In this document: one piece after another, positions 1 to 52,473 of the stretch
How the letters are laid out: each line of letters opens with the position of its first letter
Position numbering within the stretch: position 1 is the stretch's first letter
DNA from: a virus
IMG/VR virus record: IMGVR_UViG_3300045257_000172
Span: 1-52,473 of that record
Strand: one strand, 5' to 3'
Length of the DNA: 52,473 bases
The notes under the pieces: generated by a model
Database searches by the model: none
What the model was told of the DNA's origin: nothing
What the model saw: only the letters and a program-made list of their open reading frames with translations
Program-made: the position numbers and the translations under genes

Positions 1-184
1 GGGGCCGCTAGTCCCCGAAACCAACAAATTGTTATCTACGATTTTACCGACTGGATCACCTTTGATAACATTGAGTTTACCAGATTTTACTGGGATATAA
101 CCACTAACAGTTACCCGGTAGCAATAGTTCAAATCGGGACTGGCAGCACTAACGCCCAGAATCAGGGTACAAATTGTGACGGGA
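1..184. repeat. Contig-end direct repeat, left copy
   Basis: These 184 bases recur at 52290-52473 with one difference, C at 57 against T at 52346. The difference is synonymous (ATC/ATT, Ile) in the spike gene that crosses the ends. This is the overlap expected when a circular or circularly permuted genome is assembled as a linear contig; it gives a unit genome of about 52,289 bp. A physical terminal repeat is possible but less likely, because it would lie inside a coding frame. Confidence 0.93.
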
Positions 185-3100
185 TAGTATTTACAAACTG
201 CCTGTTTCACAACTGGACCCACGGTTCAGCTGCCTCTGGCGTGTCTAACATGCGGGCATGTATATGTGGGGATACCCACTACAACTCAGGGCGTGGTGGC
301 ATGGATAACTGTCTGGTTGATGGTTGCACGTTTGACGGAACGCTCACTAGTGACAGTGGCGAAGTAATCTACGCTTTCCCCAATATCAGGAACTCTTTTG
401 CAACCAAGATGGTCAACTACGGGCTTATCGGAAATGCACCGGGACACACAATGGAGGTTAGCGGATGCGATTTCGGGAATTACGTCAATCCATTTGATGG
501 AGGCGGCGATCACGGAAACCTGGTTGAGAGCCTGACTACTGGACCGTGCTTGGTTCACCACAACAAGTTGCACGACTTTAACGCTGGGGGAATTACGGTT
601 TTTCTAGCTGGAACTGCTAGCGGAACAACACAGATTTATAATAACCTCGTCTGGAATGTTGTGCCTGTTCCGTTTCAGTTCGATACCCGGACTAGCGGCC
701 CCCCGTGTGTTGCCAACATGTACAACAATACAGTGATTTATGGGGGGAACTTAACTACCACCACTGGCACTGGACCCTTCACTCTCACCGCCAAAAACAA
801 TCACTTGATTGGTTTAACTGGGTTGGGCCCTGCTTCCGGCACGAATAATCTTTTCCAGAGTTCAGCCGCAGCCACCGCCGCTGGTTACACTCTAAGCAAT
901 CTATATCAACCTACCAGCGGTTCTTCCCCCACGGTTGATGCTGGAACAAGTAGTGTAAATCCACCTGTCGCTGATGACATTATGGGGGTAAGCCGCCCAC
1001 AGGGGAACGGGTATGATATTGGGGCCTATGAACGGTTTACTGGGAGCGTATCACCCCCGGTCATTACCAGCTCCCTAAGTGCCTCAGGAACGGTTAACAC
1101 GGCTTTTAGCTACTCTGTCACTGCCAGCAACTCCCCGGTGTCCTACGGGGCTTCTCCGCTGCCCACGGGCCTATCTATAAACACGTCTAGTGGTGTAATA
1201 AGCGGTACACCGACCGGGTCAGGCGCAACCACCGTTGTTATCAGTGCTACTAACGCCGGGGGAACAGGGACAGCTAACCTCTCTTTAACCATTCAGTCCG
1301 GCACAGCAGCGCCTACCATCACCAGCCCGCTGACTGCTAACGGTACAATCAACGTGGCATTCAGTTACACTATTACCGGGAGTAACACTCCAATCAGTTA
1401 CGGAGCTTCGGGGTTGCCAGCAGGGCTATCGGTTAACACTGGTACTGGGGTTATCAGCGGTACGCCTACTACCGCTGCTACAACTAATGCCACGATCAGT
1501 GCTACCAACGGCACCGGTACAGGTTCGGCTACCCTCACCATAACAATCCGGTCAGCCCAACAGACTTTTCAGACTACGGTAACCAACACTGGTGAGACTT
1601 ATTTCATCAACGGTATCCGCACCCACGACCAGAACCCAATGGCTGGCACCCTCCCAAACATTCGAACGGTACAGGCCACATTTGATGACTCTGGGGGTAC
1701 GGTAAGTAACTGGAGTTATCCAGGTGGTGTAGCTTATTCCCCTACTCGTCAAACTAATGAGTTTGTAGCCGCGCTCCCGGCATGGAAAGCGAAGGGGGTG
1801 CTGGCTTGCACTCTCAACTTCCAGGGTGGGCAACCCAAGCCCTCCGTGATACCAAATAACAGCGGGTTTAACGCTGATGGTTCTATGAAAGGCCCATACC
1901 AAACCCGGATGGATCAGGCTATCCGGGGGCTGGACGCCAACGGGATGGTAGCAATCGTTGGGTACTTTTACTTTGGTCAGACTAGTGTGTTCGGAGGGAA
2001 CGAGACAGCGATTAAAGCTGCGGTGACCAATGCCACGAACTGGATCGTAACCCAGGGGTACACCAACGTAATCATCGAGATCGCCAACGAGATTGATACC
2101 GCAAGTTATCCGGCAATTATTCAACCGGGAAGGATCAACGAGCTTGTCTCAATCATTAGAGGGATTAAACCCGGTCTTAAGGTAAGTTGCAGTTTCGTGG
2201 GTGGCACTGTGCCAAGCCCGGCCATGGCAGTCCTGTTCGATTATATCTTGGTTCACGGGAACAACCAGACATCCAACTGGGTCACTAACACGATCAACAC
2301 TGTCCGTGGGTACAATTTAAGTAAACCCATCGTGGTAAATGAGGATTCGGCTACGATAGCTAACTTTGATGCTGCGGTAGCAGGCCATGCAAGCTGGGGG
2401 TTCCACCCGCCCTATGCTAACGATTACGTCACGGGTTTCCAAGGCCCACCGACTAACTGGAGTAACATTACTGAAACGGTTAAATCCTCGTTCTTTACCG
2501 AGGTAGCCAATTTCCAGTCACAGATCACGCCTCCTCCACCACCCCCGAATAATCCAGTTATACAGGTAGCACCTACCAGTCTGGACTTCGGGTTTGTACC
2601 AGTTGGTTCAACCCCGACCGATAAAACCTTTACCGTATCAAACACTGGGACTGGAACTTTAACTGGATCAGCCAGCGTCACTTCCCCGGTATTCTCGGTT
2701 GTTGGTACGGCTACTTACAGCCTTACCTCTGGGCAAACAGCTCAAATCACAATCCGGTACCGGCCAACCGTTAAAGCGAGTGACTCAACCAATGCCATAT
2801 TTACCGGAGCAGGAGGCTTGGTCAGGCAGGTGCTAGGGAAAGCCTACCCACTTCTTCCTGCCCTCCAGTTTAATCCTGACGATGGATTGGTGCTGTCCCC
2901 CTTCGTAATCAACTCCTCTACCCACACCGTTTCGCAGTCCCTAGAAATAGACGTACCCGGGAACGCTGGGCAGGTCAGGGCTGGGTTTACTGCTCCGACT
3001 ACAGGTGCATACACCATATCGGCGCTGGTCAATGCTCCCAATGATGCCAGTAATTCACTCTACATCGGGATAGATACCATCCCTACTGAACCAGCAAATG

Positions 3101-4488
3101 TCTGGGACATCGTAGCGTTTACTACCGGGTACAACCCCCGTGTTGCCTGCTGGCGTGGAACGGGCACCTTCGATAACCCGCAGTTTAACCCCAACACCTG
3201 GAACCTGAATGCGGGTCAAACGTATCAACTCATAATCTGCGGGCGTGAGGCGAACGTTGGGCTAGGGCAGATCACGATTAACCCTCCTGCAACTGCCCCC
3301 ACGATCCCTCCTCCACCCGCAGCTCCTACCACTCCTGTACCAGCCAATAACGCTACCGGGATTGGAGTTAACAGCGCTATTGCCTGGAGCGAGACCGACA
3401 CGGTGAGTGGGTACAATATTTTCCTGGGAACCGTTAATCCACCGCCCCAGGTGGCAAGTGGAGGACAGAACAAGTTCTATAACCCACCGTCCCAACTCCA
3501 GTATAACGCTCAGTACTTTGCCAAGGTTAATGCGTTCCTGAATTGGAGTAGCCAGGGGCAGAGCGGAACCGTTACGAGCCCTGATTTAGCCTGGAGCTTT
3601 ACCACTGCCCAGTTCATTCCCCCGCCCCCGCCGGCCCTGATAATCGGTTCCCTTACCGCTGTTCCAGATCACGGGAACGCACCTTTAACCACCCAGTTTA
3701 CGGTTGTCTTTAACGGTGGCACAGCACCTTATACCTACGATTGGGATTTTGGGGATGGGTCAACCCATGGCACCACGATCAATCCTAGCCACGTTTACAC
3801 TACGGCAGGCACTTTTACTGCCATGGTTACAATAAACGATTCTGGGGGCCAATCTGCTCACGCAACGGTCAGTGTGAGCACAACCGTAACTCCGCCACCC
3901 CCGACTCTCACTGTTTCAATTAACGCTAATCCAACCTCTGGGCGGGTGGGTGACACGGTTATATTCACTTCCACGGTCACCGGGGGAGCTGCCGGGACTA
4001 AGACTTACGCCTGGGATTTTGGGGATAGCGGTACTTCCACAGCCTCCAACCCGGCACACACTTATAATTCGGTTGGTAACTTCACTGCTAAACTCACTGT
4101 CACCGATAGTGGGAGTAACTCTGCTTCTGCTACCCAGATAATCACAATAGCTGTGTTCCCGCCGCAGGTGGCATGGTCAAGTCCAACTGATAACTCAACT
4201 TCGACCGCTCCGGCAACGTTCTCGCTAGGGGCAGTAGCTATAGCGAACGGCGGGGCTACTATCACCGGGGTATCGTTTTACCGGGGCGGTTCAACTCTTA
4301 TCCATGCAGCGACACTGGTGGCAGGAGTGTGGACGTATTCTTGGACTGGGGTAACGGCTGGGGATTACACTTTAACCGCAAAAGCCACCGATAGTTCGGC
4401 AGCAACCTCAACCTCGACCCCGATTATGGTCCATGTGCTAACCGCTGGCACCGTGCAGGTTCCACAGCTAATTTACGTTACCCCATGA
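1..4488 (+). CDS. Giant receptor-binding protein with glycoside-hydrolase-like, Ig, PKD domains (3' part)
   Basis: The frame is open from base 1 with no stop and continues from 51978-52289 across the contig ends, giving a single protein of 1599 residues. I therefore do not accept the GTG at 241 as the start. In full-length numbering, residues 1 to about 450 are Gly/Asn/Thr-rich and look like a right-handed beta-helix. Two He_PIG-type Ig repeats follow at about 463-620, each with a GVISGTPT motif. A TIM-barrel-like module at about 625-945 carries IEIANEID (N800-E801) and VVNEDS (E885), the pattern of the acid/base and nucleophile of clan GH-A hydrolases. After a poly-Pro linker come an ASPM/SPD-2/Hydin-like domain (LDFGFVPVGST), a fibronectin-III-like domain, two PKD domains (YDWDFGDGS; YAWDFGDSG) and a last Ig-like domain. 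It probably binds and may cleave a host surface glycan. The next gene overlaps its stop (ATGA). Confidence 0.85.
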   Translation, partial: GAASPRNQQIVIYDFTDWITFDNIEFTRFYWDITTNSYPVAIVQIGTGSTNAQNQGTNCDGIVFTNCLFHNWTHGSAASGVSNMRACICGDTHYNSGRGGMDNCLVDGCTFDGTLTSDSGEVIYAFPNIRNSFATKMVNYGLIGNAPGHTMEVSGCDFGNYVNPFDGGGDHGNLVESLTTGPCLVHHNKLHDFNAGGITVFLAGTASGTTQIYNNLVWNVVPVPFQFDTRTSGPPCVANMYNNTVIYGGNLTTTTGTGPFTLTAKNNHLIGLTGLGPASGTNNLFQSSAAATAAGYTLSNLYQPTSGSSPTVDAGTSSVNPPVADDIMGVSRPQGNGYDIGAYERFTGSVSPPVITSSLSASGTVNTAFSYSVTASNSPVSYGASPLPTGLSINTSSGVISGTPTGSGATTVVISATNAGGTGTANLSLTIQSGTAAPTITSPLTANGTINVAFSYTITGSNTPISYGASGLPAGLSVNTGTGVISGTPTTAATTNATISATNGTGTGSATLTITIRSAQQTFQTTVTNTGETYFINGIRTHDQNPMAGTLPNIRTVQATFDDSGGTVSNWSYPGGVAYSPTRQTNEFVAALPAWKAKGVLACTLNFQGGQPKPSVIPNNSGFNADGSMKGPYQTRMDQAIRGLDANGMVAIVGYFYFGQTSVFGGNETAIKAAVTNATNWIVTQGYTNVIIEIANEIDTASYPAIIQPGRINELVSIIRGIKPGLKVSCSFVGGTVPSPAMAVLFDYILVHGNNQTSNWVTNTINTVRGYNLSKPIVVNEDSATIANFDAAVAGHASWGFHPPYANDYVTGFQGPPTNWSNITETVKSSFFTEVANFQSQITPPPPPPNNPVIQVAPTSLDFGFVPVGSTPTDKTFTVSNTGTGTLTGSASVTSPVFSVVGTATYSLTSGQTAQITIRYRPTVKASDSTNAIFTGAGGLVRQVLGKAYPLLPALQFNPDDGLVLSPFVINSSTHTVSQSLEIDVPGNAGQVRAGFTAPTTGAYTISALVNAPNDASNSLYIGIDTIPTEPANVWDIVAFTTGYNPRVACWRGTGTFDNPQFNPNTWNLNAGQTYQLIICGREANVGLGQITINPPATAPTIPPPPAAPTTPVPANNATGIGVNSAIAWSETDTVSGYNIFLGTVNPPPQVASGGQNKFYNPPSQLQYNAQYFAKVNAFLNWSSQGQSGTVTSPDLAWSFTTAQFIPPPPPALIIGSLTAVPDHGNAPLTTQFTVVFNGGTAPYTYDWDFGDGSTHGTTINPSHVYTTAGTFTAMVTINDSGGQSAHATVSVSTTVTPPPPTLTVSINANPTSGRVGDTVIFTSTVTGGAAGTKTYAWDFGDSGTSTASNPAHTYNSVGNFTAKLTVTDSGSNSASATQIITIAVFPPQVAWSSPTDNSTSTAPATFSLGAVAIANGGATITGVSFYRGGSTLIHAATLVAGVWTYSWTGVTAGDYTLTAKATDSSAATSTSTPIMVHVLTAGTVQVPQLIYVTP

Positions 4489-5492
4489 GTGCTCAATCAG
4501 GTAGAGATGGTTTACTAGACGCGGAATTACAGTCGAATCTCGACGGGAAGGGCCACAAGATCCTCAACACCGATCTGAGTGATGCCACCAACACCTTTCC
4601 TCCAGCCACTCTTCCACTGATACCGCATACCACTGCGGCACTAGCCGGGGATGGAGCGGGGCAAGTGGTGGACACCAAGGTAACGCTCACCGCTCCGGCC
4701 ACTGGATCAACCCTGACCGTAGCTGATGGTAAAACCTTCACTGTCTCCAACACCTTAACCCTTGCCGGAACCGATACTTCCACGCTCAACGTTGGCACAG
4801 GCGGGACTTTAGGGACTGCTGCCTACACTCCTACCGGGAACTACGCAACCGCAGCGCAGGGGACCAAGGCGGACGCAGCAGGGGCCATTACGGGCCTGGT
4901 TAAATCCAATGGAAGCGCCACCTTTGCTGCTGCGGTAGCCAAGACTGACTACTGGGATGGTAGCGTGTTCTTGGCTGGGGGTAGTCATGCCAAGGGACTG
5001 GTTCCTGATCCGGGTGCAGGAGGAGGTACGACTAAGTACCTACGTGAAGATGGCATCTTCCAGGTTCCGCCAGCTTCCAGTGGAGTCACGATTGCGGTTA
5101 CAACCAATGTTATTAAGGGGGATGGTGCCGGGGGTGGAGTTGCTGCTACTCCCGGTACCGATTACTTGGTTCCCAGCACGGCGTTAACCCGGCTCACAGC
5201 GGCTACAGTTGTCCTCTCCGGTGCCACCCCGGCAATTAACTGGGCATCTTCCACCGGGTTTAGTTGGACGCTTTCAGCCAATTCTACTCCTACTTTCAGT
5301 AATTCAACTGATAACTGGGATATTACGATTGCTGTTACTAACGGTGCTTCGTGGACCCTGACTTGGCCAACCGTACAATGGCAGGGGGCAGCAGGACAAC
5401 CTACCCAGAGCGTGAGTGGGAAAACAGATTTCTGGGGGTTTAAGAAAGTCGGATCAATCATTTACGGAGCCGTGAAACAGAACATGGGATGA
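4485..5492 (+). CDS. Tail fibre-like structural protein
   Basis: This 335-residue protein begins at an ATGA overlap with the giant spike gene and ends in an ATGA overlap with the next gene. It is rich in Thr, Gly, Ala and Ser, with an N-terminal segment around LQSNLDGKGHKILN that resembles the start of many fibre proteins. The rest is low-complexity beta-strand-like sequence such as GDGAGQV and KYLREDG, the kind seen in trimeric fibre shafts. The C-terminus (WTLTWPTVQWQGAAGQP to FWGFKKVG) is a recurrent fibre-tip motif in phage and metagenomic virion proteins. No enzymatic motif is visible. Its place in the row of receptor-binding genes supports a tail fibre or accessory fibre role; the exact role is inference. 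Confidence 0.65.
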   Translation: MSAQSGRDGLLDAELQSNLDGKGHKILNTDLSDATNTFPPATLPLIPHTTAALAGDGAGQVVDTKVTLTAPATGSTLTVADGKTFTVSNTLTLAGTDTSTLNVGTGGTLGTAAYTPTGNYATAAQGTKADAAGAITGLVKSNGSATFAAAVAKTDYWDGSVFLAGGSHAKGLVPDPGAGGGTTKYLREDGIFQVPPASSGVTIAVTTNVIKGDGAGGGVAATPGTDYLVPSTALTRLTAATVVLSGATPAINWASSTGFSWTLSANSTPTFSNSTDNWDITIAVTNGASWTLTWPTVQWQGAAGQPTQSVSGKTDFWGFKKVGSIIYGAVKQNMG

Positions 5493-5839
5493 ACCTGGCC
5501 TTTTTTGATTCTGCTATCTCTGGTGATACTGGCACTAAATGTGCCGATGTTGTGATTTCTCCCACTGATGGGGATATACCGCTGAACGTGTCACTGTCCA
5601 CACCCCAGACCGGGGGTCACATCTTTTACGTAGTTGGTAACGCCAGTCAGATGCCGCAACACGTTGGCGACAACGCCACTTCACCTACCGTTCGGATCGG
5701 GAGTAATAACGGCAGTGTGTTTATCGGGTCTGCCGGACCAGCGGGTAAGTACATCGCCGCAGTCTGTTATCAGTCCGGGTTTCTAGATTCCAATATCACC
5801 CACGGAGGACCGTACACACCGCCACCGGGGCCGCTATGA
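5489..5839 (+). CDS. Small virion protein with chitobiase-C-like beta domain
   Basis: The protein has 116 residues. After a short lead-in it carries a compact beta domain (about 20-100) with spaced hydrophobics and the segment GHIFYVVGNASQMPQH. This resembles the C-terminal beta-sandwich of chitobiase/beta-hexosaminidase that often decorates secreted or virion proteins. It ends in a Pro-rich tail (GPYTPPPGPL). It sits between a fibre gene and the nozzle-like gene with 4-base overlaps on both sides, so it is probably a small accessory virion protein. The fold assignment is tentative. Confidence 0.6.
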   Translation: MNLAFFDSAISGDTGTKCADVVISPTDGDIPLNVSLSTPQTGGHIFYVVGNASQMPQHVGDNATSPTVRIGSNNGSVFIGSAGPAGKYIAAVCYQSGFLDSNITHGGPYTPPPGPL

Positions 5840-7602
5840 TCGCCACCACTCAACAACAGGACGGGTTCGACGGTCAGAGCATCTGGAGCGGCGGTATGGA
5901 TGGAGGCCGCAGGGGTGATTTACTCAACCAGGATCAGTACCAGGAAGGGGAGAACGTGGTGTGCCGGGGTGGAACAATCGGTACCCGACCCGTATGGCGG
6001 GCCCGAACCCTTAACTACCTAAATTCATTGGTCTACAACCAGAACGGCACCCGTAACACCAGTGGAGTAGATTCTGTACCGCCCCAGAGTGAAATAGCAT
6101 TTGAGAGTGGGTTGTTCCAAGGAGCACTCTACTACGATCCGCCTAATGACGTGGCTTCGATTGTGGCCATGATCGGGGGTAGAATGTTCAGGCTTGTGCC
6201 ACGCCGGGGCACTATGGATATGACTGAGATACCCATGGATAAACAGAACCGGGCGAACATCCCGATTTCTTATCTGGTCCAGGCGGACAAGTTCCTGTTG
6301 GTTCAGGATGGGGAATCTTCCTGCATAATCTATGATGGGGTAAACGCTCGGAGGGCAGGAAAGAACGAAATCCCGGTTGGAACAATAATGGCCTATGGGC
6401 AGGGGAGGGTAGTTCTAATCGGTAACAACCGGAAGGATATCCTATTCGGTGACCTATACGGCTCTCATCCCGGTGAACCCGGAGATTCAGTTATCCAATT
6501 TACTGAGACTACCTTCCTTTCCGAGGGCGGAGCAGCTTCTATCCCCTTTTCCATGGGTCACATCCGTGGAGCGATATTTTACCCCATCCAGGACACTACC
6601 ATGGGGCAAGGGGAACTTCTCGTAGCGGCAGAGAAAGGGTGGGCATCGTTCTTTCTTTCACTTCCCCGTGACCAATGGAAAACCAGCGCCTTCCAGAGAC
6701 AGGCGCTCCTTGAGATTGGCGGGGAAAGTCATCGGGCACTGACCGCAATCAACAATGACGTGTGGTTTAGGAGCAGGGACGGGTGGAGGATTTATCGTCA
6801 GGCACGGGCAGAAGCCAAAGGTTGGTTTCAGTTACCCCTGTCCACAGAGGTAGGCAAATTCACCGATAACGACACTCAATCCCTACTCCAGTACGCTTCC
6901 TCGATTCGATTCAACAACCGGTTAATCGTAACCAGTACCCCGATTCCCAATCAGGGCAGACCGTATCACAATGGGTTACTCTCCCTAGACTTCGATGTGC
7001 TGTCTTCCTTCGGACAAGCTAAGATGCCAAGCTGGGATGGGCACTGGTCGGGTATCAAGGTTACACAGTTGGTGGAAGGGAATTTCGGGGGTATTCACCG
7101 GGCGTTTGCTTTCGGGTTGGAAGGTGGGGCTAACGTGGTTTACGAACTGGTGGAGAACCAGGTGGAAGATTCGGTGGGGCCAGTGGCAAGCTATGTCATT
7201 CCTCACAGGTTCAACTTCCAGCAACCCTTTAACGAGAGTGAAGCGTGCGATTTGGACCTGTGGATTGAGGGAGCCAAACGCAACAGCGCTATCCACGTGT
7301 TTTTTAAGCCGGATGGGTACCCACGGTGGTTACAATGGAATAGTGCGGTCAATATCCATGACGTGAACCCTATCCAGAACGTGGATGCTATTTCGGGGAT
7401 ACCTACGGTGGCAGATGGGTTTAAGCCGAGGTTGGGGATAAGCACCCCGCTTGTGGCTGCGGACACACTGTCTACCAACCGGGACTTAAAACGTAGCTAT
7501 GAGGTGGACATTAAGGTAATGTGGACCGGCAACATGAAATTACACCAGATGCGGGTTAGGGACCGGACCCAGATTGAAAAGAGCACCAGTAATAGACAAT
7601 GA
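5836..7602 (+). CDS. Tail nozzle/tubular-type virion protein
   Basis: This 588-residue protein starts with GGMDGGRRGDLLNQDQ, followed by a VVCRGGTIGTRPVWR segment. Such a lead-in (Gly-rich, then N-x-V-x-R-x-G-x-x-x-x-RP) is typical of podovirus tail tube/nozzle proteins of the T7 gp12 class, which are beta-propeller-like. The rest is long beta-rich sequence without enzymatic motifs. Neighbours are fibre genes on both sides and the adaptor-like gene at 8852, which fits the distal tail. It starts at an ATGA overlap and ends with TGA, inside which the next ATG begins. The functional name rests on size, composition and order, not on a definite motif. Confidence 0.6.
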   Translation: MIATTQQQDGFDGQSIWSGGMDGGRRGDLLNQDQYQEGENVVCRGGTIGTRPVWRARTLNYLNSLVYNQNGTRNTSGVDSVPPQSEIAFESGLFQGALYYDPPNDVASIVAMIGGRMFRLVPRRGTMDMTEIPMDKQNRANIPISYLVQADKFLLVQDGESSCIIYDGVNARRAGKNEIPVGTIMAYGQGRVVLIGNNRKDILFGDLYGSHPGEPGDSVIQFTETTFLSEGGAASIPFSMGHIRGAIFYPIQDTTMGQGELLVAAEKGWASFFLSLPRDQWKTSAFQRQALLEIGGESHRALTAINNDVWFRSRDGWRIYRQARAEAKGWFQLPLSTEVGKFTDNDTQSLLQYASSIRFNNRLIVTSTPIPNQGRPYHNGLLSLDFDVLSSFGQAKMPSWDGHWSGIKVTQLVEGNFGGIHRAFAFGLEGGANVVYELVENQVEDSVGPVASYVIPHRFNFQQPFNESEACDLDLWIEGAKRNSAIHVFFKPDGYPRWLQWNSAVNIHDVNPIQNVDAISGIPTVADGFKPRLGISTPLVAADTLSTNRDLKRSYEVDIKVMWTGNMKLHQMRVRDRTQIEKSTSNRQ

Positions 7603-8420
7603 GTGCCCCAATAATTGATACTGTCTTAACCAACGTCGATCCTAATCAGGCTAACCCGCAGGATTTACAGGGGCTGGTGGATATTCTTAACCCGCTGTTG
7701 GTTAGCACCATTGAAGGGACATTTGTCCCGTACGTCTTAAGTAGTTCAACTCCAGCAGTTTCGGACCAGGACAAAAGTTGGCTTCGGATAGACGGGGCTG
7801 GTAGGCCCCTGGGCGTCTATCTGTTCTACAACGGCAACTGGAGACGGTTCTACAACGGTAATCCTACCGAGCTAAGGATGTTCAGCGGTGACCCAGCTCT
7901 TTACTTCGATGGTACGGGATTAGGGTTAATCGTCCCCACCAACGGTGATCTCAACACCTGGGACGGTTGGGCAATTTGCAACGGGCAGAACGGCACTTAC
8001 AACTGGAGCAACCTCTTCCCTGTAGTGGGGCAGGTGGACAACGTAACCGTGACTGGCTACTCCGCTACCGCCAAGGATCATTTGAACTCGGATGCCGTGA
8101 TTGCGGCTTGGCAAACCAATGTGACCGGTACGGCCTATGCCACCGGTGGTGCCGCTAATTACTCTATCCAGAATACTGACCTCCCTAGTATGAAAGTGTT
8201 CCTGCACGGGCTAGCAGATTTTAACACCAACAACACCCCCGCGGGAGAGTTCTTACCTCTTGTAACAAGGAAAGGGGATGGTGGGAATAAAACCACCGAC
8301 AGCCCCCAGGCTAGTTTTGGTGCTGATCCTACCGGTACACCGGCTATTCCCCAGACTCTTGTTCCTACAGCCCCGAATTTCAAGGCAGTGTGTTTAACCC
8401 AGTGGGTAGGTTATGCCTGA
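7599..8420 (+). CDS. Collar-type tail fibre protein
   Basis: The protein has 273 residues. Residues 1-60 (NVDPNQANPQDLQGLVDILN) look like an attachment segment, 60-105 contain a small beta domain (YLFYNGNWRRFYNG), and from about 110 the sequence GDLNTWDGWAICNGQNGTYNW resembles a phage tail-collar/microcystin-dependent protein domain. In those, a W-x-x-C-x-G-Q turn precedes a beta cap. The C-terminus ends with FKAVCLTQWVGYA, a typical collar-domain closing strand. It is probably a short fibre or fibre tip. It overlaps the previous gene by 4 bases and the next by 8. Confidence 0.65.
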   Translation: MSAPIIDTVLTNVDPNQANPQDLQGLVDILNPLLVSTIEGTFVPYVLSSSTPAVSDQDKSWLRIDGAGRPLGVYLFYNGNWRRFYNGNPTELRMFSGDPALYFDGTGLGLIVPTNGDLNTWDGWAICNGQNGTYNWSNLFPVVGQVDNVTVTGYSATAKDHLNSDAVIAAWQTNVTGTAYATGGAANYSIQNTDLPSMKVFLHGLADFNTNNTPAGEFLPLVTRKGDGGNKTTDSPQASFGADPTGTPAIPQTLVPTAPNFKAVCLTQWVGYA

Positions 8421-8655
8421 TACCGATTTAAGCCCTATTTCGTCGCAACTGGCCCGAATAGCTTCAGCTTTAGGTCCAAGTGGGGCAGTAACGATAGCTA
8501 ATCTCCCAGCCACCCCGACTACCGGACAAAGAGGTACGGTAACGGATGGTGATTCCGGGCTTGCTTGGGGTGCTAATGTGGTAAACAGCGGGTCGGGAGC
8601 AACAACTTACGGAGTGTTTTGGAACGGCGCGCAGTGGTCTGTAGAGGCAAAATGA
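8413..8655 (+). CDS. Small fibre/adhesin accessory protein
   Basis: This 80-residue protein has an N-terminal helix (LSPISSQLARIASAL) followed by TIANLPATPTTGQRGTVTDG and a beta end VFWNGAQWSVEAK. The pattern L-P-x-x-P-x-x-G-Q-R-x-x-V-T-D-G then W-N-G-x-x-W is widespread in small phage tail-fibre and virion-surface proteins. Its position between the collar-type fibre and the adaptor-like gene fits. Start ATG lies 8 bases inside the previous gene; its TGA overlaps the next ATG. Confidence 0.6.
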   Translation: MPDTDLSPISSQLARIASALGPSGAVTIANLPATPTTGQRGTVTDGDSGLAWGANVVNSGSGATTYGVFWNGAQWSVEAK

Positions 8656-8861
8656 GAAACTCCAACTACGTCTACTGCGAGAACAACAGGTGCATGAAGA
8701 AGTTCCTATTAACGTCCCCGGGTGACCTGATGGAGATGCGGGTGATAGACCTGCACGGCAACGAGGTAGCCCCACGCCGGGACGGATTTATCTGCCCCAC
8801 CTGTCAGAAACTATATGCTGAAGTGTCCCACGAAGAGGAGGAAGGAAGCGAATGGCTGTAG
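8652..8861 (+). CDS. Zinc-ribbon protein, 69 aa
   Basis: I place the start at the ATG at 8652, which overlaps the preceding stop (ATGA), rather than at an upstream codon at 8619. The 69-residue product has C-x4-C in CENNRCMKKF and C-x2-C in ICPTCQKLY, a four-cysteine zinc ribbon, and ends in an acidic tail (EVSHEEEEGSEWL). A small structural or regulatory zinc protein is likely. The GGAGGAAGGAAG stretch near its end is also the ribosome-binding site for the next gene. Confidence 0.6.
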   Translation: MRNSNYVYCENNRCMKKFLLTSPGDLMEMRVIDLHGNEVAPRRDGFICPTCQKLYAEVSHEEEEGSEWL

Positions 8862-10222
8862 GCGGACTTACATTTTTAGCGGCTAAACCTATCCTCTGCA
8901 CGGTGGTAGAGAACGGTGTGGACCAGAATGACCCCAGGGTGATGGGTAGAACCAACGAAGCTATCCACGCCATCCTCGACGAAATCCTGACCGTGAATGG
9001 GTGCATGACGGTGGACATCCAGGCTGAAGGCCCCAATGGGGATGAACTTTTTCTCCCGAAGGAACTGGAAAACGCCATCGAAGCCGAAGTAATCGGGGCA
9101 ACTGTGAACGGGAGCAGTGATGTAACGAGGGGGTTCTATGACATCGTGACCCAGTTCAGTTACGCCGATCCCTCAGCCGCAGGTGATAACCCGCTGGTAG
9201 ACCTATTTCTTCAACCTGACCCCAATGATGCTTCAATCCTGCGGAGGAAGTACAGGTATCCTGGGTTAAGCCCCAATGCCACGGTAAGGGTGACCGGAGC
9301 CAAACGCTACGTCCCTATCACCCAGGATGGAGATTATTTGATTGTTCAAAACCTCCTGGCCATAAAAGACATGATTCAGTCTATCTGGCGGAAGGAGAAC
9401 AACGACCCGCAGGGGAGTGAGATCCTGCACAAAGCCTGCATGGAACGGTTACAGGCTGAGGTGAAGAAACATCAGCTTGATCCTCGAAACGCCATGCGCC
9501 GGAAGGCTGAGTACTACAAGGACCTTGAAACCTTCCCCGAGCATACCTTTGGCTGGATGCGAGCTAATCTTGCCCTGGAAGTACCATCCCTGATGAACCG
9601 AGGGAAACTGGATATATCCTTTGTCCTTAACATGGCCGAGAAACGGCTGATGCAACGGGGGCTGTGGAAAGATTGTATCCAAGAGTACACCATGCAGGTG
9701 GTGGGCGGGGAAGTGGCTTTCCCGAAGGAAGTTCAATCGGTTCTGGCGGTAGACATGAACGGGTGCCCGATACCGATTAGGAGCGTGTTTTTTGAGTACC
9801 TGGAGAACGGCCCCGGGATGTCAACTCTTGACCTGACCCAGATCCCTTCCCCGTGGATACGAGGGGCTGGGCACGCGATGTTGGTAGACCAGGGGGACGA
9901 AGATTTCCAGGGAGGCAGACGAAGGGTGTACAAGCTAGTTGCACCCACGGCCCAGAATCAGACGATAACTGCGGCATGCAAACTCAGGTGGGTAGAACGT
10001 AAACCCACGGACCAACTTGCAATCAAGAACTTCGAAGCCCTCAGAAACATGATTCAATGTATCATGAACGAGGAGAACGAGAAATACCAGGAAGCACAGG
10101 CTGCTGAGGCTGCTGCGTTCAGAGTGCTGGAACAAGAACAACAGGAGTACCTGGATGGGATACGCCATGTGGTGCATATCCAGACAGCGGGCTTTGGACT
10201 AGGGAACGTGGGTACAATTTGA
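8852..10222 (+). CDS. Head-tail adaptor/tail tubular A-type protein
   Basis: This 456-residue protein has mixed alpha/beta sequence with no enzyme motif. Its C-terminal region has a long helical stretch (KNFEALRNMIQCIMNEENEK, then an Ala/Glu/Gln-rich coiled segment) of the type found in podovirus gp11/tail tubular A and other head-tail connector proteins. It is paired with the nozzle-type gene upstream and internal virion genes downstream, the order expected for T7-like tails. A strong GGAGGAAGGAAG precedes the ATG, inside the end of the zinc-ribbon gene. Assignment is by context and composition. Confidence 0.55.
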   Translation: MAVGGLTFLAAKPILCTVVENGVDQNDPRVMGRTNEAIHAILDEILTVNGCMTVDIQAEGPNGDELFLPKELENAIEAEVIGATVNGSSDVTRGFYDIVTQFSYADPSAAGDNPLVDLFLQPDPNDASILRRKYRYPGLSPNATVRVTGAKRYVPITQDGDYLIVQNLLAIKDMIQSIWRKENNDPQGSEILHKACMERLQAEVKKHQLDPRNAMRRKAEYYKDLETFPEHTFGWMRANLALEVPSLMNRGKLDISFVLNMAEKRLMQRGLWKDCIQEYTMQVVGGEVAFPKEVQSVLAVDMNGCPIPIRSVFFEYLENGPGMSTLDLTQIPSPWIRGAGHAMLVDQGDEDFQGGRRRVYKLVAPTAQNQTITAACKLRWVERKPTDQLAIKNFEALRNMIQCIMNEENEKYQEAQAAEAAAFRVLEQEQQEYLDGIRHVVHIQTAGFGLGNVGTI

Positions 10223-10237
10223 ATGAGGTGATTTGAT

Positions 10238-11035
10238 ATGAGTTTCACGCCTTTAACTGATGTTTTTGGAGAAAAACCCACCGTCCCACCGTGGAAGAAC
10301 ATCAGTTTAGCCCAGCAGCAGCTCGCGTCCCTGCAAGGGAATATCGCGGCAATGCCCGATATAACCAAGTTGGGGGATTTGTACCAGAGCTATCTGACCG
10401 ACCAGATGAACACCCTGCTCCCCGGGTACTCAGACTTGCTAAAGAGTGGAGCTGCAAGCGCACAGCAGGAGTTGGATTTGAGTAAATCGCTTCTGAGCGG
10501 ACAGATACCACAGGACGTCCAGGACCTAGTGCAGCGTAATTCGGCTTATGGGGCTATGCAGGGTGGGTTTGCTGGGAGCCAGATGAGCGGGAATTTGACC
10601 GCTAGGAACTTGGGGTTAACCAGCCTTGACCTGATGGGGCAAGGGGCAAATATGGCAGCCCAGGGTGGCAATGCGGCCCAGCGTTGGGCGGGTCTGGCCA
10701 GTAACCAGGTAATGAACCCTGGAGCGTTCTATACTAACCCCCAGCAGATGTTCCAGGACACCATGCAGAACCAGACGATGAAATGGAACAGGGATATGAT
10801 GGCGGCTAATGTGGCCGCAGCCCCAGACCCGGCAGCCAAGGGGATTAGTGATACCATTATTAACCTGATTGGAGCTTACTTAGGGAAAGGTGGCGGGGGT
10901 GGGGGTACTGCTGCCAATAGCTATGCACCTGCTACCGCAAGTGGGAGCATGAACTATAACTTTGGCGGGGACCAGCAAGACCCGTACAACTACGCTAATT
11001 ACGGTAGCCTCGGGCTAGGAGCAGGAGGTGCATAA
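10238..11035 (+). CDS. Internal virion (DNA-ejection) protein
   Basis: This 265-residue protein follows a 15-base gap with a GAGGTGAT ribosome-binding site. It is rich in Gln, Ala, Met, Asn and Gly. It has an N-terminal helical part (ISLAQQQLASLQGNIAAMPD), a Gly/Ala/Met-rich middle (AYGAMQGGFAGSQMSGN), a possible amphipathic segment with DTIINLIGAYLG, then poly-Gly and a Tyr/Asn/Gly tail. This composition is typical of ejection proteins such as T7 gp14 or P22 gp7. It heads a tight run of four virion genes. Confidence 0.55.
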   Translation: MSFTPLTDVFGEKPTVPPWKNISLAQQQLASLQGNIAAMPDITKLGDLYQSYLTDQMNTLLPGYSDLLKSGAASAQQELDLSKSLLSGQIPQDVQDLVQRNSAYGAMQGGFAGSQMSGNLTARNLGLTSLDLMGQGANMAAQGGNAAQRWAGLASNQVMNPGAFYTNPQQMFQDTMQNQTMKWNRDMMAANVAAAPDPAAKGISDTIINLIGAYLGKGGGGGGTAANSYAPATASGSMNYNFGGDQQDPYNYANYGSLGLGAGGA

Positions 11036-11949
11036 TGCCTGAGCTAGTTAAACCTGAGTTACCAGAGTTTTATAGCCCTGGGAGAGTGTTCCTGTCAGCC
11101 TTTGCTACCTACGCTGCCATCAATGCCAGAAGGACACAATTAGAGAACCAGCTTCAACATCTCCAGTTGCAGAACGAGGCTATGCAGTACCGGCAACAGC
11201 AGAACGAAGCTAGCTTTGGGTTGCGGCAACAGGCCATGGAAAATCAGTATAACCTTGGAATACAAAAGATTGGTATTGATAGGGATAGACTAGCAAATCA
11301 GACCGAGGCTACGATCCTACAACGTAGACAAGATGCGATAACCGATGGGCGAGTAACCGAGTTCCAGAGCAAGGCTGCCCAAATCTCGGATAAGATTGGT
11401 ACCCAAGGTTTTGATACTTCATGGAATATTTTGAAAAGCGAGTACTCAGACATCCTGGGTGAACCAGGGGCAGCATCGACCAAAGTATCAATCGACAGTA
11501 GGCATTCACGAGCAGTGGGCGAGTCGGTTAAAGCCAAGGTTAACTTACAAAAGGACTACAAAGATTCAGTAGGTGCGTTGGGGGTAAGTGACCCGAATAT
11601 GAAACCGGGGATGGTGGACTACTTCTTTAACAACCCGAACATCTGGTACACCAGGGGCGGTAAGGCAGCGATTGATTACGATTCCTCAGGGCGACCAGTG
11701 CCGGAAGGGGCCAAAACCAAGGCAGGATCATTTACCATTGGGAAGAATGATTATGATACGATGTTGGCCAAGCGCAAAGCAGCTTTCCCTTCAAGTCCAT
11801 CTGATACCCCTGCAATCCAAGCGTTACCCAACGGCATGAAATCGGGGACTACCGCAACATCGCAATACAAGGTTGGGGGGCAATACGGGAATTTGATTTA
11901 CAAAGGTGGGGACGTAAACGACCAAAACAGTTGGCAACCGGCTCAATGA
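11035..11949 (+). CDS. Coiled-coil internal virion protein
   Basis: The 304-residue product has a long coiled coil at about 25-110, rich in Gln, Leu, Glu and Arg (LENQLQHLQLQNEAMQYRQQ). A mixed region follows with IWYTRGGKAAIDYD, and the protein ends with a short beta-like tail (YKVGGQYGNLIYKGGD). Its stop is one base before the next ATG, and its start overlaps the previous stop by one base (TAATG). Position and composition fit a second ejection-type protein; there is no catalytic motif. Confidence 0.55.
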   Translation: MPELVKPELPEFYSPGRVFLSAFATYAAINARRTQLENQLQHLQLQNEAMQYRQQQNEASFGLRQQAMENQYNLGIQKIGIDRDRLANQTEATILQRRQDAITDGRVTEFQSKAAQISDKIGTQGFDTSWNILKSEYSDILGEPGAASTKVSIDSRHSRAVGESVKAKVNLQKDYKDSVGALGVSDPNMKPGMVDYFFNNPNIWYTRGGKAAIDYDSSGRPVPEGAKTKAGSFTIGKNDYDTMLAKRKAAFPSSPSDTPAIQALPNGMKSGTTATSQYKVGGQYGNLIYKGGDVNDQNSWQPAQ

Positions 11950-11950
11950 A

Positions 11951-13795
11951 ATGGCTGACTTTGTTCCGCCTCCGCCTGAAAGTTATGTGGATACCGGGTT
12001 CACCCCGCCACCGTTAGATAGCTTCGTCCCGCCTCATCCCAGCACCTACGTCCCATCTCCTACCCCCGAGACAGACAAAGCGGTAGCGGACACGCTCGCA
12101 GTTCCCGAAGGATCACCTGAGTACCAAGCCCGAATGCGGCACGACTTGGGGCAGGATGTTGTGTTGCCACCAGACATTGCTAACCGGCCTGATGTGGTGC
12201 CTGCCAGCACCCAGCAAGCGTACAGACAGGGTGGGATTCTAGGAGCAGCGTTTTACCCCCGTAAAGCCACTTCCCTGCTTGAAACAGCCTCGGGGCGGCA
12301 ACTGCCTGAAGCTAAATCAGCACCGGAACAGATTGCCAAGGGGCTAGCAACGTCCCCCTTAGCACTTGCAGATTTTATGACTACCCCAGAAGGGGTTGGA
12401 TACATCATGGCCGGGGCAACTGGACCTGCCATCCGTGCAGTCATTGCCGGTAAGTTCGGACTTGAAGGAGCCACTGGTACAATTAAGGCACTTCGGAGCG
12501 GGGATTACCACGGAGCAACTCAGTCTGCTTTGGTAACCTTGGGGTCAGCTTTAGGGCTAAAACACGATTTAGCCGCTAAACCCTCTGTAACCGCTCCTGA
12601 GGGCGAACCCGCTACCCTGACACCCCCGGAGCAACAAACGCAGCCACAGGCCCCTGTACAGCTCCCCAAGGGTGTTACAATAGGGGAACCTCAACGCCGA
12701 GGGCATCAGTTTGGCTTAAGTGCGGTTGATGAATCAGGGGAGATGGTTGGGAGACTTAGCTGGACTGAACAACAGGGGCGTCCCAAGGTAGAAATGGTCG
12801 ATGTCAAAACTGATATGCAACGGCAGGGAATAGGGTTAGCCCTGCTCAACAAACTTCAGGAACAGTACCCAGGAATAGAAATTATCCATGACCCGGTAAC
12901 GGCCAAGGGCAAGGGGTTGGTTGAGAAGTTCAAGACACAACAAGCAGGAGGTGATATTAATGCCCAGCAGCCAAGTGATGCACAAGTTCAAGCAGGGACA
13001 ACTCCACTCGGGGAGCAAGCACGGCCCCAGGGTGAAATCCCGGGCACAGGCAGTAGCGATAATGTTATCGGAGAAGCGGCAGGCACACAGCAAATCGTGG
13101 ATGAGCCAGCACCGCAAGAGGATGTAGCTACCGAACCTGCCGGAGTAAGTGGTGCAGAGACGCCACCTCCGGCAGAACCCCCTGTCAGTGGCGTATCGGC
13201 TGGAGCTTTTGAGCGGACCTACGGAGCGGGTGAGATACCTACTGGGCAGAGCATGTCCCCGGAAGATATATTCGCCCAAGGCAAAGCTGATCTTGCAGCC
13301 GGGGTTGACCCCTATTCATTCGCTGTCAGAGCAAGGACCGGGGATGTGTCCCCGCGGGAACTTGGGCAACTAGCCGCAGAGCACGACCGGCTAGTGACTG
13401 AAGCCGCAGGACGGGAAGGTACCCCAGGGTACGAAGAAGCCTACCAGCGAGCCAAAGATTTCGCCCAGAACATGCTTAAACCTGCCGGAACCAAATGGCA
13501 TCAGGTGGGCATGGGGTTACAGATTGAGGCTCCGGTTGATTTCTCTAACCTGACTGGGTTCAGAGCAGCACTAGAAAAACGTATGGGGCGAGACATGACC
13601 CCAGAGGAAGCACCAGCATTCCAGAAAGTGGCTAATGATGTGGCTAAGGCTAAAGGTGAAGCTCAGGCTGCTGGTCGAGAAGCAGCTAATGGAGTTCAGA
13701 AACGCTTTGCCAGGGTGAAGGATATAACTTTTGAGGATGCAGCAAAACAAATCCACGATGCAATCACGGAGGCAGCTAAACCCTGTAACCTATAA
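11951..13795 (+). CDS. Large internal virion protein with embedded GNAT domain
   Basis: The protein has 614 residues. Residues 1-40 are Pro-rich with repeated FVPP/FTPP motifs. About 90-205 is Ala/Gly-rich and partly hydrophobic, compatible with a membrane-active segment. Residues 245-330 look like a GNAT N-acetyltransferase: beta strands GHQFGLSAVDESGEMVGRLS and VEMVDVKTDM lead into the acetyl-CoA loop RQGIGLALLNKL (291-302), which matches the R/Q-x-x-G-x-G/A motif. About 430-614 is helical (ERTYGAGEIPTGQSMSPED and onward), like polyvalent phage proteins. Its TAA overlaps the next ATG by one base. GNAT-bearing polyvalent proteins that are injected with the genome are known in phages; that use here is inference. 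Confidence 0.6.
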   Translation: MADFVPPPPESYVDTGFTPPPLDSFVPPHPSTYVPSPTPETDKAVADTLAVPEGSPEYQARMRHDLGQDVVLPPDIANRPDVVPASTQQAYRQGGILGAAFYPRKATSLLETASGRQLPEAKSAPEQIAKGLATSPLALADFMTTPEGVGYIMAGATGPAIRAVIAGKFGLEGATGTIKALRSGDYHGATQSALVTLGSALGLKHDLAAKPSVTAPEGEPATLTPPEQQTQPQAPVQLPKGVTIGEPQRRGHQFGLSAVDESGEMVGRLSWTEQQGRPKVEMVDVKTDMQRQGIGLALLNKLQEQYPGIEIIHDPVTAKGKGLVEKFKTQQAGGDINAQQPSDAQVQAGTTPLGEQARPQGEIPGTGSSDNVIGEAAGTQQIVDEPAPQEDVATEPAGVSGAETPPPAEPPVSGVSAGAFERTYGAGEIPTGQSMSPEDIFAQGKADLAAGVDPYSFAVRARTGDVSPRELGQLAAEHDRLVTEAAGREGTPGYEEAYQRAKDFAQNMLKPAGTKWHQVGMGLQIEAPVDFSNLTGFRAALEKRMGRDMTPEEAPAFQKVANDVAKAKGEAQAAGREAANGVQKRFARVKDITFEDAAKQIHDAITEAAKPCNL

Positions 13796-15360
13796 TGGCA
13801 GCACCCTGCGGACACGAATACGAATCGGAAGCTCGTGATAAGATTGAGATTAACCCGATGGTAGCTAAAGCCTTCTGGAACGAAGCCAAGGCTCACTTTG
13901 ATACCGGGAAGGATTTCCAGGAGACAGTAAAAACCATGGCTGAGAAGAGCGGGCTACAGGAAGCTACCGTAGCCCGAGTACTCACCGCCGATAAACGACT
14001 CAAAGCTCTCACCAACGACATGTGGCTAAAGCGGGCAAAGTACGGTGATATCACCCGTGCAGCGCATCAGTTGGTAGATCAGGCTGATACCCCTAAATGG
14101 GCACAGAACGCCCGGGGGCTATGGGATGCCAGCCGAAGAATTGCCACCCTTGGGCATGGTGGGGTGTTCCCGTTTACCCACATGCGTAACTTGCCCCTAC
14201 GAGGGGTTGAGGAAGCTAAGATATTCGCGGAGACAGTTAAACGTGCCTATAGCTATGCTACACCTAAGGCAGGGAGAGCACGCTGGGCCGAAGACATGGC
14301 AACGATGCAGTTGGACCCTGAGTACGCCAATGCTCGTAGATTGGGGTTGGACATTGAACCTGGGTCTGAACCTGTAGGGATACTTTCAAGTGGAGCCAGG
14401 GGATGGGGGCGTAGGGGGTTTGATGCTCTTAAACCCTCCCGACTAGAACTATTCAAGCAGTGGTCCAAGGAGTTGCCTCAGGACATGCGGGACGAACAGA
14501 GCGGAAGGATGCTAGCACGGGAGATAAATTACGCTACCGGGTCAATCGGTAAAACCGGGGCAGGGTTTGCCCGGGTGACTAGCCCAGTGATGTTTGCGCC
14601 CAAACTATGGTTTGCTAAACGAATGGAGGCTTTCCAACCTCTGCGTTATCTGGCTAACGCTGGGAGACTGACAGCCGGGGAACGGATGGTAGCCAATAAA
14701 GCACTCAAAAGCTGGGCTAAGATTGCGGTAGCTACAGGTGGGGTGCTGGCTGCCAATGATGCTTTTAACAAGTACGTGTTGAAGAACGATAAACGAGTCA
14801 ACTTCACGGATTTCACTAAGCCTGGTACCCTGTGGAGGATGAACCTTGGGGGCATGATCGTTCCACTATCTCCCATGGCAGAAGTGATCCGCACCCCAGT
14901 AGCCTTCGTTGGAGCACTGATGGCCACAAAACGTGATCTGCGGGGTGAGGCACCGCTTACCAGTGCCGGGAGATTAGTACTGAAGGATTTCTTGAACGCT
15001 CTCCACCCGTCCATAACCGCTGGGGTAGAACTTATCTCGGGGCGTGAAGCATACGGTACCCCGGGGCATCTGCGGAGGCTGCCGTTCCCAGGGGTAGCAC
15101 AGATGGTACGGGGAGAGGAACCCGAGAAAGAGCCACCTTTAACACTTGGGGAATACGCAGCGGAGAAGGGACCAATCCCGCTGGCTGCTGGTACCCGGGA
15201 GTTCGTTCAGGCATTGCAGGATGAGGGGTTAAGTGCCACCGATGCCGATACGTGGGTAAAATCTCTACTCCATAGTGCTCTATCGGGCGGGGCTGGAATC
15301 CACACCTTTCAAGATTCATCTAAACCCAGCGGTATAAAACGTGTCCGACCTATCCACTAA
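13795..15360 (+). CDS. Large helical internal virion protein
   Basis: This 521-residue, mostly helical, basic protein includes FAPKLWFAKRMEAFQPLRYL and a moderately hydrophobic stretch KSWAKIAVATGGVLAANDAF, then MIVPLSPMAEVIRTPVAFVG. Such features occur in the C-terminal half of very large phage ejection/polyvalent proteins. It starts exactly at the stop of the 614-residue gene (TAATG), so the pair may be the two halves of what is one polypeptide in relatives. No frameshift signal is evident. The C-terminal 20 bases are shared with the ATP-grasp gene in another frame. Confidence 0.55.
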   Translation: MAAPCGHEYESEARDKIEINPMVAKAFWNEAKAHFDTGKDFQETVKTMAEKSGLQEATVARVLTADKRLKALTNDMWLKRAKYGDITRAAHQLVDQADTPKWAQNARGLWDASRRIATLGHGGVFPFTHMRNLPLRGVEEAKIFAETVKRAYSYATPKAGRARWAEDMATMQLDPEYANARRLGLDIEPGSEPVGILSSGARGWGRRGFDALKPSRLELFKQWSKELPQDMRDEQSGRMLAREINYATGSIGKTGAGFARVTSPVMFAPKLWFAKRMEAFQPLRYLANAGRLTAGERMVANKALKSWAKIAVATGGVLAANDAFNKYVLKNDKRVNFTDFTKPGTLWRMNLGGMIVPLSPMAEVIRTPVAFVGALMATKRDLRGEAPLTSAGRLVLKDFLNALHPSITAGVELISGREAYGTPGHLRRLPFPGVAQMVRGEEPEKEPPLTLGEYAAEKGPIPLAAGTREFVQALQDEGLSATDADTWVKSLLHSALSGGAGIHTFQDSSKPSGIKRVRPIH

Positions 15361-16648
15361 AACGTGCCTGTGCTACGACCACGGCCTGTTCACATCCTGG
15401 GCCCAGGTGTTAGCCAAAGGGTTTGGGAGGGTGCTCCTGTACGTGCCTTGGAAGAACGCTTTTCCTAAGTCCAATCTATTCTCGGTGGGGGAAGGGTTAC
15501 CCAATGTGGAGAAGGTTACCGATTGGGAGGATTATTTTGACGAGACAGACTGCTACTTCTTCCCCGATGTTTACGATGGGGGGTTACAGCTTTTATTACG
15601 GTCCTTAGGTAAACCAGTATGGGGAAGTGCCAAGGGAGAGGAACTGGAGTTGTTCAGATGGGAAACTAAGCACCTACTCAAGGAGCTTGGGCTTCCCGTG
15701 CAACCAGTTGAGAGGATTATCGGGTTGGATGCGTTGCGGGAACATCTGATGGAGGTGGATGACAAATTTGTCAAGATAAGTCGCTTGAGGGGGGATTGCG
15801 AGACCTTCCACCACTCTACCTACAAACTCACTGAACCACGCTTGGACGAGATGGAACATCGTTTGGGTGCACGTAAGCACACGAAGGAGTTTATTGTGGA
15901 GGACTCAATAGACGGGAGTGTTAAAGACATCGCTTACGATGGGTTTACGATTGATGGTGAGTATCCCAAACGGTGCCTGATGGGGATTGAACAAAAAGAC
16001 TTGGGATACGTCGGAATCGTCAAGCTGTACTCTGAGTTTCCCGCTCCGATCAGAGAAGTTAACACCAAGCTCGCTCCGATCCTAGCTCAGTACCAGTACC
16101 GCAACTTCATTTCCCCGGAGTTAATCATCGGAAAGAAAGGTGAACCCTACGTTATAGACCCCTGCGCACGCTGTGGGAGCCCGCCCAGCGAGTTGTACCA
16201 GCAAATGGCGGATAACTGGGCGGAAGTAATCTGGGCAGGGGCTCACGGGGAGTTAATTGAGCCAAAGTGGAATGCTAAATGGGGGGTACAAGCCATGATT
16301 CATTCACCTTGGGCTGACCAGAATGACCTTTCCCTCTATTTCCCCGATAAGATTGCTGAGTGGGTGAAACTACGGAACGTAGCCAAGGTTGAGGATCACT
16401 GGATGGTGATGCCCCAGAATGTGGGGTTACCCGAGGTTGGCGCAGTGGTGGCCACCGGCAACACCCTCATGGAAGCCATGAAGAAACTGGTGGAGTACTC
16501 CCGCCAAGTGGAGGGGTACCAAACCGAGGTGCAGTTAAAGGCCCTCCCTGATGTGATTGAGTCAATCGACCAAGCCCAACGCCATGGTATCAAATTTGAT
16601 ACAGCTCCGCTACCCACCGTCAGTCAGGTGGCTAACCTGATAGGGTGA
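15341..16648 (+). CDS. ATP-grasp ligase-like enzyme
   Basis: This 435-residue protein begins with a GTG 20 bases inside the previous gene; no better in-frame start is near. Residues 1-100 form a Rossmann-like pre-grasp domain (VLLYVPWKNAFPKS). From 105 on the order matches an ATP-grasp enzyme of the PurD/carbamoyl-phosphate-synthetase type: KHLLKELGLPVQPVERI, the nucleotide-binding lysine in FVKISRLRGD (K145), an FIVEDSIDG strand (about 185) and the metal-ligand region PELIIGKKGEPYVIDPCARC (about 259-278). These enzymes join a carboxylate to an amine or similar group using ATP. The substrate is unknown. It is the last gene of the rightward unit, facing the leftward glycan cassette. The ATP-grasp fold is a confident call; the reaction is not. 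Confidence 0.75.
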   Translation: MSDLSTKTCLCYDHGLFTSWAQVLAKGFGRVLLYVPWKNAFPKSNLFSVGEGLPNVEKVTDWEDYFDETDCYFFPDVYDGGLQLLLRSLGKPVWGSAKGEELELFRWETKHLLKELGLPVQPVERIIGLDALREHLMEVDDKFVKISRLRGDCETFHHSTYKLTEPRLDEMEHRLGARKHTKEFIVEDSIDGSVKDIAYDGFTIDGEYPKRCLMGIEQKDLGYVGIVKLYSEFPAPIREVNTKLAPILAQYQYRNFISPELIIGKKGEPYVIDPCARCGSPPSELYQQMADNWAEVIWAGAHGELIEPKWNAKWGVQAMIHSPWADQNDLSLYFPDKIAEWVKLRNVAKVEDHWMVMPQNVGLPEVGAVVATGNTLMEAMKKLVEYSRQVEGYQTEVQLKALPDVIESIDQAQRHGIKFDTAPLPTVSQVANLIG

Positions 16649-16651
16649 GGG

Positions 16652-16665
16652 GCAACTGTAGTTGC
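16652..16665 (+). promoter_or_regulatory. Short hairpin after the ATP-grasp gene
   Basis: GCAAC-TGTA-GTTGC forms a perfect 5-bp stem with a 4-base loop, starting 4 bases after the ATP-grasp stop. There is no T-tract directly behind it. It may assist the stronger hairpin at 16688-16708 in ending transcription. Confidence 0.35.
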
Positions 16666-16680
16666 AGCTTGGCGACGGGT

Positions 16681-16755
16681 CTAACATGCCATCGGTTCAA
16701 CCGAAGGCTTATTGTAAAACCCAGCACCACACCTCTTACAAGTTAAATTGGGCAT
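16681..16755 (-). CDS. Micro zinc-binding protein, 24 aa
   Basis: Reading leftward from the ATG at 16755, which overlaps the end of the HELVE protein gene, gives MPNLTCKRCGAGFYNK followed by PSVEPMAC and TAG. The C-K-R-C-G knuckle followed by an aromatic residue and a later Cys is the opening half of a common zinc ribbon. The second C-x2-C is missing, so this may be a truncated gene. It sits in the convergent region and overlaps the putative rightward terminator. Low confidence. Confidence 0.35.
   Translation of the reverse strand: MPNLTCKRCGAGFYNKPSVEPMAC
16688..16715 (+). terminator. Candidate terminator of the rightward (late) unit
   Basis: GCC-A-TCGGT, loop TCA, ACCGA-A-GGC forms an 8-bp stem with one A/A mismatch (16688-16708), followed by TTATTGT. 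It lies 40 bases after the last rightward gene and at the point where the two transcription units converge. The T-tract is imperfect, hence moderate confidence. Confidence 0.4.
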
Positions 16756-17138
16756 ACGTATTCGTTGTGCACATCCCAATTTAATCCCAGGGCGTGGCAT
16801 ACTGCCCTTTCGACATGAATTGCTGCGAGATGTTGTTTCCTGTACGGGGACCTCATATCGTCTCCACTCTCTGCTTCCAGCGAGTGTTTTCCATTAGCCC
16901 TTTCCTGCTCAAATTGCATGTCGAATCGGGTAACATCATCGTCATTAATGTCCATGTCCCGGCACATGTAGCACTCCACAAGTTCATGGATAGCCACGGC
17001 TAATTCTGATTCCCAACTCCCATCCAGATCCGATACCAACACCTCTACTGACCCATTGTTATTGACATGCCAATCTCCCGCGCCTTCCGCTCTAATGTGG
17101 GAGTGGGGTACAGTCTTAATATGGATGTCTAAACCCAC
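16743..17138 (-). CDS. Zincin-like phage protein with HELVE motif
   Basis: The 131-residue product has the helix ESELAVAIHELVECYMCRDM with H51-E52-L-V-E55, and downstream H103, E110 and H115 in the segment SPYRKQHLAAIHVERAVCHA. I recall the arrangement (HELVE, then P-x-Y-x-x-Q-H-x-x-A-x-x-x-E-R, then LGL-x-W) as that of a recurrent small phage protein family of unknown function. It recalls a minimal metal-dependent hydrolase, but the site is HExxE rather than HExxH, so peptidase activity is not assured. It is the penultimate gene of the leftward unit, 42 bases after the methyltransferase. Confidence 0.6.
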   Translation of the reverse strand: MGLDIHIKTVPHSHIRAEGAGDWHVNNNGSVEVLVSDLDGSWESELAVAIHELVECYMCRDMDINDDDVTRFDMQFEQERANGKHSLEAESGDDMRSPYRKQHLAAIHVERAVCHALGLNWDVHNEYVCPI

Positions 17139-17180
17139 GGTAAAGTCCTATCAGGTTGCGGCCCATACGGTAAAAGAATC

Positions 17181-17705
17181 CTACGATTTTCGCCATGCGA
17201 TGAAAAGCCTGCTGTCCACCAAGCTAGCCCCCTTGGTCATTTCAACTGTGGTAGATTGGAACCCTTGGGGCAACACTCGCTCTAAGGCGGGTACCACATC
17301 CCGGGACAGCACATCCTCCACTATCCCTATCCCATCATCACGGAGCATTGGGAGATAGCTTTGGATGAAGTATTGTTGGTCGCTGGGCACGTGAGAGCCG
17401 TCATCAATCAGAATATCGTACGGTGGGTTGAACCTACTCAGGGTTTCATCCGAGTAAGCGTTCCCGATAATAAACCTGAACCCCTCGGGCTTAACTCCGT
17501 TGTCTACCAAGTCCACTGCTATCAGATCACCGTACGGGAAATACTCAGCCCATGTCCGCATGGAATTACCGAATTGTAGCCCCACCTCTAGCAACCGGAC
17601 CGGCTTGGTGCGCCATTTGTGGAACAGCAGGTCATACAACTCGCAATAGTGGTGGTTGGTAGCCTTATCGGTCTGGCACTTTATACCAATGGCGTGCAAG
17701 GTCAT
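17181..17705 (-). CDS. SAM-dependent sugar O-methyltransferase-like enzyme
   Basis: I start this at the ATG at 17705, which overlaps the stop of the GDP-fucose synthase gene (ATGA); the longer frame would intrude into that gene. The 174 residues open with CQTDKATNHHYCELYDLLF. SAM motif I is LLEVGLQFGNS (38-48), and DDGSH (101-105) carries the likely metal/catalytic residues. TDK-x-x-x-H-x-Y followed by LLEVG and DDGSH is typical of the macrolide/deoxysugar O-methyltransferases (demethylmacrocin O-methyltransferase and cephalosporin-hydroxylase-like group). Coupling to a fucose synthase gene suggests methylation of a deoxyhexose or of a glycan carrying it; the substrate is inferred. Confidence 0.75.
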   Translation of the reverse strand: MTLHAIGIKCQTDKATNHHYCELYDLLFHKWRTKPVRLLEVGLQFGNSMRTWAEYFPYGDLIAVDLVDNGVKPEGFRFIIGNAYSDETLSRFNPPYDILIDDGSHVPSDQQYFIQSYLPMLRDDGIGIVEDVLSRDVVPALERVLPQGFQSTTVEMTKGASLVDSRLFIAWRKS

Positions 17706-18607
17706 AGGGATGCCTTGTAGTGCTCGTACACTGCCCGTATTCCCTCTTCCAGCCCAATCTTGGGCTCCCACCCCAGCCCCCGTATCTTAGACGAATCTAG
17801 GAGCTTCCTTGGCGTTCCGTTGGGCTTATCTGTGTCCCATTCAATCACCCCATGGTACCTTGCTGCGGTTGCTATCGCTTCAGACAGAACATGAGTTGTT
17901 ACTTCGGTACCGCTTCCAATGTTGATTGGTTCAGGGCTGGAGTACTTCTTCAAACACAGGAGGCAGGCTCTAGCCAAATCGTCTACATGGAGCCATTCAC
18001 GCAGGGCTAAACCGTTACCCCACAGATGCACCTTACCGCCTTCAACCTTTGCCTTATGAAACTTGGCTATCATGGCGGGGAGAGCGTGCCCGGTCTCAGG
18101 GTCAAAGTTATCGTTTGGGCCGTACAGGTTACATGGCATGACCGAGATAAAATCACACCCGTACTGTTGCCGGTAGGCTTGGCAGAGCTTTATCCCGGCA
18201 ATCTTGGCTACCGCATACCACTGGTTGGTGGGTTCCAGGGGGCCAGTAAGTAGATATTCTTCCTTGATTGGTTGTGGACAATCCCGGGGGTAAATACAGG
18301 AACTCCCCAGGAATAGGAGCTTTTGGGAGAAATCAGCCGCTGCTGAAATAACGTTGTTCTGGATACGCAGGTTCTCCAGCAGGAAATCTACCGGATATGC
18401 GCTGTTCGCCCCGATCCCCCCAACCTTGGCCGCAGCAAGCACTACTTGGTTAGGACGATAATAGTTGAAATAATCCCTAACCCTCAGTTCGTTAGTTAAA
18501 TCCAGTGCTGCCCGATCAACGGTCAGCACCGTGCAATCTTGCCCTTCTAATGCCCGGCAGATGGCGCTCCCCACCATCCCCTTGTGTCCGGCTACAAAGA
18601 TTTTCAT
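17702..18607 (-). CDS. fcl: GDP-L-fucose synthase
   Basis: This 301-residue short-chain dehydrogenase matches GDP-4-keto-6-deoxy-mannose epimerase/reductase along its length. The NADP-binding motif is GHKGMVGS (7-14). The catalytic segment GSSCIYP (101-107) supplies the active-site Ser and Cys104, followed by YAVAK (Y131, K135) and H174 in TGHALPAMI. The segments NLYGPNDNF and LREWLHVDDLARA are family hallmarks. It produces GDP-L-fucose from GDP-4-keto-6-deoxy-D-mannose with NADPH. No GDP-mannose 4,6-dehydratase (gmd) is present, so the substrate would have to come from the host. It overlaps both neighbours by 4 bases inside the glycan cassette. Confidence 0.93.
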   Translation of the reverse strand: MKIFVAGHKGMVGSAICRALEGQDCTVLTVDRAALDLTNELRVRDYFNYYRPNQVVLAAAKVGGIGANSAYPVDFLLENLRIQNNVISAAADFSQKLLFLGSSCIYPRDCPQPIKEEYLLTGPLEPTNQWYAVAKIAGIKLCQAYRQQYGCDFISVMPCNLYGPNDNFDPETGHALPAMIAKFHKAKVEGGKVHLWGNGLALREWLHVDDLARACLLCLKKYSSPEPINIGSGTEVTTHVLSEAIATAARYHGVIEWDTDKPNGTPRKLLDSSKIRGLGWEPKIGLEEGIRAVYEHYKASL

Positions 18608-19110
18608 AGGTCAATTCCGTAGATGCCAGGGGCTAAACGTTCCAAGTCCCAAGGGGCTTTAGGATTAATATAGGTGAGGGCGAGGAGTGCTTCCCAGAAC
18701 TCTAGTGGTCTATTCCTAATCTGGTCAGAGGTGAGGCGGTACTGCGCTCCTTGGATAAACTCGTAGATAGACCGTTTCTTCAGCCCCAACACATCACACC
18801 AGGAGTGGAGATTGGTTTTCCACTGGATGTTCCCATCCCATGAGCATCCCAACTTGGTACCGTACCAGCGTACTTCGGGGTCGGAGAGGTGTTTCAGGAA
18901 CTCGTAATCATGGTCGAAGGGGTCGCCTTGGCACAGAACAAACTCATCAGGGAGATCGCGGTAATAGCTCACAATCCAATCAAGGTACGCAGCAGCATCG
19001 CGCCCGGGGCGGTCTGGGTTACGATCAATGAAGATTGCCCACTCGGGGTGGAGAGGGGCAGTCCAATCAGTGTTTTCGCCACCCCCGGCAGCTACTACCA
19101 AAGCCTTCAT
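18604..19110 (-). CDS. DUF3431-like protein of the glycan cassette
   Basis: The 168-residue product contains GRDAAAYLDWIVSYYRDLP then DEFVLCQGDPFDH (about 36-67). This resembles the core of DUF3431, a family found near glycosyltransferases, with the pattern N-x-G-R-E-x-x-x-Y-L-x-x-I-x-x-N-Y-x-x-L-P and a following Q-G/H-G-x-P. It has no classical DxD motif. Overlap by 4 bases with the fucose synthase and methyltransferase genes places it in the same pathway. A nucleotide-sugar-related or glycosyltransferase role is likely but unproven. Confidence 0.6.
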   Translation of the reverse strand: MKALVVAAGGGENTDWTAPLHPEWAIFIDRNPDRPGRDAAAYLDWIVSYYRDLPDEFVLCQGDPFDHDYEFLKHLSDPEVRWYGTKLGCSWDGNIQWKTNLHSWCDVLGLKKRSIYEFIQGAQYRLTSDQIRNRPLEFWEALLALTYINPKAPWDLERLAPGIYGIDL

Positions 19111-19637
19111 GGCACAGTGACTTCGTAGAGGGTGTTGGTGATTCTGTCCGGCCCCTGAGGGAACTTAGTATCCAGGATGTCTTTAAGGAAAGGTTGATTA
19201 GGGTGGCCGTAATCATGCCGGGCAATTACTCCACCGGGTTCAAGGAGTTGTACCCCAAGGTCTACGTCAGACTGGTTTTCCTCTGGGACCGTGGACCCAT
19301 CCAGGAAGATAAACTGGAACTTCTGCCCTGCGTTTAGCAACCATCTCATAGCCGCCTTTGAGTAATCAGCCGTAATGGTCACCCTATCATCAACCCCAAA
19401 CGCTTCTAAGTTAGCCATCATGGTAGAGAAGGTATCCCCCAACCAAGTATCGTTCCTGTGTGAATCAATGGAGGTAACGTGAACAGCTCCAGCCAAAGCC
19501 ATGACGATTGCTGAATAGCCGTTTGCAGCGCCTACCTCAAGCACGGTACGGTCTTTAGCTAGTTCCCGTAGTCTTTGGGCTTCCACGGGTACAATCGCCG
19601 TGGCGAGGTTCAGAGTGCGCCAGGTGGGGACGATCAT
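19107..19637 (-). CDS. Class I SAM methyltransferase
   Basis: This 176-residue protein has motif I VLEVGAANGYSAIV (32-45), an acidic end of strand beta2 (TSIDSH, about 55-60), FIFLDGS (109-115) and the late motif ARHDYGHP. The layout matches the Methyltransf_24 family, whose members often methylate sugars or small molecules. It is the second methyltransferase in the cassette and overlaps its neighbours by 4 bases. Confidence 0.75.
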   Translation of the reverse strand: MIVPTWRTLNLATAIVPVEAQRLRELAKDRTVLEVGAANGYSAIVMALAGAVHVTSIDSHRNDTWLGDTFSTMMANLEAFGVDDRVTITADYSKAAMRWLLNAGQKFQFIFLDGSTVPEENQSDVDLGVQLLEPGGVIARHDYGHPNQPFLKDILDTKFPQGPDRITNTLYEVTVP

Positions 19638-20077
19638 ACTTCCCTACTGATAACGTCTGGTCTTGGGTTTGTAACCTTGGGCATGTAGTCTGGATAAACC
19701 GATACTGGTACACCTGCATGTTCGGATAGTAATTGTTTGGCCCTGTTTGTTGCTTCCTCGGGAGTGGCTCCAATTCCCCGTGCCTGAAGTCCGTAATCAG
19801 GACTATTCCAAACATGCTCGTTCGGTGGTTCCTCGCTGTGATCCCAGTTTCTTTTCACGACGCGGACTCCGTAATCTTTAATGCTCGATATTTCGTGCTC
19901 GAAGTAAGGCTTAAACTTATTATAGAAAACAGGATCAACCTGATATTTTATAATCTGGTAGCTAGATGGATCGTGGTAACCCTTGGCTAGCCCGATCTCT
20001 GCCATTTCCCTGCTAGAAAATACCCCTAGTACATTATCTCCTTCGTAGTCTGGCCGAACCAATAAAAACATTTTCAT
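19634..20077 (-). CDS. Hypothetical protein of the glycan cassette
   Basis: This 147-residue protein has two halves. Residues 1-50 (MKMFLLVRPDYEGDNVLGVF then SSREMAEIGLA) look like a small alpha/beta domain found in many phage hypothetical proteins, in which a V-x-S-S-R-E-x-A-E motif follows strand 2. Residues 95-147 have a helix-forming segment (GATPEEATNRAKQLLSEHAG). I do not recognise a function. It overlaps both flanking genes by 4 bases. Confidence 0.5.
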   Translation of the reverse strand: MKMFLLVRPDYEGDNVLGVFSSREMAEIGLAKGYHDPSSYQIIKYQVDPVFYNKFKPYFEHEISSIKDYGVRVVKRNWDHSEEPPNEHVWNSPDYGLQARGIGATPEEATNRAKQLLSEHAGVPVSVYPDYMPKVTNPRPDVISREV

Positions 20078-20748
20078 GATAAGATAAACTCCATCTCCGA
20101 TTTAGATTTGACCCCATGGATCACGTCTATGCCACTGCGGTAGGCTTCCCGGGCTTGCATCAGTGTCCCCGGGATATCAAAGGAGTTTTGGCTGAACTCG
20201 CTCCAAAGGTTGTCCTGGACCGTTTGGTTCAAGCGTTCGCACACCAGCCCGAAAAACACATCAGGGGATGATTCAGGCGTGGAAGGTTGTCCGCGTCCCC
20301 GGGTGCAGATACCCTCCGAGATTACCTTTCTCCCTTCCTCGATGAACCTCTCGGCAAACTCACGGTGGAACAACCAAGGATTATGATAAAAGGAGTTGGC
20401 TTTACTCCCCCAGGTGGAGCTTCCGGCCCGATGAGAGGCTACGGCGTGTTCCATGGCTTGGTATCTGATATGATTAAAAAACAGGCAGTCGTACTCGGCT
20501 ACCAGCAGGTGTTCATGGTCGCTGGCTAACCCTATCTCCAAAGTGTTCAGTAGCCTCTCGGGCAAATGACTGGCGTCGATATACGAGTCCTTGCCGCAAA
20601 CAAATGAAACAAAACCTGCCGGTACCCAACAATGCCCACCCTCAGTAGTAATCAGCCATACATCGGTTGTCCCGCTATTAGGAACGTACTTCCAATGGCG
20701 TTGCAATGTTTCATTCCCCCCGGGGTACGTTTGTAAGAGCAGGAGCAT
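20074..20748 (-). CDS. Glycosyltransferase-like protein
   Basis: The 224-residue protein has a Rossmann-like layout: MLLLLQTYPGGNETLQRHW, a strand HLLVAEYDCLFFN (with EYDC in the position of a DxD-like metal site), then NPWLFHREFAERFIEEGRKV and a C-terminal helical part. These resemble small GT-A type glycosyltransferases of phage and bacterial capsule clusters. The start ATG shares one base with the stop of the two-domain transferase (TAATG), and the end overlaps the next gene. The function is inferred from context; the DxD motif is not canonical. Confidence 0.55.
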   Translation of the reverse strand: MLLLLQTYPGGNETLQRHWKYVPNSGTTDVWLITTEGGHCWVPAGFVSFVCGKDSYIDASHLPERLLNTLEIGLASDHEHLLVAEYDCLFFNHIRYQAMEHAVASHRAGSSTWGSKANSFYHNPWLFHREFAERFIEEGRKVISEGICTRGRGQPSTPESSPDVFFGLVCERLNQTVQDNLWSEFSQNSFDIPGTLMQAREAYRSGIDVIHGVKSKSEMEFILS

Positions 20749-22475
20749 TATTTGAGGATTGGGGCCGCTTTCAGTTGCCGGATGATCCGTGCTTTCGCCA
20801 ATGGACTAGTAAACCGTGCCTTAATCTCCTCCATTGGATCAGGGGTGTAATACACAACTTGTCCATTCCCAGTGGAGGTAGTTTGGGTAGGTGCGGGGTC
20901 TACGGATGGACGCTGGGCCGCTGATACCGGACCATCCGCACCTCCCAAAGTTTGAGCGGGCGGGACGCTACTCCCGCTCGCCATCCCCGACGAGAGCGCC
21001 AATAACTGACGATCATCGGTTCCTGCGTGTCTGCTTTCCACGCCGCCGCTCAAAATCTTCTCCCACTCCTCGATTGGGATAGGGTTATGACTCCACCTCT
21101 GGTCCACCGTCAGGGTAGGCCAATCTTTTTCTTCTGTTTCGGTTGTGTTTACCCAAATGAATTTCTCTCGGTGGTACTCGTAGGCGTAAAACCCTATGCA
21201 ATTAAATTCGCTAAACTCACGGTACGGTTGGCTCATCACGTACTGCTCTATCGGTACCCGGTGCCGGGTAACACAGAATTTCCTGAACTCATCGTACAAC
21301 CACCGGGGAAAGAGGAACGGGAACCGGCGCATAAACTCAAACTCGGGTGGTTTACCTAGAAACCGTTCCATGACGTGCCGCCAAGCTTGTTCTTCGTTGG
21401 GGTGAGCTTGATCTATCGGGGTAATCATCCAAACAAACTTCCCGTCCTTTAAGTAGATACCGGGGGTTACGGGCTTGGTAAAAATAGTGTCTGAATCAAT
21501 GTGCAGTATCCAATCCGCATCACTGAACGTGTCGGCGTTGAGTTTGAATATCTGCTGGGAAAGGTAGTTATCCTGGTTAGCGGATCCTTCTCCGTACTCA
21601 ACCCTGGTCTGCCATTCAACTTCAGGGTATGCTTGGGAAGGGCTGGATGATATAACAACCGTGTTGCGGAACCCTTGGGCAAAGGTCTTGATTGATCGGA
21701 GGCAGTACTCCAGCCAAGGGTAATCCTTGGGGTAGGTTTTAATAAAGATGTCTGCTACCTCAGGTTTGGGGGGCGCAACCTGCGCCTTGCCTTTCTTGCG
21801 TTCCCTTAAGAAATCTATCAGCGTCCCGCTTTTATCGGCATGAAACAGGACACAATCAGTGGGAAGTTGAGCCAGGAGATTGTCTACCTCACCCTGGTTA
21901 GCAAACGGAGGATGTTTCCACCTGTGAGCAATTAACCGGGTTTGTTTCATTTTGGGCACAATCTGGTCAGCAGCGAAAACGTCCCAGGCTATGTCAGTAG
22001 CCATTACCGCTGCCCCGGCATGATCCACCACCATCCCTGGATAGACCGCTATCCCTGACATGTGGGCTGGAACATCTTTCACGTTTACAAAGTCCCCCAA
22101 GAACGGTTTACGGGGTTCAGCGTCGTATTCCTTGGCTAGTGCTGCTACCCACCCTGATTTGAGGGGGACTACATCCGCTTCAAGCCATAACCAGGGCTGA
22201 GGATTAGTCATTTGCACTCGTTTAGCTGCTTTAACGAATATCCGGTTGGGAGCCAACGGCCATCCGTCGAAACGTTCAGTCATCATCTCGATTTCCACCG
22301 ATTCAAATACCATTGAGAGATTATGCTTGATGGCCCGGTTATTGTTCGGATGCACTCTATCATCGGTTATTATCAGAGCGTGATGGCCGGGGTTGCGCCC
22401 AAGATCGACTATCCAATAGGACAGTTTGACCGCTAAATCTTGATCTACGGGGCTAACGGGGTAAGCGATTAACAT
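20748..22475 (-). CDS. Two-domain glycosyltransferase
   Basis: This 575-residue protein appears to join two glycosyltransferase-like modules. Residues 1-230 run from MLIAYPVSPVDQDLAV to a strand PWLWLEADVVPLKSGW, with LEADVVP in the place of a metal-binding acidic motif. Residues 240-460 start DIFIKTYPKDYPWLEYCLRS and contain WILHIDSDTIFTKP, a clear DxD (DSD) motif, followed by FEFMRRFPFLFPRWL. This second module looks like the DUF6492-type glycosyltransferase group. A Ser/Pro/Gly-rich linker (about 475-530) and a short basic C-terminal helix (LAKARIIRQLKAAPILK) follow. It opens the glycan cassette and overlaps the preceding gene by 7 bases. Acceptor and donor are unknown. Confidence 0.7.
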   Translation of the reverse strand: MLIAYPVSPVDQDLAVKLSYWIVDLGRNPGHHALIITDDRVHPNNNRAIKHNLSMVFESVEIEMMTERFDGWPLAPNRIFVKAAKRVQMTNPQPWLWLEADVVPLKSGWVAALAKEYDAEPRKPFLGDFVNVKDVPAHMSGIAVYPGMVVDHAGAAVMATDIAWDVFAADQIVPKMKQTRLIAHRWKHPPFANQGEVDNLLAQLPTDCVLFHADKSGTLIDFLRERKKGKAQVAPPKPEVADIFIKTYPKDYPWLEYCLRSIKTFAQGFRNTVVISSSPSQAYPEVEWQTRVEYGEGSANQDNYLSQQIFKLNADTFSDADWILHIDSDTIFTKPVTPGIYLKDGKFVWMITPIDQAHPNEEQAWRHVMERFLGKPPEFEFMRRFPFLFPRWLYDEFRKFCVTRHRVPIEQYVMSQPYREFSEFNCIGFYAYEYHREKFIWVNTTETEEKDWPTLTVDQRWSHNPIPIEEWEKILSGGVESRHAGTDDRQLLALSSGMASGSSVPPAQTLGGADGPVSAAQRPSVDPAPTQTTSTGNGQVVYYTPDPMEEIKARFTSPLAKARIIRQLKAAPILK

Positions 22476-22840
22476 TGGCGTGGTGGAGCAATTACCAGGG
22501 ATTCATCCCCCGGGGTAGATAAATAATCTTCAAGCAGCACTTTGCGCGAGTATGCATGCCAATCTTTTAGGGCATGGATAACCTTGGCCCTATCAGCCCA
22601 GCCCTTGTTTTGGTCTCTCGTTATTGATGATGGGTCAATACGTTGAATGGCAAATAGGGCTGTTTCCATCCTTTGCATGTCCTCGGCCAACTGGAGTGCG
22701 TTCAGTGGGGTGGCACACCTATGAGAGTGTCTTTTTTTCCTCACCTCAATACCGTTACCTGTGGGTGATAGGCTTCCGTGGATGCCGGTTGGTGATGAAT
22801 GTACCGAAGAAGAAGTCTTTTCAGTTTTACTGAGTTCCAT
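22469..22840 (-). CDS. Hypothetical protein, 123 aa
   Basis: Not recognised. The first 45 residues are Ser/Thr/Gly-rich. The rest is helical with LQLAEDMQRMETALFAIQRI and KVIHALKDWHAYSRKVL. It overlaps the start of the two-domain transferase by 7 bases and follows the 68-residue gene by 9 bases, so it belongs to the leftward operon. Confidence 0.45.
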   Translation of the reverse strand: MELSKTEKTSSSVHSSPTGIHGSLSPTGNGIEVRKKRHSHRCATPLNALQLAEDMQRMETALFAIQRIDPSSITRDQNKGWADRAKVIHALKDWHAYSRKVLLEDYLSTPGDESLVIAPPRQC

Positions 22841-22849
22841 CTTTTTATG

Positions 22850-23056
22850 TCAAGCTTTTTCTGCTAACTTTTTTAACTGACTAAACGCTATGGCCTTGCT
22901 CCGGTAGTCTGACCATCCAAAGTCCAGCGCCAAACAGTAAAGCTCCTGCACCCGGTCCAGTTCATCCAAGCATTCGAGGATGTAATCGGCTGACCTGTGT
23001 TTCCCTTGGTATTTGAGGGCGATTTGGCGAAGTTCATCAATCCTTTGGAGGGTCAT
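22850..23056 (-). CDS. Small helical protein, 68 aa
   Basis: Unrecognised, wholly helical 68-residue protein (MTLQRIDELRQIALKYQGKH to FSQLKKLAEKA), with charged and hydrophobic residues at heptad-like spacing. It starts directly after the stop of the 75-residue gene with no gap. Confidence 0.45.
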   Translation of the reverse strand: MTLQRIDELRQIALKYQGKHRSADYILECLDELDRVQELYCLALDFGWSDYRSKAIAFSQLKKLAEKA

Positions 23057-23284
23057 TTACCACGATAAAAACCAGTTACGTGGCAGCAGAGTTTTAGAAG
23101 GGCGCAACCTCCACTTGCCGCCGCTGAAATAGAAATCCCCGTCAATATCCCCCGGCTTGGGTTGTTTTTTAGCTAAAGAGTGAGCCATAGGGCTATTGCC
23201 AATCATGCCCCCGACATCAAGCACGCCCTTCTTGTAGGCTGCCCATTTATTGGTATCTTTGCCCGACTTGGTGAATTTTTTCAT
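23057..23284 (-). CDS. Small basic protein, 75 aa
   Basis: Unrecognised 75-residue basic protein opening with MKKFTKSGKDTNKWAAYKKG and ending RPSKTLLPRNWFLSW. The central GDIDGDFYFSGGKWRLRP is likely beta. Starts inside the last codons of the RusA-like gene (ATGA overlap). Confidence 0.45.
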   Translation of the reverse strand: MKKFTKSGKDTNKWAAYKKGVLDVGGMIGNSPMAHSLAKKQPKPGDIDGDFYFSGGKWRLRPSKTLLPRNWFLSW

Positions 23285-23658
23285 GGGTATATCAATGTAA
23301 TTTCTGTGCGCTCCTGACTTTTCTTCGCCACCCTGACCTGTTCCGTCTCAAGCCTGATTTGTTCCGGTGTGTCGCCAGGAATGAGCTTAGAATGTCTGAG
23401 GCCATCGAGTAAATCTTTGACGCCTCCGGCGAAGTTATCAGGATCGAGGGGTCTACACCTGTAGCCCACAAAGCGTACGATAATGCGTCCCATGCTCTTA
23501 GTTTCTCCTGTCTCTGTTTTGTCCAGTGCTGGCGTTTGGTTTTGTTGAGGGACGGTGTCGAGTAAACCACGGTTAGCTTCAAGCAAGTCCCTGGTGGAAT
23601 TGGGGAAGAGGGTTTTAAAGGTGTTGACATCCAATTTACAATCCTCGCTTCCAGTCAT
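23281..23658 (-). CDS. RusA-like Holliday junction resolvase
   Basis: In this 125-residue protein the C-terminal 70 residues match RusA: a strand RIIVRFVGYRCRPLDPDNFA, then GGVKDLLDGLRHSKLIPGDT and a closing strand RTEITLIYP. Acidic residues D72, D74 and D96 occupy the positions of the RusA catalytic aspartates. The N-terminal 55 residues are less ordered than in classical RusA. Resolving branched replication or recombination intermediates before packaging is the known role. The gene overlaps its neighbours by 4 bases on each side. Confidence 0.75.
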   Translation of the reverse strand: MTGSEDCKLDVNTFKTLFPNSTRDLLEANRGLLDTVPQQNQTPALDKTETGETKSMGRIIVRFVGYRCRPLDPDNFAGGVKDLLDGLRHSKLIPGDTPEQIRLETEQVRVAKKSQERTEITLIYP

Positions 23659-23852
23659 GGTTCGGGCTCATCCTCTGCCTCCCGTAGCAGTCGGTTATGC
23701 TGAACCAATGTTTCCATGAAATCGGCCTTAACTGCTTCTAGTGCCCCAACAACCTCAAATGCTGTCAGTTTATCGCTTTCGTCCAGATAACGCCTCACAA
23801 CGCTATGGAGTTCGTGGTAGATTAAATCAGCTTCGTTAAGGTCCGAGTTCAT
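23655..23852 (-). CDS. Small helical protein, 65 aa
   Basis: Unrecognised 65-residue acidic helical protein (EADLIYHELHSVVRRYLDES then ALEAVKADFMETLVQH). ATGA overlaps on both sides place it firmly in the operon. Confidence 0.5.
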   Translation of the reverse strand: MNSDLNEADLIYHELHSVVRRYLDESDKLTAFEVVGALEAVKADFMETLVQHNRLLREAEDEPEP

Positions 23853-24358
23853 TCTTTCCCCTGCTCATAAAGAGCGGCACGAACGATGTCCCGGACGTCC
23901 CATGACCACAGAGCCTTGCCGGATGTCGGGTCTTTGATGGATTTAGTAGCTAATTCGTCAAGTTTCTCCAACGCCTCTCGCATCTCCTCCAAGTCGGGCT
24001 GCTGCTCGGCAACTAGACGTTTCAGTTTTACGTTCTCGATTTTGCACCGATGAGCGTCATCTTTAAGCTCGCGGTAGTAAGATCGGACAGACTCCACAGA
24101 CATAAACTCTGATCCTCCCGGCGTCATCTCTTGAGCGAGGGAACGCCACTTAATCATTTCCGGTTCGTCCTCCTGCTCGGGGACGCGGCGGTTCCAAAGG
24201 TCGTAAATAATGTCTGCAATCGAACCCCATGGCGTAAAATGTCCATTCTCTACAGCCTTAAGATGGGATTGGATTGTTTTCTCACAATCTTTAGCTACGC
24301 GATGGGTGAGCCTATCACCATCACCCGCACAGGAATCGTTAGGGTTACTCATAGCCAT
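23849..24358 (-). CDS. Hypothetical coiled-coil protein, 169 aa
   Basis: This 169-residue protein has KTIQSHLKAVENGHFTPWGS near the N-terminus and a coiled coil at about 95-140 (HRCKIENVKLKRLVAEQQPD, LEEMREALEKLDELA). It ends with WSWDVRDIVRAALYEQGKE. Segments with PEMIKWRSLAQEM and VEQQ-type coiled coils are common in phage early proteins of unknown function. It overlaps the next gene by 4 bases. Confidence 0.5.
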   Translation of the reverse strand: MAMSNPNDSCAGDGDRLTHRVAKDCEKTIQSHLKAVENGHFTPWGSIADIIYDLWNRRVPEQEDEPEMIKWRSLAQEMTPGGSEFMSVESVRSYYRELKDDAHRCKIENVKLKRLVAEQQPDLEEMREALEKLDELATKSIKDPTSGKALWSWDVRDIVRAALYEQGKE

Positions 24359-24558
24359 GATATCCGATAACGCCCGAGTTCTCCGTGATACTTGGCGTGT
24401 TGCGTGCGCTGCGGCGCGTTAATTTCTACACGTATTCCCTGCCATCGCTTCCACCAGCCCCTGAAGTAGATCATTGTGTAACGGACATGAACGGTTAGCC
24501 AACAACCCTTGCTCTGGCTGTGAAGAATATTGTGTTCGATTTTGATTAGTTCTCTCAT
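24349..24558 (-). CDS. Small basic aromatic-rich protein, 69 aa
   Basis: Unrecognised 69-residue protein, MRELIKIEHNILHSQ followed by a beta/aromatic stretch GCWLTVHVRYTMIYFRGWWK. I prefer this frame over a competing one (24419-24628) because its ATG forms an ATGA overlap with the 25-codon reading frame upstream. It overlaps the next gene by 10 bases. Confidence 0.4.
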   Translation of the reverse strand: MRELIKIEHNILHSQSKGCWLTVHVRYTMIYFRGWWKRWQGIRVEINAPQRTQHAKYHGELGRYRISWL

Positions 24559-24632
24559 GGCGTGTTGCCTTTAGGCACAAACTTCTCCTGCACACGGACT
24601 TGTTTTTGGGTCGTGGAAGCAACCGCATTCAT
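24555..24632 (-). CDS. Micro-ORF, 25 aa
   Basis: The frame MNAVASTTQKQVRVQEKF ends in VPKGNTP and a TGA that overlaps the ATG of the next gene (ATGA). The last residues K-x-V-P-K-G-N-T are repeated at the end of the 68-residue HTH protein encoded at 25826-26032, with a 20-base near-identical DNA block. That similarity, together with the coupling, is the evidence; the product is too short to judge otherwise. A competing frame (24571-24672, TTG start) would encode a small Cys-rich peptide. Confidence 0.3.
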   Translation of the reverse strand: MNAVASTTQKQVRVQEKFVPKGNTP

Positions 24633-24656
24633 CGCAAACTTTCGGCTTTAGTTCGT

Positions 24657-25433
24657 TTATTCCTGTTGGCAAAAATCATTCACTGCATTCATTGCCTTGT
24701 CGATTGCTTCACGGAGAGAGTCGCCCCTTGCTTCTACTTCATTCTCGATTGAGAAAGTAATCGCGTCTTTAGTGTAACCCATGTCCTCCGCATTACTGAT
24801 GAATAATCGCGTGAAACGTCTAGGCTGCTTCGCGTATCCTTCCAGCCAATCTAGACGCTGCGTGTCCCTATCACCGAAGCCAGCGGGGCGAGCGGGCAAG
24901 GATTCAACCTCGCTGGGTGGCGTTTCGACTAGGCTTAATTGGGCTTCCGGATCGCCCGTTGACGTAGTATCCACCGCTCCGCTCAAATTTGCGGGCTGCT
25001 GCTCGGCAAGTTTCCGGTGTAGTCTAGCGATAATTTCAGACTGTTCTTGAAGTGCTCGTTGCTGACGATCCTCCCTTGTGGTGGAATCTGACTCAACTTC
25101 ATTGGGTTGCTGTAATAGCCGGCTGTAACCTTTCGCCCATCCTGAGACTGGGCTGACAATTTGGCATATCGGACACTTTATGGGAACCTCCTGAGATTGC
25201 TCGCTGGGCTGGTGCTCGAGGACGCGGCGGTTATGAATCCATTCAACTCCAGCCCAAAATCCAATCCATCTTTGGTGATGACGGGTTCCGTGAGTGCTTG
25301 AGGGACATTGGCCCATTGCCCATTTAGCAAAGTATTCTTTGGCTTCGGCTTTGAGCCTATCACCCGCACACAACTCTGGTTCACACTTCTCGTTAGGTTT
25401 TTGGTTAGTTGTCACGGCGCTAGTTGCCTCCAT
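24657..25433 (-). CDS. Phage early hypothetical protein with zinc knuckle, 258 aa
   Basis: I start at the ATG at 25433; a TTG lies five codons upstream. Near the N-terminus is RLKAEAKEYFAKWAMGQ and, further on, a C-P-I-C knuckle in IKCPICQIVS. A coiled-coil stretch follows (EDRQQRALQEQSEIIARLHR). The C-terminal part RDTQRLDWLEGYAKQ to RGDSLREAIDKAMN is a module often seen in phage early proteins of unknown role. It follows the zinc-ribbon gene by 26 bases. Confidence 0.5.
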   Translation of the reverse strand: MEATSAVTTNQKPNEKCEPELCAGDRLKAEAKEYFAKWAMGQCPSSTHGTRHHQRWIGFWAGVEWIHNRRVLEHQPSEQSQEVPIKCPICQIVSPVSGWAKGYSRLLQQPNEVESDSTTREDRQQRALQEQSEIIARLHRKLAEQQPANLSGAVDTTSTGDPEAQLSLVETPPSEVESLPARPAGFGDRDTQRLDWLEGYAKQPRRFTRLFISNAEDMGYTKDAITFSIENEVEARGDSLREAIDKAMNAVNDFCQQE

Positions 25434-25459
25434 TTGCTTAGTTACCAACGTTTACGTCT

Positions 25460-25819
25460 TTACCCTTCGTGCTGCGAATAGTGGATGCCCCACGCTTTGG
25501 CTGATCTACTTACCGCTTCAAGACTGGCTTTACCCTTGACCCGCATACTGTCATCATTGCCGTCGTCACAATCCGAACAGACAAAAAAGTTTCCAGTGCA
25601 TTGACCTGGAGTGCTGTTGCAATAAATCCAACGGGCAGCGTCACCGGCCTTGAACCGCTTAGTGCAGAGAACGCAATGACAGCCTCCACGCCGATCTAAC
25701 AAGGGAAGGTTCTTATCCGTGAACGTGAATGGCTTGCGCTGAATCCATCGTCCTTCATCATTGCGCGTTGCCTGTCTGCTCGCTGACAATTCAGTCTGCG
25801 GGGTCAGTGTTTCATTCAT
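25460..25819 (-). CDS. Zinc-ribbon protein, 119 aa
   Basis: This 119-residue protein has a clear zinc-binding core: CHCVLCTKRFKAGD, then YCNSTPGQC and FFVCSDCDDGNDD, supplying six or more Cys in C-x2-C pairs. This is the pattern of a double zinc ribbon. The N-terminal 40 residues are basic. A nucleic-acid or protein-binding regulator is plausible, but no family name can be given. Confidence 0.55.
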   Translation of the reverse strand: MNETLTPQTELSASRQATRNDEGRWIQRKPFTFTDKNLPLLDRRGGCHCVLCTKRFKAGDAARWIYCNSTPGQCTGNFFVCSDCDDGNDDSMRVKGKASLEAVSRSAKAWGIHYSQHEG

Positions 25820-25825
25820 AAAATC

Positions 25826-26032
25826 TTAATCTTGATGTGTTAGCGTGTTGCCTTTAGGCACAGACTTGTTAGGGCTTTCCGAACGGCGGAAATTGAAGAG
25901 CGAATCCACACTGATTCTGTGGCGCCTAGCCACCGATGCCAACGTAACGCGGTGGCCGCTGCCGGGCTTTAGGTCTTGATATTCAACGGCTGCGGTTGCC
26001 ACGGTGACCGGATCGTAGATTTGTCGGCCCAT
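25826..26032 (-). CDS. Small HTH DNA-binding protein, 68 aa
   Basis: In this 68-residue protein, residues 29-50 (TLASVARRHRISVDSLFNFR) read as a helix-turn-helix like those of small phage or transposon-type regulators (A-R-R-x-x-I-S-x-x-x-L-x-x-x-R). The C-terminus carries the KSVPKGNTL segment also present at 24555-24632. It begins 4 bases after the 28-residue gene. A regulator role is inferred. Confidence 0.5.
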   Translation of the reverse strand: MGRQIYDPVTVATAAVEYQDLKPGSGHRVTLASVARRHRISVDSLFNFRRSESPNKSVPKGNTLTHQD

Positions 26033-26036
26033 ATTT

Positions 26037-26123
26037 TTATTTAGGTAAGGCGTCGCCTTTGGCTTCAGTCATTGCTCGCAATACTTCCACACGGCCCTTG
26101 AGATTATGTTCGTTCAAAGGCAT
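26037..26123 (-). CDS. Micro-protein, 28 aa
   Basis: MPLNEHNLKGRVEVLRAMTE followed by AKGDALPK, ending in TAA 4 bases before the HTH gene start. Its ATG lies 20 bases inside the preceding membrane micro-protein gene. It is soluble and helical in composition. Read directly from the sequence; support is the dense gene spacing. Confidence 0.4.
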   Translation of the reverse strand: MPLNEHNLKGRVEVLRAMTEAKGDALPK

Positions 26124-26217
26124 AAGCATTTAGGTCCGAGACAAAGGTTATCCAGCACAGCGGGAGCGTAATTAGAAACACCGAAAACCAGAACAGCCAA
26201 ATTAGCCTCGATTTCAT
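26104..26217 (-). CDS. Micro membrane protein, 37 aa
   Basis: The ATG at 26217 forms an ATGA overlap with the previous gene. The 37-residue product starts MKSRLIWLFWFSVFLITLPL and continues CWITFVSDLNAYAFERT: one strongly hydrophobic, Trp/Phe-rich transmembrane segment with a basic N-terminus. Third in a run of tiny membrane proteins. Function unknown; superinfection exclusion, antirestriction or holin regulation are possible roles. Confidence 0.55.
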   Translation of the reverse strand: MKSRLIWLFWFSVFLITLPLCWITFVSDLNAYAFERT

Positions 26218-26369
26218 TCCGATTGTTGTTTAGGTTTACTCCCATCCTTGGGTGGGTTCTGTGCAACACACCAACAAAACCCGAGGAAGGTTGCCCATTC
26301 AAGCAGTGCCTCACCGAAAGTTGTCGAAGGGACCAGCGTAAAGGCCAATAAAAGGATCAACAGTAACAT
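26214..26369 (-). CDS. Small membrane protein, 51 aa
   Basis: I take the ATG at 26369 as the start, rather than one at 26441, because the upstream part overlaps another micro-protein. The product opens MLLLILLLAFTLVPSTTFGE and has a second hydrophobic stretch ALLEWATFLGFCWCVA before a polar Lys/Gln tail. Two membrane segments or a signal peptide plus one are possible. Ends in an ATGA overlap with the 37-residue gene. Confidence 0.5.
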   Translation of the reverse strand: MLLLILLLAFTLVPSTTFGEALLEWATFLGFCWCVAQNPPKDGSKPKQQSE

Positions 26370-26377
26370 TTTGGGGT

Positions 26378-26455
26378 TCAAAATCCCTTTCTCATCGAAA
26401 CGACAAATAGAATGCTGTAAGCGAGGTAGAGTGATAGCCAAATTTCCCAGTTCAT
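26378..26455 (-). CDS. Micro membrane protein, 25 aa
   Basis: Starting at the ATG that shares a base with the stop of the zinc-ribbon gene (TAATG), the frame reads MNWEIWLSLYLAYSILFVVS then MRKGF and TGA. It is almost entirely one transmembrane helix with a positively charged end. Followed 8 bases later by the 51-residue membrane protein. Confidence 0.5.
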   Translation of the reverse strand: MNWEIWLSLYLAYSILFVVSMRKGF

Positions 26456-26811
26456 TATTTCTTTTTCCACCTTGGAACTCTGTCTGGTCCTCTGGTTATC
26501 ACTTCTACTCGCTCGTCGGCTTGGAGTTCAGCTGAGAGAATTGGACTGCAAGGGCCGCAATGCGCAGGTTCAGCTTCACCTTGAGCGTTACAGACTGCAC
26601 GACAATGACCACGAACGCCGTCAACCTCGCTCTCCTCTAGCGTTTCACCACACGACTCACAACGCCATTGTCTGTTTGGCTGTACCTGCTCAGCACGTTT
26701 AGCTCGCCGAACTTGTTCGCTGAACTCTATGCGAAGAGCTTCCTCCTCCGGCGAGCGTTCGTCCTCAACCTTTTTTGGTGGCTGTGCCTGCTCAGAATCA
26801 GATTTTTTCAT
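26455..26811 (-). CDS. Zinc-ribbon protein, 118 aa
   Basis: The 118-residue product has an acidic/basic helical N-terminus, then RQWRCESCGETLEESEVDG (C-x2-C), HCRAVCNAQ and HCGPCSP, giving three Cys pairs suited to bind zinc. The C-terminus is basic (RVPRWKKK). ATG overlaps the previous stop by 4 bases. Role unknown. Confidence 0.5.
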   Translation of the reverse strand: MKKSDSEQAQPPKKVEDERSPEEEALRIEFSEQVRRAKRAEQVQPNRQWRCESCGETLEESEVDGVRGHCRAVCNAQGEAEPAHCGPCSPILSAELQADERVEVITRGPDRVPRWKKK

Positions 26812-27002
26812 CGTCGCTTACGGTTGCAGACAGGCATAACTATCGGCTTAAGTTCTACCTCGGCTTGTTCCACCAGTTCGTATTTACCGACCCGCCTTGT
26901 CTCGCCTTGTTCGGCGGCGTCCTCGGCGGTCTTACATGCGTTAATCCATTCCTCGTTCCCATCCTTGTGGATGTATGCGTATATTGTTTTTGGTAGTTTC
27001 AC
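26808..27002 (-). CDS. Small phage protein, 64 aa
   Basis: GTG start with an AAAGGAG site 6 bases upstream decides the start. The 64 residues (KTIYAYIHKDGNEEWINACK to ELVEQAEVELKPIV) form an alpha/beta domain resembling small conserved phage proteins that begin with a K-x-I-Y-A-Y strand. No function can be assigned. Confidence 0.5.
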   Translation of the reverse strand: MKLPKTIYAYIHKDGNEEWINACKTAEDAAEQGETRRVGKYELVEQAEVELKPIVMPVCNRKRR

Positions 27003-27041
27003 TTCACTCCTTTGGCTTTGTGGTTGCCACTGCTTGGTCGG

Positions 27042-27317
27042 TCATTTGTATAGGATTAGGCCCATGGAACGCGCTTTGTTTTTGTGGGTTTCAACCCAGT
27101 CATGGCAAGGACGGCACGAAGCTTTGAACCATTCTTCGTCGCACATTAATTCTCCGGCTTGGCCTTTCATGTGGTGAATGTCAACAGTTTCATTAAAGCA
27201 GTCATCGAACATTTCACAGTAGGGGTGGGATCGAATGTAGATGGGTTTGAGTATCCTGAAGGCGCGATCCTGTTGAGCCTTCTTTTTGCTCATCTTTTTG
27301 AGTGGTGAACGCTTCAT
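27042..27317 (-). CDS. HNH endonuclease-like protein
   Basis: This 91-residue protein opens with a basic segment (MKRSPLKKMSKKKAQQDRAF). C34 and C40 precede VDIHHMKGQ with the paired His (48-49), and SCRPCHDWVE supplies C68, C71 and H72. This is the layout of a compact HNH/McrA-type nuclease with a structural zinc. Phage proteins like this act in recombination, packaging or as stand-alone nucleases. It overlaps the previous gene by 4 bases. Confidence 0.6.
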   Translation of the reverse strand: MKRSPLKKMSKKKAQQDRAFRILKPIYIRSHPYCEMFDDCFNETVDIHHMKGQAGELMCDEEWFKASCRPCHDWVETHKNKARSMGLILYK

Positions 27318-27532
27318 GGGGTATAGGTTTCGCTCAGGATGCAGGTTGATACTTTAACTATTCGGTGGGACCAGTCCTGTTTACCCTTGATTGACTTTTT
27401 GAATACCGTCTTGGCTGCTTCATGACTTGGGTATTTAGGTGTGTAGGCATCCCAGTACGGTAGTCCGGTAATAGAGTTCTCAGCCGGAATCTCGAACTGA
27501 ATTTGCCAGTAGGTTTCAGTTGTTCGGGACAT
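27314..27532 (-). CDS. Hypothetical protein, 72 aa
   Basis: Unrecognised 72-residue alpha/beta protein: YWQIQFEIPAENSITGLPYW, then a helix SHEAAKTVFKKSIKGKQDW and a closing strand HRIVKVSTCILS. It overlaps the nuclease gene upstream by 17 bases and the HNH gene downstream by 4. Confidence 0.5.
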   Translation of the reverse strand: MSRTTETYWQIQFEIPAENSITGLPYWDAYTPKYPSHEAAKTVFKKSIKGKQDWSHRIVKVSTCILSETYTP

Positions 27533-28280
27533 AGGAGTTTTTGAGTTGCCAGAATGTGAGCAATGCCTGGAACATCGCCCATGCCTTCTGCAAATCTTCT
27601 GGGGTGTATTCCAGTATCAGGCATTTGCGGTCATCGGTCCCGATAAAGACATTCAAGCACCTTGCGTCGGGCATGCTGAGCCCCCGGGAGTACGCCGCTA
27701 GCTGCATTAAATTCTCATCGTACGCCTTTACCTTGGGGTCTATCACTTTCTTGCTCTTAAAGTCCAGAATTACCTCGGGATCTTTGCATACGTAGTCAGT
27801 CTTCCCCCCGTACCCAAGCGGGGAAGCGAAGGAGTGTTCGGCCACCCCTTGGGTTAGGTCGATGCCGAGGGCGTTCAGTTGCGCTTCAATCTCCATGATG
27901 TGGGGCGCCCATAGCAGGTTGGGTTGACCTTGGGTGTATTGTTCGATTGCCCCGTGCAGTTCGGTTCCTGATGTCCGGGCAAGTTCAGCGTGTTCCTTGG
28001 CCCATTTCTGGCACTCAATGAAATGTTCCTCGTCCGTCATCCCTTTGGGCCTGGGGGTGGTGAAAGTAGCATCGTACATCTGCCGGTCGAAGTACTGTCT
28101 TAAACCCGGTTTATCGGCTACGGAGGTAATGAGGGTAACAGATGGAACGGCTTTGACTACCCGGGCATCCCTGATTGTTACATTACGCTCGTTGCCATTT
28201 TTCCCGATTAAAGTGTAGAACGGAGAACCATCCTGTAGATACCAGTGGCCGCTTTGGGCGGAGAGTGTTGCTGTGCTCAA
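27516..28280 (-). CDS. PD-(D/E)XK exonuclease (RecB/Cas4-like)
   Basis: This 254-residue protein bears the motifs of PD-(D/E)XK exonucleases in order: H109 in SGTELHGAIEQ, E149 in AEHSFASPLGYGGKTDY with D162, VILDFKSKK with D173-x-K175, and QLAAYSRG (motif with Q193 and Y197). These are typical of phage exonucleases and RecB-like nucleases that process DNA ends for recombination or degrade host DNA. It is coupled to the OB-fold protein (4-base overlap), a pairing that fits a recombination or replication module. Confidence 0.78.
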   Translation of the reverse strand: MSTATLSAQSGHWYLQDGSPFYTLIGKNGNERNVTIRDARVVKAVPSVTLITSVADKPGLRQYFDRQMYDATFTTPRPKGMTDEEHFIECQKWAKEHAELARTSGTELHGAIEQYTQGQPNLLWAPHIMEIEAQLNALGIDLTQGVAEHSFASPLGYGGKTDYVCKDPEVILDFKSKKVIDPKVKAYDENLMQLAAYSRGLSMPDARCLNVFIGTDDRKCLILEYTPEDLQKAWAMFQALLTFWQLKNSYVPNN

Positions 28281-28903
28281 AAGGGAACCTCTTTCTCCTC
28301 GGTTGGCGCGGAGGGCAAGGATTGGATCAGTCCCGTGCGGCCCAAGTCTATGAAAAATGAGGACGTGATGGCTTGGAATTGCTCACGGGTTAACGGGGTT
28401 TTACTGACAGCCTCCCACATTGTTGCCACTTCCAATGCGGTCTTAAGGCACATTACCATCGCCACGCCAGCCCTCCCCAGATGCCCTTTGCAGGCCTCTA
28501 CGGGGTCTTGTACGGGGTTTTGATGGCCAGAGGGTGTTGGGGTGGCGGGTTGAGGTTGCTGGCCGTTCACGGGCAGGATTAACCCCGTGGCGGTGATTTT
28601 GAGTTCGCGGGTTACGATGTCTTGGTAAGTGTCATCTGCGGCTATTGCTCCGCTCCATCCGTGCTTATCGTTGTGGTGAGCCTTGATCGTGACTTCCCGC
28701 CCGTTCATTGGGGCAATATCAGGGTGGTTCCACACCTTCAGCTTTACCTTGCCTGTGGCGTCCATTAGTTCCCCTTGCTGGACGCTCCACGCTCCTTTGG
28801 CGTTGGTGCCGCTCTTGCGGTCTTTGATGTTGAGGAGTTTGCCTTGGACTTCGGTAACTATTTCACCGGGTTCAAGGTTTAGTATGTCGTCAACGGTTTT
28901 CAT
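28277..28903 (-). CDS. OB-fold single-strand DNA-binding-like protein
   Basis: The protein has 208 residues. Residues 10-90 have OB-fold-like strands: GEIVTEVQGKLLNIKDRK, then GELMDATGKVKLKVWNHPDI and NGREVTIKA. After a Pro/Gln-rich linker (about 115-130) is a helical domain. The last seven residues, EEKEVPF, look like the acidic tip with terminal Pro-Phe that bacterial SSB proteins use to recruit partners. Coupled directly to the PD-(D/E)XK exonuclease, it probably binds single-stranded DNA. The OB assignment is by pattern, not by a definite family match. Confidence 0.65.
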   Translation of the reverse strand: MKTVDDILNLEPGEIVTEVQGKLLNIKDRKSGTNAKGAWSVQQGELMDATGKVKLKVWNHPDIAPMNGREVTIKAHHNDKHGWSGAIAADDTYQDIVTRELKITATGLILPVNGQQPQPATPTPSGHQNPVQDPVEACKGHLGRAGVAMVMCLKTALEVATMWEAVSKTPLTREQFQAITSSFFIDLGRTGLIQSLPSAPTEEKEVPF

Positions 28904-29087
28904 TTCGGTGAGTGGGGTTAAGGGTTTGCTGGTAGGACCATTCGATTAGCTCCATTATGGGGCTACGGATTGAATGGCCAGTGTCGTGGTCAATCCAGTC
29001 CGCTAACAGTTCATCAAGGTGATGATGGAGGACTTTGTGTCGTGCCTTGTGCTGTGCAGGGTCATCTTCAATTTGGGCGGTGTTCAT
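28890..29087 (-). CDS. Small His-rich helical protein, 65 aa
   Basis: Unrecognised 65-residue protein with AQHKARHKVLHHHLDELLAD and SPIMELIEWSYQQTL. An AAGGATC site lies upstream of the ATG. It overlaps the OB-fold gene by 14 bases. Confidence 0.45.
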   Translation of the reverse strand: MNTAQIEDDPAQHKARHKVLHHHLDELLADWIDHDTGHSIRSPIMELIEWSYQQTLNPTHRNENR

Positions 29088-29138
29088 TCTTTTTGATCCT
29101 TACTGGTTGCTGATTGAGGAGAAGGTTGCCGAATCTAA

Positions 29139-29348
29139 TTAGGGTTTGGTTATTGCCATGATGAATTGGTCGATCTTGGTTTGGTTCCATGATCTGTGGC
29201 CTAGTTCTAGGTCGGACAGATATGCAGCGGAGACTTTCAAACGGCGAGCCACTTCCCGCAGGCTTAAGTGTTTCTGTTGGCGTTTGTGCCGCATGTAGGC
29301 CCCGGTAGCTTCTTGATCCACAACTGTAATGTCCTTGGTAATTAGCAT
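29139..29348 (-). CDS. XRE (Cro/CI-type) transcriptional regulator
   Basis: The 69-residue product is a minimal lambda-repressor-like HTH: YMRHKRQQKHLSLREVARRL followed by KVSAAYLSDLELGHRSWNQT. The LSLREVARRLKVSAAYLSDLE stretch is the helix-turn-helix and recognition helix with the conserved S-x-x-Y-L-S-x-x-E. It probably regulates early gene expression. No partner antirepressor or integrase is seen, so it does not by itself imply lysogeny. It starts 7 bases inside the lipoprotein-like gene. Confidence 0.75.
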   Translation of the reverse strand: MLITKDITVVDQEATGAYMRHKRQQKHLSLREVARRLKVSAAYLSDLELGHRSWNQTKIDQFIMAITKP

Positions 29349-29554
29349 CTGTCATACGACATTGGCATACGTCCGCTTACTGTCAACACAAATAAAAAGA
29401 TCATATTGAAAACTTTGGGTGTCGGTGTTGGAGTTGGGCGCGGAGGTGGTTCGATAATCACGGTCTGGCTGAGGGCGATACAGGCCGCTACGGTCAGGAG
29501 AGCGGCGATTAGGATTAGTTTGGTTAAGCAGGCGTCGCGGTAGGCGATATTCAT
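29342..29554 (-). CDS. Lipoprotein or membrane-anchored small protein, 70 aa
   Basis: The 70-residue frame has a hydrophobic N-terminal segment KLILIAALLTVAACIALSQT with a lipobox-like VAAC, then a Pro/Thr stretch PPPRPTPTPTPK and a second short hydrophobic part. This is compatible with a lipoprotein or single-pass protein. A competing overlapping frame (29352-29582) lacks these features. The ATG overlaps a 15-codon frame by ATGA. Confidence 0.4.
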   Translation of the reverse strand: MNIAYRDACLTKLILIAALLTVAACIALSQTVIIEPPPRPTPTPTPKVFNMIFLFVLTVSGRMPMSYDRC

Positions 29555-29585
29555 TTCGGGATTCTCCGATACTTGATTCCAAGTA

Positions 29586-29669
29586 TTAACCGCTGCATGG
29601 TTGTTCCTTGGTCCACCCCGTTGTGCCGGTAGTGGAGCCTGCCATGACGTGTTGACGGGTGAGGATCAT
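29586..29669 (-). CDS. Micro-protein, 27 aa
   Basis: The frame MILTRQHVMAGSTTGTTG followed by WTKEQPCSG starts at an ATG with a perfect GGAGG 7 bases upstream and overlaps the stop of the replication gene (ATGA). It has no recognisable domain. A further 15-codon frame starting MQRLILGIKYRR overlaps its end and leads into the 70-residue gene by ATGA. Confidence 0.35.
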   Translation of the reverse strand: MILTRQHVMAGSTTGTTGWTKEQPCSG

Positions 29670-30118
29670 TCTTTTTCCTCCGAACCGTTAGCATACCGAT
29701 ACATGCTTGAAGCATCATTTAGATGCTTGTCCTCTCCTGTACTCTTATCTCCTCTTTCTCCTGTCTTGATGGGTGATGATTTATTCCAACGAGATTTGGC
29801 TGCTTTCTCGGCCCTAGCTTTGTAGACGGCGTGAAACCCGTTGTAGTAATCCCAGTTGTGAATCTTGGGGCCTTTGTCCATGAAACCAGCAGCCAAAAGG
29901 CATTTAACTAACTCCTCAGCGTTGGCCTCTGGATAGTTAATGGCTCGGGCAATCTCGACTGCGGTGTATTTACTGAAATCTCCGTTTGGCTGGTTCGTAG
30001 CGGCATAGCACCACAACCGCTGCGGCACCCATAGGGCGTCCACTCCGATGGCGGCATGGAGACGGAGAGTTTTGCGATGGTTCCAAAACGAGGAGTCGAG
30101 TCTGACGTAGGGACTCAT
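29666..30118 (-). CDS. Replication organiser-like (DnaD/helicase-loader type) protein
   Basis: I start at the ATG at 30118; an earlier ATG at 30253 would translate the inverted-repeat region. The 150-residue product reads YVRLDSSFWNHRKTLRLHAA, then VDALWVPQRLWCYAATNQP, with YTAVEIARAINYPEANAEEL forming a winged-helix-like part. The segment GPKIHNWDYYNGFH and a basic region NGFHAVYKARAEKAAKSRW follow. This succession is typical of N-terminal domains of phage replication initiators and organisers that recruit the host helicase. The acidic C-terminus ends SEEKE. Its function is inferred from this similarity and its position. Confidence 0.6.
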   Translation of the reverse strand: MSPYVRLDSSFWNHRKTLRLHAAIGVDALWVPQRLWCYAATNQPNGDFSKYTAVEIARAINYPEANAEELVKCLLAAGFMDKGPKIHNWDYYNGFHAVYKARAEKAAKSRWNKSSPIKTGERGDKSTGEDKHLNDASSMYRYANGSEEKE

Positions 30119-30120
30119 GC

Positions 30121-30212
30121 CACTAAAACTCCGAAGGGACGTTGTGCGAGGTTTGCGCGACCGAATCGGTAAAGACTGGTCCCACACACAGCGCCCTTTC
30201 GGAGCTTTAGTG
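30121..30212. repeat. Long inverted repeat upstream of the replication gene
   Basis: Bases 30121-30138 (CACTAAAACTCCGAAGGG) and 30194-30212 (CCCTTTCGGAGCTTTAGTG) are inverted copies with one extra base and one mismatch, separated by 55 bases. Inside is a palindrome ACCGAATCGGT at 30160-30170, and just outside, 30220-30228 (ACCGATTCG) matches its reverse complement in 9 of 11 bases. The arms lie immediately before the chosen start of the replication organiser gene. It could be an operator, a leader structure or part of an origin. Confidence 0.7.
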
Positions 30213-30251
30213 CTGAACAACCGATTCGTGGACAGTCGCGCATTAGTTCTC

Positions 30252-30279
30252 ATTCTCTCAAAACCATTTTAGGTGTCAA
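30252..30279 (-). promoter_or_regulatory. Candidate sigma70-type promoter for the replication gene
   Basis: On the minus strand TTGACA (30279-30274) is followed by 16 bases and GAGAAT (30257-30252), a perfect -35 and a 4-of-6 -10. A start near 30245 would place the inverted repeat in the leader of the replication gene. The -35 lies at the very end of the DNA methylase gene. Confidence 0.3.
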
Positions 30280-30847
30280 GGGGAAAAAGATCGGGTGTTG
30301 TTTCGATTCGTCTTTCGGCTATGCAAATCGTGTCGTTGTGTGCTCCTCCGTGGCACACAATCAGCACCTCCGTTATCTCGAATCCGTTTTGTTTGCCTAA
30401 TCCCTGGCTATTCCAGCCGAACGATAAACAAACCCCACTGGGTTTCATCAATCTAGCGCAGAATTCTCGTTCCTTGGTCCATCGGCCAACATTCTGTTGA
30501 TCTGAAATGCCAAAGTGTTTGCCAATAGACTGGTAAACTTCCTTGGTTTGTCGTGGGGAATAAGGAGGATCAAAAAGGATAACATCGGCTTGCACGCCTT
30601 TGGACAATAGGAGTTCCAAAAAGGTGGCTGCCTCCATGTGGTAATCAGCACTTGTCCCCGGGTTCAGGTCGTTTGTGTGAGTGGCCAGGCGGCTGTTTCG
30701 GGCGAAAGGATCAACGCTAACCATGGACAAACCAAGATAGCGTCCGACAAATAACCGGATTGGTAAAATATCGAACGTTTCCGAATTAGGCATGGCCCAT
30801 TCACGCCTGAACGTGGCCTGTCTCATCTCTTGGGGTTCGGTGGTCAT
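30269..30847 (-). CDS. DNA methyltransferase (N6-adenine/N4-cytosine type)
   Basis: This 192-residue protein has a strand VSVDPFARNSRLATHTNDLN and a catalytic motif IV VILFDPPYSPRQ with DPPY at 93-96. The closing strand motif LMKPSGVCLSFGWNSQGL is also present. DPPY identifies amino-methyltransferases that modify adenine N6 or cytosine N4; phage copies usually protect DNA from host restriction. The S-x-D-P-F-A-R-N variant of the SAM-binding area is shared by small phage methylases. A shorter start at M19 is possible. Overlaps the next upstream gene by 4 bases. Confidence 0.78.
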   Translation of the reverse strand: MTTEPQEMRQATFRREWAMPNSETFDILPIRLFVGRYLGLSMVSVDPFARNSRLATHTNDLNPGTSADYHMEAATFLELLLSKGVQADVILFDPPYSPRQTKEVYQSIGKHFGISDQQNVGRWTKEREFCARLMKPSGVCLSFGWNSQGLGKQNGFEITEVLIVCHGGAHNDTICIAERRIETTPDLFPLDT

Positions 30848-31200
30848 TGCTTGCCCTCAGCCTTGGAGGTTGCTGATTCGAGCTTCCTGATGGGGTCTTG
30901 AAGTTCGGTGGCGCAAGTTTTCTGATAATAAAATACCCCCTCATCCCATTCGCCATGCTCGTTCAATCGACTAAGTATGGCCTTACACGCTTCCAGCAGG
31001 TCCGGTGCTGCGGCTATGAGGCGGGCGTCCGGTTCTAGGAACATTCCCTCGGCCGATGCCGAGCTGATTCTGAATTTGTCGCATGCTGGATGTCCGCAGT
31101 TGCACTTGATGTAATGCCACGGTCCCGGCGTGTGGCCGATGTAATCCTGATTTGGTTTGGAATCTGTGGTTTGGTGTTCAACTAATTGATTCTGTTTCAT
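30844..31200 (-). CDS. Conserved phage protein with HTPGPW motif
   Basis: This 118-residue protein contains GHTPGPWHYIKCNCGHPACD and then DARLIAAAPDLLEACKAIL. The pair HTPGPW and RLIAAAP-x-LLEA is the hallmark of a widespread phage family of unknown function. The inserted CNCGHPAC may bind a metal. It is flanked by 4-base overlaps. Confidence 0.7.
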   Translation of the reverse strand: MKQNQLVEHQTTDSKPNQDYIGHTPGPWHYIKCNCGHPACDKFRISSASAEGMFLEPDARLIAAAPDLLEACKAILSRLNEHGEWDEGVFYYQKTCATELQDPIRKLESATSKAEGKQ

Positions 31201-31439
31201 TCAATACCGTTTCCTTTCGGGTTGTCTGTGGTATTGGTTGGGTTGAAAGGAGCTGTGGTTGAGGGGTTTCTAGTCAAAATGTATCCTGGGGAAAGTACGT
31301 TAAGTAGGTGTTTATCAAGCCACAGGGTATGCAGGTCTGCTTCCGTGATGGGGAGAGTGAGAGAGTGGCGGACGCTGTGTTTGCGGCGGTCTAGGAAGGT
31401 TATACGGAGAGAGGGGTCTGCGGCATTCATACGGTTCAT
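31197..31439 (-). CDS. Hypothetical protein, 80 aa
   Basis: Start placed at the ATG at 31439, which overlaps the upstream stop (ATGA), not at the more distant frame start. The 80 residues include LRITFLDRRKHSVRHSLTLP and EADLHTLWLDKHLLNVL. Not recognised. ATGA overlaps at both ends. Confidence 0.5.
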   Translation of the reverse strand: MNRMNAADPSLRITFLDRRKHSVRHSLTLPITEADLHTLWLDKHLLNVLSPGYILTRNPSTTAPFNPTNTTDNPKGNGIE

Positions 31440-32020
31440 GAGAGTGTTTGGCAGACCAGGCAACGTTTGCCGAATCCGTGATAAGCAACCAAGGTGGTGT
31501 TTCCGCACTTAGGGCACTTGTCGGCTGATCTACTGCGTTGCGACTGAGTTTCGTCCGGCAATTCATCATACGCTTCTTTCCATCCGATACCCCATGCGCG
31601 CCCTTGCTCGGAATCGGTTTTATATGGGTTTGCTTCTAGCGCCAGACCGCCAAGGCAAGCGTGTAAGCCTTGTTCCCATTCCGGCATGTTCGAGAGACGC
31701 TCGTAATCTTTCGAGGCGTCATAAACGCCAGTCTTGCTTTGCTCGGCTTTCCGGCGACCCTCGTTCATTAAGGCGCGTATTTCGGGAGTGATTTCGCTCT
31801 GATCGAAGGTGGCGCACTTGAAGGTTCTAGCGATGCGCTCAAACTCTGCGATTGCGGCAATGGATTCGGCAGCCTCGGCAAGTTGAATGTCGCTTCTAAT
31901 CGCCTTGTGGATCGTGGGCCAGTGCTCCAGCAGGGCTTGTAAAGCCTGTTTTTCGAGACGCATCATTTCCCGGTCTTTGATGCCGTATTCGTCTGACATA
32001 TCTTCACTGTGAAAGCTCAT
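31436..32020 (-). CDS. Phage protein with zinc ribbon and Rmf/CrpP-like motif
   Basis: The protein has 194 residues. The N-terminal 110 are helical (KQALQALLEHWPTIHKAIRS). A segment CLGGLALEANPYKTD followed by RAWGIGWKEAYDE has the G-x-A-x-x-x-N-P-Y ... W-x-x-G-W pattern of Rmf/CrpP-like small proteins. The C-terminus is a zinc ribbon: CPKCGNTTLVAYHGFGKRC then LVCQ. Early-operon zinc proteins of this sort are common in phages; function unknown. Confidence 0.55.
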   Translation of the reverse strand: MSFHSEDMSDEYGIKDREMMRLEKQALQALLEHWPTIHKAIRSDIQLAEAAESIAAIAEFERIARTFKCATFDQSEITPEIRALMNEGRRKAEQSKTGVYDASKDYERLSNMPEWEQGLHACLGGLALEANPYKTDSEQGRAWGIGWKEAYDELPDETQSQRSRSADKCPKCGNTTLVAYHGFGKRCLVCQTLS

Positions 32021-32565
32021 CGCAACTTCTCCATTTTAGCTGCGACCTGATCCGCGTTCATGCAGTCCACACTATGTTCGCTGAATTTCCTGAAAGATTC
32101 GGGGTCGAGTTGTTTGGCCGCGAGAGCGCACACCATTAGTAGTAATTGGATTTGTCCAGTGTGCTTGCCCTCGAAAAGCTCCAAAATGATTTGATGGGCG
32201 ATACATCGCTTTTCGTTCATCTCGCGATGCCATTCCATGTGGCCTTGGTACCAGTCCGGGCTAACTTCGGATTTGCATAACTCACATGTCATAATTGGCG
32301 CTGTGGGGGCGTAGCAAAGCCTTTCGCCGCAATGGTAGCAATGCGTATTGTCATCCCGATTATCCGTCCCGCATTTACACTTCATGATGAGACTCCATGT
32401 GTCATTATACTTCGTATCGCAAAGCCAGCAAAGACCATCCCGGGTTATCGCCTTTTCTTTACGAAAGCAGTTTTTACATTGGCCAACCTTTACGCCTTGC
32501 CAATATGTCGGGTCATCCCATTGCGTCCGCTCGCCAGCTACTTCCTTGCTGTTAGTTTCGTTCAT
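32017..32565 (-). CDS. Multi-zinc-ribbon protein, first gene of leftward unit
   Basis: I take the ATG at 32565 as the start; a TTG 14 codons upstream is the alternative. The 182-residue product has Cys pairs CKNCFRKEK, LCWLCDTK, KCKCGTDN, HCYHCGERLC and CELCKSE, forming two or more zinc ribbons, and a helical C-terminus (CALAAKQLDPESFRKFSEHS). As first gene behind the divergent intergenic region it may be an early regulator; that is inference. Confidence 0.55.
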   Translation of the reverse strand: MNETNSKEVAGERTQWDDPTYWQGVKVGQCKNCFRKEKAITRDGLCWLCDTKYNDTWSLIMKCKCGTDNRDDNTHCYHCGERLCYAPTAPIMTCELCKSEVSPDWYQGHMEWHREMNEKRCIAHQIILELFEGKHTGQIQLLLMVCALAAKQLDPESFRKFSEHSVDCMNADQVAAKMEKLR

Positions 32566-32867
32566 GCCAACACAATAAGCGCCAATCGTGCCACAATCGC
32601 CAATCAATCAATATATCTAGAGCCTACCTATGAAACTATTTTTTAGAGAGGGTTCTACTATTTACGCGTTTGTCAATAAACCTCAGATTTGACTCTCATA
32701 TTCTCATTCATGCAGGATGCCAAGTATTGAATAATCTCACCAGAATTCTCCTACTATTGGCCTATTCACTTGTGGTACGTTCCTAGATTGCAATCCTCGC
32801 GTAAATTGCCTTGCGCGGCTCTGTGTTACCCTGTTGACGAGAGCTGCAATCCACGCTAACCATCACC
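32566..32867. promoter_or_regulatory. Divergent intergenic control region
   Basis: This 302-base gap lies between the first leftward and first rightward genes. It is A+T-richer than the flanking genes. TTGACA is present on the minus strand (32676-32671) but without a good -10 at normal spacing. A 10-base perfect palindrome GATTGCAATC (32786-32795) overlaps the first of two direct repeats TGCAATCCTCGC (32789-32800) and TGCAATCCACGC (32845-32856). No gene is seen. Promoters for both units should lie here, but I cannot place them with certainty. Confidence 0.5.
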
Positions 32868-33089
32868 ATGTTAGAACCTCAAGAGCTGACCGAAGAACAA
32901 GTAGAAGCATTAATGACCATTCCGGTCTTACCAAACCCGTTCTATAATTGGCTGAAACTGGCCACCAAGCATGCAACTAATGACAGCCAGACAGCAGCTG
33001 TGACCAAAGCAGCACTTAGCATGGTTGGGCAATCCAATACTGGAACCAGTGAGAAACAATTCACTCGTCGGCAAGGCTTATCCAAATGA
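32868..33089 (+). CDS. Hypothetical protein, 73 aa, first gene of rightward unit
   Basis: Unrecognised 73-residue protein. It opens MLEPQELTEEQVEALMTIPV, then has a Pro-Asn-Pro-Phe turn and TKAALSMVGQSN. It overlaps the HTH/terminase-type gene by 4 bases. Helical N-terminus and position suggest a small partner of that protein. Confidence 0.5.
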   Translation: MLEPQELTEEQVEALMTIPVLPNPFYNWLKLATKHATNDSQTAAVTKAALSMVGQSNTGTSEKQFTRRQGLSK

Positions 33090-33553
33090 AGCAAGTAGAC
33101 CGTGAAGCAGTAAAGACATTGGCTATAGCGGTCGGAGTCAGGGAAGCAGCAAGACGCTTAGGGCTCAACGAAGACAGAGTCTGCCAATGGTCCAAACGCG
33201 GCCAGTGGTTTAAGAACCCACCTAAACCCAAAACCATAGCAGTACAGCAGGGTATTGTTAGCACTGTCAGCACTGCCTCGGACGCCCTGCGTTCTACTCT
33301 CACCGAACGCAGCAACGCCACGAAGCTGGGGCTGAGCAAAGCAGCAGCCAAAGCCGCAGAACATCTAGCTGAGAGTGAGCCAGTTACTATTCTAAAACAT
33401 TCCCGAGCGATGAAGGACGTGGCCAGCACGGCGAGCGTGGTACACGGGTGGGAAGCAGGGAGCAGGGACACCGGGCCGTTCAATCCTGGAGCGATCCAGA
33501 TCCTCTCCCAGCGCACGTACCTTAACCTGGGCAACGATCAGCCCGAGGCGTAA
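33086..33553 (+). CDS. HTH DNA-binding protein, candidate small terminase
   Basis: This 155-residue protein has a helix-turn-helix at about 14-40 (AVGVREAARRLGLNEDRVCQ with WSKRG following), then an Ala-rich helical middle (KAAAKAAEHLAESEPVTIL) and a short C-terminal tail. The HTH followed by helical oligomerisation sequence, placed close upstream of the large terminase with one intergenic region between, is what a small terminase subunit looks like. A transcription regulator is the alternative. Confidence 0.5.
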   Translation: MKQVDREAVKTLAIAVGVREAARRLGLNEDRVCQWSKRGQWFKNPPKPKTIAVQQGIVSTVSTASDALRSTLTERSNATKLGLSKAAAKAAEHLAESEPVTILKHSRAMKDVASTASVVHGWEAGSRDTGPFNPGAIQILSQRTYLNLGNDQPEA

Positions 33554-33666
33554 CCACGTCTCCTGACCATCCACCAGAATAGCCCTTGCACGCTCTGTAC
33601 GCCTCGCTACGCCCTGTCTGACGTGGCACCCTTAGCTTGGGTAGCGGAGAGTAATTCTTTTGCCCT

Positions 33667-33697
33667 GGGGAGGGTGGCAGTGGTGGGTGGGGTAGGG
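33667..33697 (+). repeat. G-run cluster upstream of the terminase genes
   Basis: Five runs of three or four G (33667-70, 33672-74, 33685-87, 33689-92, 33695-97) fall within 31 bases, with loops of 1, 10, 1 and 2. Four-strand G-quadruplex formation is possible but one loop is long. It lies in the 259-base region between the small-terminase candidate and the next gene. Confidence 0.55.
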
Positions 33698-33731
33698 CCC
33701 GCTGGCAATAGGGCGATGACCCGGCGAAGCC

Positions 33732-33762
33732 CTCTCCGAATTTATTCCCAAAAATTCGAGAG
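33732..33762 (+). promoter_or_regulatory. Strong hairpin in pre-terminase region
   Basis: CTCTCCGAATTT, loop ATTCCCAA, AAATTCGAGAG forms an 11-bp stem with one bulged base. No T-tract follows. It directly abuts the TTAG repeat array, so it may end transcription from the upstream gene or form part of a packaging or operator site. Confidence 0.5.
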
Positions 33763-33830
33763 TTAGGCATTAACACTTGACATGTTAGGTCTTAACGATT
33801 AGACCTTAACACATGCCATTAGACTTTGAG
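33763..33830. repeat. Repeated TTAGRYNTTAAC operator-like array with -35 box
   Basis: TTAGGCATTAAC (33763-74), TTAGGTCTTAAC (33785-96) and TTAGACCTTAAC (33799-810) follow the consensus TTAG-R-Y-N-TTAAC, with a partial fourth copy TTAGACTTTGAG (33819-30) overlapping the start of the next gene. The second and third copies are also imperfect inverted repeats. TTGACA (33777-82) sits between copies one and two; 17 bases on is TAGACC as a poor -10. Such an array is likely a protein-binding operator. Confidence 0.65.
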
Positions 33831-34142
33831 TCGTTTAAGAGGAACCCGAGGTATTGTAAGCCATGGAACCCACCGGTGGAGGATTTGAGCCAGGACGTGG
33901 AGGACAACAAACGTATGGCTTTAGCGGACGCTATGGAGCAATATCGGAAGTATTGTGCTCAGTGGGATGAAGAGCCGGTGGGGTTACCCGAGCCCGAGAA
34001 GCCGATCATGCGTGGGAACGAAGTGAAGTTTGATCGGAACGAATATTACCGCAATTACATGCGGGAGTTTATGAGGAAACGCAGAGCAAAACAGAAACTA
34101 GCAAAGCAAAATGAAATTGAACAAAACAGACCAGACGTTTAA
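33813..34142 (+). CDS. Small basic protein before the terminase, 109 aa
   Basis: This 109-residue protein has a Pro-rich N-terminal half (NPRYCKPWNPPVEDLSQDVE), a helix NKRMALADAMEQYRKYCAQW and a strongly basic C-terminal helix (NYMREFMRKRRAKQKLAKQN). It is not recognised; a nucleic-acid-binding or terminase partner role is plausible. Its ATG lies inside the repeat array and it overlaps the next gene by 32 bases. Confidence 0.45.
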   Translation: MPLDFESFKRNPRYCKPWNPPVEDLSQDVEDNKRMALADAMEQYRKYCAQWDEEPVGLPEPEKPIMRGNEVKFDRNEYYRNYMREFMRKRRAKQKLAKQNEIEQNRPDV

Positions 34143-34326
34143 GGATCACTTACCGGAGTATTACCACTTTGACGAGCATGAGTGGGACGAGAAGATTTGT
34201 GTGCGGGAAGGGTGCTACAAGAAGTTCCGGGGTCGGTTGGAGCTTTTGCGGTTTTGTAGTCGAGGCTGTATGGAACTGTTCTTGAGTTCGTTTAAGTTAG
34301 GTGTGATAAAGGGAACGAAGCTTTGA
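34111..34326 (+). CDS. Zinc-finger protein, 71 aa
   Basis: The 71-residue product has CVREGCYKKFRG and FCSRGCMELFLSS, giving a C-x4-C and C-x3-C pair suited to bind zinc. Small HNH-less zinc proteins are often next to terminases. Its stop TGA overlaps the TTG start of the large terminase. Confidence 0.55.
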   Translation: MKLNKTDQTFKDHLPEYYHFDEHEWDEKICVREGCYKKFRGRLELLRFCSRGCMELFLSSFKLGVIKGTKL

Positions 34327-36032
34327 TCGAACGCCACGGACTACGATTCCCTAAAGACACCGACGACTCGGTAATCGAGTTAGCGGCGTTCTCGGCGTCG
34401 CCATTCGGGGAAAAGAGGTTTGAGCATTTCAGGAGGGCGAGTGAACTATGGGAGAACCGGTACCGGCCCAATACGTTGATGTGGAATGATTACACGGAAC
34501 GTATGCACCGGGCGTTCTGTTCTTCTAGGGAGGTCCCGGTATCAGGAAGCGCGGCTTCATGGAAAACATCGTCAGCGGCCTTCTATGCGCTCAAGGTCTG
34601 GCAGAGCGCCCCAGCCCACACGAAGGTCCTGATGAGTGCTACAACGCTGGACGCCCTTAAAGCCAAGCTCTGGAAGGAAACAGTCTCCTACTACCGTATC
34701 TGTACCAACTTCGGGAACCTCGTCCAATCCCGAATCTGCATCCAGTGGGAGAAGGGTAGCGATGACGCGGGGATATACGGGGTTGCGTTGGATAGTGGGG
34801 GCGACATTGAGAAAGTGGTGAATAAGATAAAAGGTCGCCATGCTCCCATCGTACTGGTGGTGGTGGATGAGTTGCCCACGGTCAACGAGGCGATAGTTGA
34901 AGCCTGCGTGAACCTAGAGACCGGGTGCGAGTGGTTCCAATTTATTGGCCTTGGCAACCCTGATAGCGAGTTGGACCCGCACGGAAGGATGAGTGAACCC
35001 AAGGCGGGTTGGGACTCGGTGAGTGTCGATACCGAAACTTGGGAAACGAAGCGGGGCGGGTTAGCAGTCCACCTGGATGGGTTACGCAGCCCGAACTTGT
35101 ACAAGGACATGTACCCCGGGATGATCCGGCAACGAGACATAGATAGGACGATTGAACTCTACGGGGAGGATAGCCCCCAGTTCTGGAGGGAACGGAGGGG
35201 GTTCTGGGCACCGCAAGGGGTAACGAAAACTGTGTTAAACCCGGCTACGATAAACAAGTTTCATGCTCGGGACAAACCGATCTGGGTTGGGGGGTACACC
35301 ATGGGGGCGGGGCTTGACCCAGCTTTCGGGGGTGGTGACCGGTGTATGCTCCGGATTGCCAAGTGCGGGTTAATCGAGGATGAACGAAGCAAGGAACCGA
35401 ACATTTTCCAAAACAAACCGGAAGGAAAATGGGCAATCGGACTCTCCGAGCTCATCACCATCAAAACATCAGCATCATCAGATGAACCTATTCACTACCA
35501 AATCGTCAGACAGGTCAAAGATATATGTACAGACCGAGGGATATCCCCTCGAATGTTCGCTCTCGATTCCACTGGGGAAGGAGGCGGTCTTGCTTCAATC
35601 TTCCAGAGGGAATGGAGTACCGAGATACTATGTGTTGAGTTTGGAGGGAGGGCGTCCAACCGTCCAGTTAGTTCCACTAATCTCAAACCGTCCGATCAGG
35701 AATATGTTAATAAAGTTACTGACCTATGGTTTTCGTTTCGCAACCTAGTGATGAGCAATCAGATACGTGGTCTTGACGATGAGACGGCCACAGGATTTTG
35801 TCGGAGATGGTGGGAGATGAGGGGGAACCTTATCATGGTGGAGAGTAAAACAACGATGAAGGAAAGGACACGCAAATCCCCTGACCCGGAGGATGCAACT
35901 GTGGTAGCGGTAGAACTATTCCGCCAACGCATGCCCGAGCTAAAAGGCGGCACCGAACCTTACTTACCTCAAAACCGCTGGCGTGAATTTCAGAAGAAAC
36001 GCAGTTTAACCCCGGAGTACGTAGCAGCATGA
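34323..36032 (+). CDS. terL: Terminase large subunit
   Basis: This 569-residue protein has a TTG start coupled to the previous stop (TTGA); no ATG is near and the coding sequence begins there. The ATPase domain carries a Walker A variant SGSAASWKT (74-82), Walker B IVLVVVDE (176-183) and FIGLGNPDS (about 207-215). The RNase H-like nuclease domain has GLDPAFGGGDRC (D332), FALDSTGEGGG (D415) and DPEDATVVAV (D521, D524), the three acidic clusters of TerL. It packages DNA into the prohead at the portal. Headful packaging fits the circular contig; class cannot be fixed from motifs. Confidence 0.92.
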   Translation: MIERHGLRFPKDTDDSVIELAAFSASPFGEKRFEHFRRASELWENRYRPNTLMWNDYTERMHRAFCSSREVPVSGSAASWKTSSAAFYALKVWQSAPAHTKVLMSATTLDALKAKLWKETVSYYRICTNFGNLVQSRICIQWEKGSDDAGIYGVALDSGGDIEKVVNKIKGRHAPIVLVVVDELPTVNEAIVEACVNLETGCEWFQFIGLGNPDSELDPHGRMSEPKAGWDSVSVDTETWETKRGGLAVHLDGLRSPNLYKDMYPGMIRQRDIDRTIELYGEDSPQFWRERRGFWAPQGVTKTVLNPATINKFHARDKPIWVGGYTMGAGLDPAFGGGDRCMLRIAKCGLIEDERSKEPNIFQNKPEGKWAIGLSELITIKTSASSDEPIHYQIVRQVKDICTDRGISPRMFALDSTGEGGGLASIFQREWSTEILCVEFGGRASNRPVSSTNLKPSDQEYVNKVTDLWFSFRNLVMSNQIRGLDDETATGFCRRWWEMRGNLIMVESKTTMKERTRKSPDPEDATVVAVELFRQRMPELKGGTEPYLPQNRWREFQKKRSLTPEYVAA

Positions 36033-36223
36033 ACTCATTTAGTTTAAAATCTAAGCAACCCTGGAACGGAGTGGCTACTCCATCTGAAATTGTAATGATG
36101 GAGCATTTGGCTGATTTATGGCCGTATTTAAAAGACGGAACTAAGTCTGACATTCGGGAACAGTTGGAGTCTAAACACCCTAAAGCGATTTGGCACTTGG
36201 ATTATTGGCTGGCTAACAAATGA
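36029..36223 (+). CDS. Small protein after the terminase, 64 aa
   Basis: Unrecognised 64-residue protein with SEIVMMEHLADLWPYLKDGT and HPKAIWHLDYWLANK. ATGA overlap with terL and with the next gene (4 bases). Helical. Confidence 0.45.
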   Translation: MNSFSLKSKQPWNGVATPSEIVMMEHLADLWPYLKDGTKSDIREQLESKHPKAIWHLDYWLANK

Positions 36224-36840
36224 AGATGAGGTTACTTAACTACCGCGAGGTACCTCCGAACTTTTATCGGTACCGAGATCCCGATACCGGGGTGTGGACG
36301 ATCAAGTGGGATGTTCAGGATTGGTACGGTGAAGCGAAGAAGCGAAGGATTGATAACGGACTTCCCGTCCCAATCGACATGGAAGCGCAGATGGAAGATC
36401 AACTCTGCCAAACTCTGCCACCGGGTTGGTGTGACTGGGACGGTGGTTCGAGACCCAGGGTACCGCTTTACATCAGTTGGGGTGATGTCGAGACAGCTTC
36501 AAAAACATTCTTGGATTGGGCAACCCAAGGCAGGCCAACGGTGGATCAGGATGAAGCGGAACGCAGAGCTAAAATCTGCGCCAACTGCTACATGAACAAA
36601 CGAGCGGACGGCTGTGGACAAAGCTGCCGTGCTCTCATTCGTGCCCTGGCTGGACTCTTCCTAAATCGTAAGACCAGCGTGGACGATCAACTGCAAACGT
36701 GTTCGGCGTGCAAATGTTATTTACGGGCCAAGATTTATTTTCCACTTGATATAATCGAAGAACACGAGCAACCTGACATCCAAATGTTGCTACCAGATTT
36801 TTGCTGGTTGAAGCAAGGTGGAGACAACTACCATGGCTGA
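36220..36840 (+). CDS. Cys-cluster protein, 206 aa
   Basis: In this 206-residue protein the C-terminal half has KICANCYMNKRADGCGQSC and TCSACKCYLRAKIYFPLDII, then LLPDFCWLK. The Cys pattern (C-x2-C, C-x3-C, C-x2-C-x-C) resembles phage proteins with a zinc or iron-sulfur-like cluster that sit between terminase and portal. The N-terminus has a Tyr/Trp-rich beta segment (NFYRYRDPDTGVWTIKWDVQ). No function is known to me. Confidence 0.5.
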   Translation: MKMRLLNYREVPPNFYRYRDPDTGVWTIKWDVQDWYGEAKKRRIDNGLPVPIDMEAQMEDQLCQTLPPGWCDWDGGSRPRVPLYISWGDVETASKTFLDWATQGRPTVDQDEAERRAKICANCYMNKRADGCGQSCRALIRALAGLFLNRKTSVDDQLQTCSACKCYLRAKIYFPLDIIEEHEQPDIQMLLPDFCWLKQGGDNYHG

Positions 36841-37063
36841 GGTCCCGATACGTTACGCGGTGTCGATTGCGTTCCACAACGACTCCTACCACGCAATCAT
36901 TTACTCCCCTTCGGATAACTCCTATTCCCAGTCCGGGGCACCGACTCTGCCTAAGCTAATGGCTACCGTTTCAAAACGGCTACGGAAGAAGGAAAAGGAG
37001 ATACAGCATTTCCCGATCCCCACCGAATCAAGTTTAATAGTTCTCCCGAATGGTTCCAGGTAA
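36833..37063 (+). CDS. Small hypothetical protein, 76 aa
   Basis: I start at the ATG at 36833 with AAGGTGGAG upstream, rather than the ATG five codons earlier. The protein has YAVSIAFHNDSYHAIIYSPS, a beta hairpin, and a basic helix VSKRLRKKEKEIQHF. Not recognised. Confidence 0.45.
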   Translation: MAEVPIRYAVSIAFHNDSYHAIIYSPSDNSYSQSGAPTLPKLMATVSKRLRKKEKEIQHFPIPTESSLIVLPNGSR

Positions 37064-37259
37064 TACAATTGGATTTGTGGAGAGAACGTTTCGTTTGAAA
37101 CGTAAGCAAGTTGAGGGAATTACTCGATTTGCATGGATATTTGACGACAACGGTGAGATTTATCACGATAGGTTGTTCATAACCCAAGGACAGGCCCAAG
37201 CATGGATGCAGTCTAGGGGCGGCGGCACCGCGCTGGTTGTCCAGAAATTGAAGGATTGA
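37050..37259 (+). CDS. Small hypothetical protein, 69 aa
   Basis: This 69-residue protein has ITRFAWIFDDNGEIYHDRLF and AWMQSRGGGTALVVQKLKD. Its TGA is in the same reading frame as the portal that follows, so the two frames are separated only by this stop. The last codons also contain an AAGGA sequence that could serve as ribosome-binding site for the portal. Confidence 0.45.
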   Translation: MVPGNTIGFVERTFRLKRKQVEGITRFAWIFDDNGEIYHDRLFITQGQAQAWMQSRGGGTALVVQKLKD

Positions 37260-39584
37260 AGCTCTATCGCACCCGATAAGTTAGCCACATTAGACCCCGA
37301 AACCCACGAACCTCCCCAGAGCAGGATCGGGAGTGCAGCTAATGCCCGGCGCTTCGTCAACCGGCTAAAGGATGATGACACCATCCGCATCAACCGCAGG
37401 ACCCGCCAGGAAGGTCTAATTGATGGTAATTCTCCGTGGAGTCCTCAGTTACTCAAAGACTTAGGTCAGGGGCACCGTGCCAACTTTAATCTCAGGACCG
37501 GGGAAGGAGCGATGGATGCAGCCAAGACTCCGTACTACGATCTGGTATTTGAGGTCCCGCAGTTTGCTCGTATCCAGTTCAATAACTACCTCGAATATTC
37601 CAGTAACCTCGTTTCCCCCGACATCCTGAACCAATGGAACGACATTATCTCGGAGGAGTACCACAACATTCTGGATGACTGGGACGGGTTTGATCAGAAT
37701 ATTCAGATGCACCAGTGGCATACCATTTTCCACGGGGTAGGCCCACTGTTCTGGCCGCATCCACTCGACTGGAGAAGCGAGGCAGTCAAGACCGGGAAAG
37801 CACTGGTCCCAGATGAAACCAAGGCCAACGTGGACGATTTGGAGTCCCTGGTCATTCTCCACTCCTACCGGGCAGATCAGTTGCTCCAGTTCCTGGACCA
37901 CGAGAAGATTGGGAAGAGTGGGAGGTGGAACCGGGAACTGGTCGAGAACGCCATTGTACAGAGCGCCACCAGCGACATCAGGGATGTGATGGGCACCGAG
38001 AACTTCGATTTGTACCAGCGGGCGATTCGGAGCGGAGACTACTACTGGGCGATGAATCGGAGCGACCGAATCTACGTTGCTAGCCTATTCATCAAGGAAC
38101 TGGAAACCCGGAAGGTGTCCCACTACATCTTAACCGATGTTCCGGTGAGCGAGAACGAGGAGGAGGATGCAGAAGACCCAGACAAGGAAGTAGGTTATCT
38201 CTTCATTCATAAGAATAAGTACGAGGACTTTAGCCAGGTAATTGTCCCCTTCTTTTTCGATGTGGGCCGGGACGGTACATGGCACAACGTTAAAGGTCTA
38301 GGACCAAAGATATACGACTTCTGCGATATCGAAAACCGGATGACCTGCCAGATGATAGACGGAGCAGTGATCGGTAGCGGAGTAACATTGGAGGCACAGG
38401 ATGCGAACAGTCTCGAGGAAACCCAAATCGTCATGGTCGGAGGTGCAACTGTGGTCCAACCCGGATATAAAGTTGTGCAAACTAGGATCGCGGAATCGCT
38501 TAACGGTGCTCTTGCGATTAAACGGGACTTACAGAACACTTTGCAAAGTAACACCGGAAACTACCGTCAGCGGGTTAGCGGAGAAGATCAGGAACCAACT
38601 CTTGGTCAAGCACAACTTAACGCTCAACAGCAGGCAATGCTCAGTAAGGGGGCGGTTAACCGGTACTACTACGCATTGGACCGGTGGCACCGAGAAACTC
38701 TCCGCAGACTCCTAAACCGTGAACTCCGTGGCAACGTCCCCGGGGCAGAGGAAGCTGAGTACTTCAGGGAATGCTGCACCCAGAAAGGTATCCCGGATGA
38801 AATCCTGAAGATTGAAAACATACGGAAAGTGAAAGCTAGTCGGAGCGTTGGGTATGGCAGCCCCAACATGCGGGATATAGCAGCTCAGAAGATGTTGCAG
38901 CTACTTCCAATGGCAGGCGAGGAGGGGAAGAACTTTATTCTCAGGTCCAACGTAGCCTCTATCCCGGGAGTGGGACAGGCACAGGTAGATGCTATTTTCC
39001 CACCGATTAACAAACAACGTCAACCACCGGACCACGAATGGGAAGCTACGATGGAGAACAACGAACTTCGGAGGTTGGGTGGTCAAACCCGGGTAACCGA
39101 CAACCAGAACCACGCCACCCATTTTGGTATCCACTTCCAGGACGCGATGCAAGACTTGCAGGGGTTACAGGCCCAGGGGCAGAACGGCAACGCCCAAGGC
39201 AACCCGATGCAAACGTTGATACATCTGGAACAGGCGGGGCCACATTTAAAACAGCATCTCGACAAACTTGGCGGTGATCCAACTCGGGAGAAAGATCACA
39301 AACAGATGGTAAAAGCGTGGACTACGCTGGGGAAAGCCACTGATAAACTCAAGCAGAACGTGGACGAGATGTTGCAGAGCCAGCAGGCGAACCAACCTCC
39401 ACCCCAACCTGATCCCGAGCACATGGCACAACTGGCTAAGATTCATGGGGAACTGGGGTTGAAAGCGGAAAAGATGCACGGGGACATGGCGTTGAAAGCC
39501 CAGAAGCAGACCCACACCCAATCGTTGATGGACAAAAAGACAGCGTTCGATCTACGGATTAAGGCTGCTCAGTCTCTACCATGA
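37260..39584 (+). CDS. Portal protein
   Basis: The frame is open from 37260, and its first 84 codons read like portal sequence (RRFVNRLKDDDTIRINRRTR, then QEGLIDGNSPWSPQLLKDLG). Yet there is no ATG, GTG or TTG before the ATG at 37512. Candidates are the ATC at 37266 (AAGGA 10 bases upstream), readthrough of the TGA at 37257, or a TTG at 37256 plus a +1 shift. The conservative product from 37512 has 690 residues, the open frame about 774. A long Gln/Ala/Lys-rich C-terminal part (about 600-690) fits large podovirus portals. It forms the dodecameric DNA channel at one capsid vertex, docking the terminase. Confidence 0.8.
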   Translation, partial: SSIAPDKLATLDPETHEPPQSRIGSAANARRFVNRLKDDDTIRINRRTRQEGLIDGNSPWSPQLLKDLGQGHRANFNLRTGEGAMDAAKTPYYDLVFEVPQFARIQFNNYLEYSSNLVSPDILNQWNDIISEEYHNILDDWDGFDQNIQMHQWHTIFHGVGPLFWPHPLDWRSEAVKTGKALVPDETKANVDDLESLVILHSYRADQLLQFLDHEKIGKSGRWNRELVENAIVQSATSDIRDVMGTENFDLYQRAIRSGDYYWAMNRSDRIYVASLFIKELETRKVSHYILTDVPVSENEEEDAEDPDKEVGYLFIHKNKYEDFSQVIVPFFFDVGRDGTWHNVKGLGPKIYDFCDIENRMTCQMIDGAVIGSGVTLEAQDANSLEETQIVMVGGATVVQPGYKVVQTRIAESLNGALAIKRDLQNTLQSNTGNYRQRVSGEDQEPTLGQAQLNAQQQAMLSKGAVNRYYYALDRWHRETLRRLLNRELRGNVPGAEEAEYFRECCTQKGIPDEILKIENIRKVKASRSVGYGSPNMRDIAAQKMLQLLPMAGEEGKNFILRSNVASIPGVGQAQVDAIFPPINKQRQPPDHEWEATMENNELRRLGGQTRVTDNQNHATHFGIHFQDAMQDLQGLQAQGQNGNAQGNPMQTLIHLEQAGPHLKQHLDKLGGDPTREKDHKQMVKAWTTLGKATDKLKQNVDEMLQSQQANQPPPQPDPEHMAQLAKIHGELGLKAEKMHGDMALKAQKQTHTQSLMDKKTAFDLRIKAAQSLP

Positions 39585-39880
39585 GCATAAATGAGTTCCG
39601 GCGAGACAAAGGACTGGTCGATAGTTGGTCCGAAATGTTACGTAGCCATGAACTACTTAGACTGGTACTCGGAGTGCTTGAGGAATCCCACCCAGCAAGA
39701 CACGCAATCATATCTGACAACAACGGTGATTTATCTCCCACCAGAGCCGCTATCGAGCTTGGTACCACTCGGGGATATTCTCTCTACGCCGACCGATTAA
39801 AGATGTTAGCCGTTCAATCCAAGCCTCAACAACCCCTCCTAGAACCGAGCTATGAACCTGCCGAAGCCCAAACAACCTAA
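39581..39880 (+). CDS. Hypothetical protein after the portal, 99 aa
   Basis: This 99-residue protein begins MSINEFRRDKGLVDSWSEML and has SHELLRLVLGVLEESHPARH and TRAAIELGTTRGYSLYADRL. Helical with a polar Pro-rich tail. Such short genes between portal and scaffold occur in many podoviruses. Function unknown. Overlaps the portal by 4 bases. Confidence 0.45.
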   Translation: MSINEFRRDKGLVDSWSEMLRSHELLRLVLGVLEESHPARHAIISDNNGDLSPTRAAIELGTTRGYSLYADRLKMLAVQSKPQQPLLEPSYEPAEAQTT

Positions 39881-40013
39881 AACCATCCGTGAATTTATGC
39901 CGATGAACCATTTCAAGGCGATGGGTAACCAGAGCCCACAGATGCCGGGGAGGAAACTCGCTACACGGAAATACAACTCTAGGTTCGATACCATGAACTT
40001 CTACTACAAATGA
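39852..40013 (+). CDS. Small basic protein, 53 aa
   Basis: ATG at 39852 lies 29 bases inside the previous gene. The product MNLPKPKQPKTIREFMPM then NHFKAMGNQSPQMPGRKLAT, ending RFDTMNFYYK, is basic and Met/Pro-rich. Its TGA forms an ATGA overlap with the next start, which is the main support. Not recognised. Confidence 0.5.
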   Translation: MNLPKPKQPKTIREFMPMNHFKAMGNQSPQMPGRKLATRKYNSRFDTMNFYYK

Positions 40014-40324
40014 GCACTGAAAATAAAATCGAAGTCCACAAAATTGAAATCAAGATTGGTGATAAAACCATCAGCCTGAAACCTGAGCAGGCAAAAGAAC
40101 TCAAGAAAATCCTAAACGAGATGTTCGAGGAACAGAAGGTGGTTCACCATCATCACGACCATTATCGGTACTGGTGGCACAATTATCCATACTATGGCGG
40201 TACCGAGCTGTGGCGTGTGGCCTATACCAGCAATGTGATGGGTCTATCTTACACTGCTCAAAACCAGCAAGGGTTGGCCCAGAACTCCTGTAATACCATT
40301 CAACTCGCATTAAGTGCTGCTTAA
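40010..40324 (+). CDS. His/Tyr-rich small protein, 104 aa
   Basis: The 104-residue protein starts with a charged beta/helix segment (KIEVHKIEIKIGDKTISLKP, then EQAKELKKILNEMFEEQK). A remarkable VVHHHHDHYRYWWHNYPYYG stretch follows, then a Gln/Asn/Thr tail. The His-Asp-His run could bind a metal. Near portal and scaffold, a virion assembly role is plausible but unproven. Confidence 0.5.
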   Translation: MSTENKIEVHKIEIKIGDKTISLKPEQAKELKKILNEMFEEQKVVHHHHDHYRYWWHNYPYYGGTELWRVAYTSNVMGLSYTAQNQQGLAQNSCNTIQLALSAA

Positions 40325-40328
40325 TCCT

Positions 40329-41567
40329 ATGGCAGACACAATCCTAGCCGAACCGCCTCCAAACCCCGCCACAAGTGCTTTAATTGAAGGGCTGCAGAAA
40401 TGGGAGGGGAAGAATCAAAAGCTCGCCCCAGAGCCTGCTAAGGCCCAGGAAATGCCATCTCCGCAACCTGTCGCGGAACCCACGGCTCCCGAACCAGCCA
40501 AAACTGAACCCAAGGTTGAGCATCCCGAATTTAAGTTACCTTCCTTCGTTACCGGGGAAGAACCCCCGAAGCCCGCTGAACCACCTAAGGAAGAGATATC
40601 CCTAGAGCAGCTCCCTGCTCAACCTCCTGCTACGGCCAGCGAGAAGGAGAAGATCAACTGGTCCAAGGCCCGGAAGTTAATGGAGCGGCAGGAAACTGAG
40701 CTAAAAGACCTACGGCTTAAGGCAGCGGATCGTGAGGCTAAGGGCAAGCAACCGGATGAAACTACCACCAAGCGTATTGCGGAACTGGAAATAAAAAACA
40801 AGCAGTACGAAGAGTTCTTCCAGCGGCAGTCAATCGAGAATCATCCTGCGTTTGTTCAACAGGTGATCCGCCCCATGCAGGCGGCGTACTCCGATGCTCA
40901 GCGGATTATATCAGAAGCCGGAGGCGACACCGCAGCGTTGGATCGGGCGATAGCTCTAGGCGGCAAAGCTCACTATGATGCCATGGATGAGATCCTGAGC
41001 GGGTTACCCGAGAGCGCCAAGGGTGAATTAACCGCCACAATGCGGGACTACAGTCGGTATGCCAAACAGCGGCAGAGTGCCCTAGCAAACGCTCCACAGG
41101 TGGCAGAAGACATGCGGCGGCAGGATGAGGCCCGGCAACTTCAATACCTCACTCAACACAAGGAGCAACTAAGCAAGAAGTTCGATGACGTACTTAAGCA
41201 CACGCGGGACGTAGTTGGGTTTGAGCTTCTGAGAAAGAGCGATAACCCGGGGGACAGCCAGTGGAATCAGATGGTGGACAACATCGTGGAGTACGGTCGC
41301 GGATTGGCATTGGAGAACCAGGACGAGGTTAAAATGCTTCAGGCTTCCATTCTCGCACCTGCCGCAATTACACTCAGGGACCTGTGGTTAAAGGCTGAAA
41401 AACGTGCTTCTACTGCGGAAAAGGAACTGTCAGCATTGCGTAATTCAGAACCAAGCATGTCCAGCAGTGGCGCCCCATCCAATGGAACGCCATCGAAAGA
41501 TGACCTGAAGAAACCTTTCAAGGACTTGTTCACGGATGTCCTAAAAACCAAGCCGTGGGAGAAATAG
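40329..41567 (+). CDS. Scaffolding protein
   Basis: I start at the ATG at 40329, just after the previous stop, rather than at the GTG at 40314. The 412-residue product has a Pro/Glu/Ala-rich N-terminal 130 residues, a long charged coiled-coil middle (KARKLMERQETELKDLRLKA to KQYEEFFQRQSIEN), a helical body, and a Lys-rich C-terminal tail (PSKDDLKKPFKDLFTDVLKT). The highly charged helical nature, the basic C-terminal helix and the location directly before the capsid gene are typical of phage scaffolds. Confidence 0.7.
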   Translation: MADTILAEPPPNPATSALIEGLQKWEGKNQKLAPEPAKAQEMPSPQPVAEPTAPEPAKTEPKVEHPEFKLPSFVTGEEPPKPAEPPKEEISLEQLPAQPPATASEKEKINWSKARKLMERQETELKDLRLKAADREAKGKQPDETTTKRIAELEIKNKQYEEFFQRQSIENHPAFVQQVIRPMQAAYSDAQRIISEAGGDTAALDRAIALGGKAHYDAMDEILSGLPESAKGELTATMRDYSRYAKQRQSALANAPQVAEDMRRQDEARQLQYLTQHKEQLSKKFDDVLKHTRDVVGFELLRKSDNPGDSQWNQMVDNIVEYGRGLALENQDEVKMLQASILAPAAITLRDLWLKAEKRASTAEKELSALRNSEPSMSSSGAPSNGTPSKDDLKKPFKDLFTDVLKTKPWEK

Positions 41568-41764
41568 TTGTTGACAAATACAAGCGGTAGTGTCATACAC
41601 CGCGCAGGTTAGCAGGACATAGCGAGGACTTCACACTCACGCTAACCCGCACTCCGAGGCCGTAGCCCAGATTCACCTCGTTGCAGGGCATTAGGTAATC
41701 GCCAATCGCATTACGATTGGAACATCGGTTACATAAGTTCTTCAACTAGAAGGAGATAAACATT
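41568..41764 (+). promoter_or_regulatory. Structured leader upstream of the major capsid gene
   Basis: The 197-base gap holds TTGACA just after the scaffold stop (near 41571-41576), with only poor -10 candidates. An imperfect hairpin follows with GGTTAGC (41607-13) and GCTAACC (41641-47), extended by GCG/CGC. A perfect hairpin CCAATCG-CATTA-CGATTGG lies at 41702-20. A strong GAAGGAGATAAACATT ribosome-binding site precedes the ATG. It probably sets the very high capsid expression. No coding sequence is seen. Confidence 0.55.
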
Positions 41765-42973
41765 ATGGCCGCTTATTCTTGCAGCGATGTCCACAATGCC
41801 TTTCTCTACCTTGAAAACCAGATCAGCTCACGCATCTGGAACAAGGTAGGCCCGATTGATAACTGGATTGGGCGCACCGCCCGGGGAGAGTTTCCCAAGG
41901 GTATGGGCTTCACCATCAACTCAATGATGCTGGAGCGAACAATAACAACGAGTGAGGACGGAACCGAGTGGGTAACAGCAGTCCCGAGCACAACGAATGC
42001 GAATGCTCAGAATGCGGACAACTGTAATCCAACCCCGGAAGTTCTCACATTCGGTCAAACGTTGCGGCCATTCACGCTGGCTCGTAGAAACATTCAGACA
42101 GAAGAGTTCTGTATCAACGATCTCCAGTACGATTTCCAGATTGGAAAAGTCTTAGGGAACGTGATGGACATGCTCACCCACGTTTCAGAGTGGGTGTGGA
42201 TGAACCGGATGCAGAACACGTACTCTGATTCGTGCAACCACAAGATAACAGTCAAGCTAGCCGGGGACACCGACTCGACGACCTTTGATGCAACGAGTCC
42301 TCCAACGGCACGGCTTAACTGGCCAACCCTTGAAAACATCTACCAGTTTTTAGTCCTGGAAGGTGCAACCGGGGAAGGGGCGATTGGTTACGTGATGAGC
42401 ACGAATCAACCCGTGTTTAGTTTGTTTACCGACGCCATGACCAGCCGGGACCTGATTCGTCAAGACCCGGACTTGCGGATGGATTTCCGGTATGCCGACC
42501 CGCAGGTGTTACTCAACACTCCTGGGGCACCGTACTCCTATAATGGATTCAAGGTGGACTGGATCAAGTTCCCGCCACGCTGGGAGATTGTGGGTGGAGC
42601 GTATAAGCGCATCTATCCGTATGATCCCAAGGTTGCGGCCACCAAGGGATTCAACCAACCGGTAAGCAATTCGTACCGGTTCGCCACCTTCCAGGATTCA
42701 TTCATCTTCATCCCGACAGTTCACACGATGTTGTATGAGAACCCGGATACAAGTCCAGGGGACGGGGTAAAGTTCGACTTTGCCAGTCACATGGGCGTGT
42801 TCAAGTTCCTGGTTATCAAAGATCGCATCTGCAATCCTCGCGGTGAGAAGGGATTCTTCGATGCCCTATTCGCGTCCGCTTCCGAGCCGGGACAAACCTA
42901 CTTAGGTTTTGTTTTACGGCATTTAAACTGCGGCCCGATAGGTCCAAAGAAATCCTGTCTGAATTACAGTTAA
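41765..42973 (+). CDS. Major capsid protein
   Basis: The 402-residue protein follows the scaffold with the best ribosome-binding site in the window. The sequence MAAYSCSDVHNAFLYLENQI then WNKVGPIDNWIGRTARGEFP and LTFGQTLRPFTLARRNIQTE fits the N-arm and spine region of podovirus capsid proteins. The middle GYVMSTNQPVFSLFTDAM and C-terminal strand YRFATFQDSFIFIPTVHTML are compatible with the HK97 fold. Length and position agree. No enzyme motif. Followed by a hairpin and a stand-alone HNH gene. Confidence 0.85.
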   Translation: MAAYSCSDVHNAFLYLENQISSRIWNKVGPIDNWIGRTARGEFPKGMGFTINSMMLERTITTSEDGTEWVTAVPSTTNANAQNADNCNPTPEVLTFGQTLRPFTLARRNIQTEEFCINDLQYDFQIGKVLGNVMDMLTHVSEWVWMNRMQNTYSDSCNHKITVKLAGDTDSTTFDATSPPTARLNWPTLENIYQFLVLEGATGEGAIGYVMSTNQPVFSLFTDAMTSRDLIRQDPDLRMDFRYADPQVLLNTPGAPYSYNGFKVDWIKFPPRWEIVGGAYKRIYPYDPKVAATKGFNQPVSNSYRFATFQDSFIFIPTVHTMLYENPDTSPGDGVKFDFASHMGVFKFLVIKDRICNPRGEKGFFDALFASASEPGQTYLGFVLRHLNCGPIGPKKSCLNYS

Positions 42974-42980
42974 GACTGTT

Positions 42981-43020
42981 CTCTATCTACTCCTCGGGTT
43001 ATTCTCGGGGAGTAGTAGAG
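42981..43020 (+). terminator. Hairpin between capsid gene and HNH gene
   Basis: CTCT..CTACTCC pairs with GGAGTAG..AGAG (42987-93 with 43009-15, 42981-84 with 43017-20), with a loop of 15 bases. There is no T-tract, so it may attenuate transcription, protect capsid mRNA from 3' decay or influence the GAGGAG ribosome-binding site just downstream (43020-25). Confidence 0.45.
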
Positions 43021-43029
43021 AGGAGTTTG

Positions 43030-43629
43030 ATGCACCAACGAACAGGCGAGTCTAACGAGGATTACCGAATCAGGTGTAATATCTATCTCGCTGGTTGGCG
43101 TGTTAGGAATCCCGAGAAGCAGGCTGCGATAAACCGTAGGAGCATCGAGAAGAATTGGGATAAGGTTCAGGCTTCTAAAAAGAAGCGCAGGGAAGAAAAG
43201 AAGGAAGAGATTTCCGCCTATCAATCTCAATACTGGCAGGACAACAAGGTTGAGTTGGGAAAATATCGAAGGGATTGGGCGAGGGAAAAGTTTAAGACTG
43301 ATATTGGGTTTAGAATCCTGACCAATCTTCGGCAGCGGTTAAAGTCAGCTATCAAGCGGAAACACCAACGCAAGGCACCTAAAACAACCGAACTGATTGG
43401 GTGCTCTGCACAATTCTTGAAGGGATATTTGGAGGCGAAGTTTGAACCTTGGATGTCGTGGGCGAACTACGGTGAATGGGAAATCGACCATATCATTCCG
43501 TGTTCAAAGTTCGATTTAACCGATGCTCGCCAACAGCTTGTGTGTTTTCATTACACGAATTTACAACCTCTCCGAAAGAGGGAAAATCAGTCGAAAGGGA
43601 ACAAGATTATCCAATTCAAGGCGGCTTGA
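43030..43629 (+). CDS. HNH homing-type endonuclease
   Basis: ATG at 43030 is preceded by GAGGAG. The 199-residue product has a long basic helical N-terminal half (KKKRREEKKEEISAYQSQYW). The nuclease core follows: WEIDHIIPCSKFDLTDARQQ (DH at about 152-154), then CFHYTNLQPLRKRENQSKGNK, with the asparagine and final residues of the beta-beta-alpha metal finger. This matches free-standing HNH endonucleases that spread as mobile genes in phages, often beside capsid genes. Confidence 0.75.
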   Translation: MHQRTGESNEDYRIRCNIYLAGWRVRNPEKQAAINRRSIEKNWDKVQASKKKRREEKKEEISAYQSQYWQDNKVELGKYRRDWAREKFKTDIGFRILTNLRQRLKSAIKRKHQRKAPKTTELIGCSAQFLKGYLEAKFEPWMSWANYGEWEIDHIIPCSKFDLTDARQQLVCFHYTNLQPLRKRENQSKGNKIIQFKAA

Positions 43630-43645
43630 AGCAGAGAGTAATTTT

Positions 43646-43762
43646 ATGCGCGAAGTTGAACAGGAAATCATCGGGATACTAATGGCGATTCGTGACGGGG
43701 TGGATGTGAAAAACAACTGGAGCCGTCTAATCAACCTTTGGTATCAGAGGGGGTCAGCATGA
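43646..43762 (+). CDS. Micro-protein, 38 aa
   Basis: Product MREVEQEIIGILMAIRDG then VDVKNNWSRLINLWYQRGSA, wholly helical. Its TGA overlaps the ATG of the fibre-like gene (ATGA), which supports coding. Similar-looking tiny helical proteins precede fibre genes in other phages, but no name applies. Confidence 0.45.
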   Translation: MREVEQEIIGILMAIRDGVDVKNNWSRLINLWYQRGSA

Positions 43763-45219
43763 AGTGGAGCGACCTTACGATTATTGGTCTGCTGACGCAG
43801 ATCAGGGATGGTAGCGGCGGAGGAGGTGGTGGAGCACCAACTGGTCCAGCCGGAGGCGATCTAGGGGGCACGTATCCAAACCCTACCGTCCTCAGTCTAT
43901 CCGATGTCACAACCGGTACGCTTCTAGGCGCTAACGGCGGCACCGGTATCGCCAACACCGGCAAGACGTTGACCCTGGGCGGCAGCTACACCATCAACGG
44001 GACGAGCGGGATAACTCTTGATCTTGGGACTACGGGCGGGTCTGTCTTGTATTCTGGTGGTGCGCTAGGCACACCGACATCCGGTGTCGCCACTAACTTG
44101 ACCGGAACTGCCCCGGGCTTAACTGCTGGAAACGTTACAACCAATGCCAATCTAGCAGGACCAATTACGTCAAGCGGCAACGTAACCTCGATAGCTTCTC
44201 AAACTGGTACCGGGACTAAGTTTGTTGTTGATACGGGTCCTACGCTTACTGAGGCAACCAAAAGCACTACTGCAACATGGGGAACTGGCAATGCCAATCT
44301 TTACGGCTTAATCCTAAACCGTCCAACTGGTTCTTCCATGGATTACGCCCATGGAATTGAGCTTCGATATAATGCCACCGAACTTTGGGACTTTGGTCTA
44401 TCGGCTGAACATCAAGATTTTTACATATTCGATCATGCGGCGAGTAGCGGTGACGTATTCCGTATTTCCCCGGGTGGGGAGACAGCTATCGGAAAAGGTA
44501 TAGGGCAACCGCTCGGGCAATTAGCTAGATTGGTGGTTACGCGGGCATCTGGCGATACTTACGCGATCAAATCGCAGGGAACTTTTGCAGTCACTAACAC
44601 TGCGGCTAACGCGATAATTGCCACGTTCGACGAAGCCACCATGGGCGTTGGGATAGGCGTTACAAGTCCCGCTTCGCAGCTTCATGTTAAAAGCACAACG
44701 GGAAGCGTGAATGGATTGGTTGAAACTACGGCTGCGGGTGCGGCAACCTGGAACACTAAGCGACCAGCCAATACTGGGTATAATGGTCTTGGGCTGTTTA
44801 CCGGAGCAACTCAGGGCTGGACCATAGGACAGCGAGCAGGTGATAGCGACGTTCATATTTACGATGAGGTAAATTCTAAAGATCAGTTCAAAATTGTTCA
44901 GAATACTGGAGCGGCAACATTACTTGGCACTCTCTCTGTTGGCGGAACAGTAACCACCACGGCTATAGGGGGAACTTTAGCTGTAAAGTCCGGCACTAAT
45001 GCCAAAGCCGGAACATTCACGCTTTCCAGCGGCACAGCTACGGTCAGTAACACGAGCGTCACCGCCAACAGCGTAGTTTGTTGCACGGTTAAAACTTCTT
45101 CTGGCACACTTGGAACCGGTTCACCCGAGATTGTCATTACTGCTAGCACAGGGTTTACCGCTACCGGGATTGCGACCGATAATTCAACTTACAACTTCGT
45201 TATCTTGGAAGTGAATTGA
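43759..45219 (+). CDS. Fibre-like virion protein, 486 aa
   Basis: Start at the ATGA overlap at 43759 with AGAGGGGG upstream. The 486 residues begin MKWSDLTIIGLLTQIRDGSG, then a Gly-rich linker and PAGGDLGGTYPNPTVLSLSD, a phrase typical of phage fibre and virion-surface proteins. The remainder is Gly/Thr/Ala-rich beta sequence with TSPASQLHVKSTTGSVNG, which resembles a trimeric beta-structured shaft. The end, TGIATDNSTYNFVILEVN, looks like a C-terminal trimerisation strand. It is probably a head or tail fibre. Confidence 0.65.
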   Translation: MKWSDLTIIGLLTQIRDGSGGGGGGAPTGPAGGDLGGTYPNPTVLSLSDVTTGTLLGANGGTGIANTGKTLTLGGSYTINGTSGITLDLGTTGGSVLYSGGALGTPTSGVATNLTGTAPGLTAGNVTTNANLAGPITSSGNVTSIASQTGTGTKFVVDTGPTLTEATKSTTATWGTGNANLYGLILNRPTGSSMDYAHGIELRYNATELWDFGLSAEHQDFYIFDHAASSGDVFRISPGGETAIGKGIGQPLGQLARLVVTRASGDTYAIKSQGTFAVTNTAANAIIATFDEATMGVGIGVTSPASQLHVKSTTGSVNGLVETTAAGAATWNTKRPANTGYNGLGLFTGATQGWTIGQRAGDSDVHIYDEVNSKDQFKIVQNTGAATLLGTLSVGGTVTTTAIGGTLAVKSGTNAKAGTFTLSSGTATVSNTSVTANSVVCCTVKTSSGTLGTGSPEIVITASTGFTATGIATDNSTYNFVILEVN

Positions 45220-45287
45220 TGCCCAACTCCTCGTACCCGAAAAGGCCCTGTGGCGTCAGTGTTTCGTCCCTAAAACGTTTGGTATGA
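45219..45287 (+). CDS. Micro-ORF, 22 aa
   Basis: Starts at the TGATG junction with the fibre-like gene and ends at ATGA with the coiled-coil gene, so it couples the two. The product is MPNSSYPKRPCGVSVSSLKR followed by LV. Nothing else supports function; it may only carry ribosomes from one gene to the next. Confidence 0.35.
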   Translation: MPNSSYPKRPCGVSVSSLKRLV

Positions 45288-45475
45288 ACAACGAGAAATT
45301 GACCGAGCGCATCACCGCCAAGGAAGCCGAGCGGCAGCAAATCATCCTTGCCGATCAGCAGCAAGGGCAAGAACGTCAAAAACAGTTTGAGGCCAACGTG
45401 AAACGGGTAAACCAGCTTGATGGAGCGATAGCGGAACTTAAAGAGCTACAATCAAGCCTGGGAGAGGTTGCATGA
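45284..45475 (+). CDS. Small coiled-coil protein, 63 aa
   Basis: 63 residues, entirely charged helix rich in Glu, Gln, Lys and Arg (NNEKLTERITAKEAERQQII to LDGAIAELKELQSSLGEVA). Likely a coiled coil. Located before the membrane-anchored coiled-coil protein. Confidence 0.5.
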   Translation: MNNEKLTERITAKEAERQQIILADQQQGQERQKQFEANVKRVNQLDGAIAELKELQSSLGEVA

Positions 45476-45545
45476 CTTATGGGAGTAACTGAACAGGAAA
45501 GGCCACCTTGGATAATGGTGGGATAAGATTACGAAGGAAGAAGAC

Positions 45546-46175
45546 ATGAATGGCAAATCGCTTCCAGTCGGATCTACCCCTGTCCCAGACCCTACCATTC
45601 TTACCACGCAGCAGTTAACACGAGAGATTGCTGCTTCCAGGGAGATTATCGAAACCCGCTTAAATGCGATGGATACTGCTACCTCATTGAACAAGGAAGC
45701 AACTGATAAGATACCCCTTATAATTGATAAAATGATCGGCCAGCTTGAAAAGGTGATGGACGAAAAGTTTGAAAGTATAGATAAGCAATTTAAGGAGAGG
45801 GATGTCCGGACTGAGCAGACTCAGAAAGACAGTAAGGTAGCGGTAGACGCGGCGCTTCAGGCAGCCAAGGAAGCAGTGGGGGAACAAAACAAGAGTAATG
45901 CGCTGGCGAACGCTAAAATGGAAACGGCGTTTACCAAGCAAATAGATCAGATCGGTATTCAGATCCAGTCCAACACGAAAGCTACAGATGACAAATTTGA
46001 AGACATCAAGGGTCGTCTGGGAACACTGGAGGCTTCGATCAACACTCGTCAGGTGGTTACGACCGAGGGCCGGGTCCAAAACAACGCCGTGATCTATCTC
46101 ATCTTGATCGGAATTGCGACTGTTATCGGCGTGATCGTGAACATCGCTTCAATCTTTATTCACCTACCAAAATGA
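45546..46175 (+). CDS. Coiled-coil protein with C-terminal membrane anchor
   Basis: GAAGGAAGAAGAC precedes the ATG. The 209-residue protein has TTQQLTREIAASREIIETRL, a long coiled coil to about residue 180, and one transmembrane helix near the C-terminus (VIYLILIGIATVIGVIVNIA). Proteins of this build, with a T-T-x-Q-L-x-R-E-I-A start and one terminal membrane helix, commonly sit in phage lysis or tail regions. The overlap with the lipoprotein gene suggests the lysis block. Confidence 0.6.
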   Translation: MNGKSLPVGSTPVPDPTILTTQQLTREIAASREIIETRLNAMDTATSLNKEATDKIPLIIDKMIGQLEKVMDEKFESIDKQFKERDVRTEQTQKDSKVAVDAALQAAKEAVGEQNKSNALANAKMETAFTKQIDQIGIQIQSNTKATDDKFEDIKGRLGTLEASINTRQVVTTEGRVQNNAVIYLILIGIATVIGVIVNIASIFIHLPK

Positions 46176-46375
46176 AGTACTTCCCCTTGCTCCTATTCCT
46201 ATGTGCCTGTCAACAGACCGGGAACGCCCCCAAGCTCCAATCCCACTTACAGGGTGCCACTGTGGCAGGGCAACAAACCGCAGGGCACATCGCCAACACC
46301 AGGAACTCGATAGAGCGTATCGAGTACAAAGATTCGCAGGCCCAGCGCCTATTAAACGAGGGGTTTGCCAAGTGA
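46172..46375 (+). CDS. Small lipoprotein, o-spanin-like
   Basis: 67 residues: MKYFPLLLFLCACQQTGNAP gives a signal peptide ending in a lipobox-like LCAC, then a polar helical mature part (TRNSIERIEYKDSQAQRLLN). Size and lipidation fit an outer-membrane spanin or other lysis lipoprotein. Start overlaps the previous stop (ATGA); stop overlaps the next GTG. Confidence 0.6.
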   Translation: MKYFPLLLFLCACQQTGNAPKLQSHLQGATVAGQQTAGHIANTRNSIERIEYKDSQAQRLLNEGFAK

Positions 46376-46887
46376 CCGCAAGAGCCCTCCTAATTGCCTG
46401 TTTGCTGGGCCTGTATACGTGCCACAGCGCGTTTTCCAAGCCTCACCCTAGTCCTACCGCCACCCCAGCTCCAAAACCCCGCACAGACCTTGTATGCAGG
46501 ACGAAGCAACAGGATGCCGAGTTACGAGATTGGATCGGTGGGATAATGACCGAGGCGCAGAAAGCCAAGACGGAGAATGATGCTGCCCAAAAGAGTAATG
46601 CTGATCTCCAATCCCAACTGGCTAAAGCCACCACTGACGCCCAGAACCTGGCCAATGAGTGTGCTGCGGATAAAGCTTGTGCCAAGGCTCCGCTTTCCTG
46701 CTGGTTTCACCGCCTAATCAAACACCTCCTGTGGTTGGCGTTCGGGCTGATGGTTCTGCTGGTGGCTCTGGTCATACTAAATTTTTTCTTCCCATTCTTA
46801 GGGCCAATCCTGCGGTTTATCGCCGCGTGGTTCGGTAAGATTTTGAGCATGTTCAAGCCTAAACCCCCAACTTCAACTGCATCATGA
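46372..46887 (+). CDS. Exported coiled-coil protein with C-terminal membrane helices
   Basis: The GTG at 46372, overlapping the lipoprotein stop (GTGA), gives 171 residues. There is a signal-like stretch ALLIACLLGLYTCHSAFS, a Pro/Thr segment (PHPSPTATPAPKP), a coiled coil (MTEAQKAKTENDAAQKSNAD), and C-terminal hydrophobic stretches LLWLAFGLMVLLVALVILNF and FLGPILRFIAAWFGKIL. An inner-membrane lysis or spanin-like partner of the lipoprotein is plausible, though real i-spanins have only an N-terminal anchor. The longer frame from 46201 is a shadow over the lipoprotein gene. Confidence 0.55.
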   Translation: MTARALLIACLLGLYTCHSAFSKPHPSPTATPAPKPRTDLVCRTKQQDAELRDWIGGIMTEAQKAKTENDAAQKSNADLQSQLAKATTDAQNLANECAADKACAKAPLSCWFHRLIKHLLWLAFGLMVLLVALVILNFFFPFLGPILRFIAAWFGKILSMFKPKPPTSTAS

Positions 46888-47234
46888 ACCCAGGGCTAGA
46901 ACACTTTATTCGACACAAGTTAAACGAAATAAATGAAAGGACAGAAAGGATAGAACAGAAAATGGCAGCATTAGATGATGCAATCACGGCACTAACCGCA
47001 GAGGTATCGAATGACACAACGGTAATCAATTCCGCTGTGACGTTAATCAATGGTATTGCAGCGCAAATTGCGGCAGCAGTAGCAGCAGCGACAGCTGCAG
47101 GGGCAACCCCGGTTCAGTTGGCGGCTATTACAGCACTGCAAACAACGCTTGCTACTAACGATACTGCGCTTGCGGCAGCGGTAGCGGCTAATACTCCTCC
47201 AGCGCCACCGGCGACTGGTGCAGCAAAGGCTTAA
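46884..47234 (+). CDS. Ala-rich small coiled-coil protein, 116 aa
   Basis: 116 residues: a charged coiled coil (RHKLNEINERTERIEQKMAA), then Thr/Ala-rich repeats (AVTLINGIAAQIAAAVAAAT, ALQTTLATNDTALAAAVAAN) and a Pro-rich end. It resembles a widespread small phage/bacterial protein type with a short N-terminal helix followed by T-A-x-x-x-A-V-T-L-I-N-G. No function known. Overlaps the previous gene by 4 bases. Confidence 0.5.
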   Translation: MNPGLEHFIRHKLNEINERTERIEQKMAALDDAITALTAEVSNDTTVINSAVTLINGIAAQIAAAVAAATAAGATPVQLAAITALQTTLATNDTALAAAVAANTPPAPPATGAAKA

Positions 47235-47236
47235 CT

Positions 47237-47302
47237 ATGAAGGTTGAACCGGACAGCCACGTTAAAGGCGAAAGCCATCCGGATACTTTTTTATGGGACT
47301 AA
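47237..47302 (+). CDS. Micro-ORF, 21 aa
   Basis: Product MKVEPDSHVKGESHPDTFLW plus D, starting 2 bases after the preceding stop and overlapping the next gene by 10 bases. Evidence is position only. Confidence 0.3.
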   Translation: MKVEPDSHVKGESHPDTFLWD

Positions 47303-47718
47303 TGGATGTATTTAAGGCGCAACAGCCTGCGGCTACGGCAACCGCTACGGTTGTTGCTCCCCCTGCTGTACCCGATCCCCCGGCAGTGCTACGGTTAAGG
47401 GAAGGTAAAAACTTCCCGTGGCGCAGGTTGGGCATTTCCCTAATGGGGATAGTCATAATCATCTTCATCTGGAGGTGGTCGATTAATCATCTTTACACTC
47501 TTCCGGTTACGTCGATTGCCGTGTTTGGAAGTATCACGAACAACACTATTTACGTGATTGCATTCCTGGTAGCCTACTTCGTGACTGGTCAGGCGTACTT
47601 TACTAACTGGAGCAACATCAGCACGTCTACCTTAATATCTGAGGTAAGGTCATACATCGAGAGCAAGAAGGCGGACAAGGACGACAACAAGAAACCACCT
47701 GCTAAACCCAAGAAATGA
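47293..47718 (+). CDS. Two-helix membrane protein, holin candidate
   Basis: The 141-residue protein has a Pro/Ala-rich cytoplasmic-looking N-terminus and two membrane helices, LGISLMGIVIIIFIWRW and NTIYVIAFLVAYFVTG. The C-terminus is strongly charged and Lys-rich (KKADKDDNKKPPAKPKK). Two hydrophobic segments and a basic tail resemble class II holins, and it lies in the lysis block. That is an inference; other inner-membrane roles are possible. Confidence 0.5.
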   Translation: MGLMDVFKAQQPAATATATVVAPPAVPDPPAVLRLREGKNFPWRRLGISLMGIVIIIFIWRWSINHLYTLPVTSIAVFGSITNNTIYVIAFLVAYFVTGQAYFTNWSNISTSTLISEVRSYIESKKADKDDNKKPPAKPKK

Positions 47719-48110
47719 TCCATGAAGTTAAAGCATCATCTTTTGCAGACCCGGCTGATGTCGCGGCATTCCGGAGGTGTAAGGCTAAGGGAGGTTCTGA
47801 TAAGCAGTGCTTTCGTGTTGGGGATAATGGTATTGGATTTTGGCATGATGACACTAGCCAGGGGAGCGGCCCGTCGTGCGCTTTACCTCCAGAAACGATG
47901 GTAGAAGAATGGGGAAGCGTAAGCATGGCACATAACCAACAGGTCAACGTTACCTACCAGGACCAATCTGTTACGTGTTTTGTCCGTGATACCATGCCTC
48001 ACCTTGAAAATATTACCAACGGTGCAGGCATTGACCTGAACCCCGATGCTGTGTCGGCCCTCGGGTTAACCCCGCCAATCATGGTAGACGCAACTTGGGA
48101 GGCAGCATGA
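47715..48110 (+). CDS. Double-psi beta-barrel-like protein, possible lytic enzyme
   Basis: 131 residues. The segments DNGIGFWHDDTSQGSGPSCA, ALPPETMVEEWGSVSMAHNQ, VTYQDQSVTCFVRDTMPHLE and AGIDLNPDAVSALGLTPP follow the usual run of a double-psi beta-barrel of the RlpA/3D type, where G-x-x-I-D-L-x-x-x-A precedes L-G-L. Such domains can act on peptidoglycan, so this is the best endolysin candidate in the window, but no catalytic triad is evident and a structural role is possible. Overlaps flanking genes by 4 bases. Confidence 0.5.
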   Translation: MIHEVKASSFADPADVAAFRRCKAKGGSDKQCFRVGDNGIGFWHDDTSQGSGPSCALPPETMVEEWGSVSMAHNQQVNVTYQDQSVTCFVRDTMPHLENITNGAGIDLNPDAVSALGLTPPIMVDATWEAA

Positions 48111-48196
48111 TTATACCTATCACTCCACGGCAGCTAGCTATCGGATTCTGTATTCTTATGTTTCTGTGCGTTATTGCGCTACTCCTATGGAACTAA
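48107..48196 (+). CDS. Micro membrane protein, 29 aa
   Basis: ATGA overlap with the DPBB-like gene. Product MIIPITPRQLAIGFCILMFL then CVIALLLWN, one transmembrane helix. Could be a small holin or antiholin-like peptide. Confidence 0.5.
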   Translation: MIIPITPRQLAIGFCILMFLCVIALLLWN

Positions 48197-48264
48197 CCTA
48201 CACAGTCTACAGCGAAACATTTTACTGCTCTCCGCGTGGAGAAATAACGAAAGGGAAAATATGA
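48187..48264 (+). CDS. Micro-protein, 25 aa
   Basis: Product MELTYTVYSETFYCSPRGEI then TKGKI. Starts 10 bases inside the 29-codon gene and ends at an ATGA with the next membrane gene, so it links them. Function unknown; AAGGG near its end serves the following start. Confidence 0.4.
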   Translation: MELTYTVYSETFYCSPRGEITKGKI

Positions 48265-48419
48265 TTGTATTACTACCACTGCTAGTCGCAGTTATTGGGC
48301 TGCTCATGTATGCCTTATCGGCTAATCCTAAACTGGTTGAAGTCGGGCGTATTATGTTCTGGACTGGTCTTCTTGCCTTCCTCCTACACTCCCCGGGTGT
48401 AGTGGGGCTCGTCCATTAG
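48261..48419 (+). CDS. Small membrane protein, 52 aa
   Basis: I start at the ATG at 48261 with AAAGGGAAAAT before it, not at 48174. The product has two hydrophobic stretches, IVLLPLLVAVIGLLMYALSA and IMFWTGLLAFLLHSPGVVGL, separated by a short charged link (NPKLVEVGR). Likely two membrane helices; a holin or lysis-timing protein fits its place. Confidence 0.55.
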   Translation: MIVLLPLLVAVIGLLMYALSANPKLVEVGRIMFWTGLLAFLLHSPGVVGLVH

Positions 48420-48421
48420 AT

Positions 48422-49210
48422 ATGATTGCTCCCTGGTATCAACCTCAACCTAATCGTGGGCGTGGTCCGGGTGGCCCGACTCCTACTCCAACTCCGATTG
48501 ATGGGACTGATCCGGGTGGATTGCCGTGGGGTGAACCGACACCGATCCCCACTCCAAGGCCAACGGATAATCGGGCGATAGGACCGGGGATGCCGTTAGG
48601 CTTCGGTGGTAACCCCGGAATGTCATTAGGGGGCGTTAATCCCGGGTATAATTACTACGATGCCGGGAATGGAATGACCTACGTCTACGATCACAACTGG
48701 AACTATGTTGGCACCCATAACCCAATGCAGGCACAGGCAATGGGCGGCGCAATGGGGGGTGGGGGTGGCGGCAGGGGGATAGGAGCTGGTCCCGGATTTC
48801 CTGGTGCCGGTGGTCCTGACCCTGGAATTTGGGGCCCTGGTGTTGATCCTTACCCAACTGTGACCATTGGTAATCCGTTCGCTGGTGCCACACCTGGGAC
48901 TTATCCGGGCATGGGTGGCCCCGGTGGTGGCGGCCCTTTTGCTGGAGCTACGCCCGGAACTTATCCAGGTATGAGTCCAGGTGGTGGCGACCCTGGCGGC
49001 GGCAGTCCTGGGTTTAACGGTCCTTCTGCTGCTCCTAGTGCCCCCTGGTACACAGCCGGACCATATCCTGGCGGGGCTGCTAATCCTCAAAACCCAGGCT
49101 ATGTAGCTCCTGGGGTAGGCCCGCAGAGTGCCCCTTCCGACTTCGCTCCCGGGTCCGGGTTTAGTACAACTCTTGGTGGTGGATTCCAGTTAAACGCCAG
49201 GAACATATGA
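48422..49210 (+). CDS. Gly/Pro-rich collagen-like protein
   Basis: 262 residues with very high Gly and Pro content: PTPTPTPIDGTDPGG, then poly-Gly (AMGGGGGGRG) and a repeated PFAGATPGTYPGM unit (twice, 60-base period). Short Tyr-rich islands (GYNYYDAGNGMTYVYDHNWN) occur. It resembles surface or fibre linker proteins with extended, flexible structure. No catalytic motif. Stop overlaps the start of the vestigial spike N-terminus. Confidence 0.55.
   Translation: MIAPWYQPQPNRGRGPGGPTPTPTPIDGTDPGGLPWGEPTPIPTPRPTDNRAIGPGMPLGFGGNPGMSLGGVNPGYNYYDAGNGMTYVYDHNWNYVGTHNPMQAQAMGGAMGGGGGGRGIGAGPGFPGAGGPDPGIWGPGVDPYPTVTIGNPFAGATPGTYPGMGGPGGGGPFAGATPGTYPGMSPGGGDPGGGSPGFNGPSAAPSAPWYTAGPYPGGAANPQNPGYVAPGVGPQSAPSDFAPGSGFSTTLGGGFQLNARNI
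48875..48994 (+). repeat. Tandem 60-base repeat in the Gly/Pro-rich gene
   Basis: Two in-frame units (48875-48934, 48935-48994) encode PFAGATPGTYPGM followed by a Gly-rich spacer. Third positions differ, so the duplication is not recent. Confidence 0.7.
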
Positions 49211-49242
49211 GCCAGCCGATTGACACCATCGTAACTTCGTAA
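49207..49242 (+). pseudogene. Truncated N-terminal copy of the next spike gene
   Basis: The frame MSQPIDTIVTS ends at TAA after 11 residues. Four bases later the spike gene begins MSQPIDTTVTL. Nine of the first ten residues agree, while the DNA differs in most third positions (AGC/TCA, CCG/CCA, ATT/ATA, GAC/GAT). The ATG overlaps the Gly/Pro-rich gene stop (ATGA). This is a remnant of a former spike gene or a retained mini-leader peptide. Confidence 0.7.
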
Positions 49243-49246
49243 TCTT

Positions 49247-51922
49247 ATGTCACAGCCAATAGATACCACGGTCACCCTTGAGGATCAGTTTGCCGTAGTT
49301 GACCCGATTTCATCGGCCCCACCCGGGTCAGATATTGAGGCGTACGTTGAAGAGGGGGTGGTACAGCTTCCTTTAGGTGGACAGGTGGTGACGGTCACCT
49401 TCCTTACCCCCAAGGTATCACCCGATTACCAGTTCGATGTGCGGGACATCTACAACATGGTGGACGCAACCCCGCTCGTCATTGATTGTATCCTAACCAA
49501 CTTCACTGTTACCGGGTTTGAGATCACACTCAGTGCTTCACCGGACACCGGAAACTACTATTTCAGGTGGAAGGTCCGTATCCCGACTGCAATCCAATCA
49601 GGGATAACCATTACCGCTCAGGTAGCAGGGATAGCGGGCGGATCGGTGCAGGAAGTGTTTGCTACCGGGAATGATGGGGTTGACCTCACTGTTGGTGGTG
49701 ACGCTACCAAGTTACCCAATGTTATTGCTCATCTAATTGATGGCGGAATACCGCTCGCCAAGCTGGCTGAAACAGTCGTTACCGGACCGGTGTTAACCCC
49801 GACTGGGGCACAGACCGTTACCAACAAACTGCTGGATGGGAACAATAATACCTTTCAGAACATCGGGTTAGCGTCCCTGATTGGGGACGGGATTATTGCC
49901 CAGAACCTTACTGACCCAAATAATGACCAGGGAATTATATGGGATAACGGTACTAAGTTATTCCGGTTCGCTGGTTCCCCGACTAACAGGGGGCTGGCTA
50001 AGGATGTTTACATTTCGACTCGGGGCGACGGCAATGGGGTAGGCACGTTAGACGATCCATTTGATGGCAGCACATCGGTATTGTTTGATGCGATCATGGC
50101 CGACAACACAAAGACTCCGGTCAACACCAATATCTATCTGTGTGCCGGAACCTTTTTAACTAAAGGTTTTACTGTCAGGACCGGGTGGAAGTTTCACCTG
50201 ACTCCACAAACCACTCTAAAGCTGGATGTTTTTACTGCTGGCGATGCGGCTGCTTTGGGTGCTCCCAAGATTGTTTCCATGTTTGGGGGAACGAATAACA
50301 CGCTAGTTCAGGATGTTCTTATCGAGGGCGGAATTTGGGACTTGAACATGCAGAATCAAACCCAAGCCCTGTGCCCTGCTGCTATTCAGGTGGTAGCCGA
50401 TGGGTTCACCGCCAGGAACATGAAGGTGATTAACTTCGGTAACACCAGTCCGACTAATGCCGAATGTTTCGTCCTTGGGGTATTTAGTAACGGTGCCAGG
50501 GACGGTATAATTCATAAACGCGGAGTGCTTTGGGATAATATCGAGATAACGCAACCCGCAAGCGGTGTTACCAATGTTGCCACGCTCAGTTTGACTAACA
50601 CAAACGGCGGACAAGCCGTAGTTAATGAAGCCGCCTTGAGTAGCGGATGGTTCGAAGGTGTGACGATTCGCAACTGTTACATTCACGATATAACCTTCAG
50701 TGATGCCGTGGCGGTAGCGTGTATAAATCTTGGGGGCTGGGTGAAGGGATTCCATGGGCACAATAACCGCTTCGCTCGTATCACCGGGAATAATGCCCGG
50801 TACGGTTATTATCTTGATACTGGATCAGTTCAGGACGTGAAGATCGAGGACGGTCAGGCCGATACTATAATGTCTGCGGTCAACCTTAATAGCGGCACAG
50901 GCTGGACCCAGAACAATATCAGCATCAAAAAACAAATGGTCGTGAGTTCCAATTTTATTCCCATTGCCGTCAACAGCCAGACTGGAACAACTTCGAATGT
51001 TTACTTCGAATCCAACACCATTATTGCCCCCGGAGGTTCGCCTGCGACAGGGATAGCTGCGGTTGGTATAACCAACTCCAACTTCCTCAACAACACGATT
51101 GATAGTAGTTCGGCTAACGCGATCTTTATAAGTGGCGGCAATGTAAGTCAAAGGTTTAACAACCGGCAGCTTGATGGCACACCGGTAAGCGGAGAAACAG
51201 GCCTGGGTGATTTGATCCAAGTCCAGACCACCTCCGTGACCACTGGCACTGTTGTCATGCTCGCTAATAAATCTGTCCTTAGAATCACTGCTGCATTGAC
51301 TGGTGCGTTACAGATAACGTTACCTCTCGCATCGTCTATCCCCGCTGGCAATTCAATCACCATTCTTGACCCAGGTGGGTTTTCATCAGACGTAAACGTT
51401 TTATTTGTAGCTCGGTCGGGGAGCGATACTATAAATGGTAGTACATCACCTATTATCGCACTCATCGGACAAGGTTCCCAGGAGCTTATTTCCGATGGGG
51501 TGTCTAAGTGGACGTTTGGCACCAGTTATATTGTAAGTCCTGCAAATCTTTATCTGGAGGGCGGTAATGCAACCGTGATGCGTACGGCTGGTACTGACCG
51601 ATGGTATGTTAATAGTAGCGGTCATGTCATAACCGTTGTCGATAACGCGTACAACTTAGGGGAGTCTGCTCACCGGTTTAAGGACGCCTTTTTTGGCGGG
51701 AACGTTAACGCCGGGGGTCATATTTTGGCTGAAGGAGCCAATGTTGTTCTTGGCACTTCTACCGGAAGTCAGATTGCTACGGTAGGCGGAGCATCGGGGC
51801 AGAAATTGGCGGTTTGGGGTAAAACTCCAATCGTTCAACCAGTGCTGGCAACAGGGGCCGGTCATACGGCGGACGACATAATCACCGTTCTTCAAAATAT
51901 TGGATGGGTTAGGCAAAGCTAA
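49247..51922 (+). CDS. Beta-helix tail spike/receptor-binding protein
   Basis: 891 residues. The first 130 form beta-rich modules (VVTVTFLTPKVSPDYQFDVR, then YYFRWKVRIPTAIQSGITIT), probably the virion-binding part. After KDVYISTRGDGNGVGTLDDP (about 250) a right-handed parallel beta-helix begins, shown by Asn/Thr/Gly-rich rungs such as NMKVINFGNTSPTNAECF, VTIRNCYIHDITFSDAV and SNFLNNTIDSSSANAIFISG up to about 640. The C-terminal third is a separate beta domain followed by GESAHRFKDAFFGGNVNAGG, like trimerising fibre tails. Spikes of this kind bind or cleave surface polysaccharides; no catalytic residues can be named. The TAA overlaps the next ATG. Confidence 0.75.
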   Translation: MSQPIDTTVTLEDQFAVVDPISSAPPGSDIEAYVEEGVVQLPLGGQVVTVTFLTPKVSPDYQFDVRDIYNMVDATPLVIDCILTNFTVTGFEITLSASPDTGNYYFRWKVRIPTAIQSGITITAQVAGIAGGSVQEVFATGNDGVDLTVGGDATKLPNVIAHLIDGGIPLAKLAETVVTGPVLTPTGAQTVTNKLLDGNNNTFQNIGLASLIGDGIIAQNLTDPNNDQGIIWDNGTKLFRFAGSPTNRGLAKDVYISTRGDGNGVGTLDDPFDGSTSVLFDAIMADNTKTPVNTNIYLCAGTFLTKGFTVRTGWKFHLTPQTTLKLDVFTAGDAAALGAPKIVSMFGGTNNTLVQDVLIEGGIWDLNMQNQTQALCPAAIQVVADGFTARNMKVINFGNTSPTNAECFVLGVFSNGARDGIIHKRGVLWDNIEITQPASGVTNVATLSLTNTNGGQAVVNEAALSSGWFEGVTIRNCYIHDITFSDAVAVACINLGGWVKGFHGHNNRFARITGNNARYGYYLDTGSVQDVKIEDGQADTIMSAVNLNSGTGWTQNNISIKKQMVVSSNFIPIAVNSQTGTTSNVYFESNTIIAPGGSPATGIAAVGITNSNFLNNTIDSSSANAIFISGGNVSQRFNNRQLDGTPVSGETGLGDLIQVQTTSVTTGTVVMLANKSVLRITAALTGALQITLPLASSIPAGNSITILDPGGFSSDVNVLFVARSGSDTINGSTSPIIALIGQGSQELISDGVSKWTFGTSYIVSPANLYLEGGNATVMRTAGTDRWYVNSSGHVITVVDNAYNLGESAHRFKDAFFGGNVNAGGHILAEGANVVLGTSTGSQIATVGGASGQKLAVWGKTPIVQPVLATGAGHTADDIITVLQNIGWVRQS

Positions 51923-51978
51923 TGGCTCGCACCTTCTACATCTCCTCCCAGAGCGGGAACGACTCCAACAACATCTAA
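51922..51978 (+). pseudogene. Truncated N-terminal copy of the giant spike gene
   Basis: The frame MARTFYISSQSGNDSNNI stops at TAA after 18 residues, and the same TAATG begins the giant spike gene MARKFFISFSSGNDANNG. MAR-x-F-x-IS-x-x-SGND-x-NN is shared though most codons differ. It is either the remnant of a replaced spike or a short leader translated in coupling with both neighbours. Confidence 0.72.
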
Positions 51979-52473
51979 TGGCCCGCAAATTCTTCATTAG
52001 CTTCTCATCCGGCAACGATGCTAATAACGGTACGTCTACCGCTACAGCGTGGCAGCGGCATCCGTTTATGTCTCGGCCCGGTTCGTTACCGTGGAGTGGT
52101 GTCTACACTCATCAAGTTGGGGATCAGTTTGTATTCAAGGGGGGTGATACTTGGGATACGACTTGTTTTTTTGCAAAACACGGTTTCGCGATCAAGGCTG
52201 GTGGCTCCCAGGCTACTCCTGATAAGTACATGGTGGACAAGACTTGGTTTACCGGGAGTTCGTGGACTAGACCTATTTTTGATAACGGTGGGGCCGCTAG
52301 TCCCCGAAACCAACAAATTGTTATCTACGATTTTACCGACTGGATTACCTTTGATAACATTGAGTTTACCAGATTTTACTGGGATATAACCACTAACAGT
52401 TACCCGGTAGCAATAGTTCAAATCGGGACTGGCAGCACTAACGCCCAGAATCAGGGTACAAATTGTGACGGGA
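51978..52473 (+). CDS. Giant receptor-binding protein, 5' part
   Basis: ATG at 51978 shares a base with the preceding TAA. The first 104 residues (MARKFFISFSSGNDANNGTS, then a Trp/Pro-rich stretch) are the opening of pectate-lyase-like beta-helix spikes, where SGND-x-N-x-GTS leads into the first rung. At 52290 the frame enters the contig-end repeat and continues in phase at base 1, ending at 4488: 1599 residues in all. See the entry at 1-4488 for the domains. Confidence 0.85.
   Translation, partial: MARKFFISFSSGNDANNGTSTATAWQRHPFMSRPGSLPWSGVYTHQVGDQFVFKGGDTWDTTCFFAKHGFAIKAGGSQATPDKYMVDKTWFTGSSWTRPIFDNGGAASPRNQQIVIYDFTDWITFDNIEFTRFYWDITTNSYPVAIVQIGTGSTNAQNQGTNCDG
52290..52473. repeat. Contig-end direct repeat, right copy
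   Basis: Repeats bases 1-184 with T at 52346 in place of C at 57. See the left copy. Confidence 0.93.

Follow-up and report, generated by a model that had tools for sequence, protein, structure and literature searches.

Superinfection exclusion in several phages depends on small membrane proteins, with Imm of T4 and gp15 of HK97 as examples. SieA of P22 is another phage membrane protein with this role (PMC10883804). More broadly, phage proteins of <100 aa act on host or phage processes (reviewed in PMC11323111). Short repeats in front of start codons have been described as start-associated sequences (SAS/ESAS) in cluster K mycobacteriophages (PMC3203893), and T4-type phages carry mobile regulatory cassettes known as PeSLs (Arbiol 2010; Comeau 2014; both as cited in PMC4503421). 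Here we compare with these systems a run of three micro-ORFs (the trio), each of which is predicted from its hydropathy to encode an inner-membrane protein of the phage.

The window, i.e. the whole stretch of DNA analysed, is a virus record of 52,473 bases. Its two ends form a direct repeat of 184 bp (1-184 = 52290-52473, 99.5 per cent identity with one mismatch), so the record probably represents a phage genome that is complete and was assembled as a circle. Most of the large genes are on the plus strand. As most large genes, including the one at 5836-15360 (+), had no match among PHROGs, Pfam, or phage databases, the phage belongs to a lineage far from those described. A protein of 1415 aa encoded at 241-4488 (+) contains several domains of the PKD and Ig-like types (Pfam E down to 6e-24) and in part is 45 per cent identical to one protein of the relative introduced below. 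The protein at 43738-45219 (+) has a C-terminal K1-lyase_C domain (Pfam E = 2e-11) and is likely a tail-spike or capsule depolymerase that has a chaperone domain at its C-terminus. On the minus strand, the exonuclease gene (27516-28280) and the HNH gene (27042-27317) lie in a compact unit together with genes for a RusA-like protein and methyltransferases. From these DNA-metabolism neighbours we infer that the trio is early.

A preliminary description of this DNA had reported consecutive frames of 25, 51, and 37 codons, chained by TAATG, an 8-base gap, and ATGA. When the coordinates were re-read on the minus strand, all three frames were exactly where they had been placed and every junction was correct (Table 1), with the gap between micro-ORFs 1 and 2 at 26377-26370. 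An alternative TTG start at 26381 would extend micro-ORF 2 by four residues to 55 aa (MNPKMLLLI...) and would give it a TTGA overlap with the previous stop. The genes said to bracket the trio were indeed there, but their names were less secure: both the zinc-ribbon and the HTH label are sub-threshold family matches (for the HTH-like ORF, HTH_Tnp_1 at E = 0.08, below the cut-off), and the structure model of the 118-aa upstream protein is of low confidence (pLDDT 64) and does not settle the zinc-ribbon label. The fourth small ORF, of 30 codons, had been omitted.

Table 1. Coordinates of the trio, its neighbours, and the repeated sequences at the edges of the exchanged block (window positions).
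Feature	Position	Strand	Description
Upstream gene	26455-26811	-	118 aa; middle part rich in Cys and by eye zinc-ribbon-like; the block includes only its 3' end
Exchanged cassette	25843-26524		682 bp; 99.27 per cent identical (677/682) to relative 9850-10531
Upstream edge repeat	26505-26524	-	CCAAGCCGACGAGCGAGTAG; in frame near the 3' end of the upstream gene
SD-like site of micro-ORF 1	26467-26473	-	AAGGTGG; within the tail of the upstream gene; -7.0 kcal/mol with anti-SD
Micro-ORF 1	26378-26455	-	25 aa (MNWEIWLSLYLAYSILFVVSMRKGF); a single membrane helix predicted; start overlaps the stop of the upstream gene (TAATG)
Micro-ORF 2	26214-26369	-	51 aa; one or two predicted membrane helices, basic tail
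Micro-ORF 3	26104-26217	-	37 aa; a single membrane helix predicted; start overlaps the end of micro-ORF 2 (ATGA)
Fourth small ORF	26037-26129	-	30 aa; soluble, not hydrophobic; 26-base overlap with micro-ORF 3
HTH-like ORF	25826-26032	-	68 aa; covered by the exchanged block except for its last 17 bases
Downstream edge repeat	25844-25862	-	TGTGCCTAAAGGCAACACG; in the tail of the HTH-like ORF
Second downstream-edge copy	24555-24584	-	30 bp identical to the downstream edge of the relative; immediately upstream of an ATGA start

The membrane-spanning stretch claimed for each frame is borne out by prediction, with peak Kyte-Doolittle means (17 residues) of 1.95, 2.25, and 2.25 for the 25-, 51-, and 37-mer. 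A single-sequence AlphaFold2 model of the 51-mer contains helices at residues 2-12 and 15-37 (mean pLDDT 75). By charge (positive-inside rule), the predicted orientation is N-out/C-in for p25 and N-in/C-out for p37, and p51 would form a hairpin whose basic tail is cytoplasmic. SD-like sites precede micro-ORFs 1 and 2 (-7.0 and -5.1 kcal/mol, respectively). No SD was found before the start of micro-ORF 3, which is also the case for several larger genes of the same phage. Translation would begin from the SD-like site for micro-ORF 1, from the SD-like site or a TTGA/ATG restart for micro-ORF 2, and by ATGA re-initiation for micro-ORF 3.

Proteins of the cassette and of its upstream neighbours served as queries against IMG/VR, as did two DNA patterns taken from the edges. 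The only record with any part of the cassette was IMGVR_UViG_3300047509_000125 (66 kb; hereafter the relative), whose copy comes from a metagenome assembly. The block common to both phages contains the trio, the 30-codon ORF, the 68-aa weak HTH-like ORF, and the tail of the upstream gene. Its five substitutions are scattered, and similarity ends abruptly on both sides with no alignment beyond. Shared DNA near the block is about 67-91 per cent identical between the window and the relative, and the range for the neighbouring genes is 67-87 per cent. Protein identity is 69 per cent for the exonuclease and 91 per cent for the HNH protein, and mostly 23-45 per cent for the plus-strand proteins. At HNH-like divergence, five or fewer differences would have a probability of ~5e-34. 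This jump to 99.27 per cent identity amid diverged surroundings indicates that the block was exchanged recently, as one unit, between two distantly related phages.

Other segments are also common to the two records. A stretch of 349 bp (33407-33755) is 86 per cent identical to positions 247-595 of the relative and overlaps an ORF with a weak HTH_23 match. In addition, the tail MREALEKLDELATKSIKDPTSGKALWSWDVRDI... (23849-24009 (-)) ends a 169-aa gene (23849-24358), and in the relative (L001:9177-9533) the MREALEKLDELATKSIKDPTSGKALWSWDVRDI tail is fused to the N-terminal part of the homologue of the gene at 24657-25448 (-); tail modules are thus shuffled between genes.

Beyond this one exchanged copy, the trio has no relatives that our sequence searches could detect. 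An alignment of the exonuclease led to ~79 more distant loci, none of which contains the micro-proteins. Pfam and PHROGs held no micro-protein matches of note, and nothing above noise emerged when named phages, plasmids, and genome contigs were searched for diverged homologues. At the level of annotation, the surroundings of the exonuclease in Stenotrophomonas phage S72 and two Manatee Spring phages list no related gene.

Because the trio was recently shared by phages that otherwise differ, it is a candidate for a beneficial accessory function. The preliminary description had proposed superinfection exclusion, host takeover, or defence evasion. These roles found no direct support: homologues and family matches are absent, and PHROG, Pfam, and phage searches gave no similarity to a known superinfection-exclusion protein. 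Host takeover or exclusion is nevertheless plausible. The reading we prefer, and hold tentatively, is that the trio consists of real accessory genes for inner-membrane micro-proteins that are early, coupled, exchanged as a cassette, and alter a function of the host envelope. They would be transcribed within the minus-strand replication/early unit; the predicted products would most likely insert into the host inner membrane early in infection and may there change envelope function to the benefit of the phage. The step to an envelope function draws on size, place, and exchange; superinfection exclusion is its single likeliest version, and even so is somewhat unlikely.

Nothing in our data singles out envelope modification over other membrane roles. 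The micro-proteins could instead be membrane-active toxic or counter-defence peptides, either similar to type I toxins or acting to trigger or evade a host defence. Size and hydrophobicity are compatible with such peptides, and exchanged accessory cassettes often carry toxin or counter-defence genes. Neither an antisense RNA nor a family match was found, however, and we consider this explanation unlikely.

A further possibility is that the frames are untranslated; the hydrophobic ORFs would then be incidental, and the cassette would owe its persistence to hitch-hiking or to its HTH-like ORF. The chain itself speaks against this. To count towards a chain, ATG ORFs had to be 20-60 codons long, reach a mean hydropathy of 1.7 or more over 17 residues, and follow one another at a spacing of -8 to +15. 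The window has one chain of three. None arose in 5000 dinucleotide shuffles of the 2-kb region, where a single shuffle reached two, or in 400 whole-genome shuffles, where nine reached two, and none was present on the 158 strands of the 79 distant-relative loci (874 kb), though these thresholds were set after the sequences had been seen and the exact odds are to be discounted. Even with that discount the chain is clearly unusual and beyond chance. Untranslated frames would also leave 350 bp of a compact operon non-coding, and no structured RNA was detected over the trio region (fold z = 0.08; no Rfam match).

Other results are compatible with untranslated frames. Recent exchange alone would account for the identity between the two copies, micro-ORF 3 starts without an SD, and codon usage gave no positive coding signal for the trio; this last test is without power because even secure genes carry just ~0.05 bits per codon of synonymous bias. 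Conservation at the codon level, which had been suggested as a check, leans towards coding but carries hardly any weight. Over the 348 frame bases of the trio, the window and the relative differ by one substitution, a synonymous third-position change in micro-ORF 2, and micro-ORFs 1 and 3 show zero differences. The 30-codon ORF likewise has one difference (third-position, synonymous); in the HTH-like ORF there are three second-position differences, and each changes the amino acid. As a positive control, differences by codon position were 8/4/27 for HNH and 74/56/159 for the exonuclease, which demonstrates that the method works given sufficient divergence. For the trio it is almost powerless, since the two phages exchanged the 682-bp block only recently. 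Overall, we find it quite unlikely that the frames are untranslated. The description of three consecutive, easily missed membrane micro-genes held up in that the chain is not due to chance, the first two members have SD-like sites, the starts are coupled, and all are intact in a second phage, where the other proteins mostly show 23-91 per cent identity.

The trio could also comprise small membrane genes for lysis or lysis timing (holin, antiholin, or pinholin-like). The predicted topologies, hairpin-like for p51 and single-span for p25 and p37, resemble those of holins, and no holin was recognized elsewhere among the proteins scanned. On the same strand, 3 kb upstream, a 70-aa membrane protein at 29342-29554 (-) gives a very weak hit to Rz-like spanins (PHROG 16495, E = 0.022); a PPPRPTPTPTPK stretch of this protein is kept in the relative (L001:4984-5289). 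Usual holins are longer than the trio proteins, however, and the trio is surrounded by the exonuclease, HNH, and small genes of regulatory type, and there is no endolysin in the vicinity. A role in lysis is therefore improbable.

Both edges of the exchanged block coincide with short sequences that are repeated elsewhere in these two phages, and in IMG/VR CCAAGCCGACGAGCGAGTAG and TGTGCCTAAAGGCAACACG were found, besides the window, in the relative only. CCAAGCCGACGAGCGAGTAG occurs exactly at positions 9766, 9850, and 65975 of the relative, with a one-mismatch copy at 65891. Further copies of TGTGCCTAAAGGCAACACG are at 24561-24579 in the window and at 10512 in the relative. On the upstream side, the gene bodies differ between the two phages and end in a common tail, QADERVEVITRGPDRVPRWKKK, that contains the SD-like site of micro-ORF 1. 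Both at 24555-24584 in the window and at 10512 in the relative, the downstream edge runs into CC-ATGA, where the next gene starts, and AAAGG lies at SD distance; the copy at 25844 in the window is not placed before an ATGA with AAAGG. Scans for promoters and terminators gave no more matches than in shuffles.

The end of the relative's contig (65892-66018) is an exact 127-bp repeat of 9767-9893 with a different gene body upstream, and L015 (65879-66018) and L012 (9754-9893) of the relative have different gene bodies and the same tail. This repeat suggests that the relative contains the edge, or even the whole cassette, a second time. We take an exact repeat of 127 bases to be the trace of a de Bruijn assembler (k = 127) at an unresolved branch, from which it follows that the cassette edge probably stands behind two different genes in the relative's sample. 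Such a branch at the upstream edge would fit a shared block produced by chimeric assembly and not by biological exchange. We regard this as highly improbable: the five substitutions show the copies not to be the same molecule, further, shorter segments nearby are shared at 84-91 per cent identity, both records keep the genes in frame and at the same syntenic position, and the window closes on itself through its 184-bp terminal repeat.

Returning to the preferred reading of an exchanged accessory cassette, the edges probably provided short homology for swapping. The trio, the 30-codon ORF, and the small HTH-like ORF were swapped as a 682-bp cassette, probably via the short repeated edge sequences, and coupling would survive the swap because each edge carries a gene tail and the ribosome site of the next gene. 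The occurrence of such tail-plus-ribosome-site edges around an exchanged, coupled cassette in two phages is suggestive, and points to a route by which small genes could be swapped inside a polycistronic unit with translational coupling intact. In a bolder version, the block would be a portable operon cassette with gene-tail-plus-ribosome-site couplers, and the three micro-proteins would form one membrane complex of a new kind. We regard this version as rather doubtful; if true, the portable cassette could sit between unrelated genes with translational coupling kept.

Proteins of 25-51 aa are routinely missing from phage annotation, yet here they are the most recent acquisition common to two very different phages. 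The components are of kinds already known, namely small phage proteins, mosaic exchange, repeated ribosome-site sequences, and shuffling expression cassettes. Like T4 Imm, HK97 gp15, and P22 SieA, the trio is phage-encoded, predicted to be in the inner membrane, accessory, and variable between related phages; unlike them, its members are shorter (25-51 aa), coupled, and without sequence similarity to these proteins. With the reviewed small phage proteins (PMC11323111) the trio shares its size class, frequent omission from annotation, and little or no homology between members, but those proteins are mostly soluble regulators whereas the trio is predicted to be membrane-bound. SAS/ESAS (PMC3203893) are short conserved repeats with a Shine-Dalgarno core before the starts of small genes, an arrangement that the downstream cassette edge shows at two of its three places; the edges differ in having just two or three copies, another sequence, and a position in gene tails at the borders of an exchanged block. 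Finally, both PeSLs (as cited in PMC4503421) and the edges are short repeated intergenic expression signals that offer possible homology for accessory-gene swaps; PeSLs consist of promoter and terminator stem-loops, whereas the edges described here are gene tails with ribosome sites.

Follow-up and report, generated by a model that had tools for sequence, protein, structure and literature searches.

Known spike gene systems and layout of the locus

Spike gene turnover sets the host range of phages, and the joins themselves are rarely caught. In the modular receptor-binding proteins of E. coli O-antigen phages and Klebsiella phages, a conserved N-terminal anchor is combined with an exchanged C-terminal domain (PMC10408124, PMC6872550). 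Ackermannviridae carry clusters of consecutive tail spike genes whose 5' ends are conserved, and a phage of this family given an extra tail spike gene is reported to have ended with a tsp3 deletion and a tsp4 truncation, or with a tsp4/tsp5 chimera (PMC11414711). At the level of translation, termination-reinitiation pairs are marked by overlaps of 1 nt or 4 nt or by very short spacing, and the last 15 nt of the upstream gene are enough for reinitiation (PMC10666635).

The window analyzed here comprises the 52,473 nt of the IMG/VR viral record IMGVR_UViG_3300045257_000172 (positions 1 to 52,473). In this uncultured phage, two neighboring spike genes are each preceded by a tiny frame that repeats the beginning of its own spike. 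The features of the locus are the following:

48422 to 49210, + strand: upstream Gly/Pro-rich gene of 262 aa, ending in ATGA over the first short frame
49207 to 49242, + strand: putative stump of the 891-aa spike start, an 11-codon ORF reading MSQPIDTIVTS-stop ("MSQ peptide"); its ATG lies over the TGA that ends the 48422-49210 gene
49247 to 51922, + strand: 891-aa spike (P0001), whose stop shares a base with the ATG of the following short frame at 51922
51922 to 51978, + strand: putative stump of the giant spike N-terminus, an 18-codon ORF reading MARTFYISSQSGNDSNNI-stop ("MAR peptide")
51978 to 52473, + strand: 5' portion of the giant spike gene, starting MARKFFISFSSGNDANNG...; its ATG overlaps the stop of the short frame (TAATG)
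52290 to 52473, + strand: terminal repeat of bases 1-184, with one mismatch; the spike crosses the contig ends
1 to 4488, + strand: continuation of the giant spike gene past the contig ends, with He_PIG, Ig-like, and PKD domains and a stop codon overlapping the following ATG at 4485
4485 to 5492, + strand: fiber-like gene of 335 aa after the giant spike, which it overlaps by ATGA

This locus resembles the modular receptor-binding proteins of E. coli O-antigen and Klebsiella phages (PMC10408124, PMC6872550) in its related N-termini, unrelated bodies, and spike-zone turnover, but differs from them in that the older N-terminus appears to have been left as a separate mini-ORF beside the new gene and that the junction DNA in common amounts to only 8 bp. 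Like the Ackermannviridae clusters, in which loss or truncation of a neighbor has been seen in the laboratory, it contains successive spike genes conserved at their 5' ends; however, that is a different phage group, and coupled stumps of 11 to 18 codons are not mentioned in the passages considered (PMC11414711). With termination-reinitiation coupling at 1-nt and 4-nt overlaps (PMC10666635), for which a very short upstream coding sequence suffices, it shares the TAATG and ATGA junctions. Unlike in that system, the upstream partner here copies the downstream N-terminus, and the coupling is predicted. Literature searches with the terms tried returned no papers on duplicated or deleted fiber stumps. 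Thus, spike gene turnover itself is well known, whereas stumps so short and so neatly placed are unusual.

Similarity of the short frames to the spike starts

The junction at 51922 reads GC-TAATGG, with one base shared by the stop of the 891-aa spike and the ATG of the mini-ORF, and that at 51978 reads TC-TAATGG, with one base shared by the mini-ORF stop and the ATG of the giant spike. At the other locus, the mini-ORF at 49207-49242 is followed, after a 4-nt spacing, by the ATG of the 891-aa spike at 49247, which begins with MSQPIDTTVTL. The overlaps or very short spacing typical of termination-reinitiation pairs are therefore present at both loci.

The short peptides were scored against every start codon of the genome. 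The MAR peptide reached 63 against the start of the giant spike (self-score, 87) and 19 at the next best site, while the MSQ peptide reached 42 against the start of the 891-aa spike and 22 at the next site. Identical residues amount to 12 of 17 in the MAR pair and 9 of 10 in the MSQ pair. Furthermore, when the window and 16 related contigs were scanned for ORFs copying the N-terminus of the next gene, these two ranked first, followed by out-of-context frames. These scores bear out the initial annotation, which had placed a vestigial spike N-terminus before the giant spike at a TAATG and the same arrangement at a second spike gene.

At the nucleotide level, the members of each pair differ considerably (18/51 bases in the MAR pair and 10/30 in the MSQ pair; 65 to 67% identity), and the residues shared after Met use different codons in 7 of 11 and 6 of 8 cases, respectively. 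Neutral simulations with the same number of changes left on average 6.4 identical residues in the MAR pair (of 17) and 4.1 in the MSQ pair (of 10), compared with the observed 12 and 9; the simulated probability of the observed peptide identity was 1.3e-4 for the MAR pair and 6e-6 for the MSQ pair. Since the peptides match beyond the neutral expectation despite the codon differences, the two members of each pair have been under constraint as coding sequence, and this constrained divergence indicates that the pairs derive from diverged relatives and not from fresh tandem copies.

Identical DNA stretches reach at most 8 bp (CTAATGGC) in the MAR pair and 5 bp in the MSQ pair, too short for a homologous recombination site. 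Conserved DNA flanking the exchanged part, as in cassette exchange of receptor-binding proteins, is absent here. Recombination at conserved N-terminal anchors, as initially proposed for this locus, is thus not favored.

Comparison with related phages

Related phages were represented by 16 contigs found via the major capsid protein, nearly all at ~55 to 61% identity, and by three more found via the protein encoded at 8852-10222, giving 19 contigs and about 0.78 Mb. Residues 18 to 114 (approximately) of the 891-aa spike form an adaptor domain that matches tail proteins of these relatives (best E value, 4e-10), and this spike carries the N-terminal virion anchor common to the phage group, which was not found in the giant spike. 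The adaptor region is also found in a tail protein of roughly 206 aa in relatives and, by inspection, in an 851-aa spike of contig L090. Among the relatives, the domain apparently occurs twice in one 206-aa protein (L003:15329-15949), and in the window it occurs once, fused to a spike. In the relatives, the adaptor-bearing gene adjoins the next fiber gene by ATGA; in the window, the short frame and the giant spike lie in between.

Tandem pairs of complete fiber genes with homologous N-termini were found in at least nine related contigs. Their junctions are mostly 4-nt overlaps, with a TAATG in L054 and a 1-nt gap in one pair of L067. Full tandem paralogs with overlapping ends are a regular state in this phage group and, plausibly, the starting state for the stumps. 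Additionally, the tail-spike zone turns over among the relatives. A second family of tandem fiber paralogs (MPTLAAPLD... / MPDFPSTL...) is present in L054 (9096-11905, joined by the TAATG), L063, and L067. The gene at 4485 of the window was considered as kin of these paired fibers and discarded, as a profile of the paired fiber N-termini did not find it.

Stumps were absent from the 19 contigs, where candidate searches gave only shadow frames and noise. The relatives contained no full-length version of the lost gene and no intermediate, and a MAR or MSQ start was found in 0 of the 16 related contigs. Direct scans of viral contigs retrieved none related to either spike or to the 588-aa tail protein and nothing with the double pattern of stump plus start; searches of phage records likewise found none. 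With no MAR or MSQ start in the scanned relatives, and the locus carried by none that is sufficiently close, no cluster of breakpoints could be demonstrated, and the viral collection, which may omit near-identical records, contained no variant in which the short frame ran on into a different spike. Hence, the proposed role of the locus as a cassette-swapping site for host-range change found no backing in these data.

Translation signals and origin of the short frames

The starts of the long spikes show no Shine-Dalgarno (SD) duplex (+0.6 and +0.4 kcal/mol), and those of the mini-ORFs show a weak one (-4.3 and -6.0 kcal/mol), a modest contrast given that many genes here lack an SD and that both mini-ORF values lie inside the range of random positions. 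Within this modest extent, SD-less spike starts versus weak SDs at the mini-ORFs fit a selective advantage of having ribosomes terminate at the following ATG, and the downstream spike is probably read by translational coupling to the short frame. RNA folding at the mini-ORFs was nothing special (z, -0.7 and +2.6).

The best explanation, to which we assign a probability of about 60%, is that the mini-ORFs are remnants, kept in frame through translational coupling, of upstream spike paralogs that were lost or replaced. Each mini-ORF would preserve the 5' end of an earlier spike gene, located immediately upstream of the present spike or at its place and having the N-terminus in common with it. 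A tandem paralog pair may have collapsed in frame, removing the body of the older spike, or, alternatively, an incoming diverged spike cassette may have been joined illegitimately behind the first 10 to 17 codons. We infer both the loss event and its order. Downstream spikes that start without their own SD would need ribosomes terminating at their ATG, and for this reason the stump would persist as a neat ORF whose stop lies on that ATG or 4 nt ahead of it. Read in this way, the two similarly built stumps of this genome document spike loss or replacement with the reading chain of the operon intact, and they suggest a rule by which an event persists only if ribosomes still reach the following start.

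It is important to consider that two precise stumps in one genome are more than expected from random loss, which leaves room for a functional role. The mini-ORFs could be leader cistrons under selection in a bicistronic arrangement, carrying the initiation site and delivering ribosomes through their stop to the SD-less spike start, and the copied N-terminus might adjust expression or serve some separate purpose. The identical layout twice in one genome, the stop on or at most 4 nt from the next ATG, the long spike starts without SD, and the protein-level constraint in both pairs agree with such leaders. However, they are missing from all the related contigs examined, coupling alone needs no copy of the spike's own N-terminus, and the RNA fold is unremarkable, so that we consider this reading unlikely. 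If the N-terminal copies did serve as natural leader cistrons, incoming diverged cassettes might be expressed at once by reinitiation, turning the locus into a landing-and-expression platform, an extension that we regard as rather improbable.

The remaining alternatives concern how the repeats arose. Two locus variants joined in tandem by the assembly, or from a strain mixture, could be suspected in a metagenomic contig whose mismatched end overlap sits in the same gene, about 310 bases past the junction; nevertheless, the pattern is seen at two separate loci, every overlap is coding-consistent, and copies of 65 to 67% identity with a longest run of 8 bp give an assembler too little to misjoin, making this artifact improbable. 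A recent tandem duplication of one gene's 5' end, now decaying, would agree with the adjacency and the same orientation of the copies, but it is very unlikely, since change at about a third of the sites with the peptide preserved is hardly expected from neutral decay. Finally, upstream of its start the spike frame stays free of stops at least as far as 51900, as would suit programmed frameshifting from the short frame into the spike; yet no slippery heptamer was seen by eye near the stop, and in the first case (49207) a gap separates the two frames and their offset is different. Together with the score of 63 versus 19 for the next best site, which opposes chance similarity, this makes chance or frameshifting scarcely credible.

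Counterpart of the MAR peptide and the giant spike

A degenerate start pattern (MARx[FY][FY][IV]..SGN[DE]) was scanned in viral contigs and genomes. The pattern had 0 matches in the viral contigs and 6 in the genomes, where one corresponded to a genuine beta-helix gene start and the others to short or odd frames. The convincing bacterial match is a 636-aa Fischerella protein, starting MASTYYVNAETGNDSNNG..., with a Pfam right-handed Beta_helix and otherwise unrelated; the short frame thus does have a counterpart as the start of another protein. Judged by this likeness, the MAR mini-ORF resembles the opening of a beta-helix protein, truncated at the point where a glycine would follow NN. The Fischerella counterpart, the constrained divergence, and the turnover of the spike zone are all in line with the initial annotation of the short frames as scars, understood as N-terminal stumps of spike-type genes.

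The giant spike is so named from its position and domain make-up only. Bases 1-184 equal bases 52290-52473 except for one mismatch, and this 184-bp terminal repeat indicates that the gene continues into 1-4488, for a total of 1,599 aa. The record is classed as linear, and the near-perfect terminal repeat probably reflects a circular or permuted map. The first 165 aa had no match in relatives, phages, or viral contigs. AlphaFold, applied to window 1-1050, gave a pLDDT of 29 and no usable model, and there was no direct match to a beta-helix domain. The part encoded at 1-4488 contains Ig-like and two PKD domains and, by eye, a region resembling a TIM-barrel glycosidase, which is unusual for a phage spike.

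Elsewhere in the window, an ORF that by eye resembles an HNH endonuclease (43027-43629) lies directly after the major capsid gene. Additionally, genes similar, by eye, to an NAD-dependent sugar epimerase and a glycosyltransferase are found at 17702-18607 and 20074-22475 (- strand), and sugar modification by the phage is possible.
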